Of a DNA stretch of 60,000 nucleotides, positions 1-60,000 are shown piece by piece. The DNA lies in NCBI GenBank assembly GCA_914767715.1, contig OU612072.1, positions 5,644,001 through 5,704,000 on the forward strand, read 5' to 3'. Origin of the DNA: Membranipora membranacea. Its lineage: Eukaryota > Bryozoa > Gymnolaemata > Cheilostomatida > Membraniporidae. The notes under the pieces are model-generated. The model worked only from the letters and a program-made list of their open reading frames with translations, was not told the DNA's origin and did not search any database. The translations under genes and the position numbers were made by a program. Within the stretch, counting starts at the first letter, position 1. The number at the start of each line of letters is the position of its first letter.

Positions 1-5
1 TGGTT

Positions 6-476
6 CAGGGGCGTATATTCTAAAAAATTTCACTCACTGACTTTTTAGAGATGAGCATGATGATCGGGCGCAGCCCGATCCACACACTGTAGGCGTGGCG
101 GGGAGGGTGTGGGAGGGGTGCTTAAGCGGCCTCCCACCATGGAAATTTTTGCATATCGGTAGCAAAATAGTGCAAGCAGAGAGGTATTTCAATAGCTCAC
201 TGAGCTGTTGGGTACTTTCAGGAAACAACTCAATAGCAGTAGAAGATTACGGTGAAAATGCTCCAGTTATAAAGCACCCAATTGAAAAAAAACGTGACCG
301 TGTTGGGATTCGAACCCACAACATTCTTAATGAATAGGGGTTATCAGGCAGACGCTCTACACACTGAGCTATTCAGCCTGGCTGTAAAAGATGAGTTTCA
401 ATACGCGAGTTATAGGTGAGGAATTTCATTCACGGACCGGTTATCGGTGGTCCGTAATTGCTAATATACGCCACTG
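6..476. mobile_element. hAT-like MITE with tRNA-like insert, copy A
   Basis: The ends are CAGGGGCGTATATT and, inverted, CAGTGGCGTATATT. The right flank CATTGGTT (477-484) matches the five bases visible to the left of the element (TGGTT at 1-5), as an 8-bp hAT target duplication would. Inside, on the minus strand, is a tRNA-like block (box B GGTTCGAA near 303-316, box A-like near 355-375). The element sits about 40 nt past the last exon of gene 1. Gene 2 has the empty site (CATTGGTG near 51989). Confidence 0.75.
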
Positions 477-519
477 CATTGGTTAACATTAAAATTCCCA
501 AACTTTGAATAACAAAGAC

Positions 520-3500
520 TTACTTCTTGTGTTTCTGTAAATTTCTTTTTCTCAAAAGTATGAGTAGTAATATGATGAGGGTCACAACAACCAACGGGAC
601 AATCACTATACCAGCAATGACTCCGGATGGCAGTTCATCTTCAGGCTCTTTACTCTCTTCGTCTGGTGACAGCGTTATATCTTCCAGGGGAACTGTGGGT
701 AAAAATTAAACTGCTGCCATCTACAGGATGATTTGTGCTAATTAATTTTTCTTTCATAAAGCAGTGTCCGGCCTTTCCTTAGACACGATGCGCAAACATT
801 TCTATGAGATGAATTCAACAAGTTTTATTTCCCAACCACTATGCTATAATTGTGGCAGGGGCTTACATAATCATGAATAAGAATATAAGGATTGAAATCA
901 TCGGTAGTAGAATGTGGTTAAGAGTTATATCCACAACAAAAACAAAAATCCTTACAAAATAAGGGGATAGAAGGCTTTCCAAATATGACTAGAGGTTGAT
1001 TGGTCTGGCAAGTTTTCTGATTGAAATAATTAATTATCAGTCCAAAGGAAGCCTTAAGGTTTAAACAGCCTTGTGAGCAACACATGTATATCCAAAGTTC
1101 TGCTTACACACTACATTGCTAGCTTTATAAACAGGGTTATACCTTGAATATCAGCGATAGGTTGATCTAACACTTGTACATTAACATCGATTTGTCCCTG
1201 TAAAAATAGTCAATATTGAAGACGAAAATGATTCACTAACTTTCTATAATCTTACTATGGGAGGCACATATACATTAACAAAGAATTATGCACTGATGGA
1301 CGCATATCAGATTCGACTATGATGTGAACGAATTGCACCAATGCTAGCTGGATATAATTGGTTATCAAGAGAAATTTGATTATTTTCAAGTTGATTTGTG
1401 GTTAACATATTTGATTTTAATTGTCAAAAGTTTGCTTCCAACTACATCTTCAATTGTTACCAGCAAAATTATCCCCTTCCAAGAAAGCTATTTAAGTTAA
1501 TTTAATTTTATGTGATTTGTAATTACTCTCATGTAAGCCTTCAATTTTGGATATTTAAAATCGAAAGCTGCGTGAGTTTTACTGGTTCTAACTATTCCAA
1601 GCTGTCATTGATAGGATATCTGGGTTCTCAGCATAGAGTTATTATATACTCTAGAGTGGACAATGTAGTGCTAAAAACGTCCTACTTAAATATTGCGAAA
1701 TCCATGACACAATGCGATCTGGTTGTGCATGGCTAGTGCCTGTATCATATAACTTATCATTGAGAATATGCGTATTGGGCATGGCAATTTAGATTTTATG
1801 AGCGCTTTAGGCTTTTTATCAGAAAAATTTTTCATGGGATACCATGTAGATTACTTGCAGTATTTTCACTTTCAATTCCATGACGCAGCGAAAACTGGTT
1901 GTGCGTGAATAGTGCATAAATCATTGACTTTATCATTAAAAATATTAGAATTGGATATACAAATTAAGTTTATGGAGCACTTATAGCCATTTTATCAGAT
2001 AATTTCACATGTAGCACCATTTACATCACCTGCAGGTATTTTCTCTTCCAGTCAGTTTAACATTTTCTTATTCTCCCTTAAAAATAAGCCAAATATCAAC
2101 CGCAAGTACATGAGCTTAAATCGCAATGACAGGGCCAGCTGGTTTCTGCCACTTGCCAGGTATTTCGCTGTGTCCTGTCTCTCTTACTAATATGTTGCAC
2201 ACTTAGTTTGTTTAATTATCTGCCAAGTTCCAGCTACTGACGATGAATTGTGATAACATGGGGTAAAAGTAGCCTGTGGATAAACGATTGGAGGTGAAAA
2301 GTTTTGCATCTTGTCTTTATCATTTTTGGAGCATTTTTAGCAATATTTTTGTAAAACTTTTCATGCCACACTTTTAGACGACTTGCAAGTGATTCTTTTC
2401 AGGGGCAGACAGGGGACAAAGAGATTTGTGTTATCCCCTTAAACGATATTAACTGATATTAACATGGTTATATCAGTGCTGAGAAAGCCGATACAATTTT
2501 GCTCTCTCACCGATGTTTGTGAGAGATATTTCTGATTTCTCACCATACTCAAAATAAGAGATCATTTGGTTAAGGGGGGGGGGGTGGGGTGGGTGTAATG
2601 CATGTTTCGCTGATATTTGTTGATTTGTAAATATAAACATGAACATCATATACAGACAGGACACAGCTAATATGGCTGGCAAGTGCCAGTGGAAAAAATT
2701 AAGCTAGCCTGGTAGTTTCTATTTCATCACATTGATATGTTTGCGGTTAAGATTTTGGCTTATATTTTAATGGGAAAACATAGACACATTTTCCACTGGC
2801 TGTGAGTGAAAATACCTGCAAGTGATCCAAATAATGTCGCATAACATTTTTGTCGGAGAAAATGGCTATTAGCACTCTAAAGATCTAAATTTCCATGCGC
2901 AATACGTATATTCTCAATGATAAGTTATTTGATACAGGCACTAGCCATACACAACCAGATTGCGTTGTGTCATGGATTTCGCAATAATTAAGTAGGACAA
3001 AACTTGATGCTATTTTTGTACACATTGTCCACTCTAGAGTATATAATAACTCTATGGTTCTCAGGGTCAATTATCTAAGTTGCAACATGGAAAACATGGG
3101 TATCGGAGCTTTGGGTGCATCAGTGATGTATTACATTACTCCAAATTTCTTTGCAACAGCATTACTTAGATAAACACTGAATAAAAAAATACTAGGATAC
3201 TTCGATTCTGTGATGTTACCTCTTTTCGGACATCGACGCCGTAGTAGACATCATAACCAGATCCCTTTTCAAGCGGAACATTTTGAGCTCCATTGTATAT
3301 TTTTCCATCACCTACTGGAAATCTGTAGCCTGAATAATAAGACTCTGCAATATACTGCATGTTGATATTTATGACTATATTTTGGGCTGTACCAGACCAT
3401 AAATATGATAAGTATATATTTTTTCAAATGTGACATTATCTTTAAAAATAAAAAGCCAGTAAAGTTGTTGAGGGAAGAGCTTGTTTACTTACCGACTGGA

Positions 3501-6500
3501 GGGGCTTCTGTGAGAATGGCAGCCAAGTAATAATCTAGACTACAATCTACCGCTTCTGTGAAGTTGAGTAAGGGGTCGAATGTGGTAGGCCCAGCCCGTT
3601 CTGGTACAATCTGATAGGAACAAGACTGAGATGCTCTTCCTCCTTCCTCTTCAGCTGTTTTCTTCGTGACAATAACTTTGTATGCCCTAGAATAAGATGA
3701 ACTGCAGTGAGGTCTCATTCAACAGGGCAAGCATCTCATAATTCAGATTCAATATTGCAGAGAAATCAAGTTTCGATAACTATAAGCTTCGGGTAAACTT
3801 AATAATAATCTTCCTTAAGTCTGTGAGTAACACACAGTTTTTTAGGAGTTGACTAGTAACTGTGTGACATTTTCAATGTAGTTCCTGTTCATTGAGCAGT
3901 TTTGTCACACTAAAATTCATCAAATTCCAGTCATATATAATAGTAAAATCAGTAAAGGCTGTTTACTCACACAACTTTAGCAGGTGGTGGTGGTGATGTG
4001 ATAGCAGGAAGTGGTACTGGGAATATTCCACCTACTTTTGGAATCACTTCTTTTTCTTCAGGTACAACAATATCAACTACAAAAGAAAATCATAGGATAC
4101 TTAATTGATTCCAACAGATCATCCCTTCCTGCATGGTTCAATAACAGATATGATACCTTATGCCGAACGCATCAGGACACAACCTCTAGTTTGGAATATA
4201 TCTGACTCTTATTAAAATTCAAGGCTGCATTATTCTTTTACTTGTAATTTTGACCGACCATTGAATTTAAGGATCAAAAACGGAGTAAGCGCTGCTGTCA
4301 TAGCGGTTTCATCTCATTTACTTGATAAGTACTCACGATCAGTGACAGTTGAGACTTCTTCACTAGCAGGACCTCTGTTATATGTCGGTTTGTTAGATGT
4401 GAAGGCTGTGACATCACATTTCACCACCGAACCAGCTGAGAAACCACAAACATCTACAGATATTGGTAATGGTTCTGCAGGTACTTCCTCGTTTGTATCC
4501 AGCTCGCTACCACTAGTCCTACATGTAATCTACAGAAGTAAATGTAATCAAAAGTATGAGCACAGGTGTGGAAAGAAAAAAATTCATTATTGTGGCATTT
4601 AAAAACAGTCATAGGGTAAAATTGAATATCCACATTTAAGGTCATGCCTCGCCTAGGATACTATCTTGAGAACTACTGGTCTGATTTCCTCGATTTTTCA
4701 TTCTAATTGTACTTGTCTACTGACTGACTCATGGAAAGACATGTGACAGCATGGAAAGAAACGTTGACAAGCTGTAAAGACAGCTAAACATACTACAAGG
4801 GGTCCCAGCAATGGGCCATGTAAGGCCAATAACCCTAACACGTACGCTGTGTTTCATAGGGTGGCAATGGTGGATTGGAATGCGCTGTGGGATGAGAGAA
4901 TACAACTCCGAGTAGTGAATAGCGGGCTATCTGATTAACGCCATCAACCCATTCTTTTTTGGGGTTGGTGAGATGGCGCAATCGGTAGCGCGCTTGCGAT
5001 TAGTGCCGCAGGAGTTGTGGGTTCGATTCCCACTGGGGGAGCTTTCATTGTTGATTGTTCCAGCCCCCAGCACCCTCGGGTTTAGCAATTTCCAAACCCT
5101 CAATTTTCTTTAATTTAATTTTTTATGTATGTGATGGCAACTCATAAAATTTAAGCAACCGGTGCCCATGTAAAAGAATAGGAGCTGTCAATAACTGGGA
5201 GCATCTGGCTCAAACGCCTCACAACCATTTATTCGTATCAAACCAGGATTGGCAGCGCAAAGTAGTCCCAATAAAATTAAGTTGTGATAAATGATCCTAT
5301 GAAAAGCCTTGACATGAAATTAAAGTACTAAAGAAGGAAAGTTCTATGATAACAGACAGGAATTAACGAGCCAGCTTGTGAATTGTTGTATAATACACAA
5401 AAATGACTGGATTTTAGAGACTTATATTACTACGCCAAATCTGGTGTAGAAATATATCAGGCAAAAAACCATGAATGGATGGATTTTCCTCTGTATTCAT
5501 GAGGCATTTATTTCAATTCAAGTCCAGATGTTGGGAAACTTGGGAATATACAAAGAGGATATGTTTGTAGGTAGTTCTCATGCAATTGTTCACTCAACAT
5601 ATATTTTATTTGAAGTTAGCTTTGCAAGATGAATATTGAGTTTACAGCCTGCCTCTGGAAAACTGCATGATGGACCTTCTTATTATACCCCTTCTCCAAC
5701 ACAAAAATTTTATTTGGTTCAAAACAAATGGCTAGTGCCCTCACCAAGGCTTTGGATGATGCCCCTTGCAGAAAGAATATTTCAGTCTCAGTACTGTTTG
5801 CACATATTTATACTTCTCATTTTGTACAGCAAAGGGGGATTTTAGTCAAAATTTTGACTAGTTTAGGAGTAAGATAATTCAAAATTTCCAAGTGGCACAT
5901 CAATTTTATTTCATAAATACTGGTCAGCACTGGGCTAGTGAGGGCACTAGTGTGATCACATTTGTCCACCTTGGACATCAATTGACATAGCTCACTTTCT
6001 TTATAGCATTGTCAGCACTTATGGCATAGCTATCAGTATGTGAATTTGAATGCCGTTTTTTTACAAATCAAACATTGAACATTATTGTAGATATGGCTGC
6101 AAGATATAAGGGTAGCCTTTATGTATTAACTGCATTTTTTGCTACAAGAACTTGCAATGTCTTTTAAATTGGACAATAGTGACAGTAGGTATTGACATGT
6201 TGCTGAATTTCAGTGACACGCTATGACGTCACGTCATGGCGTAACGTCGTCAAATTTTGAGTTTAGACTTGAATTTGGCGAGGCATGACCTTAAGTACTG
6301 TTTACTTCTCACTGCATGAGTTTCCCCATTTTTGAAAATAAGTTTGAGATGCTCTACGTATTTTTCGACATTCAGCTTAAATAACGGAATAATATTATGT
6401 AATTAATTTATATATTAGTGTATCAACAGGAGTTTTTGTCCCTCACCTCCTGTTACAATCTTTTTTATTTGATTAAGACGCATCAATAAATATATTGCTA

Positions 6501-9500
6501 TACTAGTTTAAGGTAAAACTCACTTCATATTTTGTGATTGGACCAATTTCATTGCTCGTAGCATTGGACCATCGAACATTCACACATGTCTTATTAATCG
6601 CCAGTAGAGATATACCACTAGGTGCCTCTTTTGGTGCTGAAATGGAAAAGAGGTAAGACTCCTGAGCTGATTCATGACCAATGATGAAACAACCATTTTG
6701 TTCCGAGGGCTGGTGCCATAGAAGTGGCGAACATAATCGTTTAAAAGGCTATGGTTTGAGCTGAATGGTTCACGTTGCATGCACCATAGCTGGAAGAATT
6801 ACAATCTATATCACATTAAACTGAAACATACCTGCATTTATGGTTTTGAGCTGAAGATTTGACCACACACTTTTCCTATCCTGGTAATTTACTGCTCTTA
6901 CGCTGACTTCGTAATTTGTAAAGGCCTTTAGATTCACATCAATAAATAGGTTTGCAGAATTATAAGTTGTGCCATCTACGGAGATTATATAGGTGAGGAC
7001 TGTGTCCATCCAGGGCTCACATCCAGTTTTACCAGGTACCTGTAAGTTATATAGCAAGTGTAAGTTTGGAACAGGATAACACTTCCTTAACCATTATAAT
7101 GCTTTGCCCAAAGTAGCTTTCACTTTCTACAATAGGTAAATACCCAAGTTTCTAAACACCCCTTTTACATTCATTATGGCTTTGTGACATTAATATAATC
7201 ATTTAGGCCTACCTGCCAACTTATGGAAAGTTTGATGGGGTTCTCTTCATTCTGATGATCGATCGCCTGATCCACATTGGGCCCTCCTGCTTTCTGTGGG
7301 TCTGTTGAGACAAATAAAACAAAAAAGTATTACCAAGACCCTTCTTTGAAGGCGATCCGACCTTGATTTTTCATGAACATGATTATAATGTTATCTCTAA
7401 TCTATTCAAACCAAGGCTGATGGTCATTTAAGGAATTCCATAGTGCATTGTTGTCAAGATGCAGTGAAATTTGATGTAAGAACCTTTAGTACCATCATTG
7501 TTCTCACCTTTGCAGATATAGACAGAAGTAGATTTTATCATCATGTCATAGGTGAACAATTCTAATTTATAGTTGTATGTTGTAGAAGGACTCAGATCAA
7601 GGTGAGGAAAGTTTATTGACTCTCCGCCATTGCTCACTGCGATTTCTGACAATGTCTTCTTGGTTCCATCAGATTTCTCAAGCTTTAGAACCATCCTGGA
7701 AAAAAGTAAGCTTTATACTGTAATGGCAAATATTTAATTTAAGTTCTTTTTTATAGTTTAAGTCTAATAAGCCGTGAATAAAGAAATCAATTTTTCATTT
7801 ATTCTGGTTGTTGCCACTTCATTTGGAAATGGGGCCTGACTCAAAGGACACCGTGGTATTATGAAACACCAACTCTGATCATACATCTCTGCTGTATATA
7901 CCTCTGCCCAATCTGCTCACAATTTTTTGTTGATACATGACTATACCATTTATTTTCCTTGGGTTAAAAGTTAACAAAGCAACAACCCCTCAACGAGAGG
8001 ATAAAGAAGAATAAAGTCACAAACTTTGTGTTCTCAAATACCGATCCATTGTATCCATTTAGGCTTGCTTTTACAGTCACATTGAAAGGTGTTCTTTCTT
8101 CTGCTGACAGCTGAATATCCATCTTATCTATGTCTGCAAAATAAGATTAATATAAATATGTTAATTGGGTTATGGGGTACCTTTGCTTCCAATAGCTCAG
8201 ACCAAGCCTCAGAGGAAAGGGAAATATCAGGAAAAATTATCAATTATTCGCACTGCTCTGATGAATGAACATGAATGTGAAGAAGTATAGAAGACAGGTG
8301 TTGTTAAATCTAAAATATTGGCTGAGATGCCCAATCATTATTCCTTATTGTGGGGCCCTTCTTCAAGGTACTGACCCTTCTGTCACAATCATTGAAATAT
8401 AAATCAAGCAGGATTTTACGAATGCAAACAAATGATATGCCAACAGATAGTCCGTTTTATTTTTGCTGGATAAATTACCTTTTGGTAAAACACTTACCAT
8501 CTCTACTGAATCCTTCCACTGTTACTTCTCTCAAAGTCACACCTCCTTGTGAAATGAAGACAGCAATATGTCTGGTTGATATGTTCGCCTTATATTTCAG
8601 GTCTCTTAAGTCTCCAGCAGGCTGAGGTACAGTATATACAGCTGTCCAGTCAGATAGGGAGGTACTGAGAGATGGTGGGCTGTCAGTTGTGCTTATCAGT
8701 ATCTGCGCTCCACTCAGCCTGTTATCTACAGGGGTAGCGAGGGAAGTTAATTATTTTGTTAGACAATTACCACTTTGCCCATGTGAATCAATCAATTCAG
8801 GTTGGTTATTTTGGCCCCGTAACGACTGAACTAATTCAAATGTGCTTGAGTTCTCAAATTGGAAAGTCACAAGTTACCTGGCTTTCATAGGTAAAATGTA
8901 AATAAGTCAACTGGGCCAGTTTGTGGCGCTGTCGCTACGGTGCAGAGAGACTCGTATCACAAAGTCGGTCTGCAAGCGGTGTGGACAATTACTGCAGAAA
9001 CCTAACAGATGCAAGGAGACACCGGTGGCGAGTACGGGCGTATAACACTGAGATTGTTTTTACTATTCAAATAAAAAATACCTGATGTATAAAAAGTAAC
9101 AATCCATATAAGCTTTCATGCTTGTGATCTAAGGTCTATATGAGGATATCCTTTTCTATACGAGAAGGCTGACAGTATTTATATCCTCATTTGAGTGAGA
9201 GTAAAATTATTGAGATACTGCACTCCGACTACAAAATTAATTGGCTTTAATACCATTTTACGTATTGTTGCTGCTGTGTTGTGTAAACCTACACGCCTTT
9301 CGTATTTTGCATAATTTCTTTTGAAATTGCTTTCAAGTATTAATATACATCAACTTTATTTGCTGGTCAAGTCATAGGCCTACATGTGCTTGATATCAAG
9401 TAGGCATGTTGAACTAATTTATACTTACTTAAGTCAGCGACACCGCCCCTATTACAAAGGGTGATTCTATAAATGTAGTAGATCCTCTCCAGGTCAACTC

Positions 9501-10335
9501 TCCACCAGCTGTTGGCTTCATTATAAGTGTGAATATACAGTCTATCATATGCTAAAAGATCGCTACAGCTTTCTGGACGTGGAACTCCATCCACAGCTAC
9601 ACCAGACGGCTGCTCACCAGTCACACCAGCAGCACTTGCTGGCCTACTGAAATAAGATGACTGATTGGCTGGTTTTCCTACAGCTACATTCACTCCAGCG
9701 TCTGTACAACCTGTATGATTATTAAATCATAATTTAGCAACATGACATAAGGTATATCAAATGTGATGTTGAGTTGTGATGAAAGGGTTACACTGCTAGT
9801 ATAAGCTGATATACTATGTTTGAAGATTTTAGCTCAGGAACGAGGGTATGCGGAGCAGGGCTTTGAGTATTCGCTGTGAGTAGTTACAATTAACTGGTAG
9901 GGTTTGATGAAAAATCTTTGAAAATCCGTCCCCATGCCGGCGGATTCTTTTCACGCTTTTTTCTCAGCTCTATCAAAGAGAATGGATGCATTTTTCTAGG
10001 GCACGCCAAGAGGTGACAACTCAGCTCGATCTAGGCTGACCTCAAATTTCACATGGAAACATGGTGTCTATGAGACTTCCTGGCTCCCCATCAGTTGAAC
10101 AAGACAATTCCAAATATGTGGCTTTGACCGCCAACACGAATATCCCATAATCACCATTACCAACCAAACCGACCGTTACAAGAATCTTCAATAGTGTGGG
10201 TGGTCTCAAATACTGATGATACAAACCCCCACATTCAGGTGAAGTTGTAAATCACGAATTACTTTCCATAACGCACTAAGAGACACAACAGTTCTTACCC
10301 AATAGAGCAACGCAGAAAACAAACGCAAGATGCAT
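520..10335 (-). CDS. Gene 1: F-type lectin/FN3 single-pass receptor (14 exons, 694 aa short form)
   Basis: Exons (minus strand, 5' to 3'): 10335-10299, 9710-9429, 8725-8498, 8133-8025, 7695-7508, 7301-7213, 7039-6832, 6636-6524, 4529-4337, 4076-3971, 3686-3493, 3329-3220, 1197-1143, 692-520. All junctions are GT/AG, phases are continuous, and the total of 2085 nt ends at TAA. Residues 1-17 look like a signal peptide (MHLAFVFCVALLG), 18-182 an F-type lectin domain, 183-281, 282-380 and 381-482 three FN3-like domains, 483-637 a membrane-proximal region, 662-684 a transmembrane helix, and 685-694 a basic tail. Inferred role: cell-surface recognition receptor. The terminal TAA lies inside a perfect GTAAGT donor (exon end 524), so the full-length form probably splices to tail exons left of base 1, as in gene 2. 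The 3' end may therefore be incomplete. The start is the only ATG giving a signal peptide in phase with exon 2. Confidence 0.85.
1629..3056. mobile_element. Long-hairpin element in gene 1 intron 12
   Basis: Bases from 1629 (CATAGAGTTATTATATACTC) reappear inverted ending at 3056. Further paired blocks include the segment around 1690-1790 with 2885-3000 and the segment around 2140-2190 with 2640-2690. The arms are several hundred bases long with scattered mismatches, the turn is near 2400, and no coding sequence is seen. The corresponding intron of gene 2 lacks it. Confidence 0.6.
2576..2598. repeat. Poly-G tract
   Basis: A run of G interrupted only by two T residues lies inside the hairpin element. 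It is a simple-sequence tract with no other visible role. Confidence 0.8.
4640..6290. mobile_element. TTAA-flanked element with 14-bp terminal inverted repeats
   Basis: GGTCATGCCTCGCC at 4640-4653 is repeated exactly inverted at 6277-6290, and each end is flanked by TTAA (4636-4639, 6291-6294). TTAA duplication is typical of piggyBac-type elements. No transposase is encoded in the 1651 bp, so this is non-autonomous. It lies in intron 8 of gene 1 and contains a SINE-like tRNA unit. Confidence 0.7.
4960..5145 (+). repeat. tRNA-derived SINE-like repeat
   Basis: GATGGCGCAATCGGTAGCGC resembles an A box and GTGGGTTCGATTCCCAC a B box with T stem. They are spaced as in a tRNA, but the acceptor stem does not pair. 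A SINE-like 3' body with a T/A-rich end follows. Nested in the TTAA element. Confidence 0.55.
8498..9710 (-). other. Gene 1 F-type lectin (fucolectin/FTP) domain, exons 2-3
   Basis: Two exons (9710-9429 and 8725-8498) encode about 170 residues with family hallmarks: NVAVGKPANQSS at the start, AVDG, NSWWRVDL, then ITLCNRG and RLSGAQIL. The known F-type sugar-binding motif is H-x26-R-x-D-x4-R/K. Here His and the first Arg are present with exactly 26 residues between them, but the RxD aspartate is missing (R-G-G), so classical fucose binding is doubtful. The module is flanked by phase-1 introns on both sides. Confidence 0.85.
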
Positions 10336-10857
10336 CTCGCGTACAGTTGAGGAGCGTTGCTGGCTGCGGCTAATTCCTTTGCGGGCAGATTACTGAAGTG
10401 CTTATTTTATCAAAATATCCTGAAAATCGTACTGTGCTTCAGTAGCTGGCTTCTTCTACTGAACTGTGTTTGCTGAAATGAAGTCAAGAATGATATCACT
10501 TTACGTTGTTCATCTAGAATTTAACTTCCTCGTTGCTACTATTGAAAAGGTAAATTAAGTCATGAGATCACAAATATTTCATAACTACTTGGCATTGAAA
10601 AGGCATGAATACAAGCCAACAACAGGGCATGCATGAATGATCTGGTCCGTGTTCACTGCTACTTATAAAAACTACAATTTCTGTTTGGAATATCTAAAAC
10701 ATATTGTTTGAACTTGTAATAAAAATATATTGTTTGAATTTGCACTTTTAATAAACAACATATTGTTGGAACTTTATGAACAATATATATTAGGATATTT
10801 AGGTGTTATAAATAAGCATTGTGTTTAGTTTGAAATTCAGTAATAATGGTTAATTGT
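10336..10857. other. Upstream region of gene 1
   Basis: AT-rich sequence upstream of the gene 1 ATG and presumably containing its promoter. I see no clear TATA box, coding region or repeat boundary. An A/T-rich stretch with repeated ACATATTGTT-like words lies near 10690-10790. Confidence 0.4.
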
Positions 10858-10861
10858 TTAA

Positions 10862-11646
10862 TTAATCAGTAAATGACTGCTGGTTGCCTTGATAATTATA
10901 ATTGGTGGGAATCGGATGTTCTGCCCGTAAGAGGACTTGCAGAATTTCAATTTTTGAATTTTCCTTAATGTAACCAATTGGTAACTTTCGTAAACGATCT
11001 GCCACAAGAGTGCCGAAATTGAAATCTTCATCACATATGGCAACTGCTGCCTCGATTGCACACTTCGAACCAGCCATATTTTTTTTATATCCTCGTCTAG
11101 GTCTGAGGTCTCCGGTGATTTTCTCTGCTTGCCTTTTGGCCGTGGTGTGGACAGGGGAGTGGGAGCGGGTGGACTGCTCAGTGCATCTTCATCTCCTAGC
11201 ACATCGGTTGAGGTAGATGGCTGACTGACCGACTGTGGTGTTGATGAGCTTTTTGTCACTTGCGAGTTAGATGTGGACCTACAAAAAGTGTAACCAAATC
11301 ATTAGTGCTCTAACATTCCATGGAGGATTAAAAATTAGCTAGAGTCAAGTTAATGCTGTTATGCAAGTTAAGCTGATTGGGGTTGACTAAACTTTAGCTC
11401 TCACTACTTTGCAACTAGCTGAGATGGGAGTATATATCAAGTATCAGAGGTTGTGTGAATGTAAAACCAATCTTATTCACAGTCGCTTTCTTTTACTCAT
11501 GTCTGTAAACTCTAGCAGATCTGCATAGACATATTTCTTGATTTCCTTTGCTCCTGCTCCACTGGCAGATTTTTCCCTGTGTTTGTTTTTATATTCGGTG
11601 AAACAGTCTCTCAGTGACTCCCATTTCTGTTTCACATTTTCTAAAT
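10862..11646 (-). pseudogene. MADF-BESS DNA-binding protein fragment (frameshifted)
   Basis: Exon 11646-11481 encodes the C-terminal half of a MADF domain (ENVKQKWESLRDCFTEYKNK, KKYVYADLLEF). Exon 11278-10862 encodes a Ser/Pro/Thr-rich linker and then a BESS-like motif (DEDFNFGTLVADRLRKLP, IEILQVLL). Splice phases agree (1 in, 2/2 across the intron). In the second exon the frame shifts by one base at a run of eight A (11079-11086), which separates the linker from the BESS part. The first MADF exon is not found upstream. MADF/BESS proteins are transcription factors or accessory proteins of Harbinger-type transposons; which applies here cannot be told. The frameshift could be real or an assembly error at the homopolymer. 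Confidence 0.6.
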
Positions 11647-11674
11647 CTAGAAAAAAAAATGATATGGATAACAA

Positions 11675-14600
11675 TGGATAGCTATAGATAGTATCTTAGT
11701 ATCTATAGTATCTTTTATATAATAGCTAATTCTGATTAAACCCAACATAAACATTTAGTACAAACCCATACATCATACAGGGCACACAATAGAGCTGTTG
11801 TGGTTATGTGCTTTTTATGTACTCTAACCAAGGAGTAAAAGACTCCTTGCTCTAACCACTGTCTCCCCAAAACATTCACACATAATCCAGGATCAACTTA
11901 TGATTCATAGTGATAGTGACTGTTAGTAGTGTTACTAAGTATAACCTCTGTAGGCCTATTTTCTACCTGAGTCCTAGCTAGCTTGTTTGTACTTGGAGTT
12001 ACATAGACTGGAATTTGGAAGCACCTTGTGCATACTTTCTAGGCAGGTGTATGATTTTGGATCGCCTACTAGGACCTAGAAATAACTTGTCAATCTGCTG
12101 TACTTTCCAAGACCTATCAAAACTCAAGAAGTAGCTTACACTCTGTAATTCAGCACAAAAAGTTTGTCTGTTAGTGCGCAAACCGAGCTGCTCACATACT
12201 ATTGATTAGACAAGTTGTTTCATATTCTCGCTTGAGAATTTGAAAGCTAGATCTAATTTTTTCTGTACCACACAGTTCACCTCATACCATGGACATAATT
12301 GATTTCAGCTGTCATTAATCAGGCTGTGATCATAGATATCTGCAGAAACAAAGAATCCCAATTAAATGCGTCAAATTGAGAGTGTTATGAATGACAATAG
12401 TTTTGAATAAGTCATAATATTAAATTTGCCATCTGGAGTTTTGAATCTGTCATAAATATTGAGTCCGCCATACTGAGCTTGGAGTACATCATGATTAATT
12501 AATTCACCCAAGCTCGCGATCTTCTTTCTCTCTATTATCACTTTCAACCCAACTGATTGTTCCATCATTTATTGATAGAGAGCAGTTAGTTTTGCTGGTT
12601 TGGAGGTGCCTCAATATTTCTAGCCGACGTGAGTTAAGCTTAACTTATGAGGTAGGGTAAATGTTGGCTGGTCATAAACAACGATTCGTAATGGAAACCT
12701 TTCCTCATGAGTATTTTGTACTCCTCTAGGGGAGTTTCATACCATGTGTGTCAAGGAGTGCAGCTCTCCTTTTGACTGGTTCACATCTTGAACATCTGTG
12801 GTAAACAGAGTTCTTCATCTTCGTGCTTGTTATATGTTTGAGGCAAATGGTAATATAAAAATAAGCTGTTGCCAGCGTTTTAGTGTAGAGGTTGGTAATT
12901 GAATTGAACATTGTGAGTAACAAATTTTTTTGGTAGTAATAAAAATGGGGACTGATCGCAGCCTTTTTGTTATTACTGCTATCATCATTATTGTGATAGC
13001 CGATTCTCATTCTGGTGATCCTCCTCGCTCGCTGATTGTTATATGATAGTGTTGTCATTGATTACTGTAAGTTGTCATTTTGCTTAGTGAACTGCTCAAA
13101 AGCATTGGTCTAGCAATGCCAGGCCCACCACATATTAGGTTGTTGATGGTTGTTACATGCTATTTTTAGTCAATGCTCATGGTTGTTTGAAGCAAAATTT
13201 TCTGTTTGTCTGGTTCTATGCGAAAGTGACCACACCCGTACGTCTGCTGAGTAAACATTAATAGGGTGACTTAGTGATCATTTGAAGAAAAATAAAGCTG
13301 TGTATAGTCATGTAATCACTAAATATTGAGGTGTCCTCTAGCCTGGGGTTCAAATGTTGATTTATAAACGATAGCCAGAGTAACCAGCAGACTGAAAAAG
13401 TCCAGTAAAATCGTTGAATAGTTGAAATAGAACCACCATGTATAATAAATGTTCTCACCTAGGCTAGTTCCTACAGGGAATGAGACATACCTGCGACTAA
13501 AAATACTTGTCTTGCTCTTGCAGACTAGTTTTACCAATGCACGATTCATCGACTCGCTTTAAGACATCAGCTATGTGAGAGCTTACAGGTTTTCTTTCAA
13601 ATAGATACCATTTAATGGCAACTATATCATTTCTTCTCAACATTATTAATGTACAGTTCCAATGGAGTCCGTATAGATCAACACAATTAAGATTTTAAAA
13701 TTGATCGATCAAGGTTGTAGATTAGAACACTGAAGCTGAGAACTTTCTATAGTAGTGGAAATAGGGAGCGCTTGACTCACGTTGCGTCTCTTCAGTTTCA
13801 ATCATAGACCTACTAATAATAATTATTAGTAGGTCTATGGTTTCAATAGACATTACCAAGGAAACTAAAAGTTGTCTCGTCTAAAAGCAAGAGAGGACAA
13901 CTCCCCGCTTTTGCATTTCTCTGTTACAATGACCAATAAGCCTACATACATATGTGATATTCTGTACAGATTGAAAAAGTGTTTAATATTTTCAAGTTTC
14001 AGATGGCTATGTTATTGGTCCAACTCACGAGGGCTTGAAGGTCAGAATACCTCTGCCATGCACTTACTCTAAACTTTGATACATGATATACCTCTAAAAT
14101 CTGCTAAAATGTCATTTCGACCAATAATGTTCGACCTTCTCAGAAGAGCTCAGTTCCTTTCAGTATGAGGATTACTTCATTATGACTAATTTTACAAATC
14201 TTGATTTCGACCTCACTTTAGAGATTGTTTCCGCCAACTATTCTCATCTACTTTCAAAGCTTGCAGCCTGGTTTGTGTTCTCCCCTATCAAACTCTGTAC
14301 AAAAGTATTATGTTTCCTTGTGTCATGATATTTTTTCTGCATTTTTTCTTTGCTTATATTTATCAACCAAATACCATAAGCCTGATTTGTTTTCTTATCA
14401 CTGTCTCTTTAAAAAGACAAATACAAAATATGATATTCGTATCATTGAAGAGCATCTATGCTTACACTAGGAAACTTTTGTATAAGGCCTTGTATTTATG
14501 AAATGGCATGAAAATTTACCATACCTGTGAGAAATATTTTTTCTGGTAGAGTATATGTAGCATCTTCTCTGACAAATATATTTTTGAACAGTATTACGGA

Positions 14601-14744
14601 CAGAATAGTAATTTGTTTTGTTCATGTCTAGTCCTTAAATTGCCTCATTTTGATCACTTGAACTTCCAGCATATTGCGCTGCCATTCACCTGCTCTATTT
14701 TCCAGTCAATTTGAGAAGGCCTCTGAAATTTCAATTTTTCTGTT
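11675..14744. other. Intergenic, no gene recognised
   Basis: AT-rich sequence with only short shadow frames and no recognisable domain. It contains one near-perfect palindrome at 13803-13839. Confidence 0.5.
13803..13839. repeat. 37-bp palindrome
   Basis: Arms CATAGACCTACTAATAAT and ATTATTAGTAGGTCTATG are 18 bp each around one central A. It could be a cruciform or the remnant of a MITE centre. Confidence 0.7.
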
Positions 14745-15389
14745 TATTGTTAATCCCATAAACATATAGATACTCTAGACTGGAAACTATTGGCTATTTG
14801 ATACAGGCTCGGTGTCCTCTCTAATTCAGTGACGCGACATTACTGTGCTATTCACTTTTTCTCTGTAGTGCATAGGTCAGAATAGGAGTTATCTCCACCT
14901 AAATGTAATGTGTGAATATAAGACCTTCTTATTTCAAAATATGACCACTACAACTGGGTATAACCAGCGAATTTTATAGAACATATAGTAATAAAGTATA
15001 AAATGTGATCAGTATATCGTGCCATCAAATATTGCGTGTGCCATAACAACATATGCTATAGCATGTTTCTGGTCTTAACATTTGTTAAAAAATGGTGCGT
15101 CAATAACACTAGTTTGTTCCCTCAGAGGACGGTGGTGGTGGAGGGATATTTAAAAAGCTGTGTATCAAATCAGTTTGTACCTATGTATAGTCTATATTGA
15201 GCCAAGATCTACAAAGTTGTCCTAGGACCTAAGTCTACAACATGAGTGCGGCTTCGTCTGATTCAAATTTTCTAAGGTAGGAAAGGCGGAAGATTTTTTT
15301 TCTGTCTGCGACTTCCTAATGTATTAAACAGAAAACGTTAGATTCCAGCTGCTGGTACTCAGAATTTGTAATTCGCACAATTTGCAGGG

Positions 15390-15660
15390 AGTAGGAGGTG
15401 GCTCAGTTGGTTAGAGTGCTGGACTTCAACACGCAAGTGTTGAAGGTCGTCGGTTCGAATCCCACTGCAGTCCATCTTCTACTGGGGATTGGTTGGTCCC
15501 CCAGGTGTGCTCCGACCTGCCTGCAAACAGAGAGCGAATTGGCGCAGATATTGCGGCCTCGCCATTAAGGCAATGAAATTTCGCCGCCCATGCCTCGGGA
15601 TGGGTGAGTGATAAGACATTGGATTATTTTAATCAACCCTATACCCATATCCAAAATACC
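15390..15660 (+). repeat. tRNA-derived SINE
   Basis: The head contains GTGGCTCAGTTGGTTAGAG (A box) and GTCGGTTCGAATCCCACTG (B box), followed by a conserved-looking GC-richer body to about 15600 and an AT-rich tail. It matches a Pol III SINE layout, not a standalone tRNA. Confidence 0.65.
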
Positions 15661-15818
15661 CTATAGGATATAAATAGTCACTGATTTAAATTTAGCGACC
15701 AAGAATAGGAAAACTTACTAGTGAATCATTAATGGATATCCATTTTGTAAATCCACAATGTATAATATCATTGGTACCTATTAGGATACAAGCTGTCACA
15801 GGATTATATCGAAAATTA

Positions 15819-16772
15819 GGTCATCTGGGGGGTTCAATAACAATCCAGATGTAGTGCAGTTCACTGCCGCCCTGAAGAGGCTTCTGATCAAGCAGGAAAT
15901 AACCCCATCTAGCAATGCCAACTGTCTCGACTTGAGCAGTGACTCCTAGCTGCTTCTCAGAAAGAAAAAAAGAACTAAATCAACCGAAGGCGAGCTTCAA
16001 CTAGATTCAAGTGACCTAAAGATCAAGGTTGAGCTATCGAAACCTGTCACAGAGATTGTTGAGTACATTGGTAAGTGAGCATAACTAAACAGTGCAAATG
16101 CTGCAATTTTACACGGTCTTAGTACCCTTGAAGATCTTAGCTTTTCAACTTATCTACAAAAATGCTGAGTCTTGATGATCTAGAAAGAAAATTGTCCCAG
16201 TTTCTAAATGTTTGTTCTTTTGGATTGGAAGGCAAAGGCATGATATAATGAAAACATTATAAAGTAACAAATCAATTAGCCAGTTGTACACATAAATACA
16301 TATTTAAATACATCAAATATATACTATTAATTACTCAATGCGCACATCTTTCTCTGATAGGAGGTTTCATAACCAGAACGATGCAACTAAGCTGTAGCCT
16401 CTGTGTCGAGGATGTGGCCAAAGCGAGGGAAGGTGACATGCCGACACTAATCAAACTTAAGAATCGTGGTGGACTCAAAACCCCTTCCAAAGCAGTTTTA
16501 GAGTGTGTCTTTTGTCAGAGAGAGTAATCAGATCATTGCTTAAAATAGGTTTGGGTCCTAAATTCCCAGAACTGGCTGCACAGTCTATCAAAGATTATAG
16601 AGTCAGGCCATCTCTCATTATTCAGTTTTGCTGAGCATGCAAGCAGCGTTGTGAGGGAAATAATCAATCGTTATGTAAGGATCCGCGCTCATCATGAGGC
16701 CGTTTTGAAAACGGATGCAAACACTCTAATTCGGTCCAAAATGACCCGCCTCCCTATATTCAGCCATGTCTG
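15819..16772 (+). pseudogene. P/THAP9-like transposase, C-terminal relic
   Basis: The first piece (about 15819-16068) reads GGFNNNPDVVQFTAALKRLL, has an in-frame stop, and resumes to a GT donor. A second piece after an acceptor near 16360 reads GGFITRTMQLSCSLC, then KLKNRGGLKTPSKAV, and stops. After frame changes, EIINRYVRIRAHHEAV and IRSKMTRLPIF end at 16772. This order (GGxNxNP, GG-I with Cys pair, K-x-RGGL-PS, RY-x-R, iR-k-T-L) is that of the C-terminal region of P-element/THAP9 transposases. Several stops show it is dead. Confidence 0.65.
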
Positions 16773-17969
16773 ATAAGAAATGTCTTGGTAAATATACAGC
16801 TACTAAATTATCAATTCATTTGGCCAGTCTGAGCCACTTTTATTTTCTCTACAGCATGCACATTTAACTCAATATTTATGTGATTGATTGGGCTAGTCTG
16901 AGCCATTTTTTGAATCGAAAAGAATCTTGCTTAATTTTTGAAGGTCTTTAACTTAACAAGAGTTTTTTTTCGGATTGATTGGGCCAGTCTGGGCTGCATT
17001 TAAATCATCCATGATAATAGTTCAATTTCTTATCCCTATCAATATTTTATTCATGTCCTGTCACAAGCCAGCGGATTATTCCCACAAGGTGAGTTAAATT
17101 GTGGTATTTTATCAAATCTTATTTCCTCTGCGATGAAGAGACCTGTTGTTCTGCCAGTTAATTTTCTTCAAAAATATAGTCTCAATACCCGCCAAATGTT
17201 GGGGAAACATTAGACATCCAGGTCATATGTGAGATTATAAACACTCAACGTTATTGAAAGATTCCATGGCTTATAATTTGTTGATTTTTACACAGATTGA
17301 TACATGTGTATCAGGGAGGGACGTGTAGGAATACCATGTCAATCTTAGACCAAAATTTCTAGCTTATGCTTGTTTAAAGTCTCAGTAAGATTGATTTAGG
17401 AGTAGCTAATCTTCAAAAAGATTATCATGCAAAATCACTGAATTGATATGAAGAGCAAAGACTCAGAGTCAGATTTTAAGCCTTTAGTTGACAAAATACA
17501 TTTGACATTAAACCATACTCAAGGACCATCAGTATTATCCATCTTACGGTTACATGTCTGACAGTTGGAAAGATCAGATGCAGTTAATTCAGTGAAAATG
17601 CTGAGCAAAACCTTAAATTTACAAATAGTCGATGCACCATTTTCATACAAATTCTTCAGGCCAGAAACAGCTATAATGTAAGTTGTTATTGTACGGACAA
17701 TATTTGATTGCACGATATACTGATCAAATTTTATACTTAATTACTATATGTTCTATAAAATTCGCAGGTTATACCCAGTTGTAGTGGTCATAATTAGAAA
17801 TAAGAAGGTCTTATATTCACACATTATATTTATGTGGAGATAACTCCTATTCTGGCCTATGCGCTACAGTGAAAAAGTGAATAGCGCAGTAACGTCGCTT
17901 CACTGAATTAGAGAGGACGCTCTAAGCCTGTAGTTTCCAGTCTGGAATATTTATTTGTTTATGGTTAAT

Positions 17970-20439
17970 CTTTATATTCTTCTGTTCTTTTATTTTCTTG
18001 GATTAATTTTTCCTGGGTAGATTTCATTTTTGAGGAGTTTCCAAATAATGGCAGATTTATGTTGATAAAAGAGTTTGGACAATCTCATAATTTAGCATGG
18101 TCCTCTACATACAGTCTCGCACACTTTTTTTTGTTGTTTTCCAGTATTTTTATAGAGTATTATTTCTAAAAATTACTGCATAGATAAATTACATTTGAAA
18201 TAAAGAAAAGTGTAAAAATAAAAATTACATGTAGGTTGAATGCAATAAAAATATATAATAAGCTAAGAGGTTTCCATATAGGCTGTGGCTAGAGTGTACA
18301 CTGACCAACTGTAAAGTCTACAGGTAAAATGCACTGCACACCAAAGGAACATAGCACCTGTATTTCCACAGAGATGAAACCAGGCCTGCGAGAATGTTAT
18401 CCTTAGAAAACATCCAACATCCTTATGATTTTGAATTGAACAGTTACAACCCAATTGTTGCTGGCCACTTATTTGAATCTAAAATCATTATTTTGAGTGT
18501 TGTAAATGGTTTTAGATTCCAACTCCAACTCAGTAAGAAATGTTTTAATAGGTTTTTTTTTAAAGAACTGCAGAATTCAAACAACATTTGGATATAAGTA
18601 CAATTCCTAGGTTTATATAAAAATGATGTGGTATGTAATCTGTAATCTTGGTCTCTGCTCAGAGTACGTAGCACATGTCGTTTTCGTCATAATCTGTGTA
18701 TTTGGCATAGCCCAAGAATAAATTCGGGAAGGTGAATGCGGGTTAAAATAACAGTCTATCATATTTTGTTATAGACATAAAAGTGGGCTTCCCTCAATAT
18801 AGTGAACTTTGTATTAGGTTTATTTTATTTTTTATTTTAGACAAGTTTTCGGCAGAGTTCTCTATAATTTTCCTTAAAAGTTATATTAGGGTTTATGTAT
18901 GTTAACATCGCAAAGCCCAAAGACAGATAATAAAAGGCGCCTATGGGAAGAGATACAGCGGTTAGAAAATATTGACCTTCTACTCCTGGGCCCTAGCGCC
19001 AAACCTAGGGCTCATAGGTCCAAATGGCTCATTTTAAAATATTGGTGGCTCATTTCCTTTTTTCATACTTTTGTGGTTAAGCTGCGCGAAACTGACATGT
19101 GCGTCATCATTTATCACCAATGTACATATACATCTATAACTAAAACATGTGAGCTATTCTTCCGCGCCATGGCTGTCTCAAAACCTTTTGGCCAAAATTA
19201 AACATGCAGCCTCTTAACGTTACTTGTTATAAATTGACTACAAATGGTGTTCGGCCTTACAGATGGGTTCATCTATAACCCATCTGAATTTGCTAACAGT
19301 GAAAATTCAATGTTAGCAAATTCATGGCACTGTGGTGGTCAATAAAATTAGAATTTCATCAAGAAATTCCCCCACAACCCAAAACCGATTATTACTAAAC
19401 TAATATTTAATCTATTCGTGGGGAATATAGCACTGTTACATCTTGGTTGACTGGTAACCTCCTACTTCATCTCTGTAGGCAGATAAGTGAAGGACTGGTA
19501 GCTACCTCCTACAACTCCCTTGTGTTCTTTTCTTTTTGACATTTTGAATCTTTTTTACTGTCCATTCTCTTTCCACACTCCATAACATTTTCATTGATAT
19601 TATTTTCAATTCAAAGTATCAATAACTGTGTGATATGATGTTAAACTTCTCTCAAAAAGGGCCTTAAAACTGTAACTGTGTTTTGAAAATCTTCCCATAC
19701 CCCTACTACAGCATATCTCCCGCACCCACCCTGCCTGGTCCAACCACTTCAAAACCTATTCATACAGCAGTGTCACCAATTATTAATCGCTGTTCAATGC
19801 ATGTATTTCATGTTATTTTATCAAAATACATTTCGCAGATTTTTGGTTATTTGATTACCTTTATCATCATCATCATCATCAAATTTTTACTGTTTAGTTT
19901 GTCACAAGCAGATGCCTTAATTTGGCGTTGATAACCTCATATCCCCCAGCGGGAGGCTGCTCTGGCACCCCTTCCACACCCTCAGCGCACATACATACCA
20001 TGCACATCAGGCCCTCGGCCCCTTTATCACGCCAGGCAAAGCTCTTTAAACATGAAAAAAATTCAAATTTGGTTCTTCAAATGATAAAGATTGGGCACAC
20101 GTTGGTAAGCTTCCGAGCTACTGATGGCAAAAAGCTCATCAAAACTTTTATTGAATGAAGCCGAATCATTTTATTAAAGAAAATGAGGCCAAAAACACTG
20201 TTATTAGCAAAGATGATGACTGAGCCAATTTAAATTTAAAAAAAAGGTAGTATTTATTCTTAGCCATATAGTTTATCATAGCTTTTGGTTTAAAATTACA
20301 TACAGTGGTGAGCTAAAGTGGCTCCTTTAGTCAGGACATGATGCAAGTGATATTTTAAATTTGATGATATAATTTGAAATTTCAAGCAACCATTCGAGAC
20401 AGTTAAATGTTTGAGTCAAAATTTTAGCTAGTTTTCTCT
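17970..20439. other. Intergenic, no gene recognised
   Basis: AT-rich sequence with only short unrecognised frames. Two small adjacent stem-loops lie at 19262-19325 (ATGGGTT/AACCCAT and GAATTTGCTAACA with its complement). Confidence 0.5.
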
Positions 20440-20885
20440 GAAGTGACCTCTAAATGGCACACAAACCATCTTTGAAATGTAAAGCTAACATATCATGATC
20501 ACCACAGACCATCAAAGGCAGAATGTTTTCCGTAAACATTACATGACATCAAACATGCTGTTGGAAGGACCATTATTGTGGCCACACAACCCGTTTTTGG
20601 AAGTTCTCACATACGAAGTCGCTTTCATGAAGCATAGTATATACAGTACCAGTTTTCCTCTATTTTTAAATTCTTTTTGAGCATTCGGTAGTGAGCAATT
20701 CAGGAAAACCTGTTATGCAGTGCCAAAGTCTGTTGGCATATCCTGTATGTATTATGCTTCATCGAAGCGGCTTCGTATGTGAGAATTTACAAATAAAAAT
20801 TGATGGTCTGTGCTGATCTTGATACATTAGCTGTATTGCTGAAAAATAGGTTGTGCGTCAAATACACATCACTCTAGAGGAAATT
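20440..20885. mobile_element. Hairpin MITE
   Basis: The block with GACCATCAA and TTCTCACATACGAAG (20484-20630) returns inverted at 20735-20832 (CTTCGTATGTGAGAA, TTGATGGTCTG). Weaker pairing extends outward to CCTCTA at 20448 and TAGAGG near 20880. No coding capacity. Confidence 0.6.
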
Positions 20886-21824
20886 ACTAATTTGATCTGT
20901 CTCATATTGTTGCATGAAATTTCACATTGTATCATATAATTTAAAAAAAATCGCACACATTATAACATGACGTAAGAAAAGTCACTTCAGGCTCATCGTA
21001 TATCATCTAAATGTAAGATTATGATGAAATATATCGCTTCTCACACTGTATGTTTTGTTATGTTAGGCTCTAACCAACTAAGTTACCTCATACCTATGAA
21101 GTGTTCTATGAAAGATCTGTTTTATAGTCTGACAGACCAATTTGTTTCTTTGACAATTTAGAAAATAAGTTGAAAATTTTTTTAAATACTTTAAATACGA
21201 AGACAAATATACAAATAAGACAGCCGTACAGCATATTCAACTTTTTATGTTTTAATACATTCTTGTACTGACTGACTGAAAATTACAAATCAAAACACAA
21301 GAAATGGAAATATATTTCAGTCGCATCAATGCAAAAAGAACAACCGGAAGATTTTAACGATTCGTTGAAACAAAATTGTGTTTTAACACTAAACAGTTTG
21401 GGGCTCCCTGCACCGAATAACAGAAAACCAACAAGTTGGTTAGTTGTCTTCACTTTTCAAACTTGCAGGAATATATAGTCAAACCATTCCTCTCTCCAAT
21501 GCAAAAGTTCATTTGGATTCATCATGACTAATTTGACATCCACTTGGTGTGCACCAAACTGTGCCATCTTCTCCATAATTGTTCATCAAGTGACCTTGAG
21601 CTTGTGCATATAGCTAGGATGCAATAAGCTCTATTATAAGTCCAGGTTTGATATCTGTTTTATTATTGGTCACTTATCAAAAACATGACATTTCATTGGC
21701 CACTGACAATTTAAACTTGGAGCCAATTGATTTAAGCAGGAGAAGATAATATTGAGTTCGGTTTTTTCTGGGTTCGTAGTTCGTGAGTTTGTGACAGGCA
21801 GGAGTTAAAGAAATTTCAACGTGT
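20886..21824. other. Intergenic, no gene recognised
   Basis: AT-rich sequence without coding signal. Its right end may be non-coding sequence of the truncated non-LTR element that follows. Confidence 0.4.
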
Positions 21825-22067
21825 ATGAGGAAGAGAAGCCTGCAGTGGTATGGTCATGTTTGCCGGAGAGAGGAGGAGGAAGATACCCGCCAGGTCACCA
21901 ATCTAGTGGTCGGCGGTAAAAGGAGGAGAGGAAGACCCCGGCAGAGATGGAAAGACACCATAAAGTCAGACATGAGCCGTTGGGGTCTGGAGCAGGAGGA
22001 TGTAAACAACAGGGTCAGATGGCATTCGCTTATTGAACTTGGTGCTAGCAGAACGGCTACACGCTAA
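21825..22067 (+). pseudogene. Non-LTR retrotransposon pol, C-terminal tail
   Basis: The 80-residue frame reads SLQWYGHVCRREEE, GKRRRGRPRQRWKDT and RVRWHSLIELGA. The RLxWYGHV...RRGRPxxRWxD signature is the extreme C-terminus of many non-LTR reverse transcriptase ORFs. The fragment at 47434 ends in the same words, and both are followed by GGCTA(C/G)GTGAGAAA, so they belong to one family. The rest of the ORF is missing: a 5'-truncated copy. Confidence 0.8.
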
Positions 22068-22169
22068 GGATACAGCCGGCTACGTGAGAAAGGTGAGAAA
22101 AAACAAGTCAGAATTTTCCCTGCTTTACCTGTTTTTTTGGATAACTTAATCTCTTAATTCTTCTTAATT

Positions 22170-22212
22170 TCTCTCTCTCCCTCTCCCTCTCCCTCTCCTT
22201 CCGCCTCCCCCT
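22170..22212. repeat. CT-rich simple repeat
   Basis: TCTCTC and CTCCCT repeats form a polypyrimidine tract between the non-LTR tail and the dispersed repeat. Confidence 0.8.
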
Positions 22213-22214
22213 CC

Positions 22215-22700
22215 CCGGTACTAAAAACGATAACTCCGACATCCCAAGATTAAGTTCAAGTAAAAACAATAATGACGCTATGATAAAATGTACTTTACAT
22301 TATTTCTGTGTAGTAAGGTAAAGAAACTTGGCTCCAAGGCCCTGTAAAATGCCAGTAAAATATAGATAATATTATTCCGATCACATTGTCGTGTATTTAC
22401 AGCAGAAATATAAGATTCTACTCAGATCAGAGAGAATGCTGCTTGTCGGTTGGAACTCTCAAGCAAAACTGTTGATCAAAACAAGGGCATAGAATATTAA
22501 AGATGATTCATGCCCAAAATGGGAATAAAAGACATAAATGTGTACCGCTGTCGGTAATATTTGTCAACCAAATAGTGAACAAAAACAAGTTAATTGGATA
22601 AAAAGTAACATGGTTATGTGAACTATGAGTGCTAAGTAATAAAATTGCATTCTGATGGCCACTGCTGTATGTTTTGTCAATCAAGTGGTCTCATCCCAAT
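22215..22700. repeat. Dispersed ~485-bp repeat, copy 1
   Basis: Starts CCGGTACTAAAAACG and ends GGTCTCATCCCAAT. A second copy in the same orientation with few differences is at 41184-41667. No coding potential, no obvious terminal inverted repeat, and no TG...CA ends, so it does not look like an LTR. Confidence 0.75.
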
Positions 22701-23075
22701 ACAGCGGAGGGAGCAGAATATTTTTTTTTAATAATATTTAATAGGATATCATATTATAATTAACCCACCTAATAAGAATAATATATTGCTACACTTAATC
22801 TAGCTTGAACAAGGTCCTTAGTACAACCAGGTTGAAAACCAGCACAAACATTAAAGGATTAGACTGATCGTGTATGGTGAAGAATGGAAAGGATATTTTG
22901 TAGTGACATGACAATGCGATGATAGGTATGCAGGTAAATCATGCCGCGATTAGTATGAGACTATAATGACTTGATTAGTATATTGATTGAGGATATCTGC
23001 ATGATATGATAGCTTGCGGTGCAAACGTTTAGTGAGGGAACACTTCTAATTACTTATCTACCGGTACTAGTAGGG
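22701..23075. other. Probable 3' untranslated region of the BEL/Pao element
   Basis: AT-rich sequence downstream of the integrase stop on the minus strand. I could not find a matching repeat near 28.6-29.4 kb, so LTRs are not demonstrated. Confidence 0.35.
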
Positions 23076-24311
23076 CTAGTCGGTGACATCAGGTGCCCCA
23101 CTATATGTGTGCACATTCTCCCTAGTCTTAAAGTTCTTATATCTGAGACTTACTCTACGTACTATACCTTTCTCATCTGGATATACCTCCTGAACCTGTG
23201 CAATATGGTATTGTGAACTAAGAGAGTTACTATCACACACCAGTAAAACATAACCTACCTGTAAGTTTGGTTTGGTTTTCTGCCACTTTGACTGTGTGAC
23301 TAGGGATGGGGCATACAGCTCCTTCCATTTCTCCCAGAACTTTTGTGTGATGGAACTTACCAGCTCATACCGAGCCTGTGTTGAGTCTGTTCCATGGTGG
23401 CGATCTATCACGGTATCTGCGGTTGCTCTTCCTAGGAGTAGCATATTGGGGGTGAGTACATTTATGTCTGAGTCCTGACTTGGGAAAACTCCCAGTGGTC
23501 TCTCGTTCATCATATTGGCGACATCATAACAGATTGTCATGAATTCGCAGGGAGATACTCTCTTCTCACCCATACATAATTTAAAGCCTCGCTTGGCGGA
23601 TTTCCAGGGACTGTCGGCTGGGCCGAAGTGCCACTTCGTACCTGATGTAGCACTTGTTTTGTTGATCCTTGCCTTGTCTATTGACTTCCACATAGTTTTT
23701 AGTTCCTTGTTGGCTGCGATAACTTGCGATTCTGGGTCTGAATATATGTGTGATGGCCATCCACGTATACTTACAAAGCGCTTCAGACTTAGTAGGAAAG
23801 ATCCGGTATCATATCCAAAACATCCTTCGATGTGAACTGCCCAAGATCCCAAGTCCGTGAGAATTACTCGATACGCCTTCCCTGTAGTCCGTTTTTGTAC
23901 TTCCCCTCTTACAAAAAACGGCCCGAAGAAGTCTACCATCACATTCGTAAGGGGTGGAGAAAGTTTGAGTCTGGCCATAGGAAGTTGTCCCATTCTCTGA
24001 TTAAGCAGTGTCGGTGCTCTTCTCTTGCAGAGCTGGCATGAGACAACTGTAGATTTTATGGCTTTAGCTCCCTGAGACACCCAATAGTGCTGTCTGAACC
24101 AAGCTAATGAGGCGTCACGTCCTCGGTGGCCACTCTTGCAGTGTGCTTCTTTCATAAGTAGCCGAGTGTATGCATGATTCAATGGCAACAATGCCTGCGG
24201 CTTGTCTATTTGTGAAGCCATTGGGTTATACCTCTCCATTCTTTCACCTATTACCCATATGCCATATTCTGTCTCCGTCGGCTTTAGCTTGTTATATCTC
24301 TTTCCTTTCAA
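23076..24311 (-). pseudogene. BEL/Pao integrase
   Basis: The zinc-binding part reads HCKSGHRGRDA and CQLCKRR (HHCC). The core has VDFFGPF (first Asp) and IYSDPESQVI (second Asp). At the third catalytic position, PADSPWKSAKRGFKL is about nine residues shorter than expected and lacks the catalytic Glu. NMMNERPLG, MLLLGR and WKELY follow, then a C-terminal domain. The frame continues upstream, through an in-frame stop, to the linker at 24.3-24.65 kb. Confidence 0.85.
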
Positions 24312-24669
24312 GTCATCGGCCTACTCTCTCTGGACTTGCTTAAGGAGATACATTTTAGCAGCCTCTAGATCGCCGACTGTGACTGCTGTGCTGCCACCTC
24401 TAAAAGACTTTCTTCTCACTACTGAGTAAACCTTCGCCAGAGTCCATTGTAACTTCTCGGCGGAAGAAAATCGCTGAGGATCTATCAATGGAGAAGACTT
24501 AACTCTGCTATGGTGTGTTTGTAGAATCCTCTTCTCTCCAGGCAGCTGCTGTTGTAGATTATCAAGCTGACTCTGCTTCTTGAGTGGCCATTTTGATTCA
24601 GGGCGGTAAAGAAACTCTGGTCAATTAAACCAATCAGATTTGGGTGCCAAGTCAGACGGGGTTCTGCCT

Positions 24670-26264
24670 CTACCACTGCTCCATATTCCCGTCAGTAGCT
24701 GCTTGGATTTCACCTATACAAACACCTTCATATAGCTTGAACCTTGTAGAGGATTTGCTGAGCATGTGTAGAACTGTCTCTGAATCTATGAGGTGATGTA
24801 CTCTTTCAAACTTGAATCTCATCTCTTTCTCTATCAACTGGCGGGCTCTCTCTGACATCACGGCTCCATTGAGCTCTAGTTGAGGCGTTGATCTGTTTAC
24901 CAATGGTGCTACTCTTGACTTCGCCATAATGAGTCTGCACCAGCAATTTCCTTCTTGCAACTCCGATCTAATGTACGAGGCAAATCCGTATGCTTTTTCA
25001 CTAGCATCAGATAGAATTATCAGGCTGGGACTCCCTTTTGCATTAAGAGGTGTGAGGCATCGGTCATATTGTACACCGATCACCTCACACAATGAGGTGA
25101 AATACCGCACCCAATCTGCAGTCATGGGAGGTGGAAGTGGATCATCCCACTTTAGTTTGTGTTCCCATGTCTCCCTTAAGAGTAACTTCCCAAGCATAAG
25201 GAATGGAGTGAGAATACCTAATGGATCATAGAGTTTCATGACCTGACCCAATACCAATCTCTTGGTTAAGATAGTAGGTATTGATCTAGGTATTTCCTCA
25301 ATGGTGAGATTTGGTTGTGTATGCTGTCCTCTCTTCTTCGGGGAAAAATTCAGTGTTGACTAAAATATGATCTTGTCTTGTCCTGGATTCCAGTTGACGC
25401 CAAGGACTTGTGTCATGTCCTCTGATTGCGGTTCTTCTTTATTGAACGTCCAGCTCTTGACCTTGAAGCCTGCACTGCTGAGTACTTCCTCTGTTTCTTT
25501 CGCTAACTCGACAGCCTGCTCCTTGCTTTCTGTTGATTCAACAATATCATCAACATAGATCGATTGCTGAAGGACATCTGCTGCCTTTGGGCATTCATTT
25601 ACACGAGTGATAATGTAGATGTCCGGGTCGCGGTCAGTTTCTAGACCCCTCCACAAGAACCTGTGACATTGCTGTACTGTAGGCGTGACATGAATTGAAT
25701 TGTACATATTTTTTATGTCGCCCACTAAAACTCCCTGACCTTCTCGCCACCTCAATATTACACCTAGTAGGTTATTGATGTTACAGTCAGGGCCCTTGGC
25801 CACTGCGTCATTCAGTGATATTCCTTTGGACTTCTGACTCGAGTTGAAGACAATACGTACGGGGTAGATGCTGACTTAGGATTTCGCACGGCAAGGTGAC
25901 TGATGTAGAACCTAGGTCCCTGCCATTCGATAACCTCTGTGGCAGTCAATTTCCTTGCTACACCCCTATCAACCATATCATGGATTTGTTTTGCATATTT
26001 GTCCATCCACGATTTGCCTCTCTTGAGCAGATTAGACTCTGTGCTTCTCAAAGTGGGCAAAAAATCCGAATAGTTATCTGGTAGTGCTCCGGGGTTCATG
26101 ATCCATGGGTAATTAGCTATCCAGATTTTATCTTCAGGGTCAAAGTGAAGACCATCACGTATTAGCCGAAGCTCTTGCTGCTCCTGGAAAGAGAATGTAT
26201 GACCTGGTATCGGACATTTCCCACACTTGCAGGATCCGCATCTGGGATTGATCTCAGTCACCAA
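24670..26264 (-). pseudogene. BEL/Pao reverse transcriptase and RNase H
   Basis: Upstream part: CGSCKCGKCPIPGH, then ANYPWIMNPGALPDN. After a frame shift near 25855 the RT continues with VRIVFNSSQKSKG, GDIKNMYNSIHV and the catalytic box SIYVDDIVES. An in-frame TAG at 25360 separates it from LYDPLGILTPF and the RNase H region (IILSDASEKAYGFASYI, TPQLELNGAVM, HLIDSETVLHML). The catalytic YVDD and the RNase H D/E residues remain. Confidence 0.85.
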
Positions 26265-26275
26265 CTCTTCACAAA

Positions 26276-26304
26276 GGACAAATCTATCTATATTAGATAG
26301 ATTT
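26276..26304. repeat. Short palindrome in the retrotransposon pol
   Basis: ACAAATCTATCTA and its complement TAGATAGATTTGT flank three bases, exactly where the protease frame ends and the RT frame begins. Confidence 0.6.
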
Positions 26305-27378
26305 GTTACAATTACGGTGAGTTCCTTGTAGGCATCTTCCGAGTGGCCCCTCCATAACGCTCAAGTGCTCACCAGACGTTTTTATCTCTTTCTTCGGGTG
26401 ATATCCCAGGTAATCGTTGCCTATAAGGATATCAACATGCCCTGAAGCCCTCTGAAGATCTGCCACATCCCTTCGATCAGTAGATAATTCCTTCACCACC
26501 TCTATATCTAGTGCTGATATAGGGCCAGTTATTTCCTTGAGCCCTAACGCTGTGAGCGGTACTTCTGATCCATTCACCATCTTCAGCTGGATCTCATAAA
26601 TGGCCGAGTCACACCCCATCACCTTATTTCCCACAGTAGTCATATTCAACCTCAAGTCCTGTATCTTCGTTGCCTTCAATCGTCGCGCCGCCTTATTGGT
26701 AATATATGTTGCATTATACCCATTGTCAAAGAATACTGTTGCTCTATTGATAACCCCTGCGACTCCCACTTGGTGTATGGCGAACAGAGATAGGTTAGTA
26801 CTTAGCGATGAGCAATGTGAAGTACTCACTTTATGTTCCTCAACTGACTTTTGTGAGTCTGACTTATTGTCTTCTGCCGGTCGCTTGTTATGACATAGAG
26901 AAGCATGGTGATTCGTCCTTCCACAACTGGGCCAGGGTCCAGCCTTGCAGTCATTCTTCTTGTGTCTTCTTAGACGTCTAAAGCATGACCTGGCCTTCTT
27001 CAATAACTCATAGCGATCACTTATTGACAGTGCTAGGAACTCCCTGCACCCGGATGTTTTGCGCTTTGTTGGTGATTTGTCAAGCACATGGCAGTTTGGA
27101 TATTTTGTCTCCTTGGCTCCTGTGACATGATTGACATGATTGACATGATGAGTCTTCACCTTCTTATCAAAGATCATCTTCTCATCCGCTTTCTTTTCCT
27201 TCTTCAGTTTTGCGCCATCACGCTCAGATTGTCCCAATATAAGGCTTCTTTCTTGCTCTAGAAATATCATGAAGGGTGTGAAGGGATGGATAACAGCGGC
27301 CATACTCACAGTATCTATTTGGCGCGTTTCCAGGAGTTGGCTATACACTAGCTCGACTGAGTTGATTATCTCAGTCAA
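26293..27378 (-). pseudogene. BEL/Pao zinc knuckle and aspartic protease region
   Basis: CKAGPWPSCGRTNHHASLC resembles the degenerate CCHC knuckle. Then VFFDNGYNATYITNKAARRL matches the protease active-site region (usually D-S/T-G; here D-N-G), and IDILIGNDYLGYH matches the distal protease motif. The frame ends at TAA 26293 inside a 13-bp-armed palindrome (26276-26304). A one-base shift there restores continuity with the reverse transcriptase. Confidence 0.75.
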
Positions 27379-28584
27379 TCCATATAATTATGTCATCATC
27401 TCTTATCGACCGAAGCTTCCCGAGCTCATTGATGGCGTCTTGGACTACCATACTCTGATTTGAATCGTAATTTTCTAGGCGCGCCCACATTCTTCTATAC
27501 GCGTCTTGCTGCCCTATGATGATCGGGCGTATGATCTCCAGTGCTTTGCCCTGCACACATTGTTAGCTGCCTCAGGCTCTCCCATTGTCTGTGGAGCATT
27601 CTCTTGCGGAATACATCAGCCAAATCGCCCGGAACTCCGCCCAGTCTTGTCGGTTGCCATTGAAGGTCGGAGGTTGAAGGTCATACCAGTACCATTATCG
27701 CCTATGTGTGGGGGTTGCCCACTTTCACTTACCTCTTACATTGGTGACATTGCACTGGAACCACTAGCATTTGTTTTTGGGTCTTGGTTTTGTCTACGGT
27801 TAGTGTCATGAGAAGGGGTTAGTGTATTTTGTGTGTCATGATCAGAGGCGATAAGAGAAGTAGCCGATTGAGAATCGTTAGGATGTACAGAAGGTTGAGA
27901 TGGATTTAAACTGTTAAGACCAAGATTATGTGGTGTGCTGCATGCAGGGCTGGCCTGCTGAGTTCTGGTTGTTCTAAGCACCTGTTTGGCTAGGAATACT
28001 TTACTTTCTAGTTTTAGGATACTCGACTTAACATTACGACCAAACTCATCGCGATCAATAATATTAATATGAAACACAGCTTCCAGGCTTTGGTTGAGCT
28101 TAGTAATACATTGCTCGGCTTCATCAAAAACATCACTGTTTATGCTTTCATCATTTCCTTCACTCTCACAAAAATCTGTGAATTGTTTGATCAGGCTATT
28201 TGCCTGGTTATCCAATAAATCTGTAGTATCATTAATAATAGATTTGACCTTGTGGTCAGAAATTGACTTTTCATTGTCAATAAAATATTGAACACCTGCT
28301 TTGTATACAGATTCAACTTGGTCATAATAAGAGTCCAAATCCAGTCCATTGGCAGTTTTGAATTGATTGACACTCTCATCAGTTACAGTGGTAATAAGCA
28401 CACAATAGTACTCGTTATTCGCATTAAATTGTGAGAATTCGTCCTCGAGCACATCAACTAAAGCTTCTAACACGGTTATTGGTTTTGTTCTGCTGATTGC
28501 TGTACTTATCTTGTTGGCGGCCGTGGTTACTCTAGCCTTTAGTTGTGTTCTAGCTTGAAGTAGTTGATGTAACTCCGTCTCCAT
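27371..28584 (-). pseudogene. BEL/Pao gag region
   Basis: ATG at 28584 opens an acidic, probably coiled region (METELHQLLQARTQLKARV) of 282 residues. After frame shifts the minus strand continues with PTFNGNRQDWAEFRAIWL and ALEIIRPIIIGQQDAYRRMW, which fit the DUF1759 retrotransposon gag region. The two parts are in different frames. Confidence 0.7.
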
Positions 28585-28635
28585 AGTGTAGTGTAGTGAG
28601 TAGTGGTCTATGCCACAGTTTTAATCACTGTATTG

Positions 28636-29051
28636 TAGTGGCGTATATTAGCACTCACGGCCCACGGATATCCGTGAGTGGCTGAATAGCTCAGTGTGTA
28701 GAGCGTCCGCTTTATAATAACTGTTAATAAGATTGTTGTGGGTTCGAATCCCATCAGGGTAAGTTTTTTTTTCAAATGGGTGCTTTATAACTGGAGCATT
28801 TTTACCGTAATCTTCTACTGCTATTGAGTTGTTTACTGAAAGTACCCAACAGCTCAGTGAGCCATTGAAATACCTCTCTGCTTGCACTATTTTGCTACCG
28901 ATATGCAAAAATTTCCGTGGTGGGAGGGCGCTTAAGCGCCCCTCCCACACCCTCCCCGCCACGCCTACGGCGTGTGGATCGGGCTGCGCCCGAGTATTAT
29001 GCTCATCTCTGAAAAGTCAGTGAGTGAAATTTTTTAGAATATACGCCCCTG
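28636..29051. mobile_element. hAT-like MITE with tRNA-like insert, copy B
   Basis: This is the same family as copy A, in inverse orientation. It is flanked by a perfect 8-bp duplication CTGTATTG (28628-28635 and 29052-29059). The tRNA-like unit runs on the plus strand from about 28680 to 28760, with AGCTCAGTGTG as A box and GGTTCGAATCC as B box. It sits just upstream of the BEL/Pao gag start and so lies in that element's leader region. Confidence 0.78.
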
Positions 29052-30247
29052 CTGTATTGGTATAGTACCAACAGGCGGTAGGAATCAACGGACCAGTAGT
29101 AAACTCTTCGACATTTATTACTGTATCGTACTAAAATTATGACAATGAAGACGAATAAAAAAGGCAAGATATTTAAATAGAAATCTATGACAATTTATAA
29201 CCAAGATCTGAAAATTTACAATTCAGCATTTTTAAAAAAGATTTTAATTACAGTTCTTAAAAGCAATAAAATTATCTGAACTTACATTAAAACTACTGCC
29301 GGATATGGCACATAGCCAGATACTTCTACACATTATCTTGATATGTTGTATATATCTGCAAGGAGTAGGGATAATTATAATAATGATACAACTAATTATT
29401 ACTGCTACATCACATTTATGAGCCGATTTAACCAGGGAGTTACAGAGAGGGAGTGGAAACGAAATGTAGCCTGTGACTTAAAAAGGCTGTTTCCAAGGGT
29501 TGTACTAATATAGTCCCTCTATTAAAATTCATTTAAGTCCTCAGTCTTTTTATATGTCTGTCTCCAGCTGAAAATTATTAAAATATTTGACATGTTTACT
29601 CAATGGTATATTCAGACACCCAGAGACAATATATCATGATGTAAATTACCACAAGTGTAGATGAGACATAGCTAGTAATATAGTAACCACTTTTGGAGGG
29701 TATTGAATTATAATTCCAATGCAAATGTTTGATGGGGGATAGAGAGACTGAAAATAAATCATTCATTCACCATTTAAAAACCATGTGAGGAGCTTAGACC
29801 AGATAAAAGTAGTGAAAGTACTTAGATAAGCCCTTTCTAACACCTAAGTGACAAAGGGAGGCATAACATACCACATTTGACTGATGAAAACCGCCATTGA
29901 TTACCAAATTATGAGGCAAATTTATGGCCATGTCTGCAGTCGAACTTTCCCTTCTCATATGAGTAGCAGAGGGATTTGGAGTCCCAGGTAAAACTAGACT
30001 ATAGTTTGAAACATGGGCTATACCTGAGTGCTATCTATATCTCTCTGCTACTTAGTTTAGTTTCTTTTCAAGAGGTTCAAACACTTTAGGAAATTTGTGG
30101 TAGAGCCCATCTTGATAAATTGCTGATTGGACAGTTGATCAAAATTATTACAGCAACTCAAGTTGTACTTCTTATTGACAGGAAGTCCCTCTCTGCTCAC
30201 ATTTTCCTTAATTTTGTGAATTTGATGATCAGATAAATTACTTAATC

Positions 30248-30450
30248 ATGCCATACAAGTACAGATTAACAGTGAGAAAGAAGAGAGTCAACTATCCTAT
30301 TCCAGTCACTTCAAAGGAGACCTCTGATGAAGGTGGATGGGAGGATGGACTAGATAATCAAGCATTGCAGCTAGGATTCACAAGGATCAGCCTCGACTCT
30401 AAACTCATTGGCTATGCAATCATAAGTTCAAAGAGTGATGGACCAGACAG
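30248..30450 (+). CDS. Possible 5' exon, unrecognised product
   Basis: ATG at 30248 opens 67 codons (MPYKYRLTVRKKRVNYPIPV...) ending near a possible donor at 30449 (CAG|TAAG or GTAAGT-like context). The protein is basic at its start and then acidic, with no family recognised. It could be an upstream exon of the transposase gene or a chance frame. Confidence 0.2.
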
Positions 30451-30722
30451 TAAGTTCAGATGCACTGTCTTGCTCTTGGTCAGTCATGAGGTTTCTAAGT
30501 TTGTCTCCCAGCGGGCAATTAGTTGTCTTAACTGAGTTAGAAAGAGGTTACCAGAAGAGGCTGAACACTGTTGCCAATTGTATGCCATATGGACCGGTGG
30601 AAGAGGTTGCCAAAAGGGATTTTTAGCAACCTCTTCAAGAAGTTTAATATAAGTTTTATATCCTTCTCAGGGAAGGATATAACAGGGATATCTCTATCCA
30701 ATATTAAAATTGAATAGTTCAT

Positions 30723-32783
30723 CTATTTGTTATATATATTTATTTATTATGTTACTCATAATGCCTGTAGAGGAGGGAGTCAGGGCAGAGAGTACTGTCT
30801 GAGTGGGTCTGCTGTAGAAGGCTTCTGCCATGCTTAGAGCATTTAGCCTAAGACTAAGAGTGTAAAGACTCAGCTGGAATCAATGATTCTTGCAACAACA
30901 AATGTATCCTTCCATCACCACCACTTTTTGTGTTGAGTGGCAAGTGGTGCCAGAAGCAGTTGATTCAATCAATGGCCACATATTTGCCTATTTCAAACTT
31001 CTTGGATGTGATACTGGTTCACAGGAATAAAATAGGGATGCTGATTTCTCATTCGGTTGTTTGGTGTCTGGGTGTAGAGAATTCTCGAATATGATCAATC
31101 AGCTAGGGGAGATAAATGCTACTTTGGTCTGCAAATTACATCGACCTCACATTGACAACCATTTTTACACTCAGCCTAGACTTCTGTGTACCATTGAAAA
31201 CAGTGATGGATAAACTGTTCTCATGCTGGAGCCATACTAATAGATGGTATATACATTATAATTTAAGTGTTAGCTAAGCTTTGTCAGTCCAGAAAATTAT
31301 TTCTGCAACCGCCAACGACAAGAAAATAAAGTATAAAAGCAGAAGCATCTAAAACCACTTTTATCTGTTGCTGGGAAATGGGGATATGTGGCTCCCTCTA
31401 GCATACATATCAAAGACAGGTGATGTCAGAGGATATTGGCCAACAAAAAATCTGCCCATTGGCAACCTCTTCAAAAGGTTGCTGGCTAAGCTTTGCCGGC
31501 TGGGCTGTGTGTGTGATGAAGGATTACATTAATTGAAATTCAAGTTGTAGCAAGTAATTAGAAGTTAGTTTGATTTTTGGATCAATTGTAACTTGTTGTT
31601 ATTAGTAGTAGTAAGTAATAACAAGTCCACTCAATTTTCCACAACTTAATAGATCTGCCTGCCATTGACACTCATCACCAATGGTGATAGTCTGAGGGTG
31701 CTCATTATTGTTCAGATGTGTATTTATATTTTGCTTCTAGGTGATCACAGGTAAGTATAAGCATGTACACCATCCCAACACCAAAATGATTGCAGTAGTA
31801 GGTAGGGTACGGTGAGCCTTGTCTATAATATTTGTTGTAACATTATTAACCACTAGATTAAATTATAACATAGCTAACATGATTTCTTTCCTATGTGTGT
31901 CATCTGTCGAATGTGTAGACCTACCAGTCACGTCATCTCAGTACACGCAATTAATCATAATAACAAATCCTCTAACAATGGTGCTCTAGTGTCCTTGGTG
32001 TTTGATTTGTACATAACTGGCATGGTTTGGTGGTTGCTATCATCATCTCACTTTTGAAGTTGTAATATAACTTTGTAATATAGAGAGTTGCGTCTTCATC
32101 AGATTCATGCTGTGAGTGTGACCAGGGTGTGACTCTATAAATATCGCATATGATATAAACAACTCTACGATGATACGTGTAGATCTTAGATCATTGAATG
32201 ATTATGTGGATGAGATTCTTTGTGCAGCCAAGTAGGTTCTTTGAAGCCAGCAACAGAGAATATGCAAGTTGAATCAAATAGTCAAATTTAGATAGTTTCT
32301 GAGAGATTGGTTTTGCTGATTCCGTGACAACTTGAAAATGGAAATTTTGAAAATCAAAGAACCCAAACCACAAAACCCTAAATAGATCTGCTTTTGATAC
32401 GATTTGGTGCTATGTCATTTTCTCATAGATGGACCTTCTTGAACAGTTGTTGAGGGGCAGAACCTCAAAACTCACCTATTAGATAATGGGAACAACGAGT
32501 TGGGTAGTCTACGGCTGTTGATGAGGTCCATCTAAAATTGTAACCTGACATGATAAAAATAATAAATGAGGCGGCACTTACACTTCCTTACACTTTCTTT
32601 TAGGCCTATATTGGAGCACATTGAATTGTACAAGTATGTTCTCACCGTGTCTCATTGGTGGACTATCCATAACTTAGGCTATGACGCAGCATATTATCAT
32701 TTCATATTATTGTGTGGCTCATCCTGATCAACAATTTGACCATTTAAATTAAGACCATTCCCATACATATTCTCTGTTAACAG
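30723..32783. other. Non-coding stretch within the 9-kb element
   Basis: No coding region recognised. AT-rich sequence, possibly an intron or leader of the plus-strand transposase gene. Confidence 0.4.
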
Positions 32784-32788
32784 GTAAG

Positions 32789-33905
32789 ATGGAACTAACC
32801 AGGCAGGTTGTTTACGATATAGAAACTAAGTCTGTCACTGTGACTATCAATGATAGAGTCGTACCATGGGACAACAAATCTCCCTCAGAGACATTAAAAG
32901 CAGTGGCGCAGTGTAAGAGCTGCCAAGGTAATACTGATTTGAACATTGCATCAGCTGCAGTATACTCAACTGGCTGCACTGTTTTACTTGAGAGTACAAC
33001 CCAGTCTACCCGCTGCCCTCCATGTTTAAAAGAACGAAAGGAACAGAGTACATCTCAAGTGTCAAGGGTAGATCCATCCTCTAAGGTGCAGCTAAAGTCC
33101 CTCTCAAAGGAAGAGTTGCTAACGCGGTCGAGAAAGATGCGTAAAGAAATTAACAGCAAGACATCTGAGTGCAAAAGACTTAGTGCCAGGTTGGCAAAAC
33201 TAATAGAGTGTGAATCCATATCTGTAGAAACAGAAACCAGTGATCTGTGTCAGTCACTAATAAGTAGTAGTGTGAGCCAGTTTGAACCCGATTCTATGAA
33301 GAAGCTGTTCCTTGAACAGCAGCTCAAAGCTAACAGCGTAAACAAGTCTGCATTGATGAGATGGCACCCAAGCATTATCCGATGGTGTCTGGTTGTACAC
33401 AACAAATCAAAGGCAGCATATCAATACATGCGGGATAGCGAGGTTGTCAATCTACCATCAGAAAGAACGCTAAGAGACTATGTGGCATTTAGGCAAATGG
33501 AGACTGGCACTCAGTGTTATGAGATCATGAACGTCGCTCAAAAGTATGGCCAGCAAGATGTAGCCCTATGTTTTGATGAGATGAAGGTCAAGGAGGGCCT
33601 GGTGTATTGCCCTCACAGTGGAAAACTGACTGGCTATGTTGACACCTTAGATGCTGATTCCTTGCTAGATGTGACTTCTAAATCATTAGAGAAATTCGCG
33701 ACACATGCCCTGGCATTTCAGATCAGAGGCCTGAAGAGCGATTTGCAGAGCGTTGTCGCCACGTATGCCACATCCTCATTAAATGCAGAAGGACTGTATC
33801 TCAGGTTTTGGGAAACTGTTGCAAATTTAGAGCTGGCAGGATTTAGGGTGAGGATCGCTGTTTCTGACGGTGCGGCTACCATCAGAATGTTTAATAACCT
33901 GCACA

Positions 33906-33950
<45 letters not shown>

Positions 33951-35801
33951 CATTCACGCCACTTCACAGTCATCTATTGTTTTTTCTTCAGTTAAAAGGA
34001 AAACATATATACTGGTACCATATCACGCAGCTAGTTGATAGCAGGGAAGCAGGAGTTATTTCCACAACACATCATCTTACCAAGCAACATATCCATCGCC
34101 AAAGCTATTCACGAATGAAAGTGAAGTATGCGGTACAGGTCAGTTGATTTCCTGAGAATCGCAAATGTAAATCAATCAAACGAAAAGGTTTAATCTGTTG
34201 GAATCCTGTTGAGCCCAAAATCTCACACCCAAGCTGCGAGTTTCAGTTCTAGCTTTGGTATGACTTTGTTATTTTGTCATCAATGATAAAGAGGTAAACA
34301 CTTCAGGCTTGTTAACAAAGAGATTGTCTGAGGCAGGACGTTTGGTTGTTTGCTATGGCAGCATTTTGGCTGCTGATCATATCACATCGAGTGTGTTAGT
34401 AGTAATAAGTATCGATACTTTTCCTTCACTCACTGAGGACTGCATTTGACAATTGTCTTTGCTCTACATTAATCCTCCCTTAATTCTTTCAAGGTTCTCA
34501 GTAGACGCACATATGAAGCCTTACAAAATCTCAAAAACGATGCGTACGATAGCACAGTGGAGCTGCTACGTTACATCAACTATGTATTTGATATACTGAA
34601 TATGAGGTCTAGAAACGAGGGAGCACGTTCGAGGAACAAGTACAAGAGTCCGCTGACAAGTTCTGATGACTGGCGCTTTGAGGTAAATACAGAGCAAAAT
34701 AAGCAAGCAACCCACCAATTGTCATGTTTTTGCTGTTGATATAGTCCAATCCCTGGTTAGCATGCACTTTTGCAGTTGTGTTCACAGGGATATTGAGCAG
34801 ACAACTCTTATCATTTCAAGTGACCTTATTTTCTATCCGTGCAGAACATTTATTTCCAGAGCTTGGATCATATCTAAATAAGTCAATAATAGATAAAGTC
34901 AAGATAAGTTAGTGATATACCTACACTGAGTCCCACTCTTAATTTTAGTATGTTGAGGGTTTCATCGCCTGGCTAAATGATTGGGAGACGGAAGTGGCCG
35001 GCAAGCAGATGAGCGCAGAAGACAGTGCTAAGTGTCTTTTGAGCCCAGCTACTAGGGATGGCTGGAAAATAACATGTAAATATTTAATCAGATACAGTCG
35101 GACAGCCTGGGTCATCCCGTAGCAAGTATGACTTTGACCTAATAACTATGCATCTGTACCGTAGATAGAAATGATGTCAACACAACAGGGAGCTACAGAA
35201 CTCCTTGATCACACTCTATATCTGTTAGTTTGTTAACCAGAGCTGATATAACTATGCATGCAAACCCACTTTGTGGTTCTCAATATATATCCACTGGTTT
35301 GTGGCTTTATATTTACTGTTATGGCTTATTATCTCTCATTTCATCAAAAGCTATGCACTCTGTCCTCACCGCTACCATTTTTAGGGCTAGGGGAGACTAA
35401 TCTAAATAATTGGTGTAAGTTGGTTAATAGTATTTGTATCAATTCACACCTTTGCTGCCAAATATTATTTATAATCTTCTTCGCACATTTCAGGCATGAG
35501 TTTTATGAAGCTCTCGAAAGATCTGTTGGCAGAGGGCTACTCATTCATTCTGACTGAGAAACTTCTGTGTCAGGACCCTACAGAACAGTATTTCAGCAGA
35601 GTAAGAAACTCTACAGGTAGCAACAATGCCCCCACAATGGCTCAATTCAACAGCTTTACACGCCTCCATTCCGTCACTAAGTCCGCCCAGAGGGACTTGA
35701 AGACGGGAAACACAACAACTGGAGCAAAGCCAAAGCTCCGTGTAAGCGAGCAGCCAACGCCAAAGAGAGCCAGGAAACCACCAAAAAAACTAACTTTATA
35801 A
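32789..35801 (+). CDS. P/THAP9-like transposase, catalytic core (4 exons, 657 aa)
   Basis: Exons 32789-34138, 34494-34682, 34949-35075 and 35494-35801 join in phase with GT/AG sites to give 657 codons plus stop. The N-terminus has Cys pairs (CKSC, CPPC) but no THAP domain. RWHPSIIRWCLVVHNKS and LPSERTLRDYV are the family's pre-catalytic motif. Catalytic residues: Asp in ALCFDEMKVKEG, Asp in VSDGAATIRMF, and Glu in CQDPTEQYFSRVR. LTKQHIHRQSYSRMKVKYA and VLSRRTYEAL sit between them as in THAP9/P transposases. The usual C-terminal GG-I/RGGL region is absent; the protein ends in a basic Lys/Pro tail. A CT repeat at 33910-33948 lies in frame in exon 1 (or in a small intron ending at the acceptor near 33990). 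It may still be active, as no stop interrupts it. Confidence 0.8.
33910..33948. repeat. (CT)n microsatellite in transposase coding region
   Basis: A dinucleotide run encodes alternating Ser/Leu right after the second catalytic Asp block. The next recognisable motif starts after a strong acceptor-like TTTTTTCTTCAG near 33992, so the run may be part of a short intron. Confidence 0.85.
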
Positions 35802-35953
35802 TCAGACAGTGTTCAGAGAATCTATAGCTTTATTGATGATACAAGTGCTAATACGCAATAAGTTTATTATTATATAATGTGTGTTGGATACATCACTGCC
35901 AACCTTAACCGTAGGATATGTTAAAAGTAAACATTTAAACAGATATTAAAAAA

Positions 35954-37434
35954 TTATGATGCACCATGTAATCCCATTAGATTTTGTCTTAGACTAGTTG
36001 AGAGGTAATTGACTTTTCCTCTGACAAATGCTTTGCAACGTACTCTGGTGAAAAACTCAGCTATCGCATAAATGAGGTCTGTACTAGTTCTACAAGTCAT
36101 AGATATGATTTCCGGTTGTTGAAGAATACATTTCATGATCATCTGAGTTAAATTACAGTTCCTATTAATATTATATAAGTAAGCGGTAGCGATTTTGTCC
36201 ATGAGTTTTAACAGTTGAAATAAATCTGAACTAATGTCTAACAAACCCCCCCGACTAATCAAAATCGTTCCATGTACTTGGTACTCCAGTCTCACTAGGG
36301 ATAGACCAGAGTGTCAGCTGCTCGAGCTCCTCGTTAGTCCAACCCGTCATCTTCTTCAGTTTTCTTAATATAAAACCCCCTACATAATATATTCCCTCTA
36401 CAGTATCATTGGATTGTAAAATAGAATCAAGTTGTAAAGAAGAATCAGTATTATGTTGATGAAGTTTACCTAATGATTTAGTGATGAATCGTTCGAAATG
36501 AAAATAGATATGATTGGGTAGTGATGACGGATTGGTGATTGAATGTACAGTCTTCTTAGAGGAAACGAATTTGATAATAGTTATATAGTCTGATTGTGGT
36601 AGGTGTTGAATCTGTGTAATCATCTGCTGTGAATCTGGCGATAGAGAGAATAGAGAATCTGATCTCATTAGAGTAATAGTGTCATTGTAAATCTGAATAG
36701 CTTGCTGATCGTCTGTAATAGGTGTATAGTAAGAAGTCGAGCATTCTGTTTGACCTGCAATTATATCAAAGGGAAACAAATTTAACCGCTGCATGAACTT
36801 CACTAAAGAGACAGTTCTCACAGAGGTATAATTAAGAAAAGCAAATATTATGCTCGCTTTGGCGGGTATGCATGTTTACGTGCATATAATATAATAGGCC
36901 TAGCTAGCTATGTAAACTAATAGTGTTAAAAATACACACCTTTAAATTTATCTTAATTTATTATTGAAACAATGTTTAGGACCATGAAGACAGGTATGCA
37001 CTATGCCTACCATGAACGGATTGAAGATGTCTTTTCAACCATCCTTCAGCTTTGTACACTTTAGTACACTCAGGCTCAGGGCACTTGTACTCCTTCGGTA
37101 CACACTTTGTACACTTCGTACATTTTGAGCATCTGATTGCCTCTTGGTGTACTGTGGAGCACTGCTCACTTATCTATCAACATTACAAGAATAAACTTGA
37201 TACAGTTACATTGCAGCAAGGGGTTGAAACAACAGAGGCGTCAACCTTTCCTGATACATGTAGGCCTACTTGCAGTGAATGTGAGTAAATCTGAGCCATT
37301 TTTGGGAAGTGCTCTAAACTTATAAATATATTTTCATAGTTAAGTAGATGCATACATACAGGTACGGAACTGTCCAAAATCTCATAGAAATCTTCAAGAT
37401 CCTCATCCATCCATCCATCGACCTCAGTAGCCAT
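35954..37434 (-). CDS. C2H2 finger + transposase-like C-terminal protein (3 exons, frameshift in exon 3)
   Basis: Exon 1 37434-37366 encodes MATEVDGWMDEDLEDFYEIL. Exon 2 37173-37011 encodes Cys-rich CSKCTKCTKC and a C2H2 finger of form C-x4-C-x12-H-x4-H (CPEPEC ... HLQSVH). Exon 3 begins at 36802 (VKFMQRLNLF). Phases 0/0 and 1/1 agree. Exon 3 reads EGIYYVGGFILRKLKK and then hits a stop at 36255. In the +1 frame it continues ILISRGGLLDISSDLFQLL, FFTRVRCKAFVRGKV and STSLRQNL to 35954. GG-I-RKL, RGGL and a terminal Arg-rich helix are the hallmarks of the C-terminal region of P/THAP9-type transposases, which the convergent plus-strand gene lacks. The frame change between 36258 and 36290 may be a mutation, a missed tiny intron or an error. 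Function inferred: accessory DNA-binding subunit. Confidence 0.5.
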
Positions 37435-38578
37435 TGTACGCTGCCCTACAACAATAGAAAATGATTATCATTAGTCATAGCGGGTTGTGATTACATGCCT
37501 TGAGTACAATTATTGGGCTTGAGGCCCACTTCTGTACAGGGGATATGATGTGGTTGTGATCTGAGCGTATAGATGTTACACATATAGGAAATAGTACAGT
37601 GGACCAGCTATGGTCAGACTGTCATTGAAAGTAGAGGCTCGTAACATTAATATTAACAGTTAATTACTACTGACTTATTATTATTCAATGGGTTGTAGAC
37701 TAGGTAGACCGTCTAAATACCATCTCTGTATGCATGCATGTATGTAGACCTATGTAGGACTATGTGTATATAATATAATTTAATTTGCCACAGAGTAGCC
37801 TAACTTGGCATCATTTACAAAGCATAGTAGTCTCATAACAAACAAGCTCAACTAGCATCTTCTGAACAACAGGAGAAAGCAAGGCAAGCAATTAAAGTGT
37901 TTGAGATGATGATAGATAGATTGGTTCAATCTGTCTTGATGAGCTTTGCCAAAGCTTGCCAAGACAGGCCAACAACCATAACTTTTAACAATAATATTCA
38001 ACACCATCATGATCATAATCAATGATTATGATCATATGCACTTCTTCTTTCCCAGCACATCACAACCCCACCACAGTCCAAAAACAACAACAAGCAATAG
38101 ATAAGAAGAATAAGAATAGAATACATACCAGTGGTTCAAGGAGTATCCCTGTGTTGTGACACAGATCAGAGAGTTATATACAAGTAATCAAGTTCTCTGC
38201 ACAGATAGATAGTTAGATATCAAGATAGTCAGATGGCAAGAGTGATACAAAAGCAGCTTTCTTGTTGAGTCATTTATTCAAGCATGCACAAAAGTTTTCT
38301 GCTAAACCACTGTTATAGGCGGAGCTTAATTTGATGTCGACTCTGATTGGCTGTGGTCATGGACAACCTTTGCTGTTAAGAGAGGACAATTACCAGTGGA
38401 GAAAAACAACAATTTGAAATGAGAGGTCGTTTCCACTCCTCTTTCAAACTCCTTGATTTAACCAACCGAGAAAGAACCGGTGTAGTATTGTAAACTGTCC
38501 CCCGCGCGAAAACAACCCCGGGACACTTTACAATATCGTAAACTGTCCCGGGGACACTTTACAATAAAAACAGGCCTA

Positions 38579-38694
38579 TTGTAAACTGTCCCCCCCTATT
38601 GTAAACTGTCCCCCCCCTATTGTAAACTGTCCCCCCCCCTATTGTAAACTGTCCCCCCCCCCCCTATTGTAAACTGTCCCCCCCCCCCCTATTT
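38579..38694 (+). repeat. Tandem TATTGTAAACTGTCCC(C)n units, left arm
   Basis: Five head-to-tail units of about 21-26 bp differ mainly in C-tract length. The inverted counterpart at about 41009-41092 has four units (GGGGACAGTTTACAATA). Confidence 0.9.
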
Positions 38695-39029
38695 GTGACT
38701 GTCCATATCAAGGGCCCAGCTAATTATCACCATTCTAAATGGGTCAGATCATCTAACTGGAGCATACCATGATGTTCTGGCTGCCACTATGATGGCCAAA
38801 GCTGTACCATGGGGATGGTGGGGGTATCTCATTGACATTATGAATGAGTGTATAAAGCCTCTTTTTCATATGGTACTTTGTAGATCTATTTTTCGCAAAC
38901 ACTAGTTGTTATTTGAAGCTCCTATGATTTAGAGATGTCTGGTTTGCGAAGAAACGTGCACTAAGCTAACAGTTGATAGATGTGTAGTTGCCACATCACA
39001 GAACACACTACTTTCATTGCAGGTTCATG

Positions 39030-39915
39030 AGCCGCGCGAAAACAACCACCCCATTCGTTCATCATAAAATCTAGCTCCGTCAAGCATTTGCCTGGGAGTG
39101 ATGGCAGTCAGTCACAAGTGTGAGCGGGAGAAATAATTACTTTTGAGCTTTCCATATTGTGAGGCCTGGTATTGCACTGTAAAATATTGCTTATACTGAG
39201 CGAAAACAGCCACCCCCAAGCTGTCTTATAAAGATATCTGTTAAAAAGTCTCAAACATAATGAACCGTGATTTTGCAGCCATAATTTGATTGTCATGAGG
39301 TGACCGTCTACCAAATTTTAGATTGAAAGGTTAGAACTTAATTACACAACGGATGATATGTCATTCTTTGCAAATTCATGAGCCGCGCGAAAACAACCAC
39401 CCCATTCATTCATCTTGAAATCTACCTCAATCAAGCATTTGCCTGTGAGTGATGAAAGTCAGTCACAAGTGAGACCTGGAGAAATAACCACTTTTGAGTT
39501 TTTCATATTGTGCAGGCTGGTATTGGACTGTAAAATATTGCTTAAGCTGCGCGAAAACAACCACCCCCCAAACTGTCTTATAAAGATTATCTGTCAAAAA
39601 GTCTCAATCATAATGAACCACGATTTGGCAGCCATAATTTGATTGTCATAAAGTGACTGTGTACCAAATTTCAGATTATTAGGTCAGAACTTAATGACAC
39701 AACGGATGATATGTCGTTCTTTGCAAGTTAATGAGCTGCGCGAAAACAACCACCCCATTCATTCATCTTGAAATCTACCTCAATCAAGAATTTGCCTGTG
39801 AGTGATGAAAGTCAGTCACAAGTGAGACCTGGAGAACTAACCACTTTTGAGTTTTTCATATTGTGCGGCCTGGTATTGGACTGTAAAATATTGCTTAAGC
39901 CGCGCGAAAACAACC
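39030..39915 (+). repeat. Inner ~350-bp tandem units, left arm
   Basis: GCCGCGCGAAAACAACC-type motifs recur near 39034, 39385 and 39738, alternating with others near 39198, 39549 and 39902, so each unit holds two. Words such as CATTTGCCTG and GGATGATATGTC recur at the unit spacing. The mirrored arm holds the inverted motifs near 39958, 40147, 40308, 40493 and 40656. Confidence 0.8.
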
Positions 39916-41008
39916 ACCATTCTTGATTGAGGTAGATTTCAAGATGAATGAATGAGGTGGTTGTTTTTGCGCGGCTCATGAACTTGAAAAGAACAACATA
40001 TCATTCGTTGTGTCATTAAGTTCTGACCTACTAATCTGAAGTTTGGTACACAGTCACCTTATGACAATCACATTATGGCTGCCAAATCATGGGTCATTAT
40101 GATTGACACTTTTTGACAGACAATCTTTATAAGACAGTTTGGGGGGTGGTTGTTTTCGCGCGGCTTAAGCAATATTTTACAGTCCATTACCAGGCCGCAC
40201 AATATGAAAACCTCAAAAGTGGTTATTTCTCCAGGTCTCACTTGCGACTGATTTTCATCACTCACAGGCAAATGATTGAGGTAGATTTCAAGATGACTGA
40301 ATGGGGTGGTTGTTTTCGCGCGACTCATGAACTTGCAAAGAACGACATATCATCCGTTGTGTAATTAAGTTCTGACCTACTAATCTGAAATTTGGTACAC
40401 AGTCACCTTATGACAATCACATTATGGATGCAAAATCACGGTTCATTTTGAGACTTTTTAACAGATATCTTTATAAGACAGCTTGGGGGGTGGTTGTTTT
40501 CGCGCGGCTTAAGCAATACTTTACAGCGCAATACCAGGCCTCACATATTGAAAAGCTCAAAAGTAATTATTTCTCCCGCTCACACTTGTGACTGACTGCC
40601 ATCACTCCCAGGCAAATGCTTGACGGAGGTAGATTTTATGATGAATGAATGGGGTGGTTGTTTTCGCGCGGCTCATGAACCTGCAATGAAAGTATGTGTG
40701 TTCTGTGATGTGGCAACTACACATCTATCCACTGTTGGCTTAGTGCACGTTTCTTCGCAAACCAGACATCTCTAAATCATAGGAGCTTCAAATATCTAGT
40801 GTTTGCGAAAAATAGATCTACAAAGTACCATATGAAAAAGAGGCTTTATACACTCATTCATAATGTCAATGAGACACCACCACCATCCCCATGGTACAAC
40901 TTTGGCCAACATAGTGCCAGAACATCATGGTATGCTCCAGTTAGATGATCTGACACATTTAAAATGGTGATAAAGAGCTGGGCCCTTGATATGGACAGTC
41001 ACAAATAG

Positions 41009-41092
41009 AGGGGACAGTTTACAATAGGGGGGGACAGTTTACAATAGGGGGGGACAGTTTACAATAGGGGGGGGACAGTTTACAATAGGCCT
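41009..41092 (-). repeat. Tandem GGGGACAGTTTACAATA units, right arm
   Basis: Inverted counterpart of the left-arm array with one unit fewer. Unit number differs between arms, so the arrays change independently. Confidence 0.88.
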
Positions 41093-41183
41093 GTTTTTAT
41101 TGTAAAGTGTCCCCGGGACAGTTTACAATATTGTAAAGTGTCCCGGGGTTGTTTTCGCGCGGGGGACAGTTTACAATACTACA

Positions 41184-41667
41184 CCGGTACTAAAAACGGT
41201 AAGTCCGACATCCCAAGATTAAGTTCAAGTAAAAACAATAATGACGCTATAATAAATGTACTTGCATTATTTCTGTAGTAAGTAAAAGAAACTTGTTTCC
41301 AAGGCCCTGTAAAATGCCAGTAAAATATAGATAATATTATTCCGATCACATTGTGGTGTATTTACAGCAGAAATATAAGATTCTATTCAGATCAGAGAGA
41401 ATACTGCTTGTCGGTTGGAACTCTCAAGTGACACTGTTGATCAGAACAAGGGCATAGAAGGTTAAAGATGATTCATGCCCAAAATGGGAATAAAAGACAT
41501 AAAATGTGTACCGCTGTCCGGTAATATTTGTCAACCAAATAGTGAACAAAAACAAGTTAATTGGATGAAAAGTAACATGGTTATGTGAACTATGAGTGCT
41601 AAGTATTAAAATTGCATATTGATGGCCACTGCTGTATGTTTTGTCAATCAAGTGGTCTCATCCCAAT
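41184..41667. repeat. Dispersed ~485-bp repeat, copy 2
   Basis: CCGGTACTAAAAACG to GGTCTCATCCCAAT, nearly identical to 22215-22700. It begins exactly at the right end of the foldback element and overlaps its ACCGGT. Confidence 0.78.
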
Positions 41668-41811
41668 AACCATACATAATGATGATGATAGGAGGTTTGT
41701 CTCAAGTAAAACCAACCAATTTACCTGAAGGGAGACTTGAGTCTGTTTTTTTCAATATTAATTGAATAAGGAAGATAATATTGCTATGTAACTTTTCTAT
41801 TGTATACTCAC

Positions 41812-42025
41812 TTGTAGGTTTGTTCTTGATGGTGGTGAATCCTGCAGCAATTAGCTCACCAACAATCTTCCCCGAGGCATTGGCCTTTACCCCTCTGGTG
41901 TCACTAAAATTGACATCATACTTGTCATATAGACATGGTCTAGCCCTAACACATTCTATCAAAAACTCTTGCCAAGTCATGGTAGAATTACCTAGTGTCT
42001 GCTGTTCTGATTCTGAGTCTGACAT
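41812..42025 (-). CDS. MADF domain first exon (partial gene)
   Basis: ATG at 42025 opens 71 codons: acidic MSDSESEQQ, then the N-terminal half of a MADF domain (FLIECVRARPCLYDKYDVNF, GKIVGELIAAG), ending at a strong GTGAGT donor in phase 1. The next exon should start in phase 1, exactly the phase of the MADF second exon at 11646. No such exon is seen between here and the foldback element. A TGACTGGCCAGTCA palindrome and a CCAAT-type sequence near 42130-42150 lie upstream and could be promoter elements. The gene is probably truncated by transposon insertions. Confidence 0.6.
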
Positions 42026-42130
42026 GATGAATTATGATTTTGATTTATTATATCAGCTGCAAAATTGACTCTTGCTTGAGAAATATCAGAGCAGAAACTA
42101 GTACTCAAACTTCAGTACTCCTTCATAAGG

Positions 42131-42144
42131 GTTGACTGGCCAGT
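42131..42144. promoter_or_regulatory. Palindrome upstream of MADF exon
   Basis: TGACTGGCCAGTCA is a perfect 14-bp palindrome about 110 bp upstream of the MADF ATG, followed by an inverted CCAAT-type word. A promoter role is a guess. Confidence 0.25.
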
Positions 42145-42659
42145 CAGCCAATCACAGTTGACCGTGGGAAATTCACGGTCTGAAAAGTCTGTTGTGACAA
42201 ACGTTCAAAACTGTACGCCCAAAACACGACCGGGCTGACTTTTCCTCGGTGCGGGTCGGTTCACCGGTCAAAAAGCAGAATCGGCCGGTTTGTTTTGTCG
42301 GATTCGGCCCAGTGTGGACAGACCTTTACTGCAAATATGCTTTGATTTCAAGCTTGAATAATGTATCCAACTGGTTAAGACATAATAATATAATAGCGCT
42401 GCTGTGTGAGCTGTGCTTTCACAAGTTCCTGTTAGATGTATTATAGAGTTATAAAATGACTCAGACCTGTCAATTTAGGCTATGGGAATCATGTGACTTT
42501 GTGAACCTTAATCACTGTTTTATAGATTGGCTGCTGGCTATTAATGAAAACAGTTTGAATCATATTGGGTTTCGTTGTATTGTCATGACATAGTCAAAAC
42601 CAGCGGAATTATTTGCACTCCATATGAAATTTTTCCTCGTATCAGTAATAATTCTAGCC

Positions 42660-43208
42660 TGTTATAATGGATATAACCACAATGACAACATCTTTACTTA
42701 GTAATTTCCGTCTCTTTTTTAGTTGCAAGAATCTATCATTACAATTGGATCAGGAAATGCTACGGTCGAGGTCTGAAGTCTGCCCATGTAGAAAGATCTC
42801 CGGTCATTGTTATTTGATGCTGAGTGCAGAAAGAATGATTGTTGGTCTCCATCTTGTAGTTATTTGAAATTATATTTGGACATTGAGGGCTCCTGTTTTA
42901 GTGAATGAGAGTTATCCATTCTTAGACCAATTTTGATCAAGTGTTATGCTAAACTCATGTATGCCCGGAAAATTCAGTTACATCAAATTGCAAAAACTCG
43001 TATCAGACGAGCACATCCTTAGTTGGAGTGTCTTTCTGCCGATAGTGTACCTGTGGATCATACAGACTTATCTCAGGAGTTACAAGAGGAACTTCAGCCT
43101 TCTGTTAGCGGGGTGGTTCAACAGGACAACCCACTCTCTGCTGATGATGGATTGGAGACCGGCGAATATCACTCGTACCTGCTTTACAATATTAGAGACC
43201 AATTATAA
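42660..43208 (+). pseudogene. Unrecognised coding relic
   Basis: Two short frames (for example at 43023-43208, ending SYLLYNIRDQL) show protein-like composition, with acidic and Gln/Leu-rich words and an ordinary stop, but no family is recognised. Probably a transposon remnant; it could be chance. Confidence 0.2.
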
Positions 43209-46200
43209 CTGAGTCTATTTACATTTAGAAATCGCGCTATGCTAGTATTGATTATTTTAGTGAAAATACTATGTTGATGCAAGGGTAATCATCTGTTATC
43301 TGGAATGGGGAACCCTGCCTGAAAGACATAGACACGTTATAAATATATATAATCAGACAGAGGTATATTTTGGTACTATGTATTGTAATGAAGCTTGTAT
43401 AATTTGTAAAACTGATTTATTAACCTAGCAGCAAGGGCAAGGTTTACATAAGAGTGTTGTAGGTTCCACAAAAAGAAGAAGAAGATAACTAATCAATAGA
43501 CACTGTCTCTAGGCAGATTACTATTGACCTGCGCACTTAATGTTTATATAAATCTCTTGAGTAGAGTGCTGTGTTGGCAGGAGGTTAACTAGAGGAAGGG
43601 GGGATAAAGCAACTGCTTAGAGATCAAAAGTAATCTATCAATGATCAAATTTATTTGTAAACAAATATTTTACAACTGCTTTGCCTTATCTACTTGAGGA
43701 CCGAGTGTTGAAATTTTTGATAAAACACTGTCAATCCCAATTAAACAGAGTGTCTTGTGTTAGGAGAAGCCTGGATAATATATGATATCTATTGGCCCGG
43801 ATATCAGCCAATTTAAACTGATATTGAATGTCTTCCATGTCGGCTACAAATAATAATACAATGGCATAAAACTCCTAGACTTCCCCAATGATTGTTTGAG
43901 GTACCAGTACCTTGCTATGCAGTACATGTAACCTAGCCAGTTTGAGGCTATTTTTGTTTCCTGGTGAATTCCCAATGATAAATTATCCTTTCAATTTCCA
44001 GGAAGTGAGTCTACAATCTCCCCCCCCCCCCCCCCCGCCGCATCACATCTAATGCGAGAAGACGAGTACAGAAGGAATGATGAACTTTAATGTGCCCTCA
44101 ATGGTAAATGTTTAAACTGGCACCCAGCATAGGCGGTGAAATTTTCCATATTGTATATCAAGGGTCAATAGATAATGGGAAACTGCGCAATATATACAAA
44201 CTCTCAATTATCGCTACTGTAAACTCATTTTGGCAAATAATTTGTCACTATTTTTGTGTAGCATACTGACCTATTGACTACTGCAATCTCCGCCCACAAT
44301 ATTTTAATTTTCAGGTGGGTTCTGGTTGTCTCCCCGTATGAAGAAAAGAGATAACTCCCAATATACATTTGGTCTGGATCATAAAATCTGGCAGTGTTTG
44401 ATTAAAACTTATGTTGCGTTTTTAGATTCATGCATTAATCTCAACACAGAAGTCTTGTTTGTACGTATACAACACCTCAAGATTACACAGCAAATTGTCA
44501 ATATATAACGGTCCTGATTTTATAACGCTGCATTCAAAACCCGACAAACCAATAGCAGAATGATTTTGAGTGGCTATATGATGAGTATTGAGTTTTGAAA
44601 AAGGCTTTTGGAGCTAGCAAGACAGTCTAGTTCATAAATAATGTAATCGGGAAATTAGATTTTGTACCAATTGAGTGGGAAAAAGGAAAAACGTTCATAT
44701 CGAAGTGTAGATGAATGCAAAAGTATTATATGATAAAAGCAAAGGTACAATCTGATTGCCTACTGCCAGAGTCTAAACAACCAAACTGTAAATGCACATA
44801 GGTCGTACCCAAGAGCAAAAACTAGCTGCAGTCACCACTGCCCAATAGACAGGAAGTTAGGTTCAGGGGTACGCAAGTCTGAGAGCCTTACTCCACTCCC
44901 TTTGGATATTTAAAGCCCTCTCAACCCAATTGTTGTCGGTGTTCTTTAGCCGTAAATCGTTTTTTTAAAGAACCGTAATGGAGCAACGAGTTTTTATTGA
45001 CATATTCATCAATGAGGGGGTTTTGTGGTTACACTCTAATTGATCTCTAAACTAGCTATTTAACAATATTTGGAGCATAGCTCCTAGTCTATCTACCTTG
45101 CCTTCCACCCTGTGGACACAAGATGCCACATTTAGATAGAGGGTTACAAAATGGCAGATGATTCTCACAAGCAATTACATCGGGCCTCATCTTTATATAT
45201 AATTACTCTGATTGCACACGACACAACTCAGCACAAAGTCTAATAATTAGACAGACGCACCATCTCAAGTTACAGACAACCTGGAGCATCTTTTTGATTA
45301 AACCCAACAAATTGTGTATCAGAGGATAGGACAAGCTATATCATTGGACAGACCTAACAAAGTTATACGAGCTTGTAGGTTCTCAAGATGCTCTCGAATT
45401 CTCTGAAAATTGAGAATTATTTGAGATATTGATTTTCGAGCTAGAAGTTGCCCCTGAACCATAGGCTCCAGTCGAGGCAGTAGACTTAATTTTGAAATCT
45501 AATCTCAAGTGGTTTAGTTTCATAATATACTAATATATGACAACTCCATTCTTTTGTTGCGCAATGCCTCTTGCCCAATTTCTCCCCTGCTCTCCTGCAT
45601 CCACTTTCTGAAGGGGAGATTAATCCTGGGAAGACCCCTCTACGGCTACTCACAGTATTGTGAGCATTGACCAATGATATTAAAAAACCATCTGTGGTTT
45701 CGGCTCTGAGCTTATCTATCAATAAACCTCTTATATAGTTGAGGGTCATGGTTAGCTCTGCCTAGCAGTATATTGAAACAGTTATAAATGTATCCGCTAC
45801 AAGATCAGGCTCTTATCTGCTAGTATACCAAGGCTCTGTTAGGCTAACTTGATCCACTAGTAAGTCCTTCTCTACCAAAACTCCCAAGGTCTGGCCCTCA
45901 TTCCTGGTTGTGTGCTAAAGCTCTGCTAGGTTGACATAATTTTGCTCGTTTTTTTAGCTTGAATTCCAGACTCTCACCATGTAATGGTTGAGTCAACCAC
46001 AATCACCCTTTTCTTTTTTCCAGTACTTCCTTCGAAAACCCAGTTGAGAATCTCTTTAAAGGGGTTCGTAAGTACAGAATGAAAACAGTATTTGGATGGG
46101 CATAGTTCCCAATATTAAGAAAGATTACGTGACATATTCTATTGACTTTTTATTCAGAATTCTTTTATTAATATTCAAACTTGCTTCCGAGCTGTGTCAG

Positions 46201-46519
46201 TGGCATGGCCCCAGAATGCAATTCTGTAGAGTAAATTTGGGTGAAAAAAGGAGTAATATAGGTCTACCATAGTTTTGGTATCTTATGTGAAAAATAATGC
46301 CTAAAATTCGTGTTTAAATTGAGTCTGTTGGCAATGCACTGAGTTCAAACTTTTGAGATTTCTTGCCTTGGTAGGTTTTGGTCAGTCAAGCAAATATTAG
46401 TGTCATCTGTATAAAAGATATAATTGAGTGAGGAAACTGCTTTCAACCAAGTCATTGATTAAGTTTAATATGGACCTAAAGTCAAACTCTGAGTTTTATG
46501 TAAAATGCATGTTGTAGTA
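43209..46519. other. Intergenic, no gene recognised
   Basis: AT-rich sequence with short shadow frames only and a poly-C tract at 44020-44036. No domain or terminal repeat identified. Confidence 0.45.
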
Positions 46520-47434
46520 TAGAAGTAGGATTACATCAAGGATTTGCACTTAGCCCTTTCCTTTTCATATTGATCTCGGATTTCATCACCAAGGATATTC
46601 AGGAGGACACGCTGTGGGCAATGCTGTTTGCTGACGACCTTGTTCTTCGCGATGAAACTAGGGAGAGGATGGAAGAGAGAGACTGGAGAACTGGAGGGGG
46701 TGTTTAGAAGATGCAGGATTAAAAGTAAGTAGGCCAAAGACAGAACATCTACCGCCAGCCAGAAATTTACAAAGGATATAGAAATGAAGAAGTATGATGT
46801 AGAAGGTTCAACTGATCTGCCGCAGGTATCAGAATTCAAATACCTGGGAACCACAATAGATCAAGAGGGAGGATGCGGAATAGAAATTGCAAAGAGGGTA
46901 GAGAAGGCATGGAATAGATGGAGAGAGCTGACAGGAGTGCTTTGCGAGAAGAAAATTCCCACCAAGCTCAAGGTTCTATTGTACAAGACGGCAATAAAAC
47001 CTAACCTGATGTATGGAAATGATATCTGGCCACTGACTCAACAAAGACAAGAACACAAGATAAGTGCAACTGAGATGAGGATGCTCCGACACATTTATAA
47101 TATAGACTGGGAAGAGCATAAAACAAATGAGAGTATAAGGGAGGAGGCCAAAATAGAAGCGATAGCAATAGGTATGAAGAGGAGGCGTCTTCAATGGTAT
47201 GGACATGTACGCAGGAGAGATAGGGAGGAAAATATTAGAATGGTGGCTGAGATGAGAATACATGGAAAGAGAAAGAGAGGGAGGCCAAAGAAAAGATGGA
47301 TGGATACAGCGAAGGATGAAATGCTGAGATGGGGCCTCTCAGATGAAGATGTTGATGATAGAATCAGATGGCATTCTCTGATAGAACTTGGTGCCATGCA
47401 GGGCCGCCACCCATCCCGGAACACGGCGGGCTAG
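46520..47434 (+). pseudogene. Non-LTR retrotransposon reverse transcriptase, C-terminal half
   Basis: It begins inside the RT domain with VGLHQGFALSPFLF, then the catalytic AMLFADDLVL. After a frame shift come GCLEDAGLKVSRPKTEHLPP and a stop, then an open frame from 46784: FKYLGTTIDQEGG, KLKVLLYKTAIKPNLMYG, MRMLRHIYNI, RLQWYGHVRRRDREE, KRKRGRPKKRWMDT and IRWHSLIELGA. This order is standard for RTE/CR1-like non-LTR elements; I cannot settle the clade. The endonuclease and front of RT are missing. Confidence 0.82.
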
Positions 47435-47859
47435 GTGAGAAAGTGAGAAAGCATGTTGTAGTATGCCATTGTTGAATTAATAATTGGTCTTAAAAGGGTT
47501 AATCAACAGTTGATATGTTGAATAAAATTCTGCTTTATTGAAAGTAAAATCTTTAGGAAGGCTAAACAATTTGATTATTCACGCTGCGAAACCAAACTGC
47601 ATTCAGTATGTAGTTTAATAAATAAAAATCAGTGAAATTATTAGAGAAACGAGTTCCGCAGCGATTCCGTTTAGATATCTTGGCATCCGAGTACTTCAAG
47701 ATACTTTTGTGATATTATCCTATAATCCGAGCAATCTTTGTACAAAAATAATTGTGCAAAAAGTACATTAGATAATCGAAGTTGAGTTACGCAGCTTTCT
47801 GGTTGGGGGAGTGATATTTCAATAATACATATCGAGACGGGCTGTGTTGAACTATGCAA

Positions 47860-47935
47860 AACTGTCGGGAAACTTTATCTTGTCAGGATAGCCAGCATGG
47901 GCTTGGCTTAATTTTTCCCGATCTCCAATGTTTAC
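47860..47935. repeat. Isolated copy of the CAGCATGGGCTTGGCTTAAT repeat
   Basis: Shares GTCAGGATAGCCAGCATGGG and the following words with the tandem units at 50190-50540. Confidence 0.6.
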
Positions 47936-47942
47936 TGAATTA

Positions 47943-48620
47943 ACTTCCTCTCCCATCATCATCAACATCATCATCTTTTGATAGTGATATGAAATCAGCG
48001 CAAACAGGTCCGACTCTAATGATGATTTCATCCTCTAAGATATTGCAGCAGTGTTCTACAATCTTATTCAACCAATCTGGCTCCCATAGCGTTGATGCCA
48101 ATAATAAATTTTCTGGCATTTTATCATTCATTTTATTCCTGTTATACCACACATACCTCTAGTATTATTACATAAATTTGTATGAACAGCCATTTCAGGT
48201 CTTACTTGGATTATTGTATCAGACATAACTTGGATATTGCTTACATGCAAACCCCCTAAACTGTCATCACATAACATATTTTTAATATTGATATACAGTG
48301 AGGCTTCCTTGAAGCTTAGTGTACCGCCGCTCGCTTTGAAAAACGACATTCCGAGTATAGCATCATGTGTTATTTCACTAGCAATGAATTCCTCAACAAA
48401 TTTCTCTCATTGCTCTGAACATTGCAGCTTGATTTTCCTTATGAGGGGTAGTTTTGACCCATCTGCCATTGCCCCAGATTTTTCCAGAGGCTCATTTTCG
48501 GATCTTAGAGATTTTGGGAGTCTATCATACACATGCCTTGATAATACAGATTTAGAACATCTAGAATCAAGTATATACAGGATACTCTTTCCTCCGGCCT
48601 TGCCAGGCATATATTAACAG
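47943..48620 (-). pseudogene. Gypsy-like aspartic protease relic
   Basis: The minus strand reads ILYILDSRCSKSVLSRHVYD, an aspartic-protease active site whose D-S/T-G is altered to D-S-R. An in-frame TGA follows, then ASEITHDAILGMSFFKASGG, the distal protease motif, and a linker (MPENLLLASTLWEPDWLNKI) in another frame. The order fits the protease-to-RT linker of Ty3/Gypsy elements. No RT, RNase H or integrase was found. Dead. Confidence 0.55.
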
Positions 48621-49465
48621 GAATTTGACTCGTAATAACACATTTCATTACAGCTGAAAACCTTTTCATCATTTTTCCCACTGTTATTTTCACATAGTGT
48701 TTCCCTCAAGCATTGTTGATTCTGGTATTTTATCTCTTTCTACTAGGCTGGCGATGCTCCTCTGTATACAGATTGAGCCGACCTCTTCATTTTGAGACAC
48801 ACTAGACTGGTCAAAAATTTTAACAAGTTAACTGCTTGGATCAGCTTTCGAAACCTGATCACATTCACTTCCCGCAGTGTTCAATTGGGTTTGATTTCCA
48901 TGCTCATCACTAGTATCTTTGTCCAATTTTTTAATGGTTGCTCAGAGTGAGTGAAACTTTTGACCGGTTTCTTTTCTTACGGTGGACAATTCCTTGTGTG
49001 CTTGTCTCTGTGTCAGACCACACCTGGCTCTCAGGTTAACAAATATCGCCTCTACATTTTCTCTTATTGCAAATTATTGTGATTGTTTCTCGAGACACGG
49101 TCTTGTAGTTAAATGGGCTGCCTGGGGATTCCAGTTGTTGGCTTGGGCACATCAGTGAATTTTTGAATGAATAATTCGATATCTTCACTTCCATTATCCT
49201 TAACAGTTTAAAGTGGTCTCTCCCACCATTCATTAGCCTGAAGGCATTTTGGAAGGCGTTTGCTAAACGGTCTGCTTCATCAGTCGGCTGTTGCCTGGCA
49301 AATTAAATGATATTTTGTAATATTGTAATATTGTCTGTGATATGTAATAAATCAATCAATCAATCAATCAACATTTAACTCTGTTTGCCAAATTTTCGGA
49401 GTCTACTATTTAGCAGAACCGTGAGAGAGTTGATAGATTTCTCGATTATGCAGATACGAGATCTG
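48621..49465. other. Non-coding, end of a repeat
   Basis: No coding signal. (AATC)n microsatellite at 49349-49372 after TAATATTGTAATATTG, which looks like the 3' tail of a retroposon. Confidence 0.4.
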
Positions 49466-49892
49466 CAGTAGTTACGCAATATTTTCACACTTAGAAAATT
49501 AAGAGCACTCCTGGGTAAAAATTACGTAAAGTGTTAGAAATTGTCCTCCCTTCTCATATATGACGTATGACGTATTTGCGAAGCCTAGTGCTGAACCAGC
49601 CCAATAAACTATCACTTGTATCTACCTGAGAGAACTGTATAAATTCATAAATGAAGTTATCTACTGTTGTAAAATATCTCCTGACAATGGAACAATAATT
49701 ATTTTGAACTTATGTGAAAAGAATGGTGATTAAGTATTTTGAAGTAGTAGTTTATTAGGTTGGCACAGCACTAGGCAACATGGATACCTCATAGCTCTTA
49801 GATGAGAAGGGAGGACAATTTCTAATACTGTACATAATTTTTACCCTTAAATGCTCCGAATTTTCTAAATGTGAAAACAATGCATAACTAAT
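49466..49892. mobile_element. Hairpin MITE
   Basis: TAGTTACGCAATATTTTCAC through GAAATTGTCCTCCCTTCTCAT (to about 49557) returns inverted at about 49803-49892 with a few mismatches. The central 245 bp is unrelated AT-rich sequence. No ORF. Confidence 0.7.
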
Positions 49893-50189
49893 GTAGAACT
49901 AGCTGCCAGTCTATATATTGCTGTGGTCCTTCCACAGTCTTTAATGAGAATGTTAATTGAAATTGTTATTTTCCTTAGTCTGGTCAATACATGAAAGCTC
50001 TCGTGGTCTACATCTCAGTAGAGCTGTGAGCGCATTGAGATTCTTTGACCAGCAATACCGACAAGAAGCGTAAAGTATTTTGGTCACAAAAATTTTTTGA
50101 AATGCTCTGGCATGGTCACCAAAGAAGTTCTATGGTCTACATTTTAGTAGAGCTATGAGCGTAATGACATTCTTAGACGGGCAAGGAAA

Positions 50190-50540
50190 ATACTTTTCAA
50201 TAAATTTCCAGATTACCAACCTTACGCGTCCGTCCCACTTCTGACACCAGTGTCGGGAAATTCTAACTTCTCAGAATTGCCAGCATGGGCTTGGCTTAAT
50301 TATTCCCAATCTCCAACTTGTTCTGACGAACAGGTAAGGCTTAACAGCAACCTGCCAGTTGGAAAATACTTTTCAATAAATTTCCAGATTACCAGCCTTC
50401 CGCGTCCGTCCCACTTCTGACACCAGTGTCAGGAGATTCTATTTTGTCAGGATAACCAGCATGGGCTTGGCTTAATTATTCCCAATCTCCAGCTTGTTCT
50501 GATGAATACGTAAAGCTTAACAGCAACCTGCCAGTCGAAA
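50190..50540. repeat. Tandem repeat, two ~180-bp units
   Basis: The unit starts GGAAAATACTTTTCAATAAA, contains CGCGTCCGTCCCACTTCTGA and CAGCATGGGCTTGGCTTAAT, and ends CAGCAACCTGCCAGT. Upstream at 49990-50185 is a looser duplication around GGTCTACAT(C/T)T(C/T)AGTAGAGC. Possibly the LTR/UTR of the Gypsy-like relic. Confidence 0.7.
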
Positions 50541-51219
50541 ATGTCTGTTAAAATCAAGCCTACCAGCCAGGCATAAAAAGATGTTGTTTATCAACTATGA
50601 TATGATTTTATTTTTGTACTAACTTACTATCTCAAACTTAGAGAGAAACTGCATATAATTTGATATAAACGGTGAAAATAATTGATCCATTATTGGTGAA
50701 GTCCGCTATCAAATATGAAGTGTCAAGCTGTAAGAGGGAAGGGTGAAAGGGAGCTAAAGATAGTTACAGTCGTCGCATTTATAAAGGATAACAGACAAAA
50801 CATAGTGAGGGAATAAAACGTATGCATAGAATGTGTCCTTAGTGTTTAATATTTGTACGACAGTCAAAGACTGAAACTCCCCGTAATACCAAGTCACAGT
50901 GATACAATTAAAGGGTTGGAAATAATGTGTATGTATGTGTGTAGTAGGAGTAGCGAATTAAACTCAGATTATTTTTAGGTTATGGCAGAAATGCTGTAAA
51001 ACTTATCACTTCTCTACAACACTCTCAGATATGGTTTTCACATTCAAAAACTTATTAATGTGCTGAGTAATAGGTTTTTCATACCGTGTGCAGTCAGTCT
51101 ATTGATTCTCGTGTCAGAAAGTATCACTTATGTATGTCATACACACCTAGAACTCTTACTATATTATACATAGCTTCTCTACTGAATGTTACTTACATTC
51201 TCATAGTTCTTTTCTAGGC
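50541..51219. other. 3' flank of gene 2
   Basis: No coding sequence. On the minus strand this would be the 3' UTR and downstream region of gene 2. I did not identify a definite polyadenylation site. Confidence 0.35.
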
Positions 51220-51482
51220 CTACATTGGCATAGGTAGACCTATGGCTTGTGATGATGAAGTGACACTTCTAAGCTGATGATTATCTCCGCAGTTTGATTC
51301 TGCATACACATGATCATCTTCTACTCTAGCCCTGCTCAGCACCTCATACTGTGAGGATAAGGTAGCATACTGAAGATCTTCTTTAGAAGAGATTAAGTTA
51401 TCAGGTACAGTCTCATATTCAGCAGTTGTTTGTGATTTGGATGTCGGAACATCAAGGATTATCTCCTCATAGTCCCTTGGAT
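51220..51482 (-). other. Gene 2 last exon: tyrosine-motif cytoplasmic tail
   Basis: This exon was found by reading the minus strand. The acceptor is ...TTTGATAAG|ATCC and the exon is read in phase 1. The frame is open for 87 residues to TAG at 51220-51222. Motifs in order: RDYEEI (51477-51460), AEYETV (51423-51406), LQYATL (51375-51358), SQYEVL (51354-51337), then HVYAES. LQYATL and SQYEVL fit the ITIM consensus (S/I/V/L)xYxx(I/V/L). YEEI is the optimal Src-family SH2 ligand. The phase fits only the preceding 59-nt exon, which supports the model. Confidence 0.72.
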
Positions 51483-54400
51483 CTTATCAAATAGGAAACA
51501 TACTAAATTTACTAATGATTCAGATGTAAAGATTCACAGGTAAAAATCATACTGTGGTCTGAAGATAGACACAAAATCAATAGCAAGGAAACTAGACGTT
51601 AATTTGAAACATAATAGAATTAACAAACCAGGCTTGACAGTCCGTTCTTTATCTAGTTATTTCTCTGTCAAGTTATGCAAATAAACCTTCACAATTTACA
51701 ATAAGGGAATTTGATTCGAGCAATGAGTGAGTTTTTGTGATAGAAGAAGCTAGAATTTCATCACTCACCGTGGGTCTGGGGAGAGCTTGCTGCCGGATAG
51801 TGCTCTTTGCCGCTAATTCTATCTGTACTGCAAATGGTAGTGAAGCAGTATGAACTAAGGCCAGAGCAGATAGGCACAATTTATTGAGGTTGGAGACAGC
51901 ATAGGGTAAGTGACTTCTCATATTTCACCTCTACTCTGAATTTTACATTTTCAAATTTTCATTCACAGTCAGTACCATTATGAACCACAACATTGGTGTA
52001 CATTAAAATTTCCAAACTTTGAATAAGTAAACCTACTTCTTGGTTTGCTGCATATTTCTTTTCTTCAAAAGTATGACCAGTAATATGATGAGGGTACCAA
52101 CAACCAAGGGTACAATCACTATTCCAGCAATGACTCCGGATGACAGATCACCTTTAGGCTCTATACTCTCTGGGTCTGGTGATAGTGTTATATCTTCCAG
52201 AGGAGCTGTGGGGACACAATCAAATCTTGGCAAAATCCATTGGATGCAACAGCTTGAAGATACTTATCTTCTTAAAGCTGTGTCTGGCCCTTAATAAAGT
52301 ATGATGGCATGAACATGAGCATGAGATGAATCGAACAATTTTTGGCTCTGTATATTACACTGTAAATTTAGCAGGATCGTGCATAGTCATTACTAAGAAG
52401 AAGGATATGGGGATATAAGGATTGAATGCCTCAGTACCAGACTGTTGTTAAGAATTATTACTGTGACAACAACAACAAAAAATGTATGGCCTGCCACGTA
52501 GAACCATGCAGTCCAATTTATAAAATAAGGGGATAGAAGGCTTTCTAAATATGACTAGATGTTGTTCCGTATGGCAAGTTTTCTGATTGAAACAATCGAT
52601 TTTTATTCCAAAGGAATCCTTAAGATTTAAACAGACTTGTGAGCATCACATGCAGATCCAAGGTCTGCTTACACACTACTTTGCTAGCTTTATAAACAGG
52701 GTTATACCTTGAATATCAGCGATAGGTTGATCCAACACTTGAACAATAACATCGGTTTGTCCCTGTAAAAATAGTCAAAGTCAAAGACAAAGATGATTCA
52801 ATAACTTTCTAGTATCACACTATGGGAGGCACATAGACATTCATAAAGAATAATCCAGTGATGGACCAATATCAGATTCGACTATGATGCCAACGAATTG
52901 CACCAATGCTAGCTGGATATAATCGTTATCAAGAGAAATTTGATTATTTTCAAGTTGATTTGTGGTTAACATATTTGATTTTAATTGAATTGCAAAGTCA
53001 CACATCACCGAAACAAGGAAGCAGAATCTGTTACCATAGACCAGTTAATGACTTGTATGGATGCAAATGCACTGCGTCCACACTTGGTACAAATAAAAAC
53101 TTATGGTAGGGAAGTAACCTTTCAGAAGCATACTATACGAAATATTTGTGTTTCTTGACCCTGGATTGTTTTCTAAGCTGCGGAAAAGACACCCATATAT
53201 TAAGAACGGGAGCCAGAAGTAGTTTCACAAAGCATATTTTTATTTTTACATCAATCGAATTGCACACTGTGAGCTACTTCCTTCTAGAAATTCTAAGAAA
53301 TTAACTGACACCAACTAAAATGCCCCCTAGAGGCATTGAAATTAACTTCATGCGTGTATTTAATTGGCTAAAAGACAATTTGTGTGCCACTTTTATCGGG
53401 TGTGTCTGTTATTAGATGTCATTTATAGGCCCAAAAGGTCATCAGGGTTAACAATCAAAAGTTTCAACATGAGCATGAGTGTCATAACTTTGGGTGTATC
53501 AGTGAATCATCTCATCATAAAAATTGTCGTCTGTTTTATCGATAAAATCCCATTTCATTGGCTGTATCTCATGCAATACTGATTCCATGCCTTCCAATGC
53601 AAGGCAATGATCACGAAGCAATGTGATTAGGGTGCCAATACTTCAACACGCTTCCCAGTTTTGTTACTCATTTTAATTACCTGTTTCAGTGACTCATCCT
53701 ACTTTTTCTCCCACGAAATAAAACCTACCTGTATTCGGACATCAACACCGTAGTAAACATCGTATCCAGATCCTTTTTCAAGTGGAACATTGAGAACTCC
53801 ATTGTAAATATTGCCATCACCTACTGGAAATCGGTAGCCTGTACAATAAAAATTGATGATTGTTTGTAAGATAGTTAAGATAAAAAATATGGGAAGTTAT
53901 GATTTGGTCAGCGATGTGAATATTTGTGAAAAAAATCAGGTAACCAAGGTCAATGAATAACCTCATTGCAAGATTAACTAATAGTATCATGTCTTTTCAT
54001 CTAAGACTAGACTAAGTTAACTTTTATGCAGCCATGGCAAAATAATTAAGTTTGTTTTCGCACCAGCTGGAGGGGCTTCTGTGAGAATGGCAGCCAAGTA
54101 ATAATCTAGACTGCAATCTGCTGCTTCTGTGAAGTTGAGTAATGGGTCAAATATGGTAGGCCCAGCCCGTTCTGGTATGATCTGATAGGAACAAGACTGA
54201 GATGCTCGTCTCTCTCTTCCTCTTTCCGCTGCAGCTGTTTTCCTTGCGACAATAACTTTGTAAGCCCTGGAATACGACACACATGAAGAAAGAAGTCTCA
54301 ATTTTGGTGAATCGATCACAAAATTAATTCAATGTTTTCATTTGCTCTTTTCTTTCAGTTTCGAACATTGTAAACTTTAGGAAAAAAATTGACAAGCGTC

Positions 54401-57400
54401 TACTGATATATTCCCTTGTATTTGGGCAGCAATATACCTTAGTTGTTGTTCATAAAATTATTTCCGACCAACGAATCGGAGCCTTTGTAGCATTTTCAAA
54501 AGCATGAAGCTATCGAGGATGTTTACTCACACAACTTGAGCGTTTTCAGGTGTTGGGATGTCAGGAAGTGGTACTGGGAATATTCCACCTACTTCAGGGA
54601 TCACTTCTTCTTGAGGTACAGAAATACCAACTACAAACAAATCATTTCAGGATTATTAATTGATTTCAACACCTGTATGCTCACATCATCAGGATGAAAC
54701 TTCTAGTTTGTGATATATCTGACTCTTATTACAGGTCAAGTCTGCATAATGCTTTTACTCATAATGTTTTCATTGCCTATTGTAATAAGGGATCAAAGAT
54801 GGAATTTCGCCGTTGTCATAGTTTTCCCTTTGATTTGGTTGATAAGTACTCACAATTTATATGGGTGATGGTAGATACTTCTTCACTGGCAGGACCTCTG
54901 TTATATCTCTGGTTGTTAGATGTGAAGGCTGTGACATCACATTTCACTTCAGTACCAGCTGAGAAGCCACAGATATCTACAGATATCGGTAATGTTCCTG
55001 CAGGTTCTTCCTTCTTTATATCAAGATCAGTGCTATTATGCTTACATGTAATCTACAGCAATGCAAATGTAATAAGAAAAAAATGAGAACAGGTGTGGGA
55101 AGAAAATTGAATCAGCTTTTGTCACTTTCCAAAGCATCTATGGTTTAGATTGAATCTCCTGATCCTGTAGGAGATAATTCAATATCATGTAATTTTCACA
55201 GCATGAGTTTTCCTGTTGCGAAATCAAGTTCGGGATATTCAGCTTATCCTTTGACTTGCCGCTCAAACAGCATAACAGCATTATTCAGTAATCAATTGAT
55301 AAATTTGTATATTCAACTATGGAGTTTTTGTCCCATACTTCATCTCACAACATTGAAGAGATTTTGAAAGTTTTACATGAAGCTAACAATCTAGAAATCT
55401 AACAATCTAGTCCAGTTTTAATCTTATAGACAATAGTGTTGTATTGAGCCAGCAAAAATGAAAATGAGCCACTGAAATTTCCCTAAATTCGGGTACGAGT
55501 CGGGTCGAGTCGAAAAGAGCCGTGAAATGGATTTACATTACGACTTCATAAGTCGATGTCCTACTCCTACACTGTCTTCAGATATCACAATTTAAAAGAA
55601 TGATGGATATTCATCAACTAATCACTAGTGCAATTAGCTAATAGTACATGTTAAGTTTGATTCAGTTTGTAATATATCATCTAGACATAATGAACTATGT
55701 TGAGACCAAGTTTCATCGAATTCTGTCAAGGTTTTATCAAACTATAGATGTCTGAAGAAAGCTTTATGCAGTCTTGTAAGCCGTTCATAATAATCACAGC
55801 AAAAGCATGACTAATAGCTATATGTGTTTTATCATCGTATAGTCTGTATTTCCGATATCATCACCTAAAATCCATAGCATAGTGGTTAAGATCGTGGACT
55901 GTTGTGCACTAGGTCTAAGTATTTTGACCATCACTCTAGTAGATGAGACCCGTAAGGATGTAGACCTCTGACCCGAATTGACCCTAACATGACCCGACCG
56001 TTGAAACATGAAACTCCGTAGATTCCCAGAGTTAATTACGGTTAACTCACTTGGTATTTGGTGATTGGACCATTTACATTGCTCGTAGCATTTGACCATC
56101 GGATATTCACACATGTCTTGTTAACTGCTAGTAGAGAAATTCCACTAGGTGCTTCGTTCGGTGCTAGAACAAACAAATAGATTAGAGCAGCTGAGAATAT
56201 AACCAAAAAATATAAATCAAATAATCCACGATAAAAGAAAGACTTTTTCCAAGGGCCAATGCCCTTTGAGAGCCATAATACTTTTCTTATGATTTAGAGA
56301 GGTAACAAGTTTATCATTTTCAAACGACTTTGGTTAAAGGGGAAAGGTTCAGTTTGCAGATTAGCCAGTGCATGCTTCAGTAAGAGTGAGCGATGCTTTT
56401 CATAGTTATTGTTCACATGGTCTTTCAACTAGACAAATTTGGTCACAAACTCTTCACTCAGAATGTTTATAGTTCCATCAAAGAGTGAGCGATTTGAGAA
56501 CGAGACCCCTGCAGATATCCCTCCCACACAGATTGAGCGACCAGATAGTGATGTCAGCTGTTTTCAAATTGAAAGATGCCGCAGAGGAATTCCGATTAAT
56601 ATCACAGTTGATTGAAAACAAACCTGTAGATATGGTTGTCAGTTGAAGTCTTGACCACACACTTTCCATACCCTGGGAATTTACTGCTCTTACACTGACT
56701 TCATAATTTTTATGGGCCTTCAGTGTCACATCAAGAGCTGGGTCCATAGAATTATAGGTGGTATCATCAACAGAGATTATATAAGTTAGAATCTGGTTCA
56801 TCAAGGGCTCACAACCAGTTGTACCAGGTACCTACAAACCATAAAACAAAGGCATGCATATCTTTAAGAGCCATTTAATTTGAAATCCTCCAAACCATTT
56901 TAATGTCTTCCTTAAATCAATTTCTGCTACATTGAATACTATACAGGATCTTAAGTTGGTGTGCGCTTATTAAAGAAGGAAAAGGGGATAAACAGTCGTA
57001 TGCAAAACATTATCACCTGCCATCTGATGAACAAATTGACTGGTCTTTCTTCATTCTCCATATCTTCTGACTGAGTCACAGATATTTCTCCTGGTGTGCT
57101 TGGATCTGATTACCGAGAGGAAAAATAACAAGTGTGTTATAAAAAACCTTCTGCCTTAATCGACTGAACTGGTTTGAAAGCCGTAGAAGGATTGCTTCAT
57201 ATTGACAAGAAATTTACATCTGCTGTACCATGAATATTCGATTTGCGAGTCATTGTCATTTAATTGATAAAGATACATAGGATAAATTGGTCTTACCACT
57301 GCACGTATAGGCGATGAAGTTTTCTGAAATGTCATGGATTTCATTTCCATGGCATAGGTGAATAGCTTGATTACACAAGAGTATGTTGTAGAGTGACTCA

Positions 57401-59913
57401 AACCAACATGAGAGAAGATTATTGAAATGCTAAAAACTTTTCTTATGTGTATACAGCCAGTAAATACATTGTCAGGTTATTAGTTCATAGACTTCTTCCC
57501 CAGTCATGACAACAGCTTTGTGTAAGGTCAAAAAAGGAAAAAAATGCCGGTGTGGCTCCTATGCTGACCAAAATGACTCAGTAGCTCATTTTGTTGTTAG
57601 GGATTATATCAATTGGTCTCTGTTGCCACAATACCATGAGCAATTTTACATATAGACTAGACTCTGTTTGTTGCCGATTTACTCACCTTGACAAATGTAA
57701 GGCGAAGTGCTTGCATTAAATCGTTGATTAAGCAACACATGACTGTATGTTAAAATTTCGGCCTCAAAGAAATATTGAGTTGATGGTGTCAGGTTTTCTT
57801 GTGAGAAGACAATGTCCTCTGTGCCGCCCATTATGATTCTCCTTTGGATTTGATTCCTTTCACCTGCGGCGGATATCTCGTAAATTGTTAAACTGCATAA
57901 AAAGAAGAAAGGATAAAACAAGTTTTCTTTGTTGCATTTATAACCATGCCAATTCTTTCATGGTGAATCAGGGGTTTAAATGAAGTACCAATGAGTGTTA
58001 CACATTTGGTCACATTTGTGGATACATTGGGCCTGTAGATAAGCTCAACATTTCATTCCTCACTTTTATGGATAGTTGTGTCGTTCATGATAGTCATGTG
58101 ACATGCTGAGAACAACAATAAAATTAAATCTCGAGGAAGTTATTTTATTGAAATAACTAAGCCTCATCATGATTTCACATTCTCAATTATGAAAAAATAT
58201 AAAACCTCTCATACCACAGCTTGGCAATTATGAATGTTGATATGGGTGTTAGAGCTGCAGCTGCTGTTGATACGTTTAAGCAGTGACAGCTTTCGACAAA
58301 AATTATTGAAGCTACTTTTCCAGTGATTGTGGCTCAAAACCGTCACCCATTTAGGTCACAGTGGTGAAAAGTCTACTGAGCAAGGTAATTTATCCGATTT
58401 AATAATTTGGTATAATTTGGTAGCCATGTTTCAGACGATAACTTTTGGCTTAATCGATTCTAAAATACTAAGTCCTGCTTTTTACTGTTTGATGCAATAT
58501 CTTAAAACAAAACAATTCAAAGGCTCACCGACCACTCACATGGAATACTCAAATGTTGATGTGTTGAATTGAGATAGACTGATTGTTAGATTCATTGTGA
58601 ATGGAGAAATTTCATCAATGTATTGTTGGAGGTTGATGGCAATGACATCTGTAAGAGAAAGCAGACAAAGCGTAGGCTATTGACGATGATTTGGTGGCCT
58701 ACTATCTGAGAGGGGAAATTGTGCTGAATCTCGAGCCCAGCGGAAGGTGAAACAGCTTAGGCTCTCCCTAGCTCAGCTCTTTTCAAACTTTGCTTGTTCC
58801 AATTATTGCCCAATCACATAGCACTGGATATCATTGGGCTGTGGATCTTCAAGATATTGTAGATGGTGTTATAAAAGCCAGTATTTCTTTTTAATTACTC
58901 AAACTATAAGGCGACTCACCTTCCATGCTGAATCCCTCAACAGTGACCTCTCTCAGAGTAACAGATGCACTAGAAGGATTAAATAAAGCAATGTGTCGAG
59001 CACTCTCAGCAGCATAGAATTCAGCATCAGTAAAGTCGCCTGCAGGCTCCCTGACAGTGTAGATTGACCTCCAATTATTTCCAATTGTACTTGGATTTGA
59101 TGGATTGGAACTACTGCTTGACAAAATCTGTACATTATTGAGCCGACTGTCTACAAATCATAATATAGTCATAGCCACATAAATGTTTGGGAAAAGCTTG
59201 ACAGTAATAGACGATATCAGAAGTGCCAATTATCGTCCTTACTTATATTTTTGACATCATTCTCACAGGCTGCGGACAGGACACAGGAGGAGGGTTCGTT
59301 TCATTTTGATGCAGCGCATCTTTATTTTTGTTGTTTCGGTGTTTGTTTTCATGGTTGATACACTGTTGAGTGGATTTTTTTAGAGATCGAACATATTAGG
59401 ACCTATCTCAAGTGTTGCCTGCACTTCCCTTTAACACTCGGCATCAACAGCATCCCTAAATAAACTATAGGAGTGATTCAAACTCAACATTGTGGCATCT
59501 GGATTTAAATGGTCTGAATTTTGAGAACAATGTCTGATGACTATTTCAGATTGAAAAAAGTATTATTATTCGAAATCAGCGCTCGCTAACATCAGTCAAT
59601 ATCTTCATATTTGTGTCAAATATCCACTATCACTTACTCAATACAGAACCTCTATTACAAATAGTTATTCTGTAGATGTAGTAGATCTTTCCCAAGTCAA
59701 CTTTCCACCAGCTGTTTGTATATGGCTCTGTATGGGAAAACAGTCCGTCTAATCTATCCAGATTTGTACATTGGTTAGGTCGTGGTATTCCATCAACGGC
59801 TATTGAAGGTACTCTTGGCCCTGTCTCACCTGCCACACTACGGGGCCGATCAAACGTAGTGGACTGTAGGACATTTTTCCCGATCGCAACGTTGACACTC
59901 GCGTGGCTATGAC
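51220..59913 (-). CDS. Gene 2: paralogous F-type lectin/FN3 receptor with ITIM-like tail (5' partial)
   Basis: Exons in the window (minus strand): 59913-59638, 59150-58920, 58648-58540, 57892-57687, 57105-57017, 56831-56624, 56163-56051, 55052-54854, 54630-54531, 54266-54064, 53838-53729, 52762-52708, 52205-52037, 51827-51769, 51482-51220. The signal-peptide exon lies beyond base 60000. Phases match gene 1 exon for exon and the model stays open for 795 codons to TAG at 51220. Architecture: F-type lectin, three FN3-like domains, RPTP-like membrane-proximal region, transmembrane helix (VIAGIVIVPLVVGTLIILL), then a cytoplasmic tail of about 116 residues with five YxxΦ-like or related tyrosine motifs. 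If intron 52036-51828 is retained, translation stops at 52033 and leaves a 10-residue tail. No phosphatase or kinase domain is present. Inferred role: adhesion or recognition receptor signalling through SH2 proteins. Transcript data are needed for the last three exons. Confidence 0.82.
51769..51827 (-). other. Gene 2 small cytoplasmic linker exon (59 nt)
   Basis: A strong acceptor (pyrimidine-rich, ending CATTTGCAG) and a strong donor (CACG|GTGAGTG) bound 59 nt that are open in the one phase (2 to 1) needed to join the transmembrane exon to the tyrosine-motif exon. It encodes about 19 polar residues with one tyrosine (EHYPAAS). Confidence 0.68.
57297..57420 (-). pseudogene. Degenerate extra copy of the FN3 exon 5 in gene 2
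   Basis: The minus strand reads LSHSTTYSCVIKLFTYAME, close to gene 1 exon 5 (LSPSTTYNYKLELFTYDMM). It is followed by a GTAAGA donor at its end. The 5' half of the exon and its acceptor are not recognisable, and the last codons are shifted in frame relative to SPYICQG of the true exon 5. I read it as a duplicated exon that decayed, lying between exons 5 and 6 of gene 2. Confidence 0.55.
58920..59913 (-). other. Gene 2 F-type lectin domain, exons 2-3
   Basis: Exons 59913-59638 and 59150-58920 encode NVAIGKN, AVDGIPRP, NSWWKVDL, ITICNRG and VTVEGFS in the same order as gene 1. The H-x26-R spacing is conserved, but the RxD aspartate is serine (R-G-S). Identity to gene 1 is moderate, clearly lower than in the membrane-proximal exons. 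Confidence 0.83.
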
Positions 59914-60000
59914 CTTCAAGTAAGGTGGTGTAATGTAATTAGAAGGCATAATTTATAAAAAAAACATTGCTTCCTGTAACAAGGGATCAAAAAAGTCTTA

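What the first reader, a model, noticed from the sequence alone, without database searches (positions are those of the whole stretch)
51220..52205. Immunoreceptor-like tyrosine tail on an invertebrate F-type lectin/FN3 receptor
Seen: two small exons (51827-51769, 51482-51220) fit the transmembrane exon in phase and give a tail of about 116 residues containing RDYEEI, AEYETV, LQYATL, SQYEVL and HVYAES. Known: (S/I/V/L)xYxx(I/V/L) is the ITIM consensus and pYEEI is the preferred Src-family SH2 ligand. Inference: the protein is an inhibitory or dual-mode recognition receptor, comparable in logic (not in ectodomain) to Hydractinia Alr proteins or vertebrate inhibitory receptors. I know of no described family that pairs an F-type lectin domain with RPTP-like FN3 repeats and such a tail.
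Basis: partly seen in the sequence, partly recalled or inferred. Interest (0 to 1): 0.88.

Follow-up and report, generated by a model that had tools for sequence, protein, structure and literature searches.

The report
Sea-mat lectin receptors with swapped tails
A cluster of duplicated cell-surface receptor genes in a colonial sea animal appears to join one lectin-like outer part either to an enzyme that removes phosphate from proteins or to a tail of tyrosine docking sites, which makes it a testable candidate for how these colonies sense self, non-self or microbes.

Summary
The exons described are real and in phase; copies in the same genome carry the same small exon and tyrosine exon in the same order. 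Contig lengths identify the genome as Membranipora membranacea (Bryozoa), chromosome 8. Gene A (window 59913-51220, minus strand) reads: F-type-lectin-like domain, three FN3-like domains, RPTP-like membrane-proximal FN3 with a furin-type site, TM, tyrosine tail. Gene B (10335-524) is a tandem paralogue. A genome search found 11 tail exons on C8 and four on C3. Tyrosines tend to outlast other tail residues in diverged copies.

Corrections: A's stop is a lesion (one base missing relative to B and C), so A loses STYANV and NYENV and its last residues are out of frame. LQYATL is private to A. Family tails are multi-site YxxΦ/YxN tails with one to three strict ITIMs, not clearly inhibitory.

New: three copies in this cluster are followed, on the same strand, by phosphatase exons with an intact active-site signature instead of the tail. 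One ectodomain may thus feed a built-in phosphatase or an SH2-docking tail. Immune or allorecognition use is inferred; transcripts and SH2 partners were not tested.

The parts
59638..59913 (-). Gene A exon 2: first half of F-type-lectin-like domain (signal exon lies outside the window)
   Evidence: phase and homology with gene B; Pfam F5_F8_type_C_2 and PDB FBP32
58920..59150 (-). Gene A exon 3: second half of F-type-lectin-like domain
58540..58648 (-). Gene A exon 4: distal FN3-like domain, first half
   Evidence: FN3-like by position and eye only, no Pfam match of its own
57687..57892 (-). Gene A exon 5: distal FN3-like domain, second half
   Evidence: no Pfam match of its own
57017..57105 (-). 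Gene A exon 6: FN3 no. 2, first half
56624..56831 (-). Gene A exon 7: FN3 no. 2, second half
   Evidence: fn3 18.6 bits, below cut-off 25
56051..56163 (-). Gene A exon 8: FN3 no. 3, first half
   Evidence: best fn3 stretch of the protein, over cut-off
54854..55052 (-). Gene A exon 9: FN3 no. 3, second half
   Evidence: best fn3 stretch of the protein, over cut-off
54531..54630 (-). Gene A exon 10: linker into membrane-proximal domain
54064..54266 (-). Gene A exon 11: RPTP-like membrane-proximal FN3 with furin-type RERR
   Evidence: Fn3_PTPRU 28.0 bits against cut-off 24.7 for the isolated domain; RPTP mu in PDB; RERR
53729..53838 (-). Gene A exon 12: membrane-proximal FN3, continued
52708..52762 (-). 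Gene A exon 13: end of membrane-proximal domain
52037..52205 (-). Gene A exon 14: stalk and transmembrane segment
   Evidence: 95-98% identical in copies C, c5535 and c5571, 78% in B
51769..51827 (-). Gene A exon 15: small juxtamembrane exon (phase 2 to 1)
   Evidence: conserved in B and C and in c5551, c5571, c5535; same phases in a C3 receptor (my reading)
51220..51482 (-). Gene A exon 16: tyrosine-motif exon, ending at a stop reached after a one-base deletion near 51246
51197..51238 (-). Out-of-frame remnant STYANVGLEKNYEN of the family tail in gene A
   Evidence: corresponding peptide in the tail's frame in copies C and c5525
10299..10335 (-). Gene B signal-peptide exon (MHLAFVFCVALLG)
   Evidence: a similar exon in gene C
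9429..9710 (-). Gene B F-type-lectin-like domain, first half
8498..8725 (-). Gene B F-type-lectin-like domain, second half
524..8133 (-). Gene B exons 8133-8025, 7695-7508, 7301-7213, 7039-6832, 6636-6524, 4529-4337, 4076-3971, 3686-3493, 3329-3220, 1197-1143 and 692-524 (FN3-like domains, membrane-proximal domain, TM); tail lies left of the window in L009

Best explanation
Gene A is one copy of a clustered receptor family on chromosome 8 of Membranipora membranacea. Shown by sequence: an F-type-lectin-like domain, FN3-like domains and an RPTP-like membrane-proximal FN3, in most copies read with a furin-type site, then TM. Tail exons with several tyrosine motifs lie behind it in many copies (11 tail exons on C8), while three copies are followed by phosphatase exons instead. 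Inferred: the distal domain binds a glycan or protein ligand on cells or microbes. Clustering lets Src-type kinases phosphorylate the tail of the tail-bearing copies, which then docks SH2 proteins (SHP-type phosphatases at SQYEVL/STYANV, Grb2-type adaptors at YANV/YENV, Src-type SH2 at YEEI). The phosphatase copies act directly. One recognition module is thus wired to two tyrosine-signalling outputs, in the manner of paired receptors. In gene A the last two docking sites are lost.
For: Gene structure and phases. Paralogue tails. Tyrosine retention against other residues in diverged copies: c5785 7/7 v 57/94, c5811 7/7 v 30/85, C3_25006 6/7 v 32/90 (one-sided Fisher p 0.036, 0.001, 0.014). Family tail c5525 has six Yxx[ILV], shuffle p=9e-5. 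dN/dS over 46 tail codons against the diverged copy d5002 is 0.37-0.50. Phosphatase exons with HC|SAGVGRTG lie behind the TM exons of c5807 and c5752 and behind the c5460 TM; the tail search listed no tail behind these three. RPTP-like domain. Furin-type site in 7 of 9 copies with that exon read: A, C, c5551, c5571, c5535, c5807, c5752; not B or the decayed c5733. F-type-lectin assignment with basic triad in A. Species from contig lengths.
Against: No transcript was seen, and the joins of phosphatase exons to TM exons rest on order and strand. Tyrosine retention in d5002 (5/7 v 41/94, p=0.15) is not significant. Tail similarity among close copies is largely recent homogenisation: dN/dS among them ranges from 0 to above 3. 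Of 11 C8 tail exons, 5 are broken or cut short (A, B, C, c5541, c5724), so part of the cluster is decaying. In the c5525 tail, shuffles give p=0.04 for two strict ITIMs and p=0.08 for two YxN. The lectin domain of A lacks the motif's acidic residue and the two adjacent cysteines, and the basic-triad pattern was not found in C or c5571, so sugar binding is uncertain. Whether the genome encodes SHP-like proteins could not be tested (the PF00017 search did not complete).
Confidence: 0.62

Rival explanations
1. The tail is mainly an endocytic or trafficking tail: Yxx[ILV] sites fit AP-2 sorting signals, and the receptor is a scavenger or adhesion lectin without SH2 signalling.
For: Four Yxx[ILV] in A and six in c5525 fit YxxΦ equally well (motif recalled).
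Against: The tyrosine of HVYAES, which is not YxxΦ, is kept in 12 of 12 rows aligned. Phosphatase-bearing sister copies point to tyrosine signalling.
Confidence: 0.2
2. The tail activates rather than inhibits: YEEI and YxN sites recruit Src- and Grb2-type proteins, and the phosphatase copies are the negative partners.
For: The YEEI tyrosine is kept in 9 of 11 rows with a residue there, and two YxN sites occur in 8 of 12 rows; strict-ITIM enrichment is modest.
Against: SQYEVL and STYANV are strict ITIMs kept in several copies; the YxN count alone is not beyond chance (p=0.08).
Confidence: 0.35
3. Gene A itself is a decaying copy with a truncated tail; only other copies (such as c5535 and c5571) work as full receptors.
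For: One-base deletion in A; 5 of 11 C8 tails broken or cut short.
Against: Gene A is open over the rest of its 15 exons and keeps four Yxx[ILV]. The A-B comparison gives dN/dS 0.37 over 677 aligned codons, though synonymous sites are saturated in the two distal domains.
Confidence: 0.35
4. The tyrosine exon belongs to another gene and is not joined to the TM exon.
For: Weak acceptor score at 51482.
Against: Same order, phase and acceptor position in B and C; same phases in the C3 receptor (my reading).
Confidence: 0.03

Closest known systems
Type IIB receptor tyrosine phosphatases (PTPRM/PTPRK/PTPRU)
   Same: Fn3_PTPRU-like membrane-proximal domain with a furin-type site just before a cysteine, single TM; PTPRM has its furin loop anchored by a disulfide in FN4 (PMC9800333, passages). 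Copies c5807, c5752 and c5460 are followed by PTP exons.
   Different: F-type-lectin-like domain in place of MAM and Ig; the window genes have a tyrosine tail and no phosphatase found.
Botryllus fester co-receptors (FcoR)
   Same: Linked receptor family with ITIM, hemITAM and Yxx(I/L/V) tails (PMC12065747, passages).
   Different: FcoR ectodomains are Ig and sushi; no phosphatase-bearing sister copies are mentioned in the passages seen; polymorphism was studied there, not here.
Hydractinia Alr family
   Same: Clustered receptors in a colonial animal; ITAM/ITIM motifs reported (PMC12065747, passages); 41 members (PMC11999971, passages).
   Different: [quoted passage not shown] here F-type-lectin-like plus FN3. 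Homology was not tested and is not claimed.
F-type lectins (AAA, MsaFBP32) and mosaic FTLs (furrowed, SpCRL)
   Same: Domain matches FBP32 (E 2.7e-14) and the lectin 1k12 (AAA, name recalled); basic triad H, R, R at AAA spacing in A.
   Different: Acidic residue and adjacent cysteines missing; the word fibronectin does not occur in the FTL review searched (PMC5712786, passages).

Membership tests
ITIM-bearing inhibitory receptor | (S/I/V/L)xYxx(I/V/L) in the cytoplasmic tail | tested here: met
   A: LQYATL, SQYEVL; one to three per tail in the 12 rows
ITIM-bearing inhibitory receptor | Recruitment of SHP or SHIP and inhibition of an activating receptor | not testable with these tools
   No binding or cell data; the genome SH2 search (PF00017) did not complete
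Receptor tyrosine phosphatase (RPTP) | RPTP-type membrane-proximal FN3 and TM | tested here: met
   Fn3_PTPRU 28.0 bits against 24.7 for the isolated domain of A; just below cut-off in the full-length A and B scans (23.8, 24.2)
Receptor tyrosine phosphatase (RPTP) | Cytoplasmic PTP domain with HCxxGxxR | tested here: not met
   Window genes: no PTP exon in the window or behind any tail-bearing copy within the 300 kb read by tblastn. The pattern scan was also empty but could not see a signature split by an intron, as it is here. The signature is present behind c5807, c5752 and c5460
F-type lectin | F-type domain sequence | tested here: met
   F5_F8_type_C_2 over cut-off; FBP32 and AAA in PDB by sequence; fold itself not predicted
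F-type lectin | HX24RXDX4(R/K) fucose motif as printed in PMC5712786 | tested here: inconclusive
   A: H-X26-R-X-S-X4-R, the spacing seen in AAA itself by my count; acidic residue replaced; B has two extra residues; pattern absent in C and c5571
F-type lectin | Fucose binding | not testable with these tools
   needs glycan array
Hydractinia Alr / Botryllus FcoR | Ig-type ectodomain | tested here: not met
   Pfam: no Ig family over cut-off in A or B; Ig_Rha78A_N listed below cut-off
Allorecognition receptor | Polymorphism that predicts fusion or rejection | not testable with these tools
   one haplotype only

The most novel reading that the evidence does not exclude
Chromosome 8 of a bryozoan carries a self/non-self or microbe-sensing receptor complex in which one F-type-lectin/FN3 ectodomain is wired either to a covalent tyrosine phosphatase or, after exon swapping, to a multi-tyrosine tail that recruits SH2 proteins. 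The tail module is shared with receptors of another ectodomain on chromosome 3. It would be a molecular candidate for bryozoan colony recognition, for which I found none in the search made, and a new form of paired receptor (built-in enzyme against docking tail).
Probability: 0.3. Interest if true: 0.92.

Novelty: new variant of a known kind. Interest (0 to 1): 0.8.

Why it matters
Colony recognition has molecular candidates in hydroids and ascidians (PMC12065747, passages). Bryozoans are listed among animals with allorecognition (PMC3549757 and PMC12018476, passages), and none of the 12 papers listed is titled as a bryozoan gene study. This cluster gives mapped candidates with a signalling hypothesis. 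If confirmed, it would extend to a non-Ig architecture the idea that allorecognition systems converge on ITIM-type signalling. It also suggests that one genome tries two outputs on one ectodomain: a built-in phosphatase and a docking tail that might recruit one.

Tried and rejected
Rejected: that the stop at 51220 is the natural end of the family tail. That a further exon at 50727 completes the tail: I considered it from gene A alone, but copy C and c5525 read to a stop without splicing. That the tail continues into a phosphatase in the window genes. That the C5 tail match is real: on reading it is not tail-like. CUB in the C3 ectodomain: seen by eye, no Pfam match; sushi only below cut-off.

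Led nowhere or weak: two protein-database searches with gene A found nothing (the 8000 candidates sharing most words, none at E 0.001; 3450 candidates, none at E 10). A control with a retroelement ORF of the window found 106 proteins, some of named animals, so animals are in the database, but only relatives sharing several exact words can be found; absence there is weak evidence. Rfam gave one tRNA-like hit; ARAGORN none. The codon test of the out-of-frame remnant was near neutral (-2.2 over 24 codons, +2.1 over the last 14). The pattern scan for phosphatase signatures was unsuited, because the signature is split by an intron here. The species came to mind from the genome size; the assembly table then confirmed it.
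Full report
WHAT IS THERE. On the minus strand, window 59913-51220 holds a receptor gene (gene A) whose signal-peptide exon lies outside the window. Fifteen exons join in phase with one open frame. The same window holds a tandem paralogue, gene B (10335-524), from signal peptide to TM, with the same exon order and phases. Pfam finds F5_F8_type_C_2 and fn3 over cut-off in both; Fn3_PTPRU is over cut-off for the isolated membrane-proximal domain of A and just below it in the full-length scans. The distal FN3-like domain of A has no Pfam match of its own. By sequence, the closest solved structures are the F-type lectins FBP32 and AAA for the first domain and RPTP mu for the membrane-proximal one.

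WHICH ANIMAL. The own genome has 339,339,785 bases in 18 contigs; C5 is 29,963,023, C3 35,043,895 and C8 27,174,903 bases long. The published Membranipora membranacea assembly has a scaffold N50 of 29,963,023 and chromosomes 3, 5 and 8 of 35.04, 29.96 and 27.17 Mb; its total is 339,374,674 bases in 21 scaffolds, so small pieces differ (PMC10290214, passages).

THE TAIL IS REAL, BUT ITS END IN GENE A IS A LESION. The stretch left of the window (L009) holds gene B's small exon and tyrosine exon, and the stretch to the right (L010, L011) a third gene, C. The alignment of A, B and C shows both exons, their splice-site positions and their phases conserved. It also shows that C's tail frame reads on through STYANVGLENNYENVSNTQ and then stops. 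A lacks one base near 51246 and leaves this frame; B lacks one base further on; C has an in-frame stop earlier in the exon. Copy c5525 is intact to the family end.

HOW MANY COPIES. A genome search with the tail gave 21 matches: 11 tail exons on C8, four on C3, one unconvincing on C5, four small exons, and one second piece of a broken copy. Reading them, 6 of 11 C8 tails are open to the family end (c5525, c5562, d5505, c5785, c5811, d5002; d5505 runs on beyond it) and 5 are broken or cut short (A, B, C, c5541, c5724). Tail and gene names pair as c5525 with c5535, c5562 with c5571, c5541 with c5551, c5785 with c5789, c5724 with c5733, and probably c5811 with c5822. Splice-aware reading of nine copies gave all 14 exons searched for A, C, c5571 and c5535. 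It gave 13 of 14 for c5551 (no open TM exon) and exons 1-13 for c5807. It gave gaps for c5752 and c5789 and a decayed copy for c5733. The signal exon was not modelled in that call. Copies c5535 and c5571 also have intact tails, so copies open from lectin domain to full tail exist. A search with the lectin domain gave 55 matches, among them further first exons on C8 and a separate group on C6 at 2.5-2.9 Mb. The search tool calls such counts lower bounds.

WHAT IS CONSERVED IN THE TAIL. The alignment has 12 rows; c5541 and two near-identical C3 copies were left out, as was the C5 match. In diverged copies, tyrosines tend to outlast other residues: 7/7 v 57/94 (c5785), 5/7 v 41/94 (d5002), 7/7 v 30/85 (c5811) and 6/7 v 32/90 (C3_25006), with one-sided Fisher p of 0.036, 0.15, 0.001 and 0.014. 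These rows are related, so the tests are not independent. The tyrosine of HVYAES is kept in 12 of 12 rows and that of STYANV in 11 of 11 rows with a residue there; the rows include A and B as read and C after its stop. The L of LQYATL is private to A. Among the seven close C8 copies compared, the tail is nearly identical at silent sites too (dS 0.03-0.15 over 46 codons), so its similarity there reflects recent homogenisation as much as selection. Against d5002, dN/dS is 0.37-0.50.

MOSAIC EVOLUTION. Between A and B, silent sites are saturated in the lectin and distal domains but dS is 0.29 in the membrane-proximal domain; between A and C it is saturated against 0.05. A and c5551 are close throughout the exons compared. 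Between A and B, introns 1-6, 9 and 10 gave no alignment, while introns 7, 8, 11 and 12 did. The outer part is diverse; the membrane-proximal part, TM and tail are kept alike. This fits gene conversion or unequal crossing-over, and is the pattern expected of a recognition family with a shared signalling end (inference).

TWO OUTPUTS ON ONE ECTODOMAIN. The genome search for PF00102 placed phosphatase exons behind the TM exons of c5807 and c5752 and behind copy c5460 (c5460 was read only in its phosphatase stretch). Their exons read ILTHC|SAGVGRTG across a splice site, the PTP active-site signature. Whether the whole phosphatase domains are intact was not assessed. In the 300 kb fetched, phosphatase exons occur only behind c5807 and c5752, plus one weak fragment about 4 kb further on, and behind none of the tail-bearing copies there; d5505, d5002 and c5460 lie outside that stretch. 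The joins to the TM exons are inferred from order and strand, without transcripts. In the FN3-3 plus membrane-proximal tree the two phosphatase copies group apart from six tail copies with full support. In the lectin tree c5822 groups with them (98/95) although a tail exon lies about 7 kb behind its TM exon. The output may therefore have switched more than once, if that exon belongs to that gene.

THE TAIL MODULE IS SHARED. The C3 copy at 25.006 Mb has the same phases by my reading of the DNA (TM exon ends in phase 2, small exon 2 to 1, tyrosine exon), but in 9.9 kb upstream no lectin, FN3 or RPTP-like exon was found with A and B as queries (best E 0.42); a sushi-like repeat is below cut-off. 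The other three C3 copies were read only at the tail. Exon shuffling of a tail module is the simplest reading (inference).

HOW IT MOST LIKELY WORKS. Shown: domain order, tail motifs, conserved tyrosines, phosphatase exons behind sister copies. Inferred: ligand binding, phosphorylation of the tail and docking of SH2 proteins. My estimates: phosphotyrosine docking 0.8; mainly inhibitory 0.45; immune or allorecognition role 0.4. SH2 preferences, the AP-2 motif and the ITIM consensus are recalled, not tested.

IN PRINT. Text searches of the open PMC library for F-type lectin or fucolectin with FN3, ITIM or immunoreceptor terms, and for ITIM in invertebrate allorecognition, gave no listing whose title or abstract start describes this architecture; one search found no paper holding all four terms, and one search listed 20 of 462. 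Most subscription papers are not in that library. One search listed 12 of 13 papers on allorecognition terms including 'bryozoan'; I saw passages of two, which name bryozoans only in passing.

I recounted the furin-type site (7 of 9), the strict ITIMs per tail (one to three) and the HVYAES column, added the lectin-triad misses and the YxN shuffle, and withdrew as a phosphatase control.

Noticed in passing
   Followed up: no
own genome C6 2.48-2.91 Mb: A second group of F-type-lectin-like exons with FN3 and PTP matches in or near it.
   Followed up: no
own genome C3 25.006 Mb (L035, L040): Receptor-like gene with the same kind of tyrosine tail and a different upstream region, sushi-like below cut-off.
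   Followed up: partly
C8 5822661-5811488 and 5789118-5785117: Apparently short forms: lectin, one FN3-like domain, TM-like segment, tail.
   Followed up: partly
own genome C4 20.262-20.306 Mb: Dense run of fn3 matches with open frames up to 974 residues, probably a giant FN3 protein.
   Followed up: no
window 23076-27387 minus: BEL/Pao-type retroelement between genes A and B; a 97% identical protein is in the database.
   Followed up: partly
window 32753-34144 plus: Transposase-like ORF with TNP-like RNase H match.
   Followed up: no
window 4973-5034 plus: tRNA-like Rfam match in an intron of gene B, possibly a SINE.
   Followed up: no
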